Shown piece after piece: positions 1-51,965 of a stretch of DNA of 51,965 bases (the stretch's first letter is position 1; every line of letters begins with the position of its first letter). The position numbers were made by a program, and so were the translations under genes. Origin of the DNA: a bacterium (GTDB taxonomy: Bacteria > Ratteibacteria > UBA8468 > B48-G9 > DTJG01); contig JAKPDB010000005.1 of assembly GCA_029552985.1 (NCBI GenBank), positions 1 through 51,965 on the forward strand, in the 5' to 3' direction. Under the pieces are notes generated by a model. The model was not told where the DNA came from. It did no database searches and was given only the letters and a program-made list of their open reading frames with translations.

Positions 1-103
1 TCCCATACTTCTTTGCCAGGGCATATGCCGAAAGATTACTCTCCTTTATCGCTTGCCTTATCGCTATTGTCGTGGTTGCATTCTTGTGTAATCTTATTTC
101 CAT
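1..103 (-). CDS. IS481-family transposase, N-terminal part only (runs off window)
   Basis: The reverse strand from the ATG at 103 translates as MEIRLHKNATTTIAIRQAIK, followed by ESNLSAYALAKKYG, with no stop before the window edge. This is the typical opening of IS481/IS3-related DDE transposases: a basic start, then an N-terminal helix-turn-helix in which an LAKKYG-like segment forms the first part of the motif. The DDE catalytic domain lies outside the window. The protein would bind the element ends and catalyse its transposition. No Shine-Dalgarno sequence is obvious upstream. Family assignment rests on these 34 residues only, so IS481 is likely but another DDE family is possible. Confidence 0.65.
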   Translation of the reverse strand, partial: MEIRLHKNATTTIAIRQAIKESNLSAYALAKKYG

Positions 104-141
104 GTCGGGTATTTTACAACTTAACGTATCGTTAGTCAACA
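1..141 (-). mobile_element. End of an IS481-like insertion sequence
   Basis: The minus strand carries the first codons of an IS481-type transposase, running off the left edge of the window. Just upstream of its ATG lies a short AT-rich stretch with a near-perfect palindrome at 121-133 (TAACG, three bases, CGTTA). The element end is placed at about 141 because the minus strand there begins TGTTGAC, matching the TGT ends common in this family, and because an unrelated open reading frame resumes directly after it. The exact boundary and any target duplication cannot be fixed without the other end. Confidence 0.6.
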
Positions 142-408
142 TTAAAGGCAACCCAGAGCAACAAAATTGGTGTTGTTAACTGGTTATATGCCCACGATGG
201 AAAAGGAGAAGGAGCAGGTTTGATTTGTCCTGCTTTACTCGGCAAGGGCGAAGATTTTATTTTTATCAATGCTGTGCCCCAGAAGAAACAGTTGAAGAAA
301 AATAGTTACATTGAGGTGTTTTTTATCACAATGCCGATTTCAAAGAATTTCAAAATTCTTCAACAGATATACGATGAAATAAAAAGTGTAAAGTGGGTGT
401 ATGAGTGA
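142..408 (+). pseudogene. 3' remnant of an unknown gene cut by the insertion sequence
   Basis: The frame ending at the stop at 406-408 stays open upstream to an in-frame TAG at 133-135, which lies inside the inferred IS end. It reads through NKIGVVNWLYAHDGKGEG, PALLGKGEDFIFINAVPQKK and a closing QIYDEIKSVKWVYE. The only start codons available inside the fragment are weak (a TTG at 220), with no Shine-Dalgarno sequence. The simplest reading is that the 5' part of the gene was separated by the insertion, leaving about 88 codons. I do not recognise the family. The composition is that of an ordinary soluble protein with no membrane segment. A short intact gene starting at 220 cannot be excluded. 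Confidence 0.5.
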
Positions 409-528
409 AAAGGGGGAAGACATTTATGGTGAGGTATTTTGATACACTCAAAGCTACGGCGCAGACAAAACTACGGATAAATCGCACCACTGCAAACTTG
501 CCTTCTTAAAAATTGAAAAGGAGGTTTT
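409..528. other. Intergenic region with no recognised gene
   Basis: This gap contains no open frame of note. The only clear signal is the AAAAGGAGG Shine-Dalgarno sequence at its right end, serving the gene at 529. A convincing promoter pair was not found. Confidence 0.5.
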
Positions 529-1068
529 ATGGGTATATTGAATGAAGAGGAAAAAGCAAAGATTATTGAAGAAGAAGAAATAAGAGCATCTGTGAGAAGA
601 AAATATGAGCAGAAATCTTCAGGCATTGCGGCAGTACTTTCAACCTTATGTCCTGGTCTTGGCCAGGTTTATAATGGCCAGTTTGGAAAGGGTGCAGTGT
701 TTTTTATTACTGTGGTTGTTGGGCTGGTGCTTTTTATTTGGGGGCTTGTGGCAACAATAAAAGAACTAAGGGCTTTTGCAGGCGGACACCAGATGAGTAC
801 AGTTTCTGAAGGCGCTGGTATTTCAACAGAAAAACCTGTGCCTCTTACAGAAGAAGGGGTTGTTGTTGAAGAGGTTGAAAAAGAGGAAAAGGCGCAGGAA
901 CAGGGAAAACAGCAAAAGGCAGAGGAGTCAATTACAAAATACATACCCAAAAAATATGTAGCATTTACATTAATAGGGATCGTTTTAATGGTTGGTGGTG
1001 CAGGAATTGCGGTAAAAGATGCTATTAAAACCGCAAAGAGAATTAATCAGGGTACTGTAAAAGGGTAA
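529..1068 (+). CDS. TM2-like small membrane protein
   Basis: This 179-residue protein starts at an ATG behind a strong AAAAGGAGG site. Residues 1-30 are highly charged. Residues 31-72 hold the motif SGIAAVLSTLCPGLGQVYNG followed by a hydrophobic hairpin, which matches the TM2 domain signature (a P-G-x-G-x-x-Y-x-G turn between membrane segments). A charged, Glu- and Lys-rich linker at about 98-138 leads to a second hydrophobic segment at about 145-165. TM2 proteins are small inner-membrane proteins of mostly unknown role. The gene stands alone, next to the IS remnant and convergent with the aldolase gene, with a 3-base gap. Confidence 0.7.
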   Translation: MGILNEEEKAKIIEEEEIRASVRRKYEQKSSGIAAVLSTLCPGLGQVYNGQFGKGAVFFITVVVGLVLFIWGLVATIKELRAFAGGHQMSTVSEGAGISTEKPVPLTEEGVVVEEVEKEEKAQEQGKQQKAEESITKYIPKKYVAFTLIGIVLMVGGAGIAVKDAIKTAKRINQGTVKG

Positions 1069-1071
1069 ATG

Positions 1072-1842
1072 TCATTCAATTGCTTTACGGCATTGCCTGA
1101 CTCTTTCAGCAGCAGCTGAATTAAGGAAAGAAACATCAGAGCCAGATGTCATCAGTAATGCTCCCTGTTTTACTCTTATTACAAAATCTTCTGGTGTGGC
1201 AGCTGGCATTCCCCATGGTTTACCATATTCATTAGCAGCATCAATAACCTTGTCAATTGCCTTTTGCACTTCAGGGTGCTTGAAATTTCCATGATAGCCC
1301 ATAGAATATGAAAGGTCTGCGTAACCAATCCAGACACCATCAACTGGCAGTTGAACAATCTTTTTTATTTCATTGACAGCAGATATCTGTTCTATCTGAC
1401 AGATTAAAAGTACTTCCCTGTTTGCTTTTTCTTCATATTCTTCTTTAAATGCCCAGAAATCAGTTGCCCTTAATGGGCTGTATCCACGGTTTCCAAGTGG
1501 AAAGTATTTTGAATACACAATCGCCTTTTTTACATCGTCTGAATTCTCGATCATCGGCACCATAATTCCACCTGCACCGATATCAAGCACCCATTTGATG
1601 TGGGATGGGTCGTTTCCCCTGACCCTTACAATAGAAGTTACACCAGTGGTTCTTAAGGCATAAATCATTGCCTGTATTTGTGTTTCAGTGAAAGGGTGAT
1701 GTTCATTGTCTATTAAAAGCCAGTCATATCCTGCGTTTGCCATAATAATGGCAACGCCAGGGTCAGCCAGACACACCCATCCACCAAGTGATGGCTTTTT
1801 TTCGCGAATAAGTTTTGCAAGTTTATTTTCAAACATATTCAT
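1072..1842 (-). CDS. HpcH/HpaI (RhmA)-family 2-oxo acid aldolase
   Basis: This 256-residue protein is full length for the class II, metal-dependent pyruvate aldolase family (HpcH, GarL, RhmA), which cleaves 2-keto-3-deoxy acids from sugar-acid breakdown to pyruvate plus an aldehyde. Visible signatures are LLIDNEHHPF with the E47-H48 pair expected of the catalytic histidine, VRVRGNDP with R73 in the substrate-arginine position, and metal ligands E151 (ICQIEQ) and D176 (WIGYADLS). The substrate cannot be told from sequence. No Shine-Dalgarno sequence precedes it. An extended -10 (TGATAATAT, minus strand 1846-1854) lies so close that the second ATG at 1836 may be the true start of a leaderless message. 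It diverges from the URO-D gene by 74 bases. Confidence 0.85.
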   Translation of the reverse strand: MNMFENKLAKLIREKKPSLGGWVCLADPGVAIIMANAGYDWLLIDNEHHPFTETQIQAMIYALRTTGVTSIVRVRGNDPSHIKWVLDIGAGGIMVPMIENSDDVKKAIVYSKYFPLGNRGYSPLRATDFWAFKEEYEEKANREVLLICQIEQISAVNEIKKIVQLPVDGVWIGYADLSYSMGYHGNFKHPEVQKAIDKVIDAANEYGKPWGMPAATPEDFVIRVKQGALLMTSGSDVSFLNSAAAERVRQCRKAIE

Positions 1843-1878
1843 TTTATATTATCACACTCAACTGCTTTTTAGAAAATT

Positions 1879-1907
1879 TTGAAGAGAGAAATTTTTTGTG
1901 GTAATTT
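1879..1907 (+). promoter_or_regulatory. Candidate promoter for the URO-D/glycosidase unit, possibly leaderless
   Basis: TTGAAG at 1879-1884 and TAATTT at 1902-1907 are separated by 17 bases. A start about 7 bases after the -10 would fall at 1914, only three bases before the ATG at 1917. No Shine-Dalgarno sequence precedes that ATG. The -10 match is moderate. Confidence 0.4.
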
Positions 1908-1916
1908 AATAAAATT

Positions 1917-2930
1917 ATGAGACCAAAAAATGACAGAAAATGGATAGAGGCAATCATCAATCATAGGGAAATGCCTGTGCCATACAATTTTATGTTTTCT
2001 CCTGTTTCTTTGAAGATTGCTGAGCAGCATTATGGCTCACCAATTGCTGATGCAATCAATCTTCCTATCAGAATGATTTCTCCAAAGTCCATTAAACCCC
2101 TTTATGCAGACCCTGCGAAATTTGGAGATACTGCGGTTGATGAATACGGTGTGATATGGTCAACAAATGCGATTGACAGAGGTGCACCGATTGGACCTGT
2201 ATTAAAAAAACCGGCTCTTTCTGGATACAGATTTCCAGACCCGGGTTTGCCATACAGATTTGAAGATATTGAGAATTGGTGCGAAAAACAAAAGGACCAT
2301 TATAGAATAATCTGGGTTGGAGACCTCTGGGAAAGAGCAACATTTATGAGAGGAATGGAAAATTTGCTTATAGATATTGTTTTACATCCTGATTTTGTGG
2401 TAGAGTTACTTGACGGTATTACTGACTACATTCTTGGAACAATGGAAATCCTTTTTGAAAGATTCGAATTTGAAGCCATTGCTCTCAGTGATGACTATGG
2501 AACACAGAAAGGGATGCTTATTTCACCTCAGGCATGGAGGAACTTTATCAAGCCATTTGTTTCAAAAATTTATAGTTATGCTTCAAGCAAAGGCAAGAAA
2601 ATTTTTCAGCATTCCTGTGGAAATATCATTCCAATTATTCCTGATTTGATTGAACTTGGGCTTGATATTCTTCATCCAATACAGCCAGAAGCAATGGATA
2701 TTTATTACCTGAAGAAGGAGTTTGGAGCAGACCTTTGTTTTTGCGGGGGAATAAGGACACAGGACCTTTTGGTTAAGGGCACACCTGAACAGGTACGTGA
2801 CGAAATAAAACGACTCAAAGAAACAATGGGAAAAGGTGGTGGGTATATTCTTGAACCAGGTATTACCATTCAGGCAGATGTTCCTGCCTGCAATCTTTTT
2901 GCAATGATTGATGAAGCAATGAATTTATAG
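1917..2930 (+). CDS. Uroporphyrinogen decarboxylase-like (MtaA/URO-D superfamily) protein
   Basis: This 337-residue protein matches the URO-D superfamily over its length, with the typical late segments HSCGNIIPIIPDLIELGLDI, GADLCFCGGI and GGGYILEPGI. The H232-x-C234 pair sits where corrinoid methyltransferases of the MtaA/MtbA type bind zinc, so methyl transfer is possible. The family also contains heme-pathway decarboxylases and many uncharacterised members. No heme gene is nearby. It is first in a row of four genes followed by glycosidases and an esterase, 8 bases before the next gene, which argues against heme synthesis. I infer an unassigned role linked to carbohydrate or methylated-compound metabolism. 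Confidence 0.75.
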   Translation: MRPKNDRKWIEAIINHREMPVPYNFMFSPVSLKIAEQHYGSPIADAINLPIRMISPKSIKPLYADPAKFGDTAVDEYGVIWSTNAIDRGAPIGPVLKKPALSGYRFPDPGLPYRFEDIENWCEKQKDHYRIIWVGDLWERATFMRGMENLLIDIVLHPDFVVELLDGITDYILGTMEILFERFEFEAIALSDDYGTQKGMLISPQAWRNFIKPFVSKIYSYASSKGKKIFQHSCGNIIPIIPDLIELGLDILHPIQPEAMDIYYLKKEFGADLCFCGGIRTQDLLVKGTPEQVRDEIKRLKETMGKGGGYILEPGITIQADVPACNLFAMIDEAMNL

Positions 2931-2938
2931 GAGCAAAG

Positions 2939-4372
2939 ATGGGCCAGATTAAAATATGGGATAATTTTATCGAAAGAAAACGGCTTGAAAACTTGAAAGA
3001 TGCGAGAAATTTTATTAGAAGATGTCGACGGCATGAGGTTCTTATTGATTACATCCCGGGTCATGTCTGGTATAACTGGGGTGAATATCCTGCTGAAAGG
3101 TGCCCAATGCCTGACAAGTACGATGAAGACAATTTCAAACTCTATAAAGAAAAGGGGATGGGACTGGTGAAAATTCATGAAGAATGGAATGATGCCCTTG
3201 AAATTTTTGGTGGAGATAAATTTACTCCAAATAATGAAGAAGGTTTCAAAAAAATGATTTCTCTTGCCCATCAAAATGGGTTGAAAATTATCCCTTATAT
3301 TTCAAGTGGTTATTACGATAGAAGAAGTAAATATTTCAAGGAAGAATGGCTATCTTTTTATAAAGGAAAAGTCCTTTCTCTTGATGAGGGGTATTTTAAT
3401 TATGCCCTTTGTTCCCCACGAAGTCCTTCATGGAGAGCATTTCTTTTGAACAACATTGAAAAGTTGTTTGATAAATATGAAATTGATGGACTTTATGATG
3501 ATGTAGGATATGATCCTCTTGTTTTTGTTGACCCATCACTTGATAAGCAGAATCAAATTGATGCATTTGAGGAATCCGCATCATTCTATGGTTCTTTTGA
3601 AGACCTGATTCAGGAAATTTATACTATTGTAAAAAGATACATGGGAATATTTACTCTCCATGCTTGGGAGTTCTGTAACCCTGAGATTTCAGCGCCAACA
3701 GTGTTTAAGTGCTGGGATTACCTTTATGTTGGAGAGGGAATAAAAGATATGAATTTGATGAGGAAAACAGTAAAAGATTTACCGCCTTATGTTTTCTATA
3801 TTCCTGACTGGAGAGTGGTTCCTTCCCAGGACCAGAAAAAATTATATGCTCTGACAATTCCGTATTTGCAATTTCCTGTTTTGTATCACGGAAGACATAT
3901 CACAGGGAAAATGTATGAAGGTGAAAAACTTCAGTACAAAAAAGGAGGGTTGGCGATCAGTCAACCCGATGTAATACGCGAACATTACCAAAAACATCCT
4001 GACGATTTTCCTGTGTACTCTCAATGGGATTCGGTTCCCGGTAATCCAGAAACAATGAAAAATTATTTCCACTACTTTGACATGTATAAAGAAATGACAA
4101 AACCAGCAACTTGTGTATTTGTAGACATCCAGGATGAATCCATTGTGGCTGGAAGAAAATGGCCAGGACTTGTGCTGACAGCATACGTAAATGATGTTTT
4201 TTATCTCGTTGTTGCAAATTATCTGAACGAAAAGGATACACTTGTTTTGACACAGCCATGGCGTGATTTAGAGACAGGAAAAATTTCAAGGACATGGGAT
4301 CTTGCTCCTTTTGAGATCAAAATACTGGAGAGACACAATGGCACTTGCAAATCGAAAAACGTATCTTGCTGA
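2939..4372 (+). CDS. TIM-barrel glycoside hydrolase-like protein
   Basis: This 477-residue protein starts behind TAGGAGCAAAG. The pattern is that of a TIM-barrel glycosidase of the alpha-galactosidase/alpha-amylase kind: GLKIIPYISSGYYDRRSKYF (strand then loop), SPSWRAFLLNNIEKLFDKY, then IDGLYDDVGYD with D187/D188 as candidate nucleophile, and a C-terminal beta-rich part from about 390 with YLNEKDTLVL. No signal peptide is visible, so the enzyme is probably cytoplasmic. I cannot name a CAZy family with confidence. Its 3' end overlaps the next gene by 35 bases, and it is flanked by an esterase and a GH20-like enzyme, consistent with intracellular processing of imported oligosaccharides. Confidence 0.65.
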   Translation: MGQIKIWDNFIERKRLENLKDARNFIRRCRRHEVLIDYIPGHVWYNWGEYPAERCPMPDKYDEDNFKLYKEKGMGLVKIHEEWNDALEIFGGDKFTPNNEEGFKKMISLAHQNGLKIIPYISSGYYDRRSKYFKEEWLSFYKGKVLSLDEGYFNYALCSPRSPSWRAFLLNNIEKLFDKYEIDGLYDDVGYDPLVFVDPSLDKQNQIDAFEESASFYGSFEDLIQEIYTIVKRYMGIFTLHAWEFCNPEISAPTVFKCWDYLYVGEGIKDMNLMRKTVKDLPPYVFYIPDWRVVPSQDQKKLYALTIPYLQFPVLYHGRHITGKMYEGEKLQYKKGGLAISQPDVIREHYQKHPDDFPVYSQWDSVPGNPETMKNYFHYFDMYKEMTKPATCVFVDIQDESIVAGRKWPGLVLTAYVNDVFYLVVANYLNEKDTLVLTQPWRDLETGKISRTWDLAPFEIKILERHNGTCKSKNVSC

Positions 4373-5015
4373 ACTTGTAACGTTGCTGCGCAAACAATGG
4401 CCTGATAACAGAACTGTGAATATTGTCTGTCATGGCCACAGTGTGCCTGCTGGATATTTTGCCACTCCACATGTTGACACATTCAATGCCTATCCGCATT
4501 TGCTACATAAAAAACTCAAAGAAAGATTTCCTTTTGCTGTTATCAATGTGATTGTGAGTGCAATCGGTGGAGAAAATTCCATTTCAGGAGCAAAGAGATT
4601 TTCTCAGGATGTATTGTGTCATAAGCCAGATCTTGTTCTAATAGATTATGGACTTAATGACAGAAACCTTGATGCCAGTTCTGTCCAAAATGCATGGAGG
4701 GGGATGGTAAACCAGGCAAAAGAAAAAAATACAGCAGTGATGTTGTTAACTCCAACATGGGATTTTTCTGTTGTTGACCCCCAGCAGGAGTTTGGCAAAC
4801 TTCTTAGAAGGCAGGCAGAAATTATCAGAACACTGGCATCCGATGAAGAAGTGGCGCTTGCTGATAGTTTTTCTGCTTTTGAAAAAGCAGTTTCAAGTGG
4901 AGTTCCTCTCGAAGCATTGATGAGCTGGATTAATCATCCTTCAAGGAAAGGACACGAGATTGTTGTGGATGAAATACTCGGTTGGTTTCCACTTTCATTA
5001 ACACAAAGAATATAA
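4338..5015 (+). CDS. SGNH/GDSL-type hydrolase (esterase)
   Basis: The start is taken at 4338 (MALANRK), where GGAG at 4326-4329 gives proper spacing; the open frame extends further upstream only inside the previous gene. The 225-residue product has the SGNH blocks: block I CHGHSVPAG with S35 (GHS in place of the usual GDS), G78 in SAIGGEN, N107 in DYGLND, and a C-terminal INHPSRKGHE with H200. The Asp expected three residues before that His is a Trp (W197), so the enzyme would work as a Ser-His dyad or use another acid. Such enzymes remove acetyl groups from carbohydrates, including O-acetylated sialic acids. The neighbouring hexosaminidase supports that reading, but the substrate is inferred. 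Confidence 0.75.
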   Translation: MALANRKTYLAELVTLLRKQWPDNRTVNIVCHGHSVPAGYFATPHVDTFNAYPHLLHKKLKERFPFAVINVIVSAIGGENSISGAKRFSQDVLCHKPDLVLIDYGLNDRNLDASSVQNAWRGMVNQAKEKNTAVMLLTPTWDFSVVDPQQEFGKLLRRQAEIIRTLASDEEVALADSFSAFEKAVSSGVPLEALMSWINHPSRKGHEIVVDEILGWFPLSLTQRI

Positions 5016-5016
5016 G

Positions 5017-6660
5017 ATGATTTTTAGAGAAAAAGAATACCTTCCTTCCTGGCGAACTAAATTTCCTGAGCCAGCAATAAAAAATAGATTTTTCCATATT
5101 GACCTGAAAGGACCAAAAATACCATTTAAAATCTTTTGTGACCTTCTTCAGCAACTTGCAAGATGGGGAATTAATGGAGTTGTGGTTGAATACGAGCATA
5201 GAATTCCATTTTTGCCTCTATCTCATCAGTTTCCTTTAAAAGAAAGATATACAGAAAATGAGATTAAGACACTTACAAAACTGGCAAAATCCCTTGGTCT
5301 TCAGTGGATACCCCTGATACAGACATTTGGGCATGTTGAATATCTTTCAAGATTGAAAGGCACAGAGAATCTTTTTGAAAATCCTGAATATCCATCGCAG
5401 TTATGTCCATCAAAAAAGGTTGTGAAAGAATATCTTGAAAAACTTATTGACTATGTGTGCAAGTTGCATCCTGAATCACAGTACATTCATGCAGGACAGG
5501 ATGAAACAAGACAGTTAGGTAGGTGCAAACAGTGTTCTGAAAGAATGAAGAAATTAGGTGGAAAGATGGAGCTGTACCTTGACCATGTAAACTTTGTTTG
5601 GGAACAAATTTTCAAGCACAATAAAATTCCGATGGCATGGGCAGATATGTTTATTGGTAATGGACGACTTGACCTTGTTCAGAAAATAAATAAAAGGATC
5701 ATTTTGATTCCGTGGGATTATACCTCTGCAGGGAAAACATCAAAATTTGTAATTTACAAAGGATATAGGCCCACGAGAAAACAATTTTATAATAAATACA
5801 TACCTGAACCAGAACAGCCAGCGGCTTTTGTCAAAGATAGCCAGTTTTTTGAGGATCTTGAACCTGAAGAAATCAGAAAAATTGGTACAGATGAATTTAC
5901 AGGATATCCAGCAAGTTTTGCCCAATTGAAATTGATGGCAAAAACTGGTTTACCGTTATGGGGAGCATGTGGACTTTATATGAGTGCTGACATGCCGGTT
6001 CGTGCAAACTATGTCAGGGGACTGCTGAATCCTGTCTGGATGTGCGATTTTCTTATTAAAAATCAGGGAGAAGGTATTATCGGAACATCGTGGGCAAGAG
6101 GCCATTCATTTGCTCCGATTAACGCACCATGGACACTTGTTTTATACAACATAGTCCAGTTTGCAAGAGCTTCGTGGACAGGTAAGACAACGTTTGACGA
6201 TTTTAAGGAAAGCGCAAAAGAAATCGCATTTGAACTTGACATGCCTTTCAATTTTGGCAAATACTGGACACTTGACGATGTATTGCGAATGGTTTCTCCA
6301 CCAAAAGTTTCAAATCTTGATATGATTTATGATATTGTGGAAAAAGAAAATGTTTCAGGTTGTTTCGGTGAGGGCTTGAAACTTTCGTTGATGGTGGAAT
6401 GTTTGCAGAACAAAATGCGGTCAATCATAGAAGAATCCAGATGGTGGTACTCAACAAGAAGACAGATGCCATCTCTTTTGAAAAAAGACATGAAAAAAAG
6501 ATTTTCTTCTGCATTCAAAGAGGCGAAACTGCTGAAAAAACCAATGAAACAATATTATTTGAAGTGGGTGGGTGATAAAGATTCTTTCGATCTCTGGTGG
6601 AATAATCTTTTTACCCTTGACATAATGCTTGCCAAATATGTTTTAAAAAAGTTTCAGTAA
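5017..6660 (+). CDS. GH20-like beta-N-acetylhexosaminidase
   Basis: This 547-residue protein begins one base after the esterase gene. It shows the GH20 barrel layout: LARWGINGVVVEYEHRIPF, LGLQWIPLIQTFGHVEYL, and the family's signature Asp-Glu pair in YIHAGQDETRQLG (D162-E163), where Asp orients the substrate acetamido group and Glu is the acid/base. Later barrel pieces include IPMAWADMF and IIGTSWARGHSF. No signal peptide is present, so it probably acts inside the cell on imported GlcNAc- or GalNAc-containing oligosaccharides. Members of this divergent GH20-like group are poorly characterised, so the exact linkage is unknown. It is last in its unit and convergent with the pseudopilin gene. 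Confidence 0.75.
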   Translation: MIFREKEYLPSWRTKFPEPAIKNRFFHIDLKGPKIPFKIFCDLLQQLARWGINGVVVEYEHRIPFLPLSHQFPLKERYTENEIKTLTKLAKSLGLQWIPLIQTFGHVEYLSRLKGTENLFENPEYPSQLCPSKKVVKEYLEKLIDYVCKLHPESQYIHAGQDETRQLGRCKQCSERMKKLGGKMELYLDHVNFVWEQIFKHNKIPMAWADMFIGNGRLDLVQKINKRIILIPWDYTSAGKTSKFVIYKGYRPTRKQFYNKYIPEPEQPAAFVKDSQFFEDLEPEEIRKIGTDEFTGYPASFAQLKLMAKTGLPLWGACGLYMSADMPVRANYVRGLLNPVWMCDFLIKNQGEGIIGTSWARGHSFAPINAPWTLVLYNIVQFARASWTGKTTFDDFKESAKEIAFELDMPFNFGKYWTLDDVLRMVSPPKVSNLDMIYDIVEKENVSGCFGEGLKLSLMVECLQNKMRSIIEESRWWYSTRRQMPSLLKKDMKKRFSSAFKEAKLLKKPMKQYYLKWVGDKDSFDLWWNNLFTLDIMLAKYVLKKFQ

Positions 6661-6661
6661 A

Positions 6662-7339
6662 TCAATCAGAAGAATTTTCCCAGTACATTCTGCTTGTGAA
6701 TACGTGGTAGTCCTTATATGCAAGATTCAGAACCTTCTGCCCGTAATTGTATGTGTGCCAGAAACAACGAACAATTGGTAATGTGTCAGAAAGTCCTTGA
6801 TAACTTGCCTGCCAGAGTTTTGCCTCTTTCCATGAGACCTTTCCGTCCCTATTGGTGTCTGCCTGATTTAAGTCAGTATCAGTATATGTGCCACTTGCAT
6901 ATCCCTGCATAAACCATTCACAGGTACATGGGCTGAACTCATAAATATAGCTGCAGGCTGTCACGTTGGGATTTCTGTAGGCAAATTCAGGTTCATAAGG
7001 TGGACTATAACCCGGTATCTGACTTGGTGGAATGTCGTTGCCACCAGGAAATTGAGGATTGCCATGACCTGTGATACCTCTGTATCTGTCTGTCAGGCAT
7101 ATGAAAATTTTGTCTGTTGCAAGGTAGGATGGAACCATAATTGAAAGCCAAGTTGGATAATCATCATAGTCCTGGTAGTACATTTCCATTGCAATTCCAA
7201 TCTGATGAAGATTGTTGATGCAGTTTGCCTGTCTTCCCTTTTCTCTCGCAGTTGATAGCGATGGCATAATCTGACCCGCGAGCATGCTGATGATCGCAAT
7301 CACCACCAGCAGTTCAACAAGAGTGAATCCTCGTTTCAT
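6662..7339 (-). CDS. Type II secretion-like pseudopilin (DUF1559 style) with EF-hand loop
   Basis: This 225-residue protein opens with a textbook prepilin leader, MKRGFTLVELLVVIAIISML, to be cut after Gly4 with Glu at mature position 5. The next segment, EKGRQANCINNLHQIGIAME, is the N-terminal helix typical of DUF1559/H-X9-DG pseudopilins common in Planctomycetes and Lentisphaerae. At about 168-180 it carries DTNRDGKVSWKE, a complete EF-hand-type calcium loop (D1, N3, D5, G6, E12). It would be processed by a prepilin peptidase and sit in the periplasm or on a pseudopilus. Its ATG overlaps the upstream HEAT gene by 4 bases (ATGA), so the two are translationally coupled. Confidence 0.85.
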   Translation of the reverse strand: MKRGFTLVELLVVIAIISMLAGQIMPSLSTAREKGRQANCINNLHQIGIAMEMYYQDYDDYPTWLSIMVPSYLATDKIFICLTDRYRGITGHGNPQFPGGNDIPPSQIPGYSPPYEPEFAYRNPNVTACSYIYEFSPCTCEWFMQGYASGTYTDTDLNQADTNRDGKVSWKEAKLWQASYQGLSDTLPIVRCFWHTYNYGQKVLNLAYKDYHVFTSRMYWENSSD

Positions 7340-8040
7340 TTGTTCTTCTCCTTTTGTTTGATACTTTCAAGGGTATGTTTTGCTGCTTCCTTCATTTCCA
7401 TATCCGGATCATTGTAATAAATAGCATTTAACCTACCTTCAAGCTCCATTGTTCCTGTATCTTTAAGAATATTGAGTGCCTGAAACCTGATTTCTTTATT
7501 TTCATCTTTGTTTTCTGCAATTTCCATCAAACTTTCATTAAAGTCTGGTTTCTTCAATGATTCAACGGTGCTAAGAATTTTTTTCCTTGTTTCTATGTCT
7601 TCAGTATTAAATCGTTCCATCATATATGAGACGTTATTTTTGTCTAATTTGATTAGTGCATCCATCGCAATATTTTTAATTTCTGTATCATTGGAGTCAA
7701 GCAGTTTTACTAATCTATTAATGTCAATTCTTCCTAAGGACCAGGCAGCAACCCTTTTTACCTTGATTTCAGGGTCCTGTTTTATCATGTTTTCAAGGGT
7801 ATCAGCCATTTCCTTAACCCTGTAAAGCCCCACAGTGTATACGCCTGTTTGTCTTTGAGCAGGGTCTTTACTACGAATCTGCTTCATGTAGTTTTCTATG
7901 GTTGGATTTTTGCTGGTTGTTGCTCTATAAATAGTTCTTCCTATGGCGAAGAGAGAAAGTAAAATCACTGCAAAACAAATCCAGAAAATGATTCTGTTTT
8001 TTTGTGATAGTCCCCTGTAAAACACCTTAATCCTGTTCAT
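7336..8040 (-). CDS. HEAT-repeat protein with N-terminal membrane anchor
   Basis: This 234-residue protein has a basic N-terminus, one hydrophobic segment at about 17-36 (RIIFWICFAVILLSLFAIG), and then a series of roughly 30-residue alpha-helical repeats of HEAT/PBS-lyase type, for example VYTVGLYRVKEMADTLENMI, RVAAWSLGRIDINRLVKLLD and RFQALNILKD. Such solenoids mediate protein contacts; no catalytic residues are seen. It is coupled by a 4-base overlap to the pseudopilin gene, which suggests the two act together at the envelope. It has its own promoter and appears to be translated from a leaderless message (see 8047-8075). Confidence 0.8.
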   Translation of the reverse strand: MNRIKVFYRGLSQKNRIIFWICFAVILLSLFAIGRTIYRATTSKNPTIENYMKQIRSKDPAQRQTGVYTVGLYRVKEMADTLENMIKQDPEIKVKRVAAWSLGRIDINRLVKLLDSNDTEIKNIAMDALIKLDKNNVSYMMERFNTEDIETRKKILSTVESLKKPDFNESLMEIAENKDENKEIRFQALNILKDTGTMELEGRLNAIYYNDPDMEMKEAAKHTLESIKQKEKNK

Positions 8041-8046
8041 AGTTTT

Positions 8047-8075
8047 ATTCTACCGGGTCATTTTGATTCTGTCAA
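8047..8075 (-). promoter_or_regulatory. Near-consensus promoter giving a leaderless message for the HEAT-repeat gene
   Basis: On the minus strand TTGACA (8075-8070) and TAGAAT (8052-8047) are separated by exactly 17 bases. Six bases then lead to the ATG at 8040, so a start 7 bases past the -10 coincides with the A of the ATG. No Shine-Dalgarno sequence exists. The -35 box contains the TGA stop (8074-8072) of the upstream SGNH gene. Confidence 0.65.
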
Positions 8076-9094
8076 CACCTGGTAAGAACCTGCTTGAGTT
8101 TTATAGCAAAAATATGATCCGGGATTCTGATAAGATGTGAGATTGCCCATTTTTTGCTTTTTTCTATTATTTTGCTATCCTGCGAATTAAAAATTTTTTC
8201 AGCAGCCATAAATCCTGATGTAAGACATTGTACTACTTGTGCCTCGTTTTTGATTTTTTCATCTTCTGCGTACGCAATCGCTCTGCGGCTTGTGGATTTT
8301 GTTTTCTCAAGCATCAATCTTTTAAGATTGGAGTTCTCTGAAAGATATTCTTTCAGATTTCCATTTTTCAGTGATTGGATGCATTCAATATAAACTGGGT
8401 TAAGGATTGCCTGTTCAAGATATGTTTCTGCATTTGATGGGATTTGATGAATTTGAGAAATCAGTGGTTGAATGATTGGAACAATGTGTTCAGCAAAAAA
8501 TTCGTTTCCCTGTTCAGTAAGGTGGACTCCATCCTTCAAAATCAGTTTTTCTCTTAATTCAGAGTTTTTCGAGAGATGTTGGTGATAGATTTTGTATCTG
8601 TCGTAAAGGAATAAATTTTCAATTCTTGCTGTTTCCCTGATAAACGAATGGCTGAAAAACTCAATATAATTTTCAAGTCCTCCATAAAATAAAGCTTTGG
8701 GATTGTTTCTCTGGCTATGCCACTCCTGGTCAAGAGTGGGGATAGTTTCAAGGATTATGTGCTGTGTGACATTTTTCTTAATCTCATTCAAAATTTTCCT
8801 GTAATATGTTTTGAATGTTTCCCTGTCAGGTGCCCTTATACTGTCGTTTGAGCCCAAACTTATTACCACGATATGCGGCTGATATGAGATACAGTCCCTT
8901 TCAATTCTTGTATACGCTTCTTCTGCTGTGTTCCCGCCATCGCCGCATGCAGCAACATCAACAATATACTGGTCAGGGCATATGTTTTGAATTTTTTCTT
9001 CAATGAAGTCAGCATATCTTTTGCCAATGGCTACCCCTGGAGACCACGACATTGAATCACCAAACAGAACAATCTGAAGAAATTTTTTTTCCAT
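8072..9094 (-). CDS. SGNH/GDSL hydrolase
   Basis: This 340-residue protein carries a complete SGNH set: block I VLFGDSMSW (S14), the Gly block in ACGDGGN, the Asn block SLGSNDS, and LKDGVHLTEQGNEF with the Asp and His of the catalytic triad. The catalytic domain fills about residues 1-210. A helical C-terminal extension of about 125 residues (from ETYLEQAIL onward) is unlike standard esterases. No signal peptide is visible, so it is likely cytoplasmic. The probable role is removal of acyl groups from sugars. The start ATG lies 2 bases after the stop of the secreted GH42-like gene, placing it in the same operon; it is unrelated in sequence to the shorter SGNH gene at 4338. Confidence 0.85.
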   Translation of the reverse strand: MEKKFLQIVLFGDSMSWSPGVAIGKRYADFIEEKIQNICPDQYIVDVAACGDGGNTAEEAYTRIERDCISYQPHIVVISLGSNDSIRAPDRETFKTYYRKILNEIKKNVTQHIILETIPTLDQEWHSQRNNPKALFYGGLENYIEFFSHSFIRETARIENLFLYDRYKIYHQHLSKNSELREKLILKDGVHLTEQGNEFFAEHIVPIIQPLISQIHQIPSNAETYLEQAILNPVYIECIQSLKNGNLKEYLSENSNLKRLMLEKTKSTSRRAIAYAEDEKIKNEAQVVQCLTSGFMAAEKIFNSQDSKIIEKSKKWAISHLIRIPDHIFAIKLKQVLTRC

Positions 9095-9096
9095 TG

Positions 9097-12000
9097 TTAT
9101 TTCATTAAAATGAAGTCAAAAACATCAAGCGGTACCTTTGTTGTCACAATTTTTGTTTTTGAGTCCTGAATGAATTGCAATGAACCTTTTTGAGCAGAAA
9201 TTACTGATGAAACAGGCATTTTTGCATCAATGTGCACAGTGATTTCATTTAGCGGTGATCCTGAATAGTTTGAAAGCACAATACCTATTCCCTGAATGCT
9301 TTCAAGCAAATCTGCCTGAACACAGTCCGTAGAACACCAGACAGGTCTTTGAATTCCGCAACCAAGAACAAAGTCAGTGATAATTCTTCTTTCATTTTCC
9401 CTGTAACCGGTTTCAATTTTTCCGGGTATCCTTTCAACAGGACTGTTGTAGGAATGTCCCACATAAGTGCCAGCATAAAATACACTGCCTTTTCCATATC
9501 TGTATTCAATCATTGCTGGTCTATTATCTTCCCAGACACCTATGACTTTTGTTTTCTCTGGATTTCTCAAAGAAAAAAGAATTTTTCTTCCGACTGCTGG
9601 GATTGTTTCATCTGATTGAATAATTCTTATAGTACCAGGAATGATAGATGGATTAACTCCGTTTTGTGGATTCATCGACCTTCCTATTGCACTATCAACC
9701 ACTGTGATGTCTTTAATTCCAATGACAGGCAAAAGCAATTCGCAGGGCTGACCATATTCATCTCCTGTTGCTGGAATGCCATCAATCCACAGGTTTCCAC
9801 CTTTTGATACCCAATCAGCAATCGCCTTTTTTGTAGATTTTCTCAGGTATTGACTTGTTAATATAGCGACTCGATACTGGTTTAATACGTTCTGTTCCAC
9901 CATAAATTCATCAATAAAATCCACTGGAATTTGCTTGTGCTGCAAAGCAAGATAGAGCAACTGCTGATTCCACATACTGGCATCATCTGTTGCCCACACT
10001 GGCTCACTTGCAGACCATATAATGGCAACTTCTGCTTTTCTGGGTTTTCCAGAAAAAAGAATGTCTTCTGCTTTTTCAAGCACTCTGGTGAAATGCGAGA
10101 TGCCCTGTACCATATCAGTGCTGCCAGACCAGTTGTCAGGAGACCAGTAAGCAGGACCATACCTGTACACATCAATTTTCTTTGCGCCTTTTCCAATTAC
10201 AGATGCAAGTTTCAACTGAATATTTTCCTTGCCACTTACTGGCATCACAAATGCGCTGACATCAGCATTATTTAACCTGGCGCAACTTTTGCTAAGATCC
10301 ACAAGAAAAGAAACCATCTGAATACCAGCATTTCTCCAACCAGATGTATTGAGCCAGTCCTCGTTCCAAAAATCAGTGACACTGTTCTGCCTTGCAAATT
10401 CCCATATTTCTGCCCCACGCATATACGAGCAATATCCATACGCCCACGGTGGGCCAAAGTTTACCCTTACTTTTACAGAAGGCATTCTCTTTATAATTTC
10501 ATCTGCAAGAATGCTATAAACTTTTGCTGTAGCATAGTTCCAGTAGCGAAGTGTCCAGTAATAATTGATGCACGAGTCAACAGCAGTTCTGTCAGAAGGC
10601 CTCATCTGCCAGGAATTCCTCCAGCTCCATGAACCATATATTTTCACATCGTCCCAGTTTTTTTTGTTTAAATCCGATGGTTTTAATCCCTGTGACTTAA
10701 TGTATTGTTTATATCCCTGTTCGTATTCAATACCTCCAAATAGTTCGCCCGCAATTTCATCTCCAGTATCAATAAACTTGATGATCGGTATCTGGTCAGG
10801 GTCCTGTTTTTTCAAATTTTCAATGGTATTTTCAACAAACTGCGAACATGCCTGCCTGATTTTTGTCAGGTCGAAAATCACAGCTTTGCTTGTAGGGTCC
10901 TGTGGTAATCTTCCGATTCTGAATGTGTGGTGTGTTTGCGCCATGTGATATTTTTCTGCCATCTGTCTATAAACTCCTGCAAGCCCTGAATACTGAGTGT
11001 CGAGCGCATTGAAACCCATAGTATGTAATGTATCAACTTCTGTTTCCACCATCACCGGATCAGAAAACACTGACCCGAATCCTTTAAGATGGGCTTCCAG
11101 ATAAAATTTCTTGAGGCTAACAGGTGGTAAATTCAGGGATTTTACAAATTGATTTCTTTTGATAATATCCTGGTCAAGAAGTGCAAAGCTCTTTGAAAAA
11201 TCATCAGGATTATTCTCAGATTTTGGCATCATCACGCCGATAATATTCCCTGGCGTTTTTCTTGTAAAACTTTTAATGATGCAGGACTCATCCGGCATAT
11301 AGGCAAAATCAATACTTGCCTCAATCATCTCAAACTTTTCTCCCTGAACAGGTTCAAAATGAAATCCAGCATAAACAGTGCCTCTTCCCTTAAACTGGTC
11401 ATAAGTGGATAAATCAATCCAGCCGCTTGAAGTGTTTGATAAAAATGTTTCTTTTGGAGCAATTGTAAAATACCAATTTGGTGGTCCATAAAGACCATGA
11501 ATTCTTACTTTGTACTTTGTATTTTCAGGTTGAAGCAATTTGAACCTGACATATTCTCCATATTCTTTCAATTCATAAACCTTGATATCGTCAAAATATA
11601 CTGTTCCAATACCATTTGCTTCAAGACGCAGTTCGCAGTATGAAATGGCCGGGTCAGGATTTTTTGGTTCGCCAAACCCACGACTGTGTCTTCCTCCAAC
11701 AAAAGTGACACCTGCTGTTGTCCAGTCAGAATCAGGACCAACTCTGTTTGCGTATGGTTCTCCGATTGCGCCATATACAACCCTGAACGTTCCTGTAATC
11801 TGGCCGGTGGTTTTGATTTTTGTGCTGATGTAATACTTTTTCCCTTTTTCAACCTGGAATGAACGGGGTACATAAGTATATGTCCTTTTGTTCAAAGTAA
11901 TGGCAAATGAATACTGACCTTCATAGGCAACATTTTCAAAGGAATAGATTACGTCTGGAGGTGGCTGTTTTTTTTCAGTTGGTCTGATATTCCAGCCAGT

Positions 12001-12120
12001 TGAAAGTTGCTCAAATCCTGGGTTCGTGAATGGAAATACTTCCTGTTTAAACAATATCGTTTCTGACTGAGCATATAATAAAACTGCCATTGCATAGAGC
12101 ATCAAAATCATTTTTTTCAT
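9097..12120 (-). CDS. Large secreted GH42-like glycosidase (beta-galactosidase-like)
   Basis: The start at 12120 is preferred because TGGAGGCAAA precedes it and a clean signal peptide follows (MKKMILMLYAMAVLLYAQ, cut after Ala-Gln). The 1007-residue product has a beta-rich, carbohydrate-binding-like N-terminal region (FTNPGFEQLSTGWNIRP, about 20-190), a central TIM-barrel region with DTGDEIAGEL (candidate acid/base E455) and DFWNEDWLNTSGW (candidate second acid), then a Rossmann-like region (AILTSQYLRKSTKKAIADW, VSKGGNLWIDG) like the GH42 trimerisation domain, and a final beta domain. The gene at 48023 encodes a protein with the same order and motifs. The substrate is unknown; a secreted exo-glycosidase is the best guess. 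Confidence 0.6.
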   Translation of the reverse strand: MKKMILMLYAMAVLLYAQSETILFKQEVFPFTNPGFEQLSTGWNIRPTEKKQPPPDVIYSFENVAYEGQYSFAITLNKRTYTYVPRSFQVEKGKKYYISTKIKTTGQITGTFRVVYGAIGEPYANRVGPDSDWTTAGVTFVGGRHSRGFGEPKNPDPAISYCELRLEANGIGTVYFDDIKVYELKEYGEYVRFKLLQPENTKYKVRIHGLYGPPNWYFTIAPKETFLSNTSSGWIDLSTYDQFKGRGTVYAGFHFEPVQGEKFEMIEASIDFAYMPDESCIIKSFTRKTPGNIIGVMMPKSENNPDDFSKSFALLDQDIIKRNQFVKSLNLPPVSLKKFYLEAHLKGFGSVFSDPVMVETEVDTLHTMGFNALDTQYSGLAGVYRQMAEKYHMAQTHHTFRIGRLPQDPTSKAVIFDLTKIRQACSQFVENTIENLKKQDPDQIPIIKFIDTGDEIAGELFGGIEYEQGYKQYIKSQGLKPSDLNKKNWDDVKIYGSWSWRNSWQMRPSDRTAVDSCINYYWTLRYWNYATAKVYSILADEIIKRMPSVKVRVNFGPPWAYGYCSYMRGAEIWEFARQNSVTDFWNEDWLNTSGWRNAGIQMVSFLVDLSKSCARLNNADVSAFVMPVSGKENIQLKLASVIGKGAKKIDVYRYGPAYWSPDNWSGSTDMVQGISHFTRVLEKAEDILFSGKPRKAEVAIIWSASEPVWATDDASMWNQQLLYLALQHKQIPVDFIDEFMVEQNVLNQYRVAILTSQYLRKSTKKAIADWVSKGGNLWIDGIPATGDEYGQPCELLLPVIGIKDITVVDSAIGRSMNPQNGVNPSIIPGTIRIIQSDETIPAVGRKILFSLRNPEKTKVIGVWEDNRPAMIEYRYGKGSVFYAGTYVGHSYNSPVERIPGKIETGYRENERRIITDFVLGCGIQRPVWCSTDCVQADLLESIQGIGIVLSNYSGSPLNEITVHIDAKMPVSSVISAQKGSLQFIQDSKTKIVTTKVPLDVFDFILMK

Positions 12121-12139
12121 TTTGCCTCCAGCGGGTTTT

Positions 12140-13201
12140 CTAAAGGTTGAACAATTTTTCAATCCTTTCGAGTGGAATGGTTAGCAATTCAATAATTCTC
12201 TTGTTTCTTGAAAAGGCAATCAGTAAATTGTTGTTGTATTCCATTGCATGGGGATACTGAAGTGTTGCTTTTCCATCTGTTGGGATATCAATTCTTGCGA
12301 TGCCAGTAAAAACCCTTCCATCATTTGAAATAGATAAGTGCATTTCGCGTCTTAAAACATTCATATTTCTATTTGCGTTTGAAATAAATACCCTGAATTT
12401 TCGGCTTGTGGTAAGGCCAAAAAATTTGCTTGTTGCGTTCGGAAAATTTGTTTTCACCGGGTTTGTCCATTTTCTGCCATTGTTTGAGAAACATCTGAAA
12501 ATTTGCCTTTTGCCACTGTTATCTCTCAAAAACATTGTAATGTTTCCGTCTTCTAAAATCCACCAGAATGGTTCGTCAGGTAAAAAATTGAACCTGTTTT
12601 TCTGTTTTACAACTGGGTAGTTGTTCCATTGATCAAGGGACTGTTGTCCTCCAATAAGAACAGATACATTCATCAAAACATCCCTTCTTGTCATCATCCA
12701 GTTCCCATCAGGAAGCAATTGCGGAGGAAAATTGTTGATGGCATCATGGAATACAACTTCCAGAAATTTCCATTTTTTATTTTCCCACCTGTACGCGTGA
12801 AGTGTAAGTTTTTTCCCTTTGCCAAAAGCGCCTGGTCCTGTAAAGTAAGCACAAAGCGCAAGAAACTCACTCTTATACCGCCAGAAACCCCTTGCGATAT
12901 ATCCGTAACCATTATCCTTTGGTTGAGCGAGAAGTTGTGGTTTCTCCCATGAAATTCCGTCCAAACTGGTTGAATAAAGAACTGATTGTCCTATGCGTGC
13001 TTCTTCTTCTGGTCCAAAACTCCACATACACCAGAATTTGTTTTCGTGAAAAATCAGGTAATTGTGAAGTTGAAATTTCCATTCAGGATGCTCATCGCTC
13101 AATATGATGTGTCTAGACGGCTTCAGTACCGGTAGTTTTTTATAATCAAGTTTTTTAACGTATTGACCATTAAGGACAAGCATGGTTCTTTGATATTTCA
13201 T
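12140..13201 (-). CDS. Sialidase-fold (BNR-type beta-propeller) protein
   Basis: The start at 13201 (MKYQRTM) is chosen because it lies 10 bases after the stop of the preceding gene; longer forms would overlap that gene by up to 62 bases. The 353-residue product reads as a five- or six-bladed propeller with blade-like segments such as SVLYSTSLDGISWEKPQLL, IFRCFSNNGRKWTNPVKT and MHLSISNDGRVFTG, each close to the S-x-D-x-G-x-x-W Asp-box of sialidases. No signal peptide is evident. It may be an exo-alpha-sialidase or a related glycoside hydrolase. The Arg triad of true sialidases cannot be assigned by eye, so the substrate remains open. It is 19 bases upstream of the GH42-like gene. Confidence 0.6.
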   Translation of the reverse strand: MKYQRTMLVLNGQYVKKLDYKKLPVLKPSRHIILSDEHPEWKFQLHNYLIFHENKFWCMWSFGPEEEARIGQSVLYSTSLDGISWEKPQLLAQPKDNGYGYIARGFWRYKSEFLALCAYFTGPGAFGKGKKLTLHAYRWENKKWKFLEVVFHDAINNFPPQLLPDGNWMMTRRDVLMNVSVLIGGQQSLDQWNNYPVVKQKNRFNFLPDEPFWWILEDGNITMFLRDNSGKRQIFRCFSNNGRKWTNPVKTNFPNATSKFFGLTTSRKFRVFISNANRNMNVLRREMHLSISNDGRVFTGIARIDIPTDGKATLQYPHAMEYNNNLLIAFSRNKRIIELLTIPLERIEKLFNL

Positions 13202-13211
13202 GCTTAATTTT

Positions 13212-13877
13212 TCAGAGCCACTTTTTCTCTTTCCAGTAATCATATTCTCCCTGCCACTCATGTTTCCTTGCAATGATTCGATTTTTGAAATACTCTTTCC
13301 CTTGCTGGATGATTTTCACCTGGGCTGGGAAAATTTTTCTATTTTTGATTGCAGAGGCAAGTTTTACTCCAAGTTTGAATGCCTGTTTCTTTTTTTCTTC
13401 ACTGATCGGGACACTGGAAGAAACCGCACCAACAAACTGAGCACCACAGGTAAATGCGTAATGTCTCAAATAGTCAATCACTGGTTTGTCCCTGCCACTA
13501 CCTGACGAAATGACTCCTGCCACATACTTATCAAGCAATTTCTTGCAGTGAATAAAATGACTTGAACGGTCAAACAATGTTTTCATTGCGCCTGTCACCT
13601 GATTGATATAGTTTGGACTAGCAAGAATGATTCCATCAGCATCCAGCATTTTCTGCAAGATCCACTTTACATCATCCTTTATCGGGCAATCCAGTATTTT
13701 TTTATGACATTTTTCACAATGCCTGCAAAATTCAATTTTATAATCGCACAGATGAATGACCTCTGATGTTTCTGGACTGCATCCAGCCAGTACCTGATTT
13801 GCAAGAGCAAATGTTTGACTTTTGTTTTTTCTCGGGCTTGCTGATATCAAAAGGATATTGAAATTATTTTTTTCCAT
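13212..13877 (-). CDS. Iron-sulfur flavoprotein-like NAD(P)H:FMN reductase
   Basis: This 221-residue protein has the flavodoxin-like fold of the NADPH-dependent FMN reductase family: an FMN phosphate loop ISASPRKNKSQT (about 11-22), SPNYINQVTGAMKTLFDR and the late segment GSGRDKPVIDYLRHYAF. Between strands it holds FCRHCEKCHKKILDC, a C51-x2-C54-x2-C57-x6-C64 cluster like that of archaeal and bacterial iron-sulfur flavoproteins (Isf), which bind one 4Fe-4S cluster and FMN and pass electrons. Among hydrolase genes it is the odd one out. Its 5' end overlaps the GH172 gene by 14 bases, so it is firmly in the operon. Its redox partner is unknown. Confidence 0.75.
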   Translation of the reverse strand: MEKNNFNILLISASPRKNKSQTFALANQVLAGCSPETSEVIHLCDYKIEFCRHCEKCHKKILDCPIKDDVKWILQKMLDADGIILASPNYINQVTGAMKTLFDRSSHFIHCKKLLDKYVAGVISSGSGRDKPVIDYLRHYAFTCGAQFVGAVSSSVPISEEKKKQAFKLGVKLASAIKNRKIFPAQVKIIQQGKEYFKNRIIARKHEWQGEYDYWKEKKWL

Positions 13878-15000
13878 GTTTTTTCTCCCATTGTTTCTTT
13901 AATTTTTTCATTTCATCTGTCGTTTTTACCTTAAAAGGAGTGATTTGTTTTGAAGGGTCATGAATCCATCTGGCAAGGTGGTCTTTCATGACAGGCAATC
14001 TCTTTTCTACTGGTGGTGGATTTTGAATCCTTGTTGGTACGGCTGCATACCAGTAAGCGACTGAAGAATACTCATTGGCAAGATGATTGGCATGTCCATG
14101 TTCAATTGTTACCTTGATTTCTTTTTGAAATCTTACTGGATTTTCGACATGAAAAATGTACGATGTCTGATACCCGCAGGTGTCTTCTTCATGAATTGAA
14201 GAACCATTTCTTAAAAAGGCATTTTTCTGCATGCCCCATGCCTGATTGAAATAGTCCTCGCTTCCTGTTCCGTGCAAATCAGGTGGCCACTTGTATCCAT
14301 CCACCCATATCATATCATCTCCTTCGCCCCACCATGTTCCCTGAAAGTTTGTCACGCTGATATTGCATCCAATGTAATGGCCAGTGCCTTTTGTTTCAAG
14401 TATGACGTAGTTATTGTTCCAGGCGATTTTTTCTTTGTTGACAGCATTTGCCTCTGGTGTATTGACAATAATTTCGTGTCCCCAGCCTCCAAAAGGATTT
14501 GCCCTTCTGAATTCAGCGTGTAGATAACCTGCGTGTGGCTCTGGCTCGTCATAGATTTCATAGTCAATGTAAAAATACTGTAAGTGGGCCTCATTACTTT
14601 CATTGATAAGTTCCACAACTGCTCGTTTTTTGAAAGGCATTGGTAGATACGAGTTTAGCGCACAGCCGCCACCGAATGTACCTTTGTTGCGCGTTGAGGC
14701 AGTGAAAAAAATTGATTGAAAAGAGTTCACGATACCATGACCAAGACAGAAAAAATCACCAAGTGGAACAAGCACTGAATGATACGCTGCATCATCCCAG
14801 GTAATTTTCAAAAGACACTCGCGATAGTGCTTACTTTGTGTCATCCATATATGAGTGATTTTCCCTGGTCCTTTAATATCAGCAAGAACTTTTGAACTTT
14901 TTTCAGGAATAATCCAGTAGTCCTGGTTTCTTCCTGATTTATCCCAGGATGAAAATCTTCCAGTTTTCCCTTTTCTTATAAGAGAAATATCATAAAACAT
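13864..15000 (-). CDS. DUF2961 / GH172-family protein
   Basis: Two ATGs compete. The one at 15006 abuts the AAAGGAGG site with no spacing, while the one at 15000 has 6 bases, so 15000 is chosen (378 residues). The sequence shows the DUF2961 hallmarks: GPGKITHIWMT, VPLGDFFCLGHG, GGCALNSYLPMPFKKRAVVE, WWGEGDDMIWVDG and HGTGSEDYFNQAW. Characterised members form GH172, acting on alpha-linked D-fructofuranose or D-arabinofuranose. The conserved acids lie in the EGDDM and GTGSEDYF segments. No signal peptide is present, so the enzyme is probably cytoplasmic. It sits 12 bases downstream of the peptidase gene. Confidence 0.8.
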   Translation of the reverse strand: MFYDISLIRKGKTGRFSSWDKSGRNQDYWIIPEKSSKVLADIKGPGKITHIWMTQSKHYRECLLKITWDDAAYHSVLVPLGDFFCLGHGIVNSFQSIFFTASTRNKGTFGGGCALNSYLPMPFKKRAVVELINESNEAHLQYFYIDYEIYDEPEPHAGYLHAEFRRANPFGGWGHEIIVNTPEANAVNKEKIAWNNNYVILETKGTGHYIGCNISVTNFQGTWWGEGDDMIWVDGYKWPPDLHGTGSEDYFNQAWGMQKNAFLRNGSSIHEEDTCGYQTSYIFHVENPVRFQKEIKVTIEHGHANHLANEYSSVAYWYAAVPTRIQNPPPVEKRLPVMKDHLARWIHDPSKQITPFKVKTTDEMKKLKKQWEKKHGKK

Positions 15001-15012
15001 GAGCATCCTCCT

Positions 15013-17649
15013 TTATTTGTAATAACTGTCTTCGGTTTCATCAAACCTTGAACTATTCAAGAAAAATGAGTTTCCAGCACCTCCGGTAGTGATTGAAAAA
15101 TTCTCGCTTTCACTTGAAATTTTGTTGTTTGAAGTAGATATGATTTTTATTTTATAGTCAGAGCCATCTTTTAATGTTGAAGGGATTTTCCATGACAGGT
15201 ATCCTGTACCTGAGGAACCAATAGTTTTTGTTGCTATTAAACCAGTAAAACATGTTCCTTTAAAAAGTTCAATTCTTACAAAATTGCCAGGATTTCCCTG
15301 GTATGTCCAGACAATATTTTTTGTTTCACCCTTTCTCCATATCTCTCCACCAGATGGAGAGACCAGTTTGATTGAGCCAGCAGAAATTGTGAAATCATCA
15401 TCGCTTGTATCTGTTATAGATGCATCAGATATTGAAGTTAATCTGATTTTGTAACCTTGGGATGCCTGCCACGATGAAGGAATATACCACAGGAAACTTC
15501 CTGAATTTCCACTGCAATACACATGACCGATTGTCGTTGCTGTATAATCCTTCATGCACTCAATTTTGAAATAAGTCGGGGATGATCCAGAATATATCCA
15601 GGTAATTTTTTGGGTTGTTCCTGAATACCAGATCTCACCACCATTGGGACTTGTGACTGTAACTGAAGGACCAGTAATAGTAAATGGTTCGCTGATTCCG
15701 AAAATACTTGAGTTTATTTTGCTTGATACCCTTATTGAATAATCGTCTCCAGCTGCAATGGTTGATGGGATATACCATACATATGAGCCTCTGCCATTTA
15801 TTCCTGCAGACGCTGAAGATGCAATGGTGCTGACAAAGTTATTTGATTTCAATAATTCAACCTTTATATAACTACCTGTATTGCCAGAAGCAGTCCACTG
15901 AATAATCTGGCTGGTTCCTTTTGAAAACTTTATTCCTGAACCAGGATGACTTACTGTGATTTTCCCGGCAATAATTGAAAATGTCGCGTCAGATGTATCT
16001 GTAATAACGGGATTTGAAATACTTGTGATGCGAATTTTATAGTCGTCTCCAGTACTGATCGTTGTAGGAATTTTCCAGTTGTAAAAGCCGGTACCGCCGG
16101 TTCCAATTGATATGCCAGAAGCAATAATAGAAACAACCCTTTCATTTTTCATCAGTTCAAGTTTTACATTGCCACTTAAAGAGCTGCTATAATTCCATCT
16201 GATGGTTTGTCTACTACCCTGCTCCCATATTTCGCCGCTATTGGGGCTTGTTAATTCCAGGCCTGAACCAGTTCCATATACTTTGATGCATACATTTGTA
16301 CCAGGTATTGACATCGTAATGTCTGACCAGTTGATACCGTCTTTGCTGACAAAACTCTGTCCTGGCAGGGCAGTGGCTTTGCTGCTATATCCTGAAATTG
16401 GCATTTCCACAGGGATGGGATAATTGTGGCCAGGTGTTTTCAATCTTACAATAGCAGAGAACTTTTCATCCTTTATCACAGGCACGCCGGTTGCTAACTT
16501 TATTGTGTGGTATCCAGGGTCTTCAATTGTTCCACTTTCCACTGTGGCGCAAATTCCATCAATAGGGGAAAACGAAACATTCTTGTAGATTTTTATCTCA
16601 TACTGGCTGTGTGTGACAGGGGTGTAAAATCCAACTGCTTCAATAAGTTCTGATGCTTGCCCTTTGTATATGTTGGCAAAATGTGCTGTATCATTTCCAT
16701 AACCTACAGATGTGACCCAACCAAGAGGGTCGTATTGATATATTGAATTGTAATTGTTAACAGGTTCTGCATTATTGAACACCACACAGTTTTTACCAAT
16801 ATTTGAATCATAATATGAAATATAAAAATATCCTGATTCTCCCCACAAAGAGCCCCAGCTATTTTTTACAATAAAAGCACCGTCGCCAGGTGGTATTCCT
16901 GAAGCGCTTCCATAAAAATTGGTCCTGCTATAATTATCAATCCACCCAACAATTGAAACAGCATGATTTGATGTGGCATAGCCATTGTAATAGTAATTTT
17001 TACCCTTCGCAAGGTATGCGTTGTTGTAATACATTGTTGTGTATATTGCTCCATACTTCATCACCGCTTGTTTGATAGCATCATTGCCTGTGGCACTTTT
17101 TCTGTCAGGAATAAATACAACTTCCTGGACATGCTTTACTGGTTGTAGATTTTCTGGCGAAGAAGTGGAACTTGCATTATACGGGTCAAGTAGTTCTGGA
17201 ATTGGGCCAGACCATCTTACCAGATATGCAGTTGAAATAAACTGATTTCCACCATCAGATGCTTTTCTATCAAAACCTTCTGCATAGGAAGAACTCAAAG
17301 CATTTTTCATGTGGTTTTCTGAAAAATCCCATGATTCATTATTGGAAAGAAGATATGACTCCAATGATGAGTAAGTGGCAAAAGCCCAGCAACTTCCAGC
17401 AGTACCCTGGTCTTTCACAGGGCTTACCCTTTTATATGAGCGCAGGTCAAATGAAGAAGGCGCTGAAGAATATAGCGCAGCAGGTAAAGAGAAAGGAGCA
17501 GGTATTTCTAATTGCGATTGCTGGTTTGATTGAGAATATTTTACAAAGTCAGGGTTCAATGGTGCAATTTCAATGGTTGCTGAAAAGACGCATATTGAGA
17601 AAAGTAAAATTGAAAGTGTACCAGTGAGACAAAATTTTTTTCCTGGCAT
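15013..17649 (-). CDS. Secreted papain-like (C1A) cysteine peptidase with four C-terminal Kre9/Knh1-like repeats
   Basis: The start at 17649 follows AAAAAGGAGAATATC and gives 878 residues. A signal peptide (MPGKKFCLTGTLSILLFSIC, then VFSA) precedes a short linker. The peptidase domain (about 64-275) has the full papain set: Q81 and C87 in QGTAGSCWAF, H229 in SNHAVSIVGW and N263 in VKNSWGSLWG. A beta-rich domain (about 290-440) resembles the lectin-like domain found after some bacterial C1A peptidases. Four repeats of about 100 residues follow, each starting like LTSPNSGEIW and ending near DYKIRITS. Only a very short propeptide is possible. It would cut extracellular protein, plausibly glycoprotein, since the operon encodes sugar-removing enzymes. 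Confidence 0.85.
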   Translation of the reverse strand: MPGKKFCLTGTLSILLFSICVFSATIEIAPLNPDFVKYSQSNQQSQLEIPAPFSLPAALYSSAPSSFDLRSYKRVSPVKDQGTAGSCWAFATYSSLESYLLSNNESWDFSENHMKNALSSSYAEGFDRKASDGGNQFISTAYLVRWSGPIPELLDPYNASSTSSPENLQPVKHVQEVVFIPDRKSATGNDAIKQAVMKYGAIYTTMYYNNAYLAKGKNYYYNGYATSNHAVSIVGWIDNYSRTNFYGSASGIPPGDGAFIVKNSWGSLWGESGYFYISYYDSNIGKNCVVFNNAEPVNNYNSIYQYDPLGWVTSVGYGNDTAHFANIYKGQASELIEAVGFYTPVTHSQYEIKIYKNVSFSPIDGICATVESGTIEDPGYHTIKLATGVPVIKDEKFSAIVRLKTPGHNYPIPVEMPISGYSSKATALPGQSFVSKDGINWSDITMSIPGTNVCIKVYGTGSGLELTSPNSGEIWEQGSRQTIRWNYSSSLSGNVKLELMKNERVVSIIASGISIGTGGTGFYNWKIPTTISTGDDYKIRITSISNPVITDTSDATFSIIAGKITVSHPGSGIKFSKGTSQIIQWTASGNTGSYIKVELLKSNNFVSTIASSASAGINGRGSYVWYIPSTIAAGDDYSIRVSSKINSSIFGISEPFTITGPSVTVTSPNGGEIWYSGTTQKITWIYSGSSPTYFKIECMKDYTATTIGHVYCSGNSGSFLWYIPSSWQASQGYKIRLTSISDASITDTSDDDFTISAGSIKLVSPSGGEIWRKGETKNIVWTYQGNPGNFVRIELFKGTCFTGLIATKTIGSSGTGYLSWKIPSTLKDGSDYKIKIISTSNNKISSESENFSITTGGAGNSFFLNSSRFDETEDSYYK

Positions 17650-17666
17650 GATATTCTCCTTTTTCA

Positions 17667-17697
17667 ATTATTTTCAACACATCTGGCAATATGTCAA
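17667..17697 (-). promoter_or_regulatory. Candidate promoter before the peptidase gene
   Basis: TTGACA (17697-17692) and AATAAT (17672-17667) on the minus strand, separated by 19 bases, lie just after the stop of the nitrilase gene. The -35 is perfect but the spacer is long, so this is a possible internal promoter rather than a sure one. Confidence 0.35.
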
Positions 17698-17702
17698 TAG
17701 TT

Positions 17703-18560
17703 TCACTCAGTGATCTTTCTATAAATTGATGGTCTTCTGTATCTTGGGTGAAACAGTTCATCTGACCTTCTCTTGACAAGGGTTTCTGCTTTAAGAGTGT
17801 GAACGACCATCTGTTCGTCTGTCTGACCTGCAGGGGTTTCTGCTTCTATTTCTCCAAACGGATTAATAATGATGACCAGTGGCGGGCCGTAGTATTCAAC
17901 TCCCTTTTCGCTTATTCCGCCACAGGAGTTAATCGTAATGTGATACACACCGTTTTGCCACGCAACTGCCCTGAAATTGATCATCGCAAGTTCTCTCCAG
18001 GCATAATAAGATTTTTGTGGATCTGTTTTAATATCAGTTTCCCAGCACATGTAAAATGGCGCGACAATGATTTCTGCGCCATTGAGATAGGACAATCTTC
18101 CTGATTCACAGAACCAATTATCAAAGCATATATTTACACCAACCATTGCCTTCCTGGTTTTAATCACTGTAAACTCATTACCTGATGTTTCAATGGTATA
18201 TTCAAGTGGCGGGATATGGGTTTTCCTATACCTTCCCAGCAGTCCTTCAGGCGAAACAAAGACATAGGTGTTTCTGAGAAGGTCTGATTGGTCTTTTTCC
18301 GCAATCCCAAATCCGATTGTGATATTAAATGATTTTGCGACTTCTATCATTTTTTGGGTTGAGGGACCATTAAATGGTTCGCTTGCCTGAAAAAAATTCC
18401 TGTCAAAACAAAAACCAGTAACACTCATTTCAGGAAAAAGACACCAGTCAACATCATATTTTGTTGCCTTTTCTATCCATTTGACATGTCTATCTATATT
18501 TTGTTCTGGACTTGCAGGTTTGCTGATCATTGAGATGGCAGCAATCTTAATATCTTCCAT
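17703..18560 (-). CDS. Carbon-nitrogen hydrolase (nitrilase superfamily)
   Basis: The start at 18560 has an AAGGAGAAATC site; the longer frame upstream has no site of its own. The 285-residue protein shows the Glu-Lys-Cys triad of the superfamily: E44 in CLFPEMSVTGF, K113 in GRYRKTHIPP and C145 in GVNICFDNWF. Members hydrolyse amides or nitriles, or transfer acyl groups; the conserved length and triad fit an amidase of the ureidopropionase/N-carbamoylase type. The product is cytoplasmic. It lies 19 bases after the NagA-like gene and 53 before the peptidase gene. Amide cleavage next to an amidosugar deacetylase suggests handling of N-linked or amide-linked glycan parts, but this is inference. 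Confidence 0.8.
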   Translation of the reverse strand: MEDIKIAAISMISKPASPEQNIDRHVKWIEKATKYDVDWCLFPEMSVTGFCFDRNFFQASEPFNGPSTQKMIEVAKSFNITIGFGIAEKDQSDLLRNTYVFVSPEGLLGRYRKTHIPPLEYTIETSGNEFTVIKTRKAMVGVNICFDNWFCESGRLSYLNGAEIIVAPFYMCWETDIKTDPQKSYYAWRELAMINFRAVAWQNGVYHITINSCGGISEKGVEYYGPPLVIIINPFGEIEAETPAGQTDEQMVVHTLKAETLVKRRSDELFHPRYRRPSIYRKITE

Positions 18561-18579
18561 GATTTCTCCTTGTTGCAAT

Positions 18580-19878
18580 TTAAATAATTTTCTGGCCTCT
18601 GACGAAAACAGAATCAATTTTTAATGCGTAATTGCCTGGTTTTCCTTTTATTTCTGCAATAACAAGGTCAGCAAATTTTCCGTCTTTCAATTCTCCTGTG
18701 TTCAGGTCATCTCCATGATTTTTCTTAATCATACGGACGATATTTGTTGAACAGCAGGATGAAGTGATGCAGAGCGCCTTTTCAAAATCCATTGCTGGAT
18801 GATTTGTGTGCCAGATTCCTGGCATTTGTCTTGTAAGATAGGATAGCAGATTTGAAAAAACCCTATCAATTGTTGCCATACTTCCATAAAGTGTTGTGGG
18901 CCCTGTTTTTGTGACATAGACATATCTGTGTTTGCTGTCTACAGTGCCACCAATTCCATCACATTCAAACTGTTTAATTCCCTTTGTCTGGCTTACAAAA
19001 ACAGCATCTGTGATTGCCATAATATCTGACGGTTCTTTTCTTGCGAAAACTTCTCTGATGTACCACGGAGCAACATGATATCCATCAACAATGAGTTCAA
19101 GCATGATATCAAGGGTTAACGCTGCTTCAAGAGCACCTCCGCCATAAAAACTTTTGTAGAGATTACCGGTTGGACCATTGAGAAAGTGAATAAAATATTT
19201 CAGTCCAGCAGACACTGCTTCTTTGAATTGCTCACATGTTGCAGATGTATGACCTGCGCCCACTGAAATGCCTTTTGAAACAAGGTATTCAATAAGTTTG
19301 ACAGATTTTTTGCCGTGGTCAGGTGGGACATTAACCAATCTTGCGAGACCTGTTTCATTAATGTCATCAAAAATAGATTTTTCAGGTTCATATACATATT
19401 CTGGATTCATTGCTCCCTGATTTGCACGATTAATAAACGTTCCTTCAATCATGGCACCTGCATAAAATTTTCCTTCCCATGTGTCTCGATTTTGTTTGAT
19501 GAATTTTTCAAGTTCTCTGAGGGCAAATTTAATTTTCTCAAGCGGGATTGCCGCAGTTGAAGCATAAAGTCGAGTTGCTCCTGTTGATACACGAAGGTTT
19601 GCCCATTGTTTCAAACCTTCCTGATATATTTCGCTGGATTGTTCAAACCGTTGTTTTTTTACATTGTATCTACCAGCATAAAAAGAAAAAAGCCCGGCGC
19701 CATGCGTATGCAATTCAATGAAACCAGGAAACACATATTTTCCTTTTAAGTCAATAATTTGTTCATCCATCTTTTTATTCAGAGGTTTTTCAAGAGATAT
19801 TTTTTCATTTTTGATGACAATATCAACACCTTTTTTCAGCCCTGTTTCGAGGCATAGAATACCATTTGTCAATCTCAT
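18580..19878 (-). CDS. NagA-like amidohydrolase (N-acetylglucosamine-6-phosphate deacetylase family)
   Basis: This 432-residue amidohydrolase starts behind TGGGAGCAAAAA. All NagA landmarks are present: the H57-x-H59 metal site in FIELHTHGAG, metal-binding E145 in AMIEGTFIN, H210 in GAGHTSAT, H231 in HFLNGP (usually HLFNAM), H268 in DGYHV and the catalytic D291 in AITDA. NagA removes the acetyl group from GlcNAc-6-phosphate, feeding amino sugars into glycolysis. It is about 50 residues longer than E. coli NagA, mainly around 60-100. Expected partners (NagB, a GlcNAc kinase) are not in the window, so a related N-acylated sugar is also possible. It is the first gene of the long minus-strand series. 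Confidence 0.8.
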   Translation of the reverse strand: MRLTNGILCLETGLKKGVDIVIKNEKISLEKPLNKKMDEQIIDLKGKYVFPGFIELHTHGAGLFSFYAGRYNVKKQRFEQSSEIYQEGLKQWANLRVSTGATRLYASTAAIPLEKIKFALRELEKFIKQNRDTWEGKFYAGAMIEGTFINRANQGAMNPEYVYEPEKSIFDDINETGLARLVNVPPDHGKKSVKLIEYLVSKGISVGAGHTSATCEQFKEAVSAGLKYFIHFLNGPTGNLYKSFYGGGALEAALTLDIMLELIVDGYHVAPWYIREVFARKEPSDIMAITDAVFVSQTKGIKQFECDGIGGTVDSKHRYVYVTKTGPTTLYGSMATIDRVFSNLLSYLTRQMPGIWHTNHPAMDFEKALCITSSCCSTNIVRMIKKNHGDDLNTGELKDGKFADLVIAEIKGKPGNYALKIDSVFVRGQKII

Positions 19879-19933
19879 TTTTTGCTCCCATTTTTCTAAT
19901 CAGTTTAGAATCTTGATTACCAGCGAATAAAAT

Positions 19934-19962
19934 AGTATAACATTTCAGGCATATGGTGTGAA
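19934..19962 (-). promoter_or_regulatory. Promoter for the NagA-led operon
   Basis: Minus strand TTCACA (19962-19957), a 17-base spacer and TATACT (19939-19934), with an extended TG-T just before the -10. The predicted start is near 19927, leaving about 49 bases of leader with the GGGAG ribosome site. No operator repeat was recognised. Confidence 0.55.
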
Positions 19963-19988
19963 AAATTAAAATTTTACTGGAGATATTT

Positions 19989-21602
19989 TTGAATATTGCG
20001 CTAACAGGAATTGGTTGGAGAAAACAATTTGCGAAAGATGTTATCAAAAGGCTTGGAATTATCTTTAACCAGACCACCAGTGAAGATGCAGATATGGTCT
20101 TTGTTTGCAATTATAATCAGGTCTCATCTGATGAAATAAGATACTTAGTAAAAAATGGGAAAAATGTTATTTTTCTTCAGCCAGAAAAAGATTTGCTCAA
20201 TGTTTTTGGAAACGAGCTCATGTATACCTATCATTTCCCTTTGATGCAAATTGAGGGGCATTTACCGGTAACATTTCTTCAGGTTTTTCCTCCTGTTTCA
20301 TTAGTAAAACAGAAACACGGTGAAACAATCGGGTTGTTTGCTTTAGATTTTTCGTCTTCAGGTGAAAACTATACAACAGGATACCCTGCAATTTCGTGGC
20401 GGAAAATGGGAAGTGGGGCAATTGCCATGTTTTTTTACGATTTCATCAGTACGTTATTACTTCTTCTGCAGGGATGGGAATTTTTTACAGAAGAAGGCAG
20501 ACTTTCCAGGCAGTTTCGAACTGGTATTTCACGGGCGACTCATCTGGCCGATTATTTGATTTTGCGGCAGTTGTGCGAAATTCCGCAGGGATATTTTCAT
20601 GAAATACTTCTTCTAAAACTTATTAGAACACTGCTGGCAGGGAAAAATCCAGTACCACGAATATGGTATTATCCATATCCTGACACCACAGTGTTTCTTT
20701 TGAGCGGAGACAGTGATAACCTTGAAAAACATAATCTTGAGAAGGCATGGGAACTTATTGTTAATTCAGGTGCTGAGTATACACAGTATACAATGGTTGA
20801 TGATATCGGTTTGTTTTCAGAAAAAGAGTTATCCCAATGGAAACAAAAAGGTATTGATTTTGAGCTTCATTATTATGCGGGGCCATCACCTTCTTCTGAA
20901 GAGATGTTGCAGCATCTTGTGAAAGCAAAAAAAATGTTTCTTTCGAAGAAAATAAAAGTTGATTCATGCAGGGGACACAGTTTAATATGGACTGGCTGGG
21001 ACAAGCAAATAAAAATTATGGAAAAGGCAGGATTTTTGTTTTCTTCAAATCTACTTTACTGGTATCCAGGGATCAGTTATGGACTGCCTTATTATCTTTA
21101 TACCAATTCAGGAAAATCTTCAGTTCAGGAACTTCAAATTTTTGTTTCAGATGATGTGTGTCTATTTAATAAAAGTGGGCTATTGCCACTAACACCTCCA
21201 GTGTACTTAAAAAAAATCATTGCCTGGCTTGATATCAACAAAGACGTTTATTATCAACCATTCAACCCTATTTTCCATCCCTATTATCTTGTAAAACAAC
21301 CATCCACTCAGGAAGTTCTCAAGCAATCAATTATTCATGCAAAATCAAGCGGTATCCCGATAATGAATCATAGAAGGTTTTTTTCCTGGTGGAATAAGAG
21401 AGGTAGCATGAAACTGAAGTATCAATTGAATGATACCTGTGTGGAATTTTCCAGCGCAAGAACAGATGCAGAAACTGGAATTGCATTGCCTGAAACATGG
21501 GATGGTATGAAAATCACAGGCGGGGTTAAATTACAGACAACAGGAGAAATACTTTTTCCATTAAATTGCAGGAAAATTACTTATCAAAAGGGGGAAAAAT
21601 GA
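19989..21602 (+). CDS. Polysaccharide deacetylase-like (NodB/CE4-fold) protein with extra N-terminal domain
   Basis: Translation starts at a TTG, 6 bases after CTGGAGAT; no better start exists. The first 190 or so residues look like a Rossmann/glutamine-amidotransferase-like domain (MNIALTGIGW, DADMVFVCNY, VKNGKNVIFLQPEK). From about 225 the chain follows the NodB-type deacetylase pattern: FLLSGDSDNL with D241 and D243 in the metal-acid positions, LHYYAGPSPSSEEML, and DSCRGHSLIW with Arg and H330 where the family has R-x-P and metal His, ending in IPIMNHRRFFSWW. The metal His pair of true CE4 enzymes is not clearly complete, so activity is uncertain. It lacks a signal peptide. The next gene overlaps its stop (ATGA). 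Confidence 0.6.
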   Translation: MNIALTGIGWRKQFAKDVIKRLGIIFNQTTSEDADMVFVCNYNQVSSDEIRYLVKNGKNVIFLQPEKDLLNVFGNELMYTYHFPLMQIEGHLPVTFLQVFPPVSLVKQKHGETIGLFALDFSSSGENYTTGYPAISWRKMGSGAIAMFFYDFISTLLLLLQGWEFFTEEGRLSRQFRTGISRATHLADYLILRQLCEIPQGYFHEILLLKLIRTLLAGKNPVPRIWYYPYPDTTVFLLSGDSDNLEKHNLEKAWELIVNSGAEYTQYTMVDDIGLFSEKELSQWKQKGIDFELHYYAGPSPSSEEMLQHLVKAKKMFLSKKIKVDSCRGHSLIWTGWDKQIKIMEKAGFLFSSNLLYWYPGISYGLPYYLYTNSGKSSVQELQIFVSDDVCLFNKSGLLPLTPPVYLKKIIAWLDINKDVYYQPFNPIFHPYYLVKQPSTQEVLKQSIIHAKSSGIPIMNHRRFFSWWNKRGSMKLKYQLNDTCVEFSSARTDAETGIALPETWDGMKITGGVKLQTTGEILFPLNCRKITYQKGEK

Positions 21603-22618
21603 AGTCAAGAGAATTTTTTGAAATCAAACTTGGATTTATTAATCTTGTTAACAAAATTGGCTGGAAACAAGCCCTGCAAAGGTATAAAAAAGATTTTAAC
21701 ATTTCTGAAGATGATGCAAAGAAATGGTGGAAATGGTACGAAAATGAAATATGTGTGCCTGAAGTTTGCTATGAGTCAGACGCAGGGCCTCAGGCAATTA
21801 GAGGAGAAAAGGGCAAAGGAGAAAAGATTGAAAAATTACCCCTTATTGTGATAGGAGATATAGATGTTGAATTTATGGGTAGTGTTTATAGATTAACCAA
21901 TGAAGGACTTTACAGATTTTCAGTGATTACAAAAAGTGTGAGAAATCTTATTATAATAAAAAACAGGTATTCAGTGATACCGATATTGAAAGCAATTTCG
22001 TTGATGCAGATACATGGAAACAGAGACCAGTCAACAACATTGGAACAGAGGAAAACATTACTTCTCTCAAGGTACTGGATTTCGCTTGCCTGCGGTGATA
22101 TTTCTGCGCTGACAAAAGAGGTTCTTTCAGACGCAGGAATTGAATCACGACTTGTAAGTGCTCTAACTCTTGAGAACTGGAATACCTATAACAACGGGCA
22201 TGTTCTGGTTGAGGTATTTTTCCCTGATATATCCAGGTGGATTCTTGTTGATATTGATATGGGGTATTTATTTATGCATGACGGTGAACTGTTAAGTTCA
22301 TACTCATTCTGGAAATGCTTGAAAGAAAACAGGTACATTGTTTTTGTTCCGCTTTCGCAAAAAGAGATTGACCCACTATGGCTTGAAAACAACTACTATT
22401 CTTATGCTCACATGTGGCGAGTTATGGTGAGAGACCTCAATTCAAAACTTTCGTGGTATAAGAGAATATTTCAAACATTCGGATTTCAGGCAGAAGATAA
22501 ATTTATCTACATTGGCGATCGCGAAGATGCAAAAAGAATTATTGAATACAGAGGACATTATTCAACAACACTTCCTGAAAAAGAATTTATTGAAAAATTC
22601 TACTGTGAAAGGGGTTGA
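21599..22618 (+). CDS. Transglutaminase-like protein
   Basis: The start ATG overlaps the previous stop (ATGA) and follows AAGGGGGAAAA, giving 339 residues. The N-terminal 100 residues are charged and not recognised. The middle contains a Cys-His-Asp arrangement typical of the transglutaminase/arylamine-type cysteine fold: C165 in SLACGDISALTKEVL, H201 in YNNGHVLVEVFF and D218 in WILVDIDMG, with family-like spacing of 36 and 17 residues. The role of the fold here could be protein crosslinking, amide cleavage or a non-catalytic one. It has no signal peptide. Coupling to a deacetylase-like gene and a Gfo/Idh/MocA gene suggests one small pathway of unknown product. Confidence 0.6.
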   Translation: MKSREFFEIKLGFINLVNKIGWKQALQRYKKDFNISEDDAKKWWKWYENEICVPEVCYESDAGPQAIRGEKGKGEKIEKLPLIVIGDIDVEFMGSVYRLTNEGLYRFSVITKSVRNLIIIKNRYSVIPILKAISLMQIHGNRDQSTTLEQRKTLLLSRYWISLACGDISALTKEVLSDAGIESRLVSALTLENWNTYNNGHVLVEVFFPDISRWILVDIDMGYLFMHDGELLSSYSFWKCLKENRYIVFVPLSQKEIDPLWLENNYYSYAHMWRVMVRDLNSKLSWYKRIFQTFGFQAEDKFIYIGDREDAKRIIEYRGHYSTTLPEKEFIEKFYCERG

Positions 22619-22619
22619 A

Positions 22620-23810
22620 ATGAGAGAGAAAAAAGTAAGATGGGGTCTTATAGGACTCGGGCACAGGGCAAGAGGACTTGCCCATATTTATCACCATCTT
22701 GTTCCCAATAGCACTGTAGTTGCAGTGTGCGACAGAATAGAGACACTTGCCCACAAAACAAAAGAAATATTGAAAGATCCTGATATTGCCATCTATACAG
22801 ATCACAGGAAAATGTTGAAGGAATCTTTAATTGATGCAGTGAGTGTATTTGTCGCGCCAGAGCAAAATCCTGATATCGTATGTGAATGTCTTGAGGCAGG
22901 AAAACACGTATTATGTGAGGTGCCTCTGTCTCTTACGATGGAAGGTTGCTGGAAAGTTGTTATTACAGTTGAAAAAACAGGATTGAAATTTCAGATGGCA
23001 GAGCAGTTGAGATATGCGGCTTTCGTGAAAGCATGGAAAAAGATGATTGAAAAAGGATTACTTGGAAAAATTTTGTATTGCGAAGGGCAATACCTTCATG
23101 GAATGGGACCAGATAGATACTGGATGGATGCCGAAACAGGAGAAAAGGTTTCTATCAGTCAGGCGAAAAATTATCAAGGCAAACTTATGAAAACAAGATT
23201 CTGGAATTTGAAGCATCCGATATTTTATCTACCACACGAACTGAGTCCGCTATTGCATATTCTTGATGACAGGGTGGTGAAGGTCGTGGGGATGGCTACA
23301 AAATCACCAGGATACAGGTATGAATGGTTTCCTCAAGCAGATATTGAAGTGTCTTTAATGCACACAGAAAAGGATACTATATTACGGCTCATGGCGGGTT
23401 TTGTAATAGAAACACTTACTGGTAGCGAACACTGTAACCGTGTGATTGGTACGAAGGGCTGGGTGGAACAGCCGCGCACAAAATCTGAAAAAGGAAGAAT
23501 GTGGCTTTCAGACCACTTTATGTCAGATGCAGCAGAATTGGAATGGAATTACTCAAACTACTGGGAAAGTCCTTCTGTGGCTGCAGAAACTGGTCATGGT
23601 GGACTTGACTTTTATCCTGTTGCGAACATGGTTGAGGCAATTATTTATGACAGGCCGGTTGAAATGGATGTTTACAGAGCAGCGGAGACAGCAGCACCAG
23701 CAATTCTTGCAGGAATGTCAATAGAAAAAGATAGTATCCCCATAAATGTTCCTGACTTCAGGCCAGGGGAAAAAAGAAAACCGGGTACACTCCCAGAAAA
23801 ACTTTATTGA
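22620..23810 (+). CDS. Gfo/Idh/MocA-family oxidoreductase with Val in place of catalytic Lys
   Basis: The start at 22620 lies one base after the previous stop, with AAAGGGG as ribosome site, giving 396 residues. The N-terminal Rossmann domain has VRWGLIGLGHRARGLA (dinucleotide loop) and VVAVCDR. At the usual E-K-P catalytic motif it reads HVLCEVPLSL, so the lysine is V101. The C-terminal domain has the expected beta-sheet with HELSPLLHIL and GWVEQPR. Family members oxidise or reduce sugar hydroxyls with NAD(P). Loss of the Lys is seen in some family members and may mean a different chemistry, for instance a redox-assisted glycoside cleavage as in GH109-type enzymes. The specific substrate is unknown. 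Confidence 0.8.
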   Translation: MREKKVRWGLIGLGHRARGLAHIYHHLVPNSTVVAVCDRIETLAHKTKEILKDPDIAIYTDHRKMLKESLIDAVSVFVAPEQNPDIVCECLEAGKHVLCEVPLSLTMEGCWKVVITVEKTGLKFQMAEQLRYAAFVKAWKKMIEKGLLGKILYCEGQYLHGMGPDRYWMDAETGEKVSISQAKNYQGKLMKTRFWNLKHPIFYLPHELSPLLHILDDRVVKVVGMATKSPGYRYEWFPQADIEVSLMHTEKDTILRLMAGFVIETLTGSEHCNRVIGTKGWVEQPRTKSEKGRMWLSDHFMSDAAELEWNYSNYWESPSVAAETGHGGLDFYPVANMVEAIIYDRPVEMDVYRAAETAAPAILAGMSIEKDSIPINVPDFRPGEKRKPGTLPEKLY

Positions 23811-23815
23811 TGATG

Positions 23816-25057
23816 TCACCTGAATTCAACATGTGGCTCTGGCTTATATAGTATTTTTACAGGCCTTCCATCATTAAGTATTGACATTCTTCCTGCTTCA
23901 ACCACAAGTTCATTGATGAAACTATTTGCAGGTGTTGCGATGATACCCTTGTTATCAATTTCTTCTATCATCTTCCGGCGCTTCTTGAGATCATCGCCAG
24001 CAATATCCTCGATTTGCTTGATTGCTCCAATGATTGCTGAAACAGAATCAGGACCATATCCAACTGGCTTATATCCCTCTCCTTCCCATGGTACAAATCT
24101 GAAAAAGTCAGGGCTTACATAGTTATAAGCAGAACCACCAGGACCTATATTGTCAAGATAACAATATGCAACTCCTCGGTACTGGTCATCATGTTTGATC
24201 ATGCCTGTTTTGTCCTTCCCCTCGCAATACATCAAAAGTCCCTGGTCATTACTTCCAGCACCAGCATCAGGGTATCCAAGACCATTAGTTACAGAAAGTA
24301 TTGCGCCATTTTCAAATCTCACCCTTGCATCAGACCACATGTACCCGATATTTCCATTTGGAAATTTCCCCTTTACGCCTTCAACAGAAACCTCCACTGG
24401 CTTCAAGTTAGTAATAAAGTAAACAAGGTCAACATAGTGGCAGCCAATGTACACAAAAGGGTCTGTCCTATCAACAGTAAACCAGTTCTGAAAATTTGAG
24501 TGTCTATAATAGTATGGTTCAATAAGTTTTGCGTCGCCCATTACAAATTCCCCAAACTGTCCAAGTCGATATGCTCTTCTTGCCACAAGAGACCTTCTAT
24601 CGAATCGTTTGTGATATTCAACTCCTACAAAAAGACCTTTTTCTTTGACAATGCTTTCGATTTCAGCGGCTTGTTTGTACTGTAAAACAAGAGGTTTTAC
24701 ACAGAGCACATGCTGATTGTTTCTTAATGCTTCGATGATAACCTGGTAATGAAGATTATCAGGCATTGCAACAACCACAACCTGTCTTGGCTTCATTTTT
24801 GAGATGACTTCCTTATACAGTTCCGGGTAATTGTTCTGTTCTGGTTCTAAAAAATCAGGATATGCCGTAAATGATTGCCCGGGAAATGCCTGTTGTAATT
24901 CTGGATTGTCCCTTAAATATTTCAGAGGAGCGCTGTTTAATGCACAAATCTGAATGTTTCTGACGATTCCTGTCCTTTGGAGATGATAAATTGCAGGCAG
25001 AAGAAGGTCATTTGTTATCATTCCGCCACCAACAATCGTTACATCAAGTTTTTCCAT
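23816..25057 (-). CDS. Gfo/Idh/MocA-family oxidoreductase
   Basis: This 413-residue protein starts behind AAAGGAGGAACAC. It shows the dinucleotide loop VTIVGGGMITND, then VVVVAMPDNLHYQVIIEAL and a catalytic-type motif HVLCVKPLVL in which the Lys is kept while Glu is Val. The C-terminal substrate domain contains YHKRFDRRSLVARRAYR and IGCHYVDLVYFIT, where the conserved D-x-x-x-Y/H pattern is clear. It is probably a cytoplasmic NAD(P)-dependent sugar or inositol dehydrogenase. It is convergent with the other Gfo/Idh/MocA gene, 5 bases apart, yet the two share little beyond family motifs, so they are not a recent duplication. Confidence 0.85.
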   Translation of the reverse strand: MEKLDVTIVGGGMITNDLLLPAIYHLQRTGIVRNIQICALNSAPLKYLRDNPELQQAFPGQSFTAYPDFLEPEQNNYPELYKEVISKMKPRQVVVVAMPDNLHYQVIIEALRNNQHVLCVKPLVLQYKQAAEIESIVKEKGLFVGVEYHKRFDRRSLVARRAYRLGQFGEFVMGDAKLIEPYYYRHSNFQNWFTVDRTDPFVYIGCHYVDLVYFITNLKPVEVSVEGVKGKFPNGNIGYMWSDARVRFENGAILSVTNGLGYPDAGAGSNDQGLLMYCEGKDKTGMIKHDDQYRGVAYCYLDNIGPGGSAYNYVSPDFFRFVPWEGEGYKPVGYGPDSVSAIIGAIKQIEDIAGDDLKKRRKMIEEIDNKGIIATPANSFINELVVEAGRMSILNDGRPVKILYKPEPHVEFR

Positions 25058-25091
25058 GTGTTCCTCCTTTCACGATTTTATGATATTATTT

Positions 25092-25100
25092 ATTATAACA
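25092..25100 (-). promoter_or_regulatory. Extended -10 element before the Gfo/Idh/MocA gene at 25057
   Basis: The minus strand reads TGTTATAAT (25100-25092), a perfect extended -10. The upstream -35 is poor (CTTACA at 15 bases). It lies between this gene and the divergent secreted gene at 25127. Confidence 0.45.
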
Positions 25101-25126
25101 TTACTTTTTCTTTGTAAGGATGCAAT

Positions 25127-26344
25127 ATGAGAATTTTTAAATTTTTTGTTTTTGGATTAATTTGTGCAAGTATTGCATTCTGTCAGGATGTTAATCAACA
25201 GGAAAAAGCTGTTGCCGCAATTGTCGCTGACTGGTTCAAGTATTCACATCCAGATGTTCTTCTTACAAGAATCCTTAAGACATACTCTCTTGATGGAAAA
25301 GGGCAAAAGTCCCAATTGAAACTTGTTTCTGTTTTTAGAGATAAACCTTCCAGCAAAGATTTAAGTATGGCATATGCAGAAGAATTTGGTTTTAAGGTAT
25401 GTGACAGTGTGGAGGAAGTGCTCACCCTGGGAAAAGATACTCTTGCGGTTGACGGAGTGATTATTTCTACAGAGTGGTGCGATTATCCTGTTTCGCCCAC
25501 AGGTCAGGTGATGTATCCGAAACGAAGATTGTTTGAAGACGTAGTAAAGGTGTTTCAAAAAACTCACAGAGTTGTTCCTGTTTTTATTGATAAACATATC
25601 GCTGATAACTGGCAGGACATCATATGGATCTACAGCACTGCAAAAAAGATGAAAATACCACTGATGGCAGGTTCGTCTGTGCCTGTTTCATGGAGATATC
25701 CACCATCTGATGTTGATACACATTCAAAACTGAAAGAAATTGTCGGTATTTCATATCATACCCTTGATGGTTATGGATTCCATGGGCTCGAGATGATACA
25801 GTGTCTTGCAGAGCAGAGAAAGGGTGGAGAAACAGGAATCAAATCAGTCCAGTGCCTGACAGGACAGGACGTATGGAGGGCATCAGGAAAACTATATGAC
25901 GAAAGTCTCCTGAACATGGCTACCTGTATGGTTAGAAAAATTCCTGAAGGGAAAACCTTGAAAGATATGGTCAAAGAACCAGTGCTTTTTGTGATCAACT
26001 ACAATGATGGATTGCGGGCATGCCTTTTCACATTGAATAACTTCGCATCTCAGTGGACAGCAGCATGGAAATATGAAGATGGAAAGACGGATTCAAGTTT
26101 GTTCAAGCTTGACGATAATCTTTCAACTCTCATGCATTTTGCCAATCAGATGCAGGGAATTGAAAATATGATTATCACTGGTAAACCTGCCTGGCCTGTG
26201 GAACGAACGGTTCTCACAAGTGGTGCGCTTGATGCTCTTTTAATTTCAAAGTCACAATCAGGAAAACTTGTCAATACGCCATATTTGAAGATTTCATATA
26301 AACCAAATTGGAAGTGGAAACAACCAGAAGGAGTTCCTCAATAA
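25127..26344 (+). CDS. Exported protein related to the Gfo/Idh/MocA fold, function unknown
   Basis: This 405-residue protein starts behind TAAGGATG. It opens with a signal peptide (MRIFKFFVFGLICASIAFC, then QDVNQQ). The rest recalls the oxidoreductase fold without its cofactor loop: LVSVFRDKPSSKDLSMAYAE, DSVEEVLTL, VDGVIISTEW, VVPVFIDKHIADNW (in the place of the E-K-P helix) and MKIPLMAGSSVPVSW. No G-x-G-x-x-G loop is seen. An exported, cofactor-free relative would be a binding protein or a hydrolase-like enzyme. I do not recognise a named family. It diverges from a true Gfo/Idh/MocA gene and is convergent with the Spy-like gene. Confidence 0.5.
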   Translation: MRIFKFFVFGLICASIAFCQDVNQQEKAVAAIVADWFKYSHPDVLLTRILKTYSLDGKGQKSQLKLVSVFRDKPSSKDLSMAYAEEFGFKVCDSVEEVLTLGKDTLAVDGVIISTEWCDYPVSPTGQVMYPKRRLFEDVVKVFQKTHRVVPVFIDKHIADNWQDIIWIYSTAKKMKIPLMAGSSVPVSWRYPPSDVDTHSKLKEIVGISYHTLDGYGFHGLEMIQCLAEQRKGGETGIKSVQCLTGQDVWRASGKLYDESLLNMATCMVRKIPEGKTLKDMVKEPVLFVINYNDGLRACLFTLNNFASQWTAAWKYEDGKTDSSLFKLDDNLSTLMHFANQMQGIENMIITGKPAWPVERTVLTSGALDALLISKSQSGKLVNTPYLKISYKPNWKWKQPEGVPQ

Positions 26345-26346
26345 AA

Positions 26347-26898
26347 CTATTTTCTGTCAATCTTTCCTGGTGGAATAGGAACTTGCCCAGGTAATGGCTG
26401 AGGACTTCTTTGCATTGCAGGAGCGAGTTCCTGTACCATTGGCGCAGGCGGGATTCTCACTGTATTTGACAATGCTTCAACAATATCCTCAAAAATCATC
26501 AGCAACTTTATCTGTTGTTCTGGTATGAGGATTTTCAGCATGTCCTTTTTCAGTTTTTGCAGATTTTCGAAATTTGTTTGATTGATTTTTTCAAGTTCCG
26601 CAGTTTTTTCATCAATGTTTTTTATTGATACCTGTGTGTCCAGCATTTTTCTAAGTTCTGCAACAATTTTTTCTCTGGATTCTCTTTGTTTCCTAACAAG
26701 TTCAGCCATTTCCCTGAATTGTGAAATAAATTGTGGCATTTGCTCATCTGTGATCTCAAGTTCATTAATCATTCTGACCAAAATATCGTTTTCCCTGTCT
26801 TTCTGCATGCGCTGCAACTGCTGTGGCATTCTCAATTCCTGGGAATATCCTTGGTATACAATGAGCAATGTTACAAAAATTACTAACAATTTTTTCAT
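26347..26898 (-). CDS. Periplasmic Spy/CpxP-like helical protein
   Basis: This 183-residue protein follows an AGGAGGATGC site. A signal peptide (MKKLLVIFVTLLIVYQGYSQ) precedes an almost all-helical chain with heptad-like, highly charged segments (FREMAELVRKQRESREKIVA, NLQKLKKDMLKILIPEQQIK) and a Pro-rich tail ending PPGKIDRK. The layout, including ELEITDEQMPQF as a diverged L-T-x-x-Q motif, resembles Spy/CpxP and heavy-metal-resistor proteins, which act as periplasmic chaperones or metal sensors. The match is structural rather than by strong sequence identity. It is last in the minus-strand series. Confidence 0.55.
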   Translation of the reverse strand: MKKLLVIFVTLLIVYQGYSQELRMPQQLQRMQKDRENDILVRMINELEITDEQMPQFISQFREMAELVRKQRESREKIVAELRKMLDTQVSIKNIDEKTAELEKINQTNFENLQKLKKDMLKILIPEQQIKLLMIFEDIVEALSNTVRIPPAPMVQELAPAMQRSPQPLPGQVPIPPGKIDRK

Positions 26899-26923
26899 GG
26901 CATCCTCCTGGTTTTTATTGATA

Positions 26924-27451
26924 TTACTTTATCATTTTGTTTCTTGCAAGTTGTTGTACCTCTGCTGGTGTAATGTCTTCTGGTCCTGTAAACGGATAAA
27001 AAAGAAAATACCAGAAAAATATTTTTCTCAATTTGCCATTATATCTATTTCTTGGGGCTTCAAGGAAAGACACTGTTATTTCATCGTTATTCATCAAAAC
27101 ACAGGGGATTCGTAATTGTCCAAATGAAAGCGTATGGAAGTGCCACGATGGTTTTTTCATATAAATAAGAACTGTTCCTTTTTTGATTTTTCCTTTTTCT
27201 GGATAGAGATAGCAAAATTGATCGATATCAGGTAACATTGTCATGGATTGTTCGGGAACAAAATCTTTAAATGATTGTGGGTATTTGTTATTCATTTTTA
27301 TATATAGAGAAAGAAATTTAGATAATATTTGTATCTGCCAGACATATTTTGCACCATTTCCACATTCTATGCCGCCAATATGCACTCTGAGAAATAGAAT
27401 AAGGATCAAAAGTCCCGCGCTTACAAGAAGACACCAGTTTTTTAATTTCAT
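26924..27451 (-). CDS. Single-pass membrane protein of unknown function
   Basis: This 175-residue protein has one N-terminal hydrophobic segment (WCLLVSAGLLILILFLRVHI, about 6-25) and then a periplasmic domain. The following helix, WQIQILSKFLSLYIKMNNKY with PQSFKDFV after it, resembles the N-terminal helix and P-x-S-x-x-D/E turn of type II secretion pseudopilins, but there is no prepilin cleavage leader. It lacks a ribosome site, and a TAAAAT hexamer sits 4 bases before the ATG. It lies 23 bases after the YbaK gene. Function is not recognised. Confidence 0.5.
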   Translation of the reverse strand: MKLKNWCLLVSAGLLILILFLRVHIGGIECGNGAKYVWQIQILSKFLSLYIKMNNKYPQSFKDFVPEQSMTMLPDIDQFCYLYPEKGKIKKGTVLIYMKKPSWHFHTLSFGQLRIPCVLMNNDEITVSFLEAPRNRYNGKLRKIFFWYFLFYPFTGPEDITPAEVQQLARNKMIK

Positions 27452-27474
27452 CGATATTTTATTACACTTTCACA

Positions 27475-27936
27475 TTATTTGATAAAACTCAATACTTTTG
27501 GCTTTACCAAATTGATAAAGTCCTGGTACGAAATGCGAATCAGTTCTGTGTGTGAACCAGCATTGAAAACAATTTCTTTATTTTCTGAAAGAGAATCCTC
27601 AACATATGTCTCCATTCCATAGAGATTTCCGAAAGGTGGCATTGCTCCGATTTCGCATTCAGGAAAAGCGTCTTTGAATTCCTGTTCAGTGGCGATCGTG
27701 AGAGAATGTGCTCCTGTTGCCTTTCTTAATATCTCAACATCCACGTGATAATTCGCAGGCAGTACTGCCAGGGCAAGATTGCCATCTTTGTTGATGACTA
27801 CTGTTTTTGCCAGTTGCTTGCCGTGTACATGAGCTGCTGCTGCGATTTCCTGAGCAGTGTAGGCGGGTGAATGTTGAATACTCACATATTTGATGTTGTT
27901 TCTGTCAAGAAATTCCTTAAGTTTTCTAGAAGGCAT
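27475..27936 (-). CDS. YbaK/ProX-type aminoacyl-tRNA deacylase
   Basis: The ATG at 27936 has an AAAGGAGG site 8 bases upstream; longer starts run through the promoter described at 27967. The 153-residue product is full length for the YbaK/EbsC family, which hydrolyses mischarged aminoacyl-tRNAs such as Ala- or Cys-tRNA(Pro). Visible signatures are [18 protein letters not shown] with the conserved catalytic-site Lys, [14 protein letters not shown] and the [11 protein letters not shown] loop, plus a C-terminal [13 protein letters not shown]. It is a housekeeping protein-quality gene placed within an otherwise envelope and sugar-related run. Confidence 0.85.
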
Positions 27937-27966
27937 TGTTCTCACCTCCTTTTTGTATTCAGTATT

Positions 27967-27995
27967 TTTATACCTGTTATTGACTGCGCTGTCAA
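27967..27995 (-). promoter_or_regulatory. Near-consensus promoter for the YbaK gene
   Basis: Minus strand TTGACA (27995-27990), 17-base spacer, TATAAA (27972-27967). The -35 contains the TGA stop (27994-27992) of the small membrane protein gene. The predicted start near 27960 leaves a 24-base leader containing the AAAGGAGG ribosome site. Confidence 0.6.
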
Positions 27996-28213
27996 TCTTT
28001 GTGCTCTGACCATTCAGCGTCAAGAACTTTTCTGGAGTTTTTAGCAGATTCTGAACTACTGGATCGTTCCCATTTGATTACCATAAAATGCTTTCTTCTT
28101 CTGAAAAAAATCAGAGACAGAAGAAAAAAGAAGATGAGGATGACAACCAATAGTGCAAGAAGCAAAATTGGGGTCAAAAACAACCACATAAGAACTTTAG
28201 AAATTAACTCCAT
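27992..28213 (-). CDS. Small membrane protein
   Basis: This 73-residue protein has a long hydrophobic stretch (about 6-38, [20 protein letters not shown] then FFLLSLIFF) followed by RRRK and a charged, Ser-rich C-terminal tail, so the tail is probably cytoplasmic by the positive-inside rule. Its ATG overlaps the stop of the repeat-protein gene (TGATG), which indicates translational coupling and supports it as a real gene despite its size. No family is recognised. Confidence 0.55.
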
Positions 28214-30093
28214 CAGTCAATATCCATAAGGTATCCTGCACCGTTTTCTGTGCTTCTGTTATTGATGGCAGCAGAACGTTTTTTGCAGGAAAAACCATCA
28301 GAGCCACTGCCAAGGTCAATCAAAAAACTGAAGTTCCCACCAACAAGATTTTTGGGATGGTATTCAAGTGGTCCCGGGATACCCTGAACTCTATTTTCAT
28401 TATCGCCATCATACATATCAGAACCATTTCCATCAATAAGTATAGCCCATGAACCCTGACAGGCAAACCCCTGACCGCTGATTGTCGCAATATAGTGGTC
28501 ATCTCCTGCAAAATCCACAACACATGCTGTACCAATGTCCCAGCCAAATGCCTGAATTCCGAGTGTTCCAATATATGTATCATTTCCAGTATCATCGTAA
28601 AGAAGGCCTATCGCATAATGGCAGGCGTATCCAAATCCATATCTTGTAAAACTGTTTGTCAATGGTTTTCTGATATCATTTCCTCCAAAATCTCTGGCAA
28701 TGCCTGCTGCGAACCAGTATCCACCTGTTGAGAAATAATCTGCCTGGTACAAATCGTCTCCACCACCATCAAGCATGATGCCAAACCCACCATTTGAAAT
28801 TCCCCTGAATCCAGAACCACAACCCTGAGACCATGCGTGTTTATAGTAATGGGGTGGTTCCTGATATGGTTCATCGTATTTTCCACCAGCGATATAACAA
28901 TCATTACCTCTTGAATCTTCCAATATTCCAATTCCAAGCATGCCGCCATATCCCTGTCCGAAAAGATTCACTTTATACTGGTCATTTCCGTTTCTGTCAA
29001 TGAGAATTCCAATGCCACAGGTAGCGCTTCCCTGTCCCCGTCTATCTGCCACATAACAATCATTTCCCTCATCATCAACAAGGATACCAATGCCCATAAG
29101 GGCTGTGCCCTGGCAGACATCAGTGCCTTCATAGGTATCATTTCCTGTTCTATCGTACAAAATACAGATTCCAAAAAATCCTGACCCCTGAGCAAATCCA
29201 TCTTTTGCTATATATCTGTCATTTCCATCAAAATCAATGATAACAAGTACTGGTTTATCAGGACCTGTGGTTCCACCAATATAGGTGTCATGTCCACCAG
29301 GGTCAATGATACAGGAAATTCCTTTCAGTTTGTCAATATCATAGGTGTCATTTTTTTTACTTCCAACAAGAACCTTTTTGTATTCACCGGGTTTTAATTG
29401 TTTCAGGGATTCAAATTGAGAACTTTCAAATATCTCGCATAGCGCGATTGCTCCAGCAATCAATGAATCCATTTTTACTCTGTCAGCCATTGAACACATC
29501 GCAAGTCCTGTTTGTCTGTCAGAAAGAGAGTGAGCCACGGTATCGCCGACTTCCCTTACTGCAAGCCGCTGTGTGATTTCAATAAACTGCGTGAGTTTTT
29601 TTTGTGAAAAATCGCTGAACGCGTCTTTTACATATTTTTCCACAATGACAATCTGTCTGTTGACATAGTCAACTGGATTTTTTTCCTTTGTCGTCAGGCA
29701 AGAATTTGTCTCAAGTTTTATATCAAGAAGTTCAGCGCAGGTTTGAATCACCTGAGTAATGTTTCTAATACCTGGTTGACACTGCTGGTGTATTGTATTT
29801 GATAGTTGGTTCCCTTCTACAATACAATCAATTGGATTGCGAAGCCATCTGTCAATGATATTCAATCTGAAATACCCATTTTTGTCGTTCCACCAATTTG
29901 TTCCGTTCGTTTTATCAAGAATGTCTGATACATAATTTACATAGGATTGATACATTTGCCACTGGTGATTTTTTTCCAATGTATTAACTATCAGATTCTG
30001 TGCCCTTTGCACAATTTGCTCTGGTTGATTTTCTCCGCAATGTCCAGAGTAAAAAAACAGCGTAATAACGGACAGCAATAATTTCTTATTCAT
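28213..30093 (-). CDS. Exported protein with RTX-like D-x-x-G-N-D-x-Y repeats
   Basis: This 626-residue protein has a signal peptide (MNKKLLLSVITLFFYSGHCG). The first 240 residues are helical and unrecognised. From residue 264 to 601 at least twelve units carry a D-x-x-G-[NDSH]-D-x-Y core, for example DFDGNDRYIA, DRTGNDTYEG, DDEGNDCYVA and DSRGNDCYIA. Many cores are joined by a Gln-Gly and Gly-Ile-Gly-Ile-Leu segment, as in GQGSATCGIGILID. The core resembles the calcium-binding G-x-G-N-D-x-L half-repeat of RTX proteins, but the period is about 25-30 residues rather than 9. A calcium-stabilised beta solenoid is likely. The final residues overlap the start of the small membrane gene, and the first 8 bases overlap the phosphomutase gene. 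Confidence 0.65.
   Translation of the reverse strand: MNKKLLLSVITLFFYSGHCGENQPEQIVQRAQNLIVNTLEKNHQWQMYQSYVNYVSDILDKTNGTNWWNDKNGYFRLNIIDRWLRNPIDCIVEGNQLSNTIHQQCQPGIRNITQVIQTCAELLDIKLETNSCLTTKEKNPVDYVNRQIVIVEKYVKDAFSDFSQKKLTQFIEITQRLAVREVGDTVAHSLSDRQTGLAMCSMADRVKMDSLIAGAIALCEIFESSQFESLKQLKPGEYKKVLVGSKKNDTYDIDKLKGISCIIDPGGHDTYIGGTTGPDKPVLVIIDFDGNDRYIAKDGFAQGSGFFGICILYDRTGNDTYEGTDVCQGTALMGIGILVDDEGNDCYVADRRGQGSATCGIGILIDRNGNDQYKVNLFGQGYGGMLGIGILEDSRGNDCYIAGGKYDEPYQEPPHYYKHAWSQGCGSGFRGISNGGFGIMLDGGGDDLYQADYFSTGGYWFAAGIARDFGGNDIRKPLTNSFTRYGFGYACHYAIGLLYDDTGNDTYIGTLGIQAFGWDIGTACVVDFAGDDHYIATISGQGFACQGSWAILIDGNGSDMYDGDNENRVQGIPGPLEYHPKNLVGGNFSFLIDLGSGSDGFSCKKRSAAINNRSTENGAGYLMDID
28291..29304 (-). 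repeat. Coding repeat array of the solenoid protein
   Basis: Twelve recognisable protein repeats with the core D-x-x-G-N-D-x-Y. Two of them are degenerate (DGGGDDLY, DGNGSDMY) and one lacks the Tyr (DFGGNDIR). The DNA of the units is not strongly repetitive, so the array is old rather than recently amplified. Confidence 0.7.
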
Positions 30094-31417
30094 TGTCCGC
30101 CTCTGTTAGCCTGGCACTTTCAGGGATAAACGAAAAAATTTCACTTTTAATGTTTTTAAGGTCATCAGGGGTTTTTCCTTCAAATCTCATGGTGATCATT
30201 GGTTCTGTGACTGATTTCCTTATCAGAGCCCAGCCGTATTCAAATTGAATTCTTATTCCATCAAGTTTATTAACCATTTGTGCTGGATAATGCTTTTCAA
30301 TTTTGTTAAGAATTTCTTCAGGGTTTGTAACAGGAATTCTTATGTCAGGGCTTGTCGCATAAACAGGTATTTCGGTGATCTGTTTTGATAGAGGTCCTTT
30401 TTCCTGAACAATTTTTGCCATCATCAGTGTTGCAAACAATCCATCGTCTCCGCCAATGTCTTTGAAAAAGTAATGTCCTGAAATTTCACCTGCGAAAATG
30501 GCATTTGTTTTTAGAAATTTTGACTTAATAAAGGCATGTCCTGATTTTTCCATAATCGGGATGCCACCATTTTTTACAATTTCATCCCTGACAATTTGGG
30601 AGCACTTGATATCATGCACAACTGCGCCATTTTTATTGCGCTGCAACAAAAATTTAATAAAAATCACTATGGCAATATCTGTCTTTACAATATTCCCATT
30701 TTCATCAATAAATATTGCTCTATCTCCGTCTCCATCATAGGCAACTGCCATATCAACCTTGTGAGTTTTTACCAGATTCTGGATGGCTTTTAGATTTTTA
30801 TAAATTGCTGGGTTAGGAGCTCTGTTTGGAAAAGTTCCGTCGGGTTCGCAAAAAAGTTTTATCACCCGATATCCCATTTCTTGCAGGACTTCAGGTGCGA
30901 TTTTCCACCAGCATCCATTACCGGCATCAACTGCAATGGTAAGGTATCCTGGTTCGAAAAGTCCCTTGATATAATTCTTATAATCACTTACAACATTACA
31001 ATGAGAGATTTTTCCATTCCCGGTAGAAAATGTTTCTGATTCAACGAGTGACTGAATTTTTTTTATTTCTTCAGGAGTAATGGGGCTTTTCCCGAGCATA
31101 ACTTTCATACCGTTGTCTGACGGCGGATTATGTGAACCTGTAATTTGAACGCCTCCATCTGCTGAAAGATGTTTTATCGCAAAATAAAAGACGGGAGTTG
31201 GAACAATGCCAATGTCAATAACATTGCAACCTGAATTGACAAGTCCTTTGATCAGTGCTTGTTTCAATATTTGCGTGCTGGGTCTCAAATCACCCCCAAG
31301 TACAATGCGCTTTTCTTGGGATAAAGTGCCAATAGCCCTTCCTATTTTGTATGAAATCTGTTCCGTCAACTCTATTCCAAAGGTGCCCCTGATATCACAT
31401 GGTTTGAATATGGACAT
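30086..31417 (-). CDS. Phosphomannomutase/phosphoglucomutase
   Basis: This 443-residue protein is full length for the alpha-D-phosphohexomutase family. It has the opening FKPCDIRGTFGIELTEQ, the catalytic phosphoserine loop in VQITGSHNPPSDNGMKV, the metal loop AYDGDGDRAIFIDENG, the sugar-binding loop in GEISGHYFF and a C-terminal phosphate-binding RFEGKTPDD. It interconverts mannose or glucose 1- and 6-phosphates, giving precursors for nucleotide sugars. The start follows AAGGAGACAG. It sits 9 bases after the FGGY kinase gene, linking sugar phosphorylation with hexose-phosphate isomerisation. Confidence 0.9.
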   Translation of the reverse strand: MSIFKPCDIRGTFGIELTEQISYKIGRAIGTLSQEKRIVLGGDLRPSTQILKQALIKGLVNSGCNVIDIGIVPTPVFYFAIKHLSADGGVQITGSHNPPSDNGMKVMLGKSPITPEEIKKIQSLVESETFSTGNGKISHCNVVSDYKNYIKGLFEPGYLTIAVDAGNGCWWKIAPEVLQEMGYRVIKLFCEPDGTFPNRAPNPAIYKNLKAIQNLVKTHKVDMAVAYDGDGDRAIFIDENGNIVKTDIAIVIFIKFLLQRNKNGAVVHDIKCSQIVRDEIVKNGGIPIMEKSGHAFIKSKFLKTNAIFAGEISGHYFFKDIGGDDGLFATLMMAKIVQEKGPLSKQITEIPVYATSPDIRIPVTNPEEILNKIEKHYPAQMVNKLDGIRIQFEYGWALIRKSVTEPMITMRFEGKTPDDLKNIKSEIFSFIPESARLTEADNE

Positions 31418-31426
31418 CTGTCTCCT

Positions 31427-32866
31427 TCAGATGTAATGTTTTTCCTTTAACTTTTCAACAAACCTTTGATACAACTTGTGATACTGTTCAACCAGTATTT
31501 TGTCGGCAGGATACTCGCAGGCAATTTTCACCATTGCGTGACATGCCTGCTGAAGATTATCATAATATGTTCGGGATGCAGCAAGAATTGCTGCACCGTA
31601 TGCCGCATATGGATTTTCTGGTTGCAACAGAGTTTTATTAAGTATAGAAGCTCTGATTTTGTTCCAGATCTTACTTCTGGTGGCGCCACCAGCAATCCTT
31701 ATGTTATCAGTAATTATTGCTCCAAGTTCTTCAATGGTTTGATAAGCAAGTTTTTCAATATAACCAACTCCTTCAAGATAGGCTGCATATAAAGTTTCCT
31801 CGTCACAATTCTCAACTTGGAATCCTTGCGCTTCAGAATTTACAAAAGGAAATCTTTCTCCTTTTCCAGAAAGTGGCCAGCAGATTTTTCCAGTAGGAAC
31901 AATATCTGCAGCTTTTTCATCAAGATATTGCCAATTTTTTCTATCAAATTTTTTTGCAAGGCAGTCACCGCCTGTATTGCTTGCGCCACCTGGTAACCAG
32001 TACCCATCAGGATGTCTGTGATTGTATATTCTTCCAGCAGGGTCTTTCAGAATATGTTTTGTGACCCCTTTTATGACAAGGGTCGTTCCCAATGTTGAGT
32101 TCCATTGTCCTGGTACAACAGTACCTGTGGAAACCTGAGACGCGCATCCATCAGTCATTCCAGCAACTATAGGGATACCTGATGGGATACCTGTCTGGTC
32201 AGAACATTCTGGATTAATGATGCCTATTACTGCACCAGACGCCACGACTTCTGGTAATTTTGTCAGAGGTATCCCGAAAACATTTTCAATCTCATCAGGC
32301 CACTTCCCTTCAATAAGGTCATAGCCAGTTTTCAGAACATTCGTGTAATCACTCACACAGAAATTACCTGAAAGTTTACCTGTGATATAATCAGCTGCGT
32401 GAACGATTCTTACTGTCTTTTCAAAAATTTCAGGAAGATGACTTTTGACCCATAAGATTTTGGCTAAACCATACGATGAGTTGAATTGATAACCCATTTT
32501 GTCTGTTAGATGCCTGAGTTTTTCATTTAGATGCGTTGCTTCTTTTTCACTGCGTCTATCATTGTACATGATGGCAGGAATAAGTGGTTGATAATTTTTA
32601 TCAAGAAAGCACAATGTACCTGATGTAGATGATACGGAAATGGCACGAATTTTTTTTATCTCAACGCAGGATGTGATTTTTCTTAAACAGAGGACTGTTG
32701 AATTCCACCATTGTTCAGGATTCTGCTGATGCCATCCTTCAGGAATATCCGTTGAGTCATGGGTAAAGATATCTTCAGAGGCAGCATGGACATTTCCGTT
32801 TTCATCAACACAAACAACTCTTGTTCCCTGAGTTCCGACATCAATTCCAATAAAAATACCGTCCAT
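31427..32866 (-). CDS. FGGY-family carbohydrate kinase (xylulokinase-like)
   Basis: This 479-residue protein shows both FGGY domains: the phosphate-1 loop FIGIDVGTQGTRVVCVDENG, AISVSSTSGTLCFLD, ADYITGKLSG, MTDGCASQVSTG, and the C-terminal GGATRSKIWNKIRASILNK and NPYAAYGAAILAA. These kinases use ATP to phosphorylate xylulose, ribulose, rhamnulose, fuculose, glycerol or similar. Length and motifs are closest to xylulokinase, but substrate prediction within FGGY is unreliable. A fucose-isomerase-like gene at 34662 would fit a ketose kinase. No Shine-Dalgarno sequence precedes the ATG. Confidence 0.8.
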   Translation of the reverse strand: MDGIFIGIDVGTQGTRVVCVDENGNVHAASEDIFTHDSTDIPEGWHQQNPEQWWNSTVLCLRKITSCVEIKKIRAISVSSTSGTLCFLDKNYQPLIPAIMYNDRRSEKEATHLNEKLRHLTDKMGYQFNSSYGLAKILWVKSHLPEIFEKTVRIVHAADYITGKLSGNFCVSDYTNVLKTGYDLIEGKWPDEIENVFGIPLTKLPEVVASGAVIGIINPECSDQTGIPSGIPIVAGMTDGCASQVSTGTVVPGQWNSTLGTTLVIKGVTKHILKDPAGRIYNHRHPDGYWLPGGASNTGGDCLAKKFDRKNWQYLDEKAADIVPTGKICWPLSGKGERFPFVNSEAQGFQVENCDEETLYAAYLEGVGYIEKLAYQTIEELGAIITDNIRIAGGATRSKIWNKIRASILNKTLLQPENPYAAYGAAILAASRTYYDNLQQACHAMVKIACEYPADKILVEQYHKLYQRFVEKLKEKHYI

Positions 32867-32900
32867 GGTATTGTGAGTTTTGAAAATTTATGCCTTTTTG

Positions 32901-32909
32901 ATTATACCA
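32901..32909 (-). promoter_or_regulatory. Extended -10 promoter element for the FGGY kinase unit
   Basis: The minus strand has TGGTATAAT (32909-32901), a perfect extended -10. The -35 region is weak (AAGAAT). The predicted start lies near 32894, leaving about 28 bases of leader without a clear ribosome site. Confidence 0.5.
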
Positions 32910-32983
32910 TAGAAAAAAATGGCATTCTTTATGATAAAATATCATTGTTCAACTGAAAATGTAAAAGGAAAAATCAGAATTTG

Positions 32984-33892
32984 ATGCGTACAAAAATGAA
33001 GCAGTCAATAAAAAGAAAAATCACTGGTAGCAGGACCGCGATCAAGAAAATCAAGGGAGTGGGAAAAATTGTGAAGCATATCCACAGAACAAAACTTTTG
33101 CATATTTCAAAATTGAAATTTGGCAGGTTCAGGCCTAAAATCAAAATGGAGTTAGAGCGTGGTAATTTTATTATTAAAACAATTGAAAACGCCAGGGAAC
33201 TTGAACAGGTTTTAAAACTCAGGTTCGAGGTTTTCTATCAGGAACTTCTCGATAGAACAGCAATCATTGCAAAGGATATAGACGAATTTGATTTTATTTG
33301 TGATCATTTGGTAATTTTTGACAGAGAAAAACAAAAGTATGCAGGAACATACCGACTCAATCTATCAAGTTTTTCAAAACGTTTTTATTCAGCACAGGAA
33401 TTCAATATAACCGATATCCTTAATCTTCCTGGTATCAAACTTGAACTTGGAAGGGCGTGTGTTGATAGGGAATACAGAACAGGCGTTATTATCAGCTTAT
33501 TATGGCGCGGGCTTGTTGAATATATAAAACTCAGTGGCACAAAGTACCTTTTCGGTTGTTCAAGTGTGAAAACAATGGACAAAAAAGAAGTTGCGCTTCT
33601 TTATCTTTATCTGATGAAGTACTTTAAAGCACCTGATGGGTTTATGGTGGAACCAGCAAAAAATTTCAGGATACCTTCGTTTGCAGGATACGTAAGGCAA
33701 TTGAAACTTGATGAACAATCTACTTCTATTGCAAAGTCATTGATTCCTCCGCTTTTGCATTTCTATCTAAAGGCTGGTGCCGTTGTATGCGGTGAGCCTG
33801 CGCTTGACAAATCCTTCAAATGTGTGGACTTCTTCACTGTGCTTGATATGAATAACTTGAAAAAGTCCATTGAAAAAAAATACGATGTCTGA
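32984..33892 (+). CDS. olsB: OlsB-like L-ornithine N-acyltransferase (GNAT fold)
   Basis: Start at the ATG 32984; a TTG sits directly before it, and AAAGGAAA lies about 15 bases upstream, so the start is approximate. About 302 residues. A basic N-terminus (KQSIKRKITGSRTAIKKIKG) precedes the acyltransferase domain: LKLRFEVFYQELLD, DFICDHLVIFDREKQKYAGT, YRLNLSSFS and the LELGRACVDREYRTGVIISL segment that marks OlsB/hemolysin-type GNAT proteins. OlsB adds a 3-hydroxyacyl chain to ornithine, the first step to ornithine lipids. The following gene is the matching second acyltransferase, which makes the assignment much stronger. Confidence 0.75.
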   Translation: MRTKMKQSIKRKITGSRTAIKKIKGVGKIVKHIHRTKLLHISKLKFGRFRPKIKMELERGNFIIKTIENARELEQVLKLRFEVFYQELLDRTAIIAKDIDEFDFICDHLVIFDREKQKYAGTYRLNLSSFSKRFYSAQEFNITDILNLPGIKLELGRACVDREYRTGVIISLLWRGLVEYIKLSGTKYLFGCSSVKTMDKKEVALLYLYLMKYFKAPDGFMVEPAKNFRIPSFAGYVRQLKLDEQSTSIAKSLIPPLLHFYLKAGAVVCGEPALDKSFKCVDFFTVLDMNNLKKSIEKKYDV

Positions 33893-34671
33893 TGAAGATA
33901 ATTACATTTCTCCTGAAATTTATCTCTCTCACATGCCTGATTTTTATTTACATGATGGTATCCTGTTTTGTTACGATTTTTTCAAAGCGTTCCAGCAGAC
34001 GAAAAAATCTCTGTTTGAACTGTTCTTACTTTTCAAAAATTGGTCTGAAGTTTCTTGGTATCAGGGTAAAAAAGTGCGCTGATATTTCACAGTTTCAGAA
34101 TAAATCTTATTTCATTGTCAGCAATCATGTTTCTTATATTGATATTCTGGTGATTTCTTCTTTTTTCCCTGCGTCATTTATTACTTCAGTTGAAGTTGCA
34201 AAAGATGTTTTTCTCGGAACTCTTGCCATGCTGGGAGGAAGTTTGTTTGTTGAAAGAAGGAAAAAAAGTCGCCTTATAAAGGACCTCGAAACTGTTTCTG
34301 ATGTGCTGGAAAGCAATCTCAATGTTGTCCTTTTTCCGGAAGGTACAAGCAGTGATGGTGAAAAAATTCTCCCATTCAAAAAAACACTTTTTCGAGCAGC
34401 AATAAAACACAGTGTTCCGGTGCTTCCTTTATACCTCAGGTATGTTTCTGTAGACGGAATGCCTGTTAGCAATAATAATCGCGATCTAATTTACTGGTAT
34501 GGAGATATGAAATTTTTTCCGCATTTTATGTCTTTATTGAAACTCAACTCAATAAACGCAAACCTTTTTATACTTCCAGAAATTTCATCAGTATCAAAAT
34601 CCAGTCATCAACTCGCGTCTATTGCGTTTCAGACAATTTCAAATATGCATCAAAGCGCGACTCATATGTGA
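33892..34671 (+). CDS. olsA: OlsA/PlsC-like 1-acyl-glycerol-3-phosphate-type O-acyltransferase
   Basis: This 259-residue membrane protein starts at an ATG overlapping the olsB stop (TGATG). It has an N-terminal hydrophobic anchor (about 2-28), then the acyltransferase motifs: VSNHVSYIDIL (H-x4-D), GGSLFVERRKK and LFPEGTSSDGEKILPFK (F-P-E-G-T). In ornithine-lipid synthesis OlsA adds the second acyl chain to lyso-ornithine lipid; the same fold makes phosphatidic acid. The pairing with olsB favours OlsA. The 3' end overlaps the convergent isomerase gene by 10 bases. Confidence 0.75.
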   Translation: MKIITFLLKFISLTCLIFIYMMVSCFVTIFSKRSSRRKNLCLNCSYFSKIGLKFLGIRVKKCADISQFQNKSYFIVSNHVSYIDILVISSFFPASFITSVEVAKDVFLGTLAMLGGSLFVERRKKSRLIKDLETVSDVLESNLNVVLFPEGTSSDGEKILPFKKTLFRAAIKHSVPVLPLYLRYVSVDGMPVSNNNRDLIYWYGDMKFFPHFMSLLKLNSINANLFILPEISSVSKSSHQLASIAFQTISNMHQSATHM

Positions 34672-36065
34672 GGATAAATTTCCCATCCTTTATATATTAC
34701 CAGTGCTTCGAATATAGGTGCTGCTGTGTGCGAAAGATTGATTGCTACATGGTGTTCAAATCCATGCCTGCAGATATACATTAACAGTTCCTGAAGATTA
34801 TTAATCTTTGCGACTCCCACGCCTCCAAAGGTTTTCAAGGGGTCTTTTGTAATTGTTCCTTCGCACACATAACCTGTAATTTCTCCATTGCAATCGTCTG
34901 TTGACAATCTTAAAAATGATACAGGTCCTGGTTTTATTTTTCCTTCAACTGCTCCAAAGGTTTTTTCCTTTCCCACTGTCTGTTCGAGAATTACATGATG
35001 TGTCATAACCGGTTTATCAAGAACATCGAGTGGAAAGTTACTGCAGTGGAATAGGACCGCCTTTTCAGGGTCCTTACCGTAATTATTATTCCAGTCAACG
35101 ATCGCGCTGGGCTTTCCTGACGCAAGTTGCAAAATGTACATTGATAATAATCCGGTAACATCAACCTCACATGCAGCAGGTATCATTTTGTGGCTGAAAT
35201 AACTCATCACCCCGCATGGAAATATACCGAAGTTTTCCTGTATGGATGTCCAGCACTGAAAGGCAAAGCCCTTAAGTTCTTTGGATTCTATCCAGTCAGT
35301 CACCGCTGTAATGAGTTTTGCCATTTTCAACACGGGTTCTTTTTTTTCTTTTACAGTGATGTAACTACCAAATTCTTCAAGAGTCCTCTTGACCCTGGGG
35401 TCATTATTGTCAAGTTTATTTATGTGGGCGAAAAGTTCTGAAAGGTCCATGACATCAACCGATATTCCGTTGTTTTCAAGAATTTTTTCACTGTATCTGA
35501 CTGTTTTGAATGGGTCGGGTCTGGTGCCTATTGCCCCAATTTTTAGATTTTTCAATGCCTTGACAATCCTGCAGGTTGCGAGAAATTCTTCAAGGTTATA
35601 TTGAAAATCTTCTTCTTCTGGAGAAACTGTGTGATTTGTAGTGAGAGAATACTTAATTCCATACTGCTTCAAATTGCTACAAACTGAAATTTTTCCGCAG
35701 AAGCTATCCCTTCTGTTTGCAGGGTCCATTTTCTCTGGTTCGTCTGGATAGGCGTGAATCAGAACAGGTACATCAAGGTCTGAAAGTCGTATTGTGTCTG
35801 CAACTGCCTGCTCATCTCCAAAATTTGGAAGCGTAACAATGATTCCACTGATTTTATCTGCATTGGTTTTGAATAATTGTGCACATTTTTTTGCGTCCTG
35901 CCATGTTTCAACCTTTCCATATCTTGTGTCGTTTTCAGAAAGCGCAATGACATCTACACCTGCCTTTTCGAGTACTTTTATCATTCTTTCTCTTCCTGCC
36001 TTGCATAATATTTCAGGAAAACATGACCTGTTTCCAACAATCAATCCAAGAACCTGTTTTTCCAT
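34662..36065 (-). CDS. L-fucose/L-arabinose isomerase-like protein
   Basis: This 467-residue protein follows AAAAGGGGG. It has the two-domain pattern of the fucose isomerase superfamily: an N-terminal domain with ISGIIVTLPNFGDEQAVAD, a second Rossmann-like domain at KIGAIGTRPDPFKTVRYSEK and a C-terminal metal/substrate domain with IDW, FQCWTSIQENFGIFPCGVMS, EVDVTGLLSMYILQLASGKP and HHVAINLSHTAAPIFEAL. Members interconvert aldoses and ketoses, with Mn(II). It is shorter than E. coli FucI (591 residues), so it belongs to the uncharacterised FucI-related group. It could supply ketose to the FGGY kinase at 31427. Confidence 0.8.
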   Translation of the reverse strand: MEKQVLGLIVGNRSCFPEILCKAGRERMIKVLEKAGVDVIALSENDTRYGKVETWQDAKKCAQLFKTNADKISGIIVTLPNFGDEQAVADTIRLSDLDVPVLIHAYPDEPEKMDPANRRDSFCGKISVCSNLKQYGIKYSLTTNHTVSPEEEDFQYNLEEFLATCRIVKALKNLKIGAIGTRPDPFKTVRYSEKILENNGISVDVMDLSELFAHINKLDNNDPRVKRTLEEFGSYITVKEKKEPVLKMAKLITAVTDWIESKELKGFAFQCWTSIQENFGIFPCGVMSYFSHKMIPAACEVDVTGLLSMYILQLASGKPSAIVDWNNNYGKDPEKAVLFHCSNFPLDVLDKPVMTHHVILEQTVGKEKTFGAVEGKIKPGPVSFLRLSTDDCNGEITGYVCEGTITKDPLKTFGGVGVAKINNLQELLMYICRHGFEHHVAINLSHTAAPIFEALVIYKGWEIYPHI

Positions 36066-36076
36066 GATGCCCCCTT

Positions 36077-37735
36077 TTATGAGAATTTGAACTGTGCTTT
36101 ATTCTGTTGCATGGCATTGAGAATTCTTCGTTTTAAATCCTCAACATGTATTGAGTTATTTTTTCTGTCTACAAGTACATTGATGCCAGAGCCAAAAATT
36201 TCAGAGGTGATAAGATAGTCGTTATTGCCTGCGCGTTTTGCAGTTCCTTCAATCGTTAACTGACCATTGGTTAAACTGATTACGCCGCTCAGTTTTCTGT
36301 AATAAAAATTGTTGCTGCCGAATTGCTTCCCAATACTTCCAGCAAAACTTGATGAACCCAAACTTGCAAGCGCTTTTACCGCACTGATATTGAGTTTCTG
36401 TGAAAAAGGCATCCCCGCAACATTATCAAATTTTGCCTGCATGGAAAAATTTTTTGTTCCTAGCTCAAGAAAACATACTACATTTACAAGGCCTGTGATT
36501 AGAATGTCAGGATTCAAACTGTGAATAAGTTTTTCAAGGTTAATTTTTTGAACCTGCGCTCTGGCATAGACCCTGAGAGAGGTATCCTGATTAGTAACGA
36601 AAACCATATCTCCTGAACCTTCGTAAAATGCGAAAGTGAAAGATCCACTGTATTTCCCATTCTCTTTTATGATTGATCCCATTATGCTATTGCAGTTGAT
36701 TTTGCCAATATCAATGTTTGAGGCAGAAACAGTGATTTTTTCTTCTTCCTGAGAACCTTCAATAATAAGGGACGAACAGGAGAAATTCTTATACTGTATC
36801 CTGCCTGGAATTGAAAAAATTCCTGCAAAGGATGGTAATTTGTCAGTCCTTTTCCATTTTCCTTCTCCGTTAATAGAAATATTGGAATTAGACGTGAACT
36901 TGATTTTTTCTCTCCATTTTTCTGGCAACTGTGAAACAATTTCTTCAAGATTTACTCCTTCGGATTCAATTTTAATACTAAAATCTTCAGGACTGATCAG
37001 TCCTTTTAACGAAATTTTTCCTCCTGATTCTGTAAAAATGTTTCCTGTTTCAACAAGACACCTTTTTTGAAGAAAATCGTATGTACCCTTTGCATGACCT
37101 GATAGAGGACGGCTATATTCTTGCATCAATAATTTGTTAAAGTCAACATCAAATGTAAGCATTTTTATGACGTCTTTATTGATTGTGATGGATAATTTTC
37201 CTGTCATTGTTCCTGCAAAAGGGAGGTTCTGAATACCAAGCATTGTTCTGAACTCATCTATCGCAAAATCTTTCACATTTCCTTCTATCTCGCAGACTTC
37301 TTTTCCCCATTGTACCAGTTTTCCAGCGACAAAAATTTTTCCAAATTTTTCAAGCCATATATTTCCATTTTTAATGTTGATAGTGCCTGTTTTGAAATTT
37401 CCCTGTATTTCGCCTGAAAAATTCACCTTCGATTTACCCTGCGGAAGATTAATACTTGCTGGTGCCTGGAAGGCAAGCAATTGTTGTGAACCAAGTAATA
37501 TGCTTTTCCATGGTACCTTCATTGATCCGGAAATTTTCAAAGATAAAATGGGTTTTTCAAGAATCTTCCAATAAAAATTAACAATTTTTGTGCCGGCCGG
37601 TGTGAGAAAAAAGAAAAGCTTTACTTTTCCATCAGACGCTGAATTTGCCCAGATTCCAGTAATCACCGGGATAAAAATCCATACGCAAACAAGTGTACAG
37701 AGGCATAATATGATAATTTTTTTTCGCTTTTTCAT
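36077..37735 (-). CDS. AsmA-like envelope protein
   Basis: This 552-residue protein has an N-terminal membrane anchor (about 6-28, IIILCLCTLVCVWIFIPVIT) and a long beta-rich periplasmic chain with repeated short alternating strands. The C-terminal ~140 residues (SALASLGSS-like region, LNISAVKALASLGSSSFAGS, YYRKLSGVISLTNGQLTIEG) match the AsmA/YhdP C-terminal type. AsmA-like proteins form bridges for phospholipid transport or help outer-membrane assembly, so this supports an outer membrane in this organism. It overlaps the abhydrolase gene by 4 bases (ATGA). Confidence 0.7.
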   Translation of the reverse strand: MKKRKKIIILCLCTLVCVWIFIPVITGIWANSASDGKVKLFFFLTPAGTKIVNFYWKILEKPILSLKISGSMKVPWKSILLGSQQLLAFQAPASINLPQGKSKVNFSGEIQGNFKTGTINIKNGNIWLEKFGKIFVAGKLVQWGKEVCEIEGNVKDFAIDEFRTMLGIQNLPFAGTMTGKLSITINKDVIKMLTFDVDFNKLLMQEYSRPLSGHAKGTYDFLQKRCLVETGNIFTESGGKISLKGLISPEDFSIKIESEGVNLEEIVSQLPEKWREKIKFTSNSNISINGEGKWKRTDKLPSFAGIFSIPGRIQYKNFSCSSLIIEGSQEEEKITVSASNIDIGKINCNSIMGSIIKENGKYSGSFTFAFYEGSGDMVFVTNQDTSLRVYARAQVQKINLEKLIHSLNPDILITGLVNVVCFLELGTKNFSMQAKFDNVAGMPFSQKLNISAVKALASLGSSSFAGSIGKQFGSNNFYYRKLSGVISLTNGQLTIEGTAKRAGNNDYLITSEIFGSGINVLVDRKNNSIHVEDLKRRILNAMQQNKAQFKFS

Positions 37736-38784
37736 CTCTTCAAATAAGTATCAAAAAACTCAAAGGCCCTGCCTGCAGCAAAACTGTGTTCGCCAGGAAA
37801 TACTTCAATCCAGAGATTTTCTTCTTTTCCTGCAAGTTGATATGCCCTTTTTACTTTTTCATGTGCCTGCATAGCAGAGTGAAGCCAGAAGCAGGTGTCA
37901 CTGGCTCCTGATTCAATCAGTAGCGGTCGTGGCGCAATGGCGCCAATGACATCACCGACATCAGCATATTGATAAAGTCCAGGAACAAGTTGACTACCAC
38001 AGAAATTCGGTCGATTGATTGCGTAATGTTCTGTTGTTGTGGCATAACAGATGATATCCGCAGCTTTCACTCTGTCGTCAAGAAGCGTGATGTATGTGGT
38101 CATTGTGCCACCCTGGGAAAGACCCATGCACCCAATTCTATCAGGGTCGACATTTTTTCTTGTTAAAAGAAAATCAATCGCTCTCATTCCGTCAAAAATG
38201 TTGCCTCCAAGAAGTGTTCTTCCAAGTATCAGATGTTGAATGAAATACACATTGCATTTATCTCTGCCTGGAAATACATTGTTATCATATCCACATCGTT
38301 CACCGAATCCTCTCCAGTCAGGAACGATTGTGATATAACCGCGTCTTGCCATAATTTCGCCATAGTTGTAATTAAACGAATAAATATTGCTCTGTCGTTC
38401 AGATTGTTTGAAGTGAACGCCAGCAACAGGGTCCTTACCATATGGACCGTGTCCGTGGCAGCACAGAATTGCTGGAAGTTTTTTTTCATCAATTTTTGGT
38501 GTCAAAAGGTAAAGTGGCATCCAGCAGTCCTGTTCGGTCTGAATTATATATTTCTCACGTATAAATGCATCCAGTTGTTCCCTGCTGCACAACTGAGGTT
38601 TAAGTGGAGCTGGCTTGGGGAATTCTCCCAGCAGTTCTTTAATTTTTGCCTTTAATGTATCTCTCCACTGATGAAAAAATTTTCTGTCTTTAATTGTTTC
38701 AATAGCCATTGATGGCTTTGTTCGCTTATACAGTTTATAAATAAAATTGTCAATGATCTGAGGCGCATCATTATAGTTTGGCAT
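37732..38784 (-). CDS. Alpha/beta-hydrolase (acetyl-xylan-esterase/dienelactone-hydrolase type)
   Basis: The start at 38784 has AAAAAGGAGTATGCT in front; the longer frame lacks a site. The 350-residue product shows LPAILCCHGHGPYGKD (oxyanion-hole strand), YITIVPDWRGFGER, the nucleophile elbow CMGLSQGGTMTTY (Ser), the acid in LLIESGASDTCFW and the catalytic His in FPGEHSFAAG. The layout fits CE7-like or abhydrolase_7 carbohydrate esterases. No signal peptide is present. It stands between a response regulator and an AsmA gene, so its substrate cannot be read from context; a glycan acetyl ester is likely. Confidence 0.8.
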   Translation of the reverse strand: MPNYNDAPQIIDNFIYKLYKRTKPSMAIETIKDRKFFHQWRDTLKAKIKELLGEFPKPAPLKPQLCSREQLDAFIREKYIIQTEQDCWMPLYLLTPKIDEKKLPAILCCHGHGPYGKDPVAGVHFKQSERQSNIYSFNYNYGEIMARRGYITIVPDWRGFGERCGYDNNVFPGRDKCNVYFIQHLILGRTLLGGNIFDGMRAIDFLLTRKNVDPDRIGCMGLSQGGTMTTYITLLDDRVKAADIICYATTTEHYAINRPNFCGSQLVPGLYQYADVGDVIGAIAPRPLLIESGASDTCFWLHSAMQAHEKVKRAYQLAGKEENLWIEVFPGEHSFAAGRAFEFFDTYLKR

Positions 38785-38803
38785 AGCATACTCCTTTTTG
38801 TTT

Positions 38804-39199
38804 TTAAATCGTTTCAAGAAGTTCTACAACTTTTTTTATGCTTCCTGGAATTTTGTGAACATAATAAGTATTGGGTACATCAAGAATATTACGATTGAAC
38901 TGTTTTTCAGTAAGCGCAGAATAATAGATGATTTTTGTTCCGGCGTATTCCTGATATTTTCTTAAATACTCCCCGATATTACCACCATAACCAAGATTCA
39001 TTAGGTCGACAACCGCTGCGTCGATGCGTGGTTTATTTCTCTCAATTCCGTTCATTGCTGATGCTGCATCCCTGTATTCAAGCACTTCAAAACCTTTTCT
39101 TTTGCACTCTATCACGAGTATTTTTCTAATCGTGTCATCATCTTCAATAATCATTATTGTTTTTGTTTCGGCAGGACTTTGTTTTGTTTCGTTTTCCAT
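38804..39199 (-). CDS. Single-domain response regulator (CheY-like)
   Basis: This 131-residue protein is a receiver domain only: the acidic pocket in IMIIEDDDTIRK, phospho-acceptor Asp in AAVVDLMNLG, the switch Ser/Thr in IIYYSALTEK and the conserved Lys in YVHKIPGS. There is no DNA-binding or enzymatic output domain. It would be phosphorylated by a histidine kinase encoded elsewhere and act through protein contact. AAAGGGAAAAAT precedes the ATG. It is first in a four-gene unit behind the best promoter in the window. Confidence 0.85.
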   Translation of the reverse strand: MENETKQSPAETKTIMIIEDDDTIRKILVIECKRKGFEVLEYRDAASAMNGIERNKPRIDAAVVDLMNLGYGGNIGEYLRKYQEYAGTKIIYYSALTEKQFNRNILDVPNTYYVHKIPGSIKKVVELLETI

Positions 39200-39239
39200 A
39201 TTTTTCCCTTTTTGCTCACAAAAATTATCCGCATTTTGT

Positions 39240-39269
39240 ATTATAAGCCCTGTATCGCAGATATGTCAA
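39240..39269 (-). promoter_or_regulatory. Perfect-consensus promoter for the response-regulator operon
   Basis: Minus strand TTGACA (39269-39264) and TATAAT (39245-39240) with an 18-base spacer. Predicted start near 39233; the 34-base leader contains AAAGGGAAA before the ATG at 39199. No operator repeat is obvious within it. Confidence 0.75.
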
Positions 39270-39321
39270 AAAAATAAGGACCCGGCTGTGCATTTTGGAG
39301 GTAAATGCTACTGCCGGGCCC
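39269..39321 (-). terminator. Strong hairpin plus T-run on the minus strand
   Basis: GGACCCGGC (39278-39286) and GCCGGGCCC (39313-39321) pair with one A-C mismatch, and inside them GCATTT/AAATGC pair again. On the minus strand the hairpin is followed by TTATTTTTTT running into the -35 of the promoter above, which has the form of an intrinsic terminator. It would stop minus-strand transcripts just before the response-regulator promoter. On the plus strand no T-run follows. Confidence 0.55.
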
Positions 39322-39333
39322 TGTCAAAGGAGG

Positions 39334-39376
39334 AACCATTTCATTTATATAATAGACGGATAAGATTGAAATGGTT
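39334..39376. other. Second inverted repeat in the same gap
   Basis: AACCATTTC (39334-39342) and GAAATGGTT (39368-39376) form a perfect 9-base stem with a 25-base AT-rich loop. Together with the hairpin at 39278-39321 it makes the 225-base gap 39200-39424 unusually structured. No known riboswitch class is recognised. Confidence 0.5.
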
Positions 39377-39424
39377 TATTCAGTTTTCTAAAAAAAGAAA
39401 AAGATGTAAAATGTTTTTAGAACC

Positions 39425-40417
39425 ATGGATGAAAAAACTTTTTCGTTCAAAAGAATTGATATCCCGGTAGAAAGACCTGTAATAGATAAACTGCTGGAAT
39501 TCTGGAGAGGGATTTTTGGCAATGAACATGTTTTGAATCAGAATCTATATTCCATCCTTTCAGGTAAAGAGAGAAACCATAACAGGGATTTTTTATTTAT
39601 TGCCCAGCACAAAACCAGTATCATCTCAACAGTGCATCTGACAATCAGCGAATTTGATAAACGAATTGGTGGTATTGGTGAAGTTGCAACATTGAAGCAA
39701 TATAGAGGTAAGGGAATTGCAAAAGCGCTTTGTTCGATAGCAATTAAAACATTTGAGGATAATGGCGGAAAATGGCTATTTCTTGGAACCTCAAATCCAG
39801 TAGCAGCAAGATTGTATTATTCTCTTGGCTGGCATTACATTATGGGAACAAAAATTATGCTCAGAAATTCCAGTGGCAAAAGTCCTGAAGTATTCCTTAG
39901 ACAATATTTTTCTGCCGTAAAAAATAATAAAATTCGTATATTACAGGGTGATTCTCGTTTCAGGCTTCAAATCATTCCTCTTGTCATTATTCCTTATGAC
40001 GAACCGGTTCTTGACTTAAATGCAGGACTATTTTCCACAAGATGGTATGTACAACGGTCCTGCATGGGTCTTTACCCGCATTATGAGAAATTAGAAGAAC
40101 ATGGAGCATGGTTTGTTGCAATAAGTGGAAAATTTCTGGCAGGTATCGTGAGTATTGTGTTTCACGATAAATCCGTTGCTCAGATTGATGGATTCTGTAT
40201 CCCAGGAATTGACAAAAAGGTTATGCTGAATTTGTATGAAACAGCAATTGATTATGCAAAGAAAAGCAATGCTTCAGAGATTCATATGGTCGCGGATGCT
40301 CTTGATGAGAAAAAGAAACAGTTGCTATTGAAAATCGGCTGTATCCCCACCAATGAGAGAGTAAAATTTGAGTCAAAAGATGGGATTCTTGATATGATCG
40401 TTTACAGATACTGTTAA
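39425..40417 (+). CDS. GNAT-family N-acetyltransferase
   Basis: This 330-residue protein has a GNAT core in the first half: HLTISEFDKRIGGIGEVATL, QYRGKGIAKALCSIAIKTF (the acetyl-CoA loop R-x-x-G-x-G/A) and GTSNPVAARLYYSLGWHY (motif B). The second half is less conserved and may be a second, degenerate GNAT domain (FLAGIVSIVFHDKSVAQIDG and the helix MLNLYETAIDYAKKSNASEI). The substrate is unknown. No ribosome site precedes the ATG, and a TAAAAT hexamer ends 12 bases before it. The gene is followed after 12 bases by a purine permease. Confidence 0.75.
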   Translation: MDEKTFSFKRIDIPVERPVIDKLLEFWRGIFGNEHVLNQNLYSILSGKERNHNRDFLFIAQHKTSIISTVHLTISEFDKRIGGIGEVATLKQYRGKGIAKALCSIAIKTFEDNGGKWLFLGTSNPVAARLYYSLGWHYIMGTKIMLRNSSGKSPEVFLRQYFSAVKNNKIRILQGDSRFRLQIIPLVIIPYDEPVLDLNAGLFSTRWYVQRSCMGLYPHYEKLEEHGAWFVAISGKFLAGIVSIVFHDKSVAQIDGFCIPGIDKKVMLNLYETAIDYAKKSNASEIHMVADALDEKKKQLLLKIGCIPTNERVKFESKDGILDMIVYRYC

Positions 40418-40429
40418 CAGAGGAAAACT

Positions 40430-41728
40430 ATGCTGAAGAAAATTGAGAAATACTTTAAGTTTTCTGAAAGAAATACAAACTGGATTACTGAAATTCGAGC
40501 CGGCTTTACTACATATCTAACAATGGCATATATTCTTTTTGTCAATCCTGTCATTTTAAAGGACGCAGGAGTACCGTTTAATGCCTGTGTTGTTGGTACT
40601 GCGTTATCTGCTGGATTGACTTCAATTCTTATGGGACTTGTTGCCAATTTTCCGCTGGCTCTTGCTGCAGGAATGGGACTAAACAGTGTTCTGACATACA
40701 GTATCGTTATAGGACAGGGTGTTTCGTGGCAGGTGGGGATGGGTTTAATCTTTCTTGATGGGTTAATTGTGTTAATTCTGGTGCTTGTGGGACTGCGCGA
40801 GGCAGTAATGAAAGCAATTCCTGTTCCATTGAGACACGCGATCGCAGTTGGTATTGGAATGTTTCTTGCTTATATTGGATTGTTACATGCTGGTATTGTA
40901 ATAATAGACAAAAACACACTGTTGCCATCACCTGGCAATTTTTCTGATATCTCAACCATCATTTCGTCCTGTGGAGTTTTTATCACTGCTGTTTTTGTTG
41001 TATTAAAAATCAAGGGCGCAATCATTAATGGTATCTTGATTACAGCGTTTCTTTCATTTCTTGCCGGACTTTCTAAATTGCCAGAGACAATTAATATGCC
41101 AGATTTTTCCAGCGCTGGAGCACTTGATATCATGGGTGCCTTGAAACTCTCACTTATTCCTTCCCTTTTTGCATTTATTATTGTTGACTTTTTTGATACG
41201 CTCGGCACTGTGACTGCCATTGGATATCAGGCCAATCTTGTTGATTCGCAGGGTCGTATTGAGAAACTCAAGGCAATTCTCGGAATTGATGCTATCGGTG
41301 CAATGCTTGGTGGTTTTTTTGGCGCAAGTTCAAACACTTCGTACATTGAATCAGCAGCAGGCATTATGGAAGGTGGTAGAACAGGTGTGACTGCGATTGT
41401 TGTGGGATTACTATTTCTTTTGAGTATCATTATTGCGCCGGTCGCCTGCCTGATTGCATCGCAGGCAACTGCTCCTGCGCTTGTCATCATTGGATTTTTA
41501 ATGATGCAGGCAATTACGTACATTGATTTTGAACAACTTGACACAGCAATTCCTGCTTTCGTCATTATTCTCACAATGCCTTTTACTTATTCTATTTCCC
41601 ACGGTATCGGGTATGGGTTTATTGTTTATACGATTTTGAAAATGGCAAAAGGGCAGTTTAAAGATGTACATCCCTTAATGTACATAATTTCTTTAATCTT
41701 TGCCGTGTATTTTCTGGTAGGCAAATGA
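40430..41728 (+). CDS. NCS2-family purine permease (AzgA/PbuG type)
   Basis: This 432-residue protein matches AzgA/PbuG-type permeases over the full length: TEIRAGFTTYLTMAYILFVN at the start, ALAAGMGLNSVLTYSIV, the charged segment in FIIVDFFDTLGTVTAIGYQA and GGFFGASSNTSYIESAAG. It has about 12-14 membrane segments and would import adenine, guanine or hypoxanthine with protons. The start follows CAGAGGAAAAC. It is 15 bases before the DUF2339 gene, but no functional link to it is evident. Confidence 0.9.
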   Translation: MLKKIEKYFKFSERNTNWITEIRAGFTTYLTMAYILFVNPVILKDAGVPFNACVVGTALSAGLTSILMGLVANFPLALAAGMGLNSVLTYSIVIGQGVSWQVGMGLIFLDGLIVLILVLVGLREAVMKAIPVPLRHAIAVGIGMFLAYIGLLHAGIVIIDKNTLLPSPGNFSDISTIISSCGVFITAVFVVLKIKGAIINGILITAFLSFLAGLSKLPETINMPDFSSAGALDIMGALKLSLIPSLFAFIIVDFFDTLGTVTAIGYQANLVDSQGRIEKLKAILGIDAIGAMLGGFFGASSNTSYIESAAGIMEGGRTGVTAIVVGLLFLLSIIIAPVACLIASQATAPALVIIGFLMMQAITYIDFEQLDTAIPAFVIILTMPFTYSISHGIGYGFIVYTILKMAKGQFKDVHPLMYIISLIFAVYFLVGK

Positions 41729-41743
41729 TGAAAAGGAGTCACA

Positions 41744-43489
41744 ATGGAAGAAATATCCCTTGGAGCACTCATAATCGGATACATATTTATTCTGCCATTG
41801 GTTCTTATTATCAATGTGATCAGACTTCATAGAAGAATTGATAATATTGAAAGATATATCGGAAAAAAACCTTTAATTTCCTCTGTTGAAAAAGAAAAAT
41901 CTACAGAAACTCCGATGGGAAAAGAATCCCTGCCTGAAAAGAAAAAAGTCCGTGTTAACTGGGAACTTGAAATTGGAAGGAAGTATTACTACTGGATTGG
42001 AATATTCATATTTCTTATTGGTTTTGGACTGTTTCTAAAATATGCATTTGAAAATAAGTGGTTTAATGAAACAGTTCGTATTATCATTGGTTTAGTTTCA
42101 GGGTTAATTCTAGTTTTTCTTGGCAATAAGTTTTCCAGGTACAGAGAATTTTCTCTTGGTCTTGTTGGAACAGGCATTGTGATTTTGTATCTTTCCATAT
42201 TTGTTGCAAACAATTTTTACCATCTTATTCCCTATCCAGTGGCATTCGGTAACATGCTTGTTGTGACAGTGCTTGGAGTGATGTTAACGCTCAGATTTGA
42301 CAGTATGTTTTTGGGTATACTGGTTTTTATTGGTGGATTTTTTACTCCATTGATTCTGAAAGGGCCAGAGATTCCATTGTTACAGGCGTTTCTGGGTCTG
42401 AGCGTGTATCTTACGCTGCTTGATGCAGGAATATTTGCAATCAATGCTTTCAAGCCATGGCGAGTTTTGCTTTTCTTATCGTTTTTCTTTACATACTATA
42501 TGTGCGGACTCTGGATCGATAAATTTTACCAGCACATTGTTTTCTGGCCTGTTGTTGGCGTACTATCATTTTTCTTTTTCATTTACCTATTTTTCCCTTT
42601 TTCACCACTTAACAAAAAACATGCTATAAGAGAAATCGATCTTTCACTGGTATTTCTCAATAGCAGTGTTTTTGCGGGTTTTATTCTCAATCTCACTGGT
42701 ATTTCATTTCCTGATTTTAAAGGGTTTGCAGCACTTGTGCTTATGTTTATTCATACACTTGCCGGAGGGATTCTTAAAAAAATAAAATATAAAGACCAGG
42801 TATTGATTCTTCTTGTGCTGGGACTTGCCCTTGTTTTTCTGACACTGTGTTTCCCTTTATATCTTACGCATACGTATATTACGATAGCATGGGTGTGTGA
42901 GGGACTGATTTTGTTTTGGCTTGGTCTGAGAATTCCTTCGTTTTTCATGCGGATTTTTGGGTATCTTCTTTTTGTTGCATCAATCTGCAGATTTTTTGCG
43001 CTTGATACCACGTACAGATTAATAGATATTCCTGTTTTCAATGAGAGGTTTTTTACTGCTTTAGGTATTGTCTGTTGCCTATTTCTTGCCAGTGGCTTAT
43101 CTTTGAAGAGAAAAGAGATACTGAAAGAAGAGGAAAAATTTTTACCTGTGCTTATATCTGGGGTCTCTCATATTATCCTTTTTGTTTCATTAAGCTTTGA
43201 GTTTCATGATGCAATGATAAAAAATAATTTGTTGAGAACTTTCAGCCGCACCGGACTCAGCATGTTCTGGGGATTGTACGGCGCAATTTTGCTTTCCATA
43301 GGTATGATATATAAAATAAAAATGGTTCGTTATTTTGCTCTGTGTTATCTTGGTCTGGCTATACTAAAGGTTCTGATTTTTGATTTATTTTTTGCAAGTA
43401 AGTTATATAGAATTATTGTTTCACTGTGCACAGGCATCATTCTTTTTATTGTGGGATATGTATATCATAGAAAAAAGGAGATATCATGA
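41744..43489 (+). CDS. DUF2339 polytopic membrane protein
   Basis: This 581-residue protein starts behind AAAAGGAGTCACA. After one N-terminal membrane segment and a coiled stretch (IRLHRRIDNIERYIGKK) it has WELEIGRKYYYWIGIFIFLI, the family's start of a long series of some 15 or more membrane segments. LGLVGTGIVILYLSIFVA, GGFFTPLIL and SGLILVFLGNKF are typical DUF2339 segments. No catalytic motif is known in the family. It is coupled by ATGA overlap to the DUF3999 gene, a pairing known from other bacteria, which supports a joint envelope role. Confidence 0.75.
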   Translation: MEEISLGALIIGYIFILPLVLIINVIRLHRRIDNIERYIGKKPLISSVEKEKSTETPMGKESLPEKKKVRVNWELEIGRKYYYWIGIFIFLIGFGLFLKYAFENKWFNETVRIIIGLVSGLILVFLGNKFSRYREFSLGLVGTGIVILYLSIFVANNFYHLIPYPVAFGNMLVVTVLGVMLTLRFDSMFLGILVFIGGFFTPLILKGPEIPLLQAFLGLSVYLTLLDAGIFAINAFKPWRVLLFLSFFFTYYMCGLWIDKFYQHIVFWPVVGVLSFFFFIYLFFPFSPLNKKHAIREIDLSLVFLNSSVFAGFILNLTGISFPDFKGFAALVLMFIHTLAGGILKKIKYKDQVLILLVLGLALVFLTLCFPLYLTHTYITIAWVCEGLILFWLGLRIPSFFMRIFGYLLFVASICRFFALDTTYRLIDIPVFNERFFTALGIVCCLFLASGLSLKRKEILKEEEKFLPVLISGVSHIILFVSLSFEFHDAMIKNNLLRTFSRTGLSMFWGLYGAILLSIGMIYKIKMVRYFALCYLGLAILKVLIFDLFFASKLYRIIVSLCTGIILFIVGYVYHRKKEIS

Positions 43490-44757
43490 AATATCTTTTT
43501 TCAATCCTTTTTTCAATTTTTATTTCAGTAACCATTTCTTCAGCTGATTTTTCTCCTTCGCACTGGAAATTCATGAAGAAAATTTATCTCAGCGATGAAA
43601 GAGTGGATATTTATGAATTGAAACTTGATACAGAAATACTGGTAAATTCCAAGCCAGACCTTTCAGACATCAGAATTATTTCAAATAATCAAAAAGAAAT
43701 CCCTTATGTAATTTCGATAAAAAACAGTAGTTCTAAAACAATAGAATATCCAGTAAAGCTGTTAAACAAATCGTACATCAATGGAATTCAGACAATAGTT
43801 GACATAGATATTGGCAATAATTACCAGGAACACAACTATCTCTCATTGGAGATTTCATCACACAATTATCAGAGGTGGGTTGAGGTAAAGGCAAAAAGTG
43901 GTGGGAAGTGGTTCACGCTGACAAACAAAGGATTTATTTTTGACCATTCAATTCCAGAGGCAGGAGTTTCTTCTTCAAGCAATGTCGTGAGATATCCTTT
44001 GACCAACTTTAGATATCTCCGTGTGATTATTCATGATGATGGTGGAAGTCCCCTTGATATTACAGGCGCAAAAATTATGAAGGAACAAATCATACCAGCA
44101 GAGCTCATTAAATACAGGATTTCTGTGGAAAATGTCGGCGAGTCAAAGGACGGGAAATTTACAGAATACTTGATAGATACAGGGACAGAAAATTTACCTC
44201 ATAACAGAATAGATGTTGTCTCAGACGAAAAGAATTTTCATAGAAGGATAGTTCTGACATTTTATAATGACCCGGACGGCCGGGCAAACTTTTCCACTTA
44301 TCAGTCCACGATATATTCCTATACCGGTGCCAGATATCATGAAAAAAATTTAACTGTTACATACCCTGAAGCCAGAACAAGGTATATTAGGGTTCAACTT
44401 TATCATTATGATGACCCACCTTTGAAGGTAAAGGATTTTCATTTATACGGCACTATAAGGGTACTCTCTTTTCCATCTGTTCTAAACATTCCAACTTTGT
44501 ATCTTTTTTATGGAAATTCACTGGCATATCCGCCAGTTTATGATTTTGCAAAATATCAACACTATTTGAAAGGAAGAACCGCTATTGTTCGGGTTGGAAA
44601 TCAGGAAAATAATCCTTTGTACAGAGCTACTGCATTTGAAAAATTTGAGAAAAATAAAAAAGTTCTTTTAAGCATACTAATGGCAGCCGTGGCAATCATA
44701 TCAGGAGTTTTCATTATAAAAAGTCTAAAGGGTATAACAATCGACAATGCTAATTAA
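43486..44757 (+). CDS. DUF3999-like exported protein, partner of DUF2339
   Basis: This 423-residue protein starts behind AAAAGGAGATATC. It has a signal peptide (MKYLFSILFSIFISVTISSA), two or more beta-rich periplasmic domains (DFSPSHWKFMKKIYLSDERV, RYPLTNFRYLRVIIHD, YPEARTRYIRVQLYHYDDPP, the last resembling a discoidin-like sugar-binding fold) and a C-terminal membrane segment (about 392-412). This matches the DUF3999 layout. Topology would place the bulk of the protein in the periplasm. Function is unknown. Confidence 0.7.
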   Translation: MKYLFSILFSIFISVTISSADFSPSHWKFMKKIYLSDERVDIYELKLDTEILVNSKPDLSDIRIISNNQKEIPYVISIKNSSSKTIEYPVKLLNKSYINGIQTIVDIDIGNNYQEHNYLSLEISSHNYQRWVEVKAKSGGKWFTLTNKGFIFDHSIPEAGVSSSSNVVRYPLTNFRYLRVIIHDDGGSPLDITGAKIMKEQIIPAELIKYRISVENVGESKDGKFTEYLIDTGTENLPHNRIDVVSDEKNFHRRIVLTFYNDPDGRANFSTYQSTIYSYTGARYHEKNLTVTYPEARTRYIRVQLYHYDDPPLKVKDFHLYGTIRVLSFPSVLNIPTLYLFYGNSLAYPPVYDFAKYQHYLKGRTAIVRVGNQENNPLYRATAFEKFEKNKKVLLSILMAAVAIISGVFIIKSLKGITIDNAN

Positions 44758-44771
44758 TCAAATTGAACGAT

Positions 44772-44812
44772 GAAAAGCCCTATAAAGAATTATTCAAGAC
44801 CGATGGCTTTTC
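44772..44812 (+). terminator. Possible bidirectional terminator hairpin
   Basis: GAAAAGCC (44772-44779) and GGCTTTTC (44805-44812) form a perfect 8-base stem with a long 25-base loop between the convergent DUF3999 and half-dockerin genes. The T-tract is short and the loop large, so this is tentative. Confidence 0.3.
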
Positions 44813-46058
44813 TCAGTACTTTAATAACATCAGTGATATCAACTACGCCATCATTATTTATATCGCCTTTGACTTCAGGAACAATGGTTTTTATCATTCC
44901 ATAAACGTCTCCACCTGAAATTTCAAGGGTTTCTTCTTCTTCATTGTATGAAAGGACAACATTGTTCACAATCACAAAATATGTCCCATTTGGAAAACTC
45001 ATGAGTGCACCGCCAACCTGATCACCTTCAGAGTTATCTATAACAAATTCTGGCCCTATGAAAGAGCCATCTTTACCCACAAACCTTCCTGAAATATCCC
45101 AGTTTGTTCCGCCTGGTGCTCCGCTCCATGTAACAAGGTATTTTGTTCCATCAAACACAATGGAAGGTGCAATCGCACCGTATATTGCACTTCCGTTTAT
45201 TGAAATGACTGTACCGATTTTGTTCCCTGATTTGTCTATAAACTGGCCAAAAAACGACCATTGATGAGAACCATAGCCACCGATTTCGTCAGGCCAGACA
45301 ATCAGATAGTTTATCCCATCAAATGCAACGGCACATGGATTATCGCTGTGTGACTCACTAGAATTTATAACAATCTCTCTCCCCACAGAACCTGCTGGAC
45401 TTACAAATCTTCCTATAATTGCCAAGTCATTCTCGTCTTCTGTGTAGAATACAAGGAAATTTGTACCATCAAAAGCGAGATTCCCAAGTCCTCCGTGATC
45501 TTTTCCATACCCGCTGCTTATTTGGAATTCAGAACCAACTGTGCCATTTGGAGTAATAATTTTTCCAAAAACATAACAATGCGAGTATATTGATTCTCTT
45601 TTATTATAAGTAAAAAGATATTTTCCGCCTCCAAAACCAATGTGTCCTATACTTTCTACGCCTGATGCAATTTGAAATTGGCTTCCAATAAGAGTTCCAG
45701 TTTTACTTATAAATCGACCCAACAATAAATCCTGGTTCTGCCAGATAACAAGGTAATTTGTACCGTCAAATGCTACAGGAGTGAAATAATCAGTGGTAGA
45801 ACTTGCGACAACTATTTTATCAGTTAATGGGTTTCCATCTTGAGAGAAAATCCGTGCAGTGACAGATGCTCCATTACTTGATTCTTCCACAATGCTAACA
45901 AGATAATTCGTTCCATCAAACGCTCCACCAGTACACAGTTCATTGTTAGCCGTTGTAGCAACAGGAAACTTTATTTGTGCACCTGCCTTCATTACAAAAC
46001 AAGCGAGAAACAAAGTTAAAAAGCAAGCGATAAAAAACTTTCCGCTTTCTCTTAACAT
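44790..46058 (-). CDS. Secreted beta-propeller-like protein with a single dockerin repeat
   Basis: The start at 46058 follows CAAGGGGGAAAA, giving 422 residues. A signal peptide (MLRESGKFFIACFLTLFLAC, then FVMKAGA) leads into about seven repeats of some 45-50 residues, each with a variant of VAFDGTNYLVIW followed by GRFISKTG (also AFDGTNFLVFY, IVFDGTKYLVTW), which suggests a beta-propeller. The C-terminus is GDINNDGVVDITDVIKVLRK plus AIGLE, one dockerin-type calcium repeat where a full dockerin has two. No cohesin is visible here. It may serve as a surface-display or calcium-binding tail. The role is unknown. Confidence 0.65.
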   Translation of the reverse strand: MLRESGKFFIACFLTLFLACFVMKAGAQIKFPVATTANNELCTGGAFDGTNYLVSIVEESSNGASVTARIFSQDGNPLTDKIVVASSTTDYFTPVAFDGTNYLVIWQNQDLLLGRFISKTGTLIGSQFQIASGVESIGHIGFGGGKYLFTYNKRESIYSHCYVFGKIITPNGTVGSEFQISSGYGKDHGGLGNLAFDGTNFLVFYTEDENDLAIIGRFVSPAGSVGREIVINSSESHSDNPCAVAFDGINYLIVWPDEIGGYGSHQWSFFGQFIDKSGNKIGTVISINGSAIYGAIAPSIVFDGTKYLVTWSGAPGGTNWDISGRFVGKDGSFIGPEFVIDNSEGDQVGGALMSFPNGTYFVIVNNVVLSYNEEEETLEISGGDVYGMIKTIVPEVKGDINNDGVVDITDVIKVLRKAIGLE

Positions 46059-46160
46059 TTTTCCCCCTTGTTTGTAGTTGGTATTGTTCGCATATATTCT
46101 ACTATGAGTTTTGAAAAACTGCAATCAATGGTAAAATTAAAAGGCCATAAAGGGGGAAAA

Positions 46161-46943
46161 ATGCAAAAGCCAATTAGAATTATGCCATGTCTTGACATGC
46201 AGCATGGTAGGGTTGTTAAGGGAGTTCATTTTGTTGATATCAAAGATGTGGCGGACCCAGTGGAATGTGCGATTGCATATTGTAAGCAGGGTGCTGATGA
46301 AATAGCACTTCTCGACATTACTGCCACAGTAGAGGGAAGACCAACATTGATTGATGTTGTACGAAAAGTGACAGAGGTTGTTACAGTTCCATTTACTGTT
46401 GGTGGTGGAATTTCTGATATGAAAATTGCTGAATTAGTGATCAATGCTGGCGCTGACAGAATTTCAGTTGGTTCAGCAGGATTAAGGAATCCTGATTTGA
46501 TAAAACAACTTGTAAAAGAATTTGGCTCTCAAAGAGTGACAGTTGCGATTGATGTTGACCACAATCCTGCAGTGCCATCTGGTTATGAGGTATACATAGA
46601 TGGTGGAAGAACGCCAACAGGGAAAGATGCAGTTGAGTGGGCAAAAGAAGTAGATGGTTATGGGGTATCAGTAATACTTCCGACAAGTAAGAGAGGAGAT
46701 GGAGCACGCCTTGGCTATGACCTGCCTATCATCAGGGCATTGAAAAAAGAGGTCTCTGCAGAAATTGTCGCTTCAGGAGGGGCAGGTAATCTTGAGGACT
46801 TTTATGATGCAGTGGAAGCAGGCGCAACAATACTTCTTGCGGCAAGTGTTTTCCACTTTAGAATTATTTCTATACCTGCCCTCAAGTCATATCTGAAATC
46901 AAAAGGAGTGCCAGTCATTGAACGACAGATGGAGAGACAATGA
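46161..46943 (+). CDS. hisF: HisF-like imidazole glycerol phosphate synthase cyclase subunit
   Basis: The ATG at 46161 follows AAAGGGGGAAAA and gives 260 residues, normal for HisF. Both catalytic aspartates are present, D12 in MPCLDMQHGRVVKG and D131 in VAIDVDHN, as are the phosphate loops VGGGISD and ASGGAGN and the LAASVFHF ending. HisF converts PRFAR with ammonia from HisH to IGP and AICAR in histidine synthesis. The usually invariant GAGEILLTSMD segment reads GVSVILPTSKR (168-178). No other his gene is in the window, so this may be a true HisF in a scattered pathway or a HisF paralogue with another role. Confidence 0.7.
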   Translation: MQKPIRIMPCLDMQHGRVVKGVHFVDIKDVADPVECAIAYCKQGADEIALLDITATVEGRPTLIDVVRKVTEVVTVPFTVGGGISDMKIAELVINAGADRISVGSAGLRNPDLIKQLVKEFGSQRVTVAIDVDHNPAVPSGYEVYIDGGRTPTGKDAVEWAKEVDGYGVSVILPTSKRGDGARLGYDLPIIRALKKEVSAEIVASGGAGNLEDFYDAVEAGATILLAASVFHFRIISIPALKSYLKSKGVPVIERQMERQ

Positions 46944-47962
46944 GGGCGATGGTGATAGAAAAGATTGTTGATGTGCTGCAGGAAGAGCCCCTGAAATCTG
47001 TTGATATGCCTGTGCCATCTCCACACCAAGGACAACTTCTTATTAAAGTGGATGCCTGTGGTGTGTGTAGAACAGATATTGATGAAGTGGAAGGAAGAAG
47101 TTTACCTTCATTTTTCCCGATCATTCCAGGTCATCAGGTCATAGGAAGAATTGTTGAAGCAAAAAACTCATCAAAGCTCAAAACTGGAGAACGGGTTGGG
47201 GTTGGCTGGATTTATAAGTCCTGTGGAAAATGTAAGTATTGTAATGAAGGATATGAAAATCTCTGTGATTTTTTTCAAGCCACTGGCAGGGATGCACACG
47301 GTGGCTATGCAGAATATATAGTTGCTTATGAGGATTTTGTTTACAAAATTCCTGAAAGTTTCTCTGATGTTGAAGCAGCGCCACTTTTGTGCGCAGGAGC
47401 AATTGGCTGGCGTTCTTTGCGGCTGACAGGGATAAAACAATCTGATGTTATCGGGCTTTATGGTTTCGGTGCTTCAGGCCACATTGTAATTCAGATTGTT
47501 AAATGTTTATACAGTGAAACAAAGATCTTTGTATTTACCCGTTCTAAAAAAGAACAAAACCTTGCGCTTCAACTTGGTGCCGGCTGGGCGGGTGAGATCA
47601 CAGACAGACCACCAGAGTTTCTGGATGTTGCCATTGATACAACTCCTGCATGGTTTTCTGTACTTGCTGCACTTAAAAATTTAAAAAAAGGCGGTCGTCT
47701 TGTGATCAATGCCATAAGAAAGGAGAATCACGATAGACAGGTTATGAAAGAAATTGAGTATGAAACCCATCTCTGGATGGAAAAAGAAATCAAATCAGTT
47801 GCCAATGTCAGCCGCAGGGATATTGCTGAATTTTTGCAGATTGCTGCAAACATTCCAATCAAGCCACACATTACAACTTATTCTCTTAAAGATGCAAATC
47901 AAGCATTAAAAGATTTGAAAACCGGGACAATTCCAGGAGCAAAAGTCCTTGTAATGGATTGA
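46940..47962 (+). CDS. Zinc-dependent alcohol dehydrogenase (medium-chain family)
   Basis: This 340-residue protein overlaps the hisF stop by 4 bases (ATGA). It has the catalytic zinc site CGVCRTDIDEVEG and GHQVIGRI, the structural zinc cluster CGKCKYCNEGYENLC (four Cys), and the NAD(P)-binding loop GLYGFGASGHIVIQI. The pattern GWIYKSCGKC is of the AdhA/YjgB type. It oxidises alcohols or reduces aldehydes; the substrate is unknown. Translational coupling to a HisF-like gene is unexpected for a catabolic dehydrogenase. Confidence 0.85.
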   Translation: MRAMVIEKIVDVLQEEPLKSVDMPVPSPHQGQLLIKVDACGVCRTDIDEVEGRSLPSFFPIIPGHQVIGRIVEAKNSSKLKTGERVGVGWIYKSCGKCKYCNEGYENLCDFFQATGRDAHGGYAEYIVAYEDFVYKIPESFSDVEAAPLLCAGAIGWRSLRLTGIKQSDVIGLYGFGASGHIVIQIVKCLYSETKIFVFTRSKKEQNLALQLGAGWAGEITDRPPEFLDVAIDTTPAWFSVLAALKNLKKGGRLVINAIRKENHDRQVMKEIEYETHLWMEKEIKSVANVSRRDIAEFLQIAANIPIKPHITTYSLKDANQALKDLKTGTIPGAKVLVMD

Positions 47963-48022
47963 AAGTTCTTATTGCATTTTTGAAGTGAAGTAAGAGTTTG
48001 ATATTCTAATGGTATTCAAACA

Positions 48023-51000
48023 TTATATCCTTTTTATCCTAATGATATCAACATTTTCAAGTGGGATTTCTATAATGACTGCATCTTTTTGTTTTTTGTA
48101 ATTTAATGTACCAAGCGTCATCGAGTCAACTGAGTTTACAGAATTTACACCAGACACAGTAAGAACCAGATTTTCAATTGGCCTACCGCTGGCATTGTTA
48201 AGAAAAACAAGTACACAATTTTCACTATCCATCAGTTGCGTATATATGCCTGGAGTAGATACATCATAATATTTTTTCACGCCCAGGTAATCCATAATCG
48301 CAGTGATAAAACTTCTTTCTGATTGTCCATCCTCAAGTTTGTATTGTTCTGGTTTCAAATTTATGTCCCAGTGTCGGCGAACATATGCCTGACCAAGAAG
48401 TGCTCCGATATAAATTGCCTGACCTTTTCCATACCTATTGAGAAACACTGCTGGTTTTCCATCTTCATATTTTCCTATTGTTTTGCATGTTAGTCCAATG
48501 CAATCAAATTTTGCTCCCCAGACAGGAATTTCAATCTGTTTTTCTACAAATTCCTGTGAAATTGTGATTGTTCCCACTTGTTTATAAGCAAACTTGCTTA
48601 CAGCTGTAGAATAAAATGCAGACGACCATTTAAGCCAGTCATCCTGTGTAATAATTTTTTGTTGCTTGAAGCCAAATACAGGATTAAGGATGCTACTTTC
48701 CTGATTGTATTGATTCCAGTTTCCTGCACCTATGATTGCAACCAGTTTTCCTCCTTTATAGACCCATTCAGCAATTTTCTTCTGAGTATCCTGGTGTATG
48801 TTTGGGTCTGTGATTATCAAAACAGAATAATTCTTCAGGATATCATCTTCCACAATGTCCTGTTCACAGATGATATCAACTGAATAATAGGAATGTTTTA
48901 AAAGGGTATAAATGTCCTGTCTTTCTGGACAGAAGTACAATCCCTTTACCTGCATCAAATCAGATGTGAATGCAATAAGTTGGGCAATTTTTGCTGGTCT
49001 CACTTTTGCCTGAATAATATCTTTTTCAAACCTTTTTAATCTTCGTGTGATATCAGCACTTTCTCTGAGTGCTTTTTCATTGTCAGCCCAGGCAGGTCCA
49101 ATATTGCCGATTGGTCCGTAGAGATATAGAAGATTCTCCTTTATTCCAGCCATAAGATATGCAAAAAGTTTTGCTCTTATTGCTTCGCCTCCTACAAGAT
49201 AACTTGCCATCGGCAAATTCCATTTTCTACTGGATGCTCTCATAATATCAGCACCAAGACAGATTCTTCCAATACCTGCATCCCATCCGTATACCCAGTC
49301 CTCCATCATAATTCCTTCAAAAGCCCTTTTTCTTCCAAGTTCAAAAAGGTCAAGGCCAGAGGTGTTCATGTCATTGTTGTTTCCAATAAACGCAAATTGC
49401 ATGGGTCCTGCCTGAAAATTAGGTGCAATGAGTTGCATGTGGGGAAAATGTTTTTTTATTGCGTCTGTTGCACATTTGTAAAACATGACTGTGTAATTGT
49501 TGATAAATTTTTTTGTATGGTAAAAGAGTTGATTATAACCGATATTTCCTTGTTCAAGTTTCTTTCTATCAGTTTCAGGATAGACCTCATCCCAGGAATT
49601 CTTCCCCAGCATTTTCGGCGTTAATTTTTCGTTTTTCAGGTACTGCCTGAATTCATCAAGTAATTGCTGGGTATTTGTAATTTCTCTTGCGTCTATTGCA
49701 GGACCTATCTCATCACCAGTATTAAAATGTTTTGCTATCTTCATTGTTTCCGGTATACTTGATGCATACCTACCTGCCATTTTTGAATAGAAGTCGTCAA
49801 ATACCCGCGACCATCTTTGCTGGCTGTTTTCTCCTAATTTGTAATCATATTGTTTTGTGTATGCCTCAGAGGTGTATCTCCACATTCCTGCCCATCCTGT
49901 GAGTGTGGTATCAATGATGCCATACTTTTTGCATAACGACGCAAACACATCATCCTTTATTCCAGATGCTGTAATACTGTTAATTCCAATGCTGGAAAGT
50001 ATTTTGAATTCTGTTTCTGCTTTTTCATAGGTTGTTTCACCTGATATTACTCTGTAGGGAATCAGTTGTACCCATGTTCCAATGATGAGGTCTGTCAGAC
50101 ATGGTGATTCCCCGAGGTTCATTTTTCCTATCATTTCCAATCTTTTCATTGTGTACTCAGTAAATGTTCCAAGTTCTTTCAAACCTTCAAGCCCAGTTTT
50201 TGTCGGCATTCTCACTGCCACGATACCTTCAATATATTCCCTTCCATAGTAATTTGGACCTGCTTTATCTATTTTTTCGTCAACGGTATGAAAAATGAAA
50301 TCTTCAGATGGCTGCGTTGCAAATTCAAGATGTAAAACCACTTCTTTTTTTGCAGAATTTTGAGGAATTACAAGAAAACATGTAAACCACTGTGCTGCCC
50401 GGGAAACAGGCAGTTCCACCCAGCATGAATATTCACCAGCATTTAACCAGTCAGTATCATCAACTGGTGCAACCCATGCAATGGGTTTTCCCCAGTCATT
50501 ATTTCCTGTCCACCACTTTGGTTGGACGCCATATCGATTTACTGTTCCTGTGGCGCATCTTGCAGGAGTATATGGATTTGTTTCACTGTCAACAACGATA
50601 CAGTATTTATAATTTTCCGGTTGTTCAATTTTGCATCTTACCCATACTTTTCCAGTAAATTCATCAGGACTATTTTTTTCAAGCCACTGATCAAGACTTT
50701 CAGGAAAATTCCTTTTTGTTTCTACTGCACATTGTTCAGCCCCAGCAGTTACAATAATACCTGCAGGATTTTCTTTTACAGGGGCATTTGTGACCATGGT
50801 GGCAGTTGATTTTTCACTATTTCCGTAATAAAGATAATAAATTTCTCTTGATTTCGCCGGAATTTGAGAAATTTTAAAAAATATTGAGTCAAGATTTTCC
50901 TTAGAAATACACACCTGTAGAGGGACACTATTTCCCTTTGAATCAACAAGGCACATATCACCTGCGTCAGTCCTGATTTTTTTCGTTTTTATGAGAGTTT

Positions 51001-51169
51001 GAACTGGATACTTTAACATCACAGTTTCTTCAACTGGTGTCTCAGACATATTTTTAACCTGCACAGGTACTCTGTAGTTGAAATGTTCAGTCCATAATTT
51101 CTGCTGGGCTGAACAGACAAAACACAGAACAGCGATTACAATTGTGGATTTCATAATTTTTAGATACAT
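48023..51169 (-). CDS. Large secreted GH42-like glycosidase, second copy of the architecture at 9097
   Basis: This 1048-residue protein starts behind CAGGAGGAAAATCAA. A signal peptide (MYLKIMKSTIVIAVLCFVCS, then AQQ) precedes a DUF2341-like beta domain (YRVPVQVKNMSETPVEE, PAKSREIYYLYYGN). The central region holds FNTGDEIGPAIDA (candidate acid/base E487), LGKNSWDEVYPETDRKKLEQ and MMEDWVYGWDAG (second candidate acid), followed by a Rossmann-like domain (YSVLIITDPNIHQDTQKKIA, WVYKGGKLVAIIGAG) and a closing beta domain. The 9097 protein shows the matching DTGDEIAGEL, LNKKNWDDV and NEDWLNTSGW in the same order. The pair are distant paralogues. Substrate unknown. Confidence 0.6.
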   Translation of the reverse strand: MYLKIMKSTIVIAVLCFVCSAQQKLWTEHFNYRVPVQVKNMSETPVEETVMLKYPVQTLIKTKKIRTDAGDMCLVDSKGNSVPLQVCISKENLDSIFFKISQIPAKSREIYYLYYGNSEKSTATMVTNAPVKENPAGIIVTAGAEQCAVETKRNFPESLDQWLEKNSPDEFTGKVWVRCKIEQPENYKYCIVVDSETNPYTPARCATGTVNRYGVQPKWWTGNNDWGKPIAWVAPVDDTDWLNAGEYSCWVELPVSRAAQWFTCFLVIPQNSAKKEVVLHLEFATQPSEDFIFHTVDEKIDKAGPNYYGREYIEGIVAVRMPTKTGLEGLKELGTFTEYTMKRLEMIGKMNLGESPCLTDLIIGTWVQLIPYRVISGETTYEKAETEFKILSSIGINSITASGIKDDVFASLCKKYGIIDTTLTGWAGMWRYTSEAYTKQYDYKLGENSQQRWSRVFDDFYSKMAGRYASSIPETMKIAKHFNTGDEIGPAIDAREITNTQQLLDEFRQYLKNEKLTPKMLGKNSWDEVYPETDRKKLEQGNIGYNQLFYHTKKFINNYTVMFYKCATDAIKKHFPHMQLIAPNFQAGPMQFAFIGNNNDMNTSGLDLFELGRKRAFEGIMMEDWVYGWDAGIGRICLGADIMRASSRKWNLPMASYLVGGEAIRAKLFAYLMAGIKENLLYLYGPIGNIGPAWADNEKALRESADITRRLKRFEKDIIQAKVRPAKIAQLIAFTSDLMQVKGLYFCPERQDIYTLLKHSYYSVDIICEQDIVEDDILKNYSVLIITDPNIHQDTQKKIAEWVYKGGKLVAIIGAGNWNQYNQESSILNPVFGFKQQKIITQDDWLKWSSAFYSTAVSKFAYKQVGTITISQEFVEKQIEIPVWGAKFDCIGLTCKTIGKYEDGKPAVFLNRYGKGQAIYIGALLGQAYVRRHWDINLKPEQYKLEDGQSERSFITAIMDYLGVKKYYDVSTPGIYTQLMDSENCVLVFLNNASGRPIENLVLTVSGVNSVNSVDSMTLGTLNYKKQKDAVIIEIPLENVDIIRIKRI

Positions 51170-51193
51170 TTGATTTTCCTCCTGTTATATCTT

Positions 51194-51222
51194 ATATTAA
51201 ATTTCAAAAATAAACCGGTCAA
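51194..51222 (-). promoter_or_regulatory. Promoter for the large secreted protein at 48023
   Basis: Minus strand TTGACC (51222-51217), a 17-base spacer and TAATAT (51199-51194). The predicted start near 51187 leaves an 18-base leader carrying the AGGAGG ribosome site before the ATG at 51169. Confidence 0.55.
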
Positions 51223-51242
51223 ATTATCAAAATGGAGCAGAT

Positions 51243-51965
51243 ATGACAAGGAAACAACTGAACCTTGCAATTTTTGAAGGAAAGGCAAATTCAGTTCTGT
51301 GGCAACCCCGCCTTGAAAGCTGGATTTTGTTTCACAGGACTAAAGGGACGCTTAATGAGAAATTTCGTGATTTAACTGACCTTGAAATTTATGATTACTT
51401 AAAATGTTCTGTCAGGTATGCTGCATCTGCTGGGCTTCATTATTACTATACGACAACTGTTGAAACGTTTGAAAGACCAGTTGACAGAAATCATACAGAA
51501 CTTATTACAAAAACCGAAAAAGGTGTACTGAAAACCATTTATCAGATTGTACCTGGTGGAATGGGGTATGCTGATAACAAACGAATTGTTGAATTTCCAG
51601 TAAAAACAGTTGAAGACCTGAAAATTCTTACGCATCTTGTGAATCATTTTAATGCTGTGGCAATACCTGAACTTTTTGAAGAAGCAGCAAACAGGGTCGG
51701 TCAGAGGGCAGAACCAACAGTTTTTCTGCCAAGCACTGGTTTTACTGATTTGATTAAGAGGCACGCAGGACTTTTGAATACATACTATTTGTTGAATGAT
51801 TATCCTTCTGAATTTAATAAATACATGGAAGCATGCGACGAAAGAGATATGAGAATCGCAAGGGAAGCATTGAAACTACCCTGCAGAATTTTTAATCTCG
51901 GTGATCATGTTACCAATGAGTTCACACCACCACCAATCCTTAAAAAATATGTGATTCCGAGATGG
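51243..51965 (+). CDS. Uroporphyrinogen decarboxylase-like protein, 5' part (runs off window)
   Basis: An open frame begins at ATG 51243 behind ATGGAGCAGAT and runs 241 codons to the window edge without a stop. It starts MTRKQLNLAIFEGKANSVLW and contains FLPSTGFTDLIKRHAGLLNT (the URO-D barrel segment) and FNLGDHVTNEFTPPPILKKY, the central conserved Gly-Asp region of the URO-D superfamily. The zinc-binding H-x-C expected of methyltransferase members would lie beyond the edge. It diverges from the GH42-like gene by 73 bases and is distinct in sequence from the URO-D-like gene at 1917. The role is unassigned; heme synthesis is unlikely in this context. Confidence 0.7.
   Translation, partial: MTRKQLNLAIFEGKANSVLWQPRLESWILFHRTKGTLNEKFRDLTDLEIYDYLKCSVRYAASAGLHYYYTTTVETFERPVDRNHTELITKTEKGVLKTIYQIVPGGMGYADNKRIVEFPVKTVEDLKILTHLVNHFNAVAIPELFEEAANRVGQRAEPTVFLPSTGFTDLIKRHAGLLNTYYLLNDYPSEFNKYMEACDERDMRIAREALKLPCRIFNLGDHVTNEFTPPPILKKYVIPRW

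What the first reader, a model, noticed from the sequence alone, without database searches (positions are those of the whole stretch)
19989..23810. Coupled cassette: deacetylase-like, transglutaminase-like and Gfo/Idh/MocA proteins
Three plus-strand genes with a 4-base overlap and a 1-base gap, none with a signal peptide. The first has an added Rossmann-like N-terminus, the second has a complete C165-H201-D218 triad, and the third has Val in place of the catalytic Lys. This combination is not one I recognise and may be a small uncharacterised pathway on amide- or acyl-bearing sugars.
Basis: inference. Interest (0 to 1): 0.65.

Follow-up and report, generated by a model that had tools for sequence, protein, structure and literature searches.

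The report
Shortened amino-sugar operon with redox glycosidase
Three linked bacterial genes, probably the surviving end of a longer sugar-processing operon, encode one protein of an undescribed family, one transglutaminase-like enzyme and one enzyme resembling NAD-using sugar-cutting enzymes; together they may dismantle an acylated amino sugar inside the cell, but the substrate is unknown.

Summary
A (19989-21602), B (21599-22618) and C (22620-23810) lie as described, with the C165-H201-D218 triad and Val101. A-B-C is conserved in 3 other genomes of the genus and absent from 4; all three genes are under purifying selection. In two of those genomes it is the 3' part of a longer operon: DegT aminotransferase, Gfo/Idh, 435-aa protein, 377-aa protein, A-B-C, AraC regulator. 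A third genome keeps a broken DegT start in front of A, so its short form arose by internal deletion; the same is inferred for the window. The Val is not a lost active site: C is nearest to GH109 (NAD+-dependent glycosidases), and the positions of GH109's three proposed catalytic residues match (Tyr158, His206, His326 in a GHGG loop). A has no Pfam family; its N-terminus is GATase/DUF4350-like rather than Rossmann, and its deacetylase likeness is weak and atypical. Outside the genus A-like proteins follow DegT, twice preceded by a C-like enzyme; B is confined to four genomes. Best reading: a cytoplasmic module for deacylating and cleaving an N-acylated amino-sugar glycoside. Substrate and direction are inferred; structure prediction failed.

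The parts
19989..21602 (+). Gene A, 537 aa: GATase/DUF4350-like N-terminus plus NodB-like (weak) C-terminal part; conserved G240-D241-x-D243 (20709-20717), H294 (20868-20870), H330 (20976-20978), W334
   Evidence: ORF; no credible Pfam, NCBIfam, PHROG, PADLOC or PDB match; hhalign to NodB puts motif 1 and motif 2 in register, P 0.008; motifs kept in 9 homologues
21599..22618 (+). Gene B, 339 aa: transglutaminase-fold cysteine enzyme, triad C165 (22091-22093), H201 (22199-22201), D218 (22250-22252)
   Evidence: PF01841 23.4 bits against cut-off 23, 25.1 bits; triad invariant in 4 orthologues
22620..23810 (+). Gene C, 396 aa: Gfo/Idh/MocA protein of GH109 type; V101 (22920-22922), Y158 (23091-23093), H206 (23235-23237), H326 in TGHGG (23595-23597)
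   Evidence: PF01408 and PF21252 above cut-off; best PDB matches GH109 6t2b and 2ixa; residue mapping
19879..19988 (.). Divergent spacer between the NagA-like gene and A; holds a TATAGTATAACA-type element at the same distance from the NagA-like gene as in G008
   Evidence: it may simply be the promoter of the NagA-like gene on the minus strand
18580..19878 (-). NagA-like amidohydrolase, divergent neighbour (flank, not part of the unit)
   Evidence: TIGR00221 109 bits, below cut-off 225.65; also present next to the same gene in G005 without A-B-C
17703..18617 (-). Carbon-nitrogen hydrolase, downstream of the NagA-like gene (flank)
   Evidence: PF00795 126 bits
23816..25057 (-). Second Gfo/Idh/MocA protein, convergent with C (flank); keeps Lys (CVKP)

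Best explanation
A-B-C is the 3' remainder of an operon that handles an N-acylated amino sugar or its glycoside in the cytoplasm. SHOWN: gene order and conservation; the long form with DegT aminotransferase and an EKP-type Gfo/Idh in G008 and G006; deletion of the front of the operon in G009; presence of the GH109-type residue positions in C and of the triad in B. INFERRED: in the window's species the short form also arose by deletion. C binds NAD+ tightly, oxidises C3 of the sugar with His326 as base, uses Tyr158 at C2 and His206 at the leaving group, and re-reduces, giving net glycosidic cleavage (or delivers a 3-keto sugar). A removes an N-acyl group with a metal site built on Asp241/243, His294 and perhaps His330. 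B hydrolyses a second amide with its Cys-His-Asp triad. In the long form DegT and the EKP-type Gfo/Idh then interconvert amino, keto and hydroxyl at the ring carbon, as NtdA and NtdC do in kanosamine metabolism. Where those genes are lost, the module would stop after deacylation and cleavage or use paralogues elsewhere.
For: C: GH109 nearest in PDB, PF21252 above cut-off, Y158/H206/H326 present in all orthologues and C-like proteins examined, absent at the GHGG position from the EKP-type Gfo/Idh of the same operon. Recurring A + DegT + C-like set in G007 and G016, DegT + A in G001. Long form with AraC regulator and no glycosyltransferase or nucleotide-sugar gene recognised. Transglutaminase-like proteins sit beside relatives of the 377-aa protein in a LacI-controlled locus with glycosidase-like genes in G032. 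Purifying selection in the two short forms. G009 DegT remnant.
Against: No substrate evidence. The same three catalytic positions occur in many C-like proteins of the phylum that are not known to sit beside A, so they do not point to one reaction. H206 corresponds to a His also found in ordinary dehydrogenases (general knowledge). A lacks the second His of the usual NodB motif 2 and matches no NodB profile in Pfam. A distant A homologue lies in a polysaccharide-synthesis cluster in Sinorhizobium. B matches Transglut_core only at the cut-off, and its orthologues fall below it. Only four genomes carry B.
Confidence: 0.4

Rival explanations
1. The operon is biosynthetic: C (or the EKP-type Gfo/Idh of the long form) makes a 3-keto sugar, DegT aminates it, A trims an N-acetyl group and B adds or transfers an acyl or aminoacyl group, building a modified amino sugar for a surface polymer or a small secreted compound.
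For: Gfo/Idh plus DegT pairs are classic makers of 3-amino sugars (NtdC/NtdA, PMC8788734). A distant A homologue sits among two DegT genes, an acyltransferase and a sugar transferase in Sinorhizobium. Transglutaminase-fold enzymes can transfer as well as hydrolyse (general knowledge).
Against: No glycosyltransferase or exporter recognised in the long operon; an AraC regulator is more usual for sugar use; C is GH109-like rather than WlbA- or NtdC-like; the Sinorhizobium homologue is a differently built protein with an Ig-like domain.
Confidence: 0.25
2. The three genes are transcribed together but do separate small jobs: C is an ordinary oxidoreductase, B a cytoplasmic peptidase or amidase, A a metal-dependent hydrolase of unrelated substrate; the linkage is inherited, not functional.
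For: All sampled A-B-C carriers are one genus, so linkage could be shared ancestry; G005 keeps the flanks and lacks the genes without replacement; B is absent from the A-DegT-C sets elsewhere.
Against: Overlapping or near-overlapping genes kept while synonymous sites became saturated; deletion in G009 spared exactly A-B-C with the A start intact; A and a C-like gene meet again in two other genomes.
Confidence: 0.2
3. The short form is a decaying leftover of the operon: after loss of DegT and the EKP-type Gfo/Idh the remaining genes have no function.
For: The front half is missing in the window and G009 and the whole operon in G005; A and B evolve faster than the flanking genes.
Against: All frames are open in both short-form genomes, active-site residues are kept, and pN/pS is 0.22-0.42 for window against G009.
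Confidence: 0.1

Closest known systems
GH109 NAD+-dependent glycosidases (AmGH109A 6t2b, E. meningoseptica 2ixa)
   Same: Gfo/Idh fold, no Lys in the stretch that reads EVP here (EVP in 6t2b), Tyr, His and GHGG-loop His in the same alignment positions
   Different: Distant local similarity only; loop reads TGHGG, not GGHGG; partner genes A and B are not part of GH109 systems described in the papers found; no activity known
Kanosamine operon NtdCAB/KabCAB of Bacillus (PMC8788734)
   Same: Gfo/Idh dehydrogenase plus DegT-type aminotransferase acting at C3 of a sugar, as in the long form and the G007/G016 sets
   Different: Window copy has no DegT gene at the locus; A and B replace the phosphatase; C is GH109-like rather than NtdC-like
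NodB/CE4 polysaccharide deacetylases (PF01522)
   Same: Asp-rich first motif and LH motif of A align in register
   Different: No Pfam match; second His of HxxxH absent in the window's clade; an extra conserved His330; extra N-terminal domain
Transglutaminase-like superfamily (PF01841)
   Same: Cys-His-Asp triad with the usual spacing in B
   Different: Long N-terminal part without a match; borderline score; no signal peptide seen

Membership tests
GH109 (protein C) | Gfo/Idh N-terminal domain and GH109 C-terminal domain profile | tested here: inconclusive
   PF01408 68.6 bits; PF21252 31.1 bits, over the cut-off of 27, in the window protein, but 20.0 bits, below it, in the G008 orthologue
GH109 (protein C) | Catalytic His in conserved GGHGG loop, Tyr for C2, His for the leaving group | tested here: met
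   H326 in TGHGG, Y158 and H206 align with His404, Tyr226 and His259 of AmGH109A; first loop residue differs
GH109 (protein C) | NAD+-dependent glycosidase activity | not testable with these tools
   needs purified protein
Ordinary Gfo/Idh dehydrogenase (protein C) | EKP catalytic Lys | tested here: not met
   EVP in all orthologues; the EKP-type control in the same operon keeps Lys
NodB/CE4 deacetylase (protein A) | PF01522 match | tested here: not met
   no Pfam match to it in A or any phylum homologue; weak hhalign only
NodB/CE4 deacetylase (protein A) | Asp-His-His metal site with HxxxH motif 2 | tested here: not met
   D241/D243 and H294 present, second His absent in the window's clade; another ligand (H330) is possible but untested
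Transglutaminase-like (protein B) | PF01841 above cut-off | tested here: inconclusive
   23.4 against 23 in the window; 19.6 and 17.3 in orthologues
Transglutaminase-like (protein B) | Cys-His-Asp triad | tested here: met
   C165, H201, D218 invariant in 4 orthologues
NtdCAB-like amino-sugar operon | DegT aminotransferase beside Gfo/Idh | tested here: not met
   absent at the window locus; present in G008, G006, G007 and G016

The most novel reading that the evidence does not exclude
A new cytoplasmic amino-sugar route in which a metal-dependent deacylase of an undescribed family (A), a transglutaminase-fold amidase (B) and a GH109-type redox glycosidase (C) act together with a DegT aminotransferase and an EKP-type dehydrogenase, removing acyl groups, the glycosidic bond and the amine through a shared 3-keto intermediate.
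Probability: 0.2. Interest if true: 0.6.

Novelty: new variant of a known kind. Interest (0 to 1): 0.38.

Why it matters
If right, it gives a function to a protein family (A) that the profile libraries searched here do not name, although homologues reach from a candidate phylum to Sinorhizobium megaplasmids. It would also extend redox glycosidases to a setting with a cytoplasmic transglutaminase-type amidase. The G008, G009, window and G005 series is also a useful case of operon reduction, which shows which genes can be kept without the others.

Tried and rejected
AlphaFold2 models of A and B from the only alignments allowed (3 sequences each) were unusable (pLDDT 38.6 and 37.5), so no fold search was made. 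PDB sequence and profile searches for A and B found nothing credible. Viral contigs, PHROGs and PADLOC gave nothing, so a phage or defence origin has no support. Plasmids gave no B. Searches outside the phylum were not possible with whole genomes, so the range of B is a lower bound. Considered and rejected: C as a dead dehydrogenase (GH109 residue positions are kept); A-B-C as an insertion into the NagA/Gfo site in G009 (its DegT remnant shows deletion; for the window and G005 the direction is not proven); the conserved TATAGTATAACA element as the operon promoter (it also fits the minus-strand NagA promoter). Paper searches for this gene combination found none.

Full report
Setting. The window is one contig of a 2.2-Mb draft genome in a small phylum of which 35 genomes were searched. 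The two related public records are labelled Candidatus Omnitrophota MAGs. The group may be the candidate phylum Ratteibacteria; that is a guess from knowledge, not tested.

Observation.

Conservation. A-B-C is found in G006, G008 and G009 of the same genus and missing from G003, G004, G005 and G007 (G007 has only a distant A relative); a profile search of the phylum found no further B. Several of these genomes are incomplete, so an absence in any one of them is not certain. Window against G009: amino-acid identity 57% (A), 63% (B), 74% (C); pN 0.29, 0.23, 0.17 against pS 0.70, 0.74, 0.77. All three genes are therefore constrained, A and B less than the flanking genes.

Context. In G008 the genes are the end of a longer run on one strand: DegT aminotransferase, Gfo/Idh with the usual EKP, a 435-aa protein without a family, a 377-aa protein with propeller-like relatives, A, B, C, then an AraC regulator. 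G006 carries the same long form split over two contigs. In G009 the stretch in front of A reads MKRREIPFISMGGLYQQDDLEAATNVIKAV, the start of that DegT protein; the DNA aligns with score 59 where 200 shuffles reach 17 at most. So the G009 short form is a deletion product. In the window no remnant is left, but the spacer keeps a short element at the same distance from the NagA-like gene as in G008; deletion is inferred, not shown. G005 keeps the same flanking genes with only 212 bp between them.

Wider linkage. A profile of A found relatives in G001, G007 and G016, about 22-24% identical to the window protein. In each the A-like gene directly follows a DegT gene; in G007 and G016 a C-like gene precedes DegT. 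The three DegT proteins are 68-70% alike and only 27-35% like the G008 one, so this is a parallel set rather than the same operon. Its three carriers share ancestry in the order, so they are not independent counts. B is absent from these sets. Transglutaminase-like proteins do occur next to relatives of the 377-aa protein in a LacI-controlled locus with glycosidase-like genes in G032; they resemble B only over the core.

Protein C. Its best PDB matches are GH109 enzymes. Tyr226, His259 and His404 of AmGH109A, assigned roles in PMC10755693, align with Y158, H206 and H326. All C-like proteins examined keep these three, while the Lys position reads EVP, EIP, EQT or DCP. Val101 is therefore normal for this branch. 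Because so many paralogues share the pattern, it supports a mechanism class, not a substrate.

Protein A. No profile library names it. The N-terminal part resembles a class I glutamine-amidotransferase-like domain: DUF4350 is detected there in a distant homologue, below Pfam's cut-off. The rest aligns weakly with NodB at the correct motifs. G240-D241, H294, H330 and W334 are invariant in nine homologues from two phyla, which argues for an active site. The usual second His of NodB motif 2 is missing in the window's clade, so it is not filed as a CE4 member.

Mechanism. The most economical reading is deacylation (A, perhaps B) and redox-assisted cleavage (C) of an N-acylated amino-sugar glycoside, with DegT and the EKP-type Gfo/Idh of the long form interconverting amino, keto and hydroxyl groups, as in NtdA/NtdC (PMC8788734). 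The direction (use or synthesis) is open; regulator type and absence of recognisable glycosyltransferases favour use.

Verdict. Real, conserved and, as far as the papers and libraries searched show, undescribed as a combination. The parts are variants of known kinds, apart from family A, which is unnamed in the libraries searched. Moderate interest.

Noticed in passing
L027 (G009:C139) about 498-630: Remnant of the start of the DegT aminotransferase gene in front of A, a fossil of an operon-internal deletion.
   Followed up: yes
L083 (G032:C148) 1000-10536: LacI-regulated locus with two transglutaminase-like proteins, two propeller proteins (one 46% identical to the 377-aa protein of G008) and two glycosidase-like proteins; looks like an uncharacterised sugar-use locus.
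   Followed up: partly
L008 5942-7249: 435-aa protein with no family match, found only in the long-form operons of G008 and G006; contains GLSDFDSR, which recalls a nucleotidyltransferase motif.
   Followed up: partly
window 15013-17667 (-): Secreted-looking 884-aa papain-family protease with a lectin-like domain and repeated Kre9/KNH Ig-like domains.
   Followed up: no
window 28213-30093 (-): 626-aa protein with many G-N-D-x-Y type repeats and a signal-like start; conserved in the genus with unknown function.
   Followed up: no
window 18580-19878 (-): NagA-like amidohydrolase far below the NagA cut-off, overlapping the following C-N hydrolase gene by 38 bases; present in some but not all genomes of the genus.
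   Followed up: partly
L029, L030, L031 (alphaproteobacterial plasmids): Distant homologues of A annotated only as 'Ig-like domain-containing' or hypothetical proteins; the Sinorhizobium one sits in a polysaccharide-synthesis cluster with two DegT genes.
   Followed up: partly
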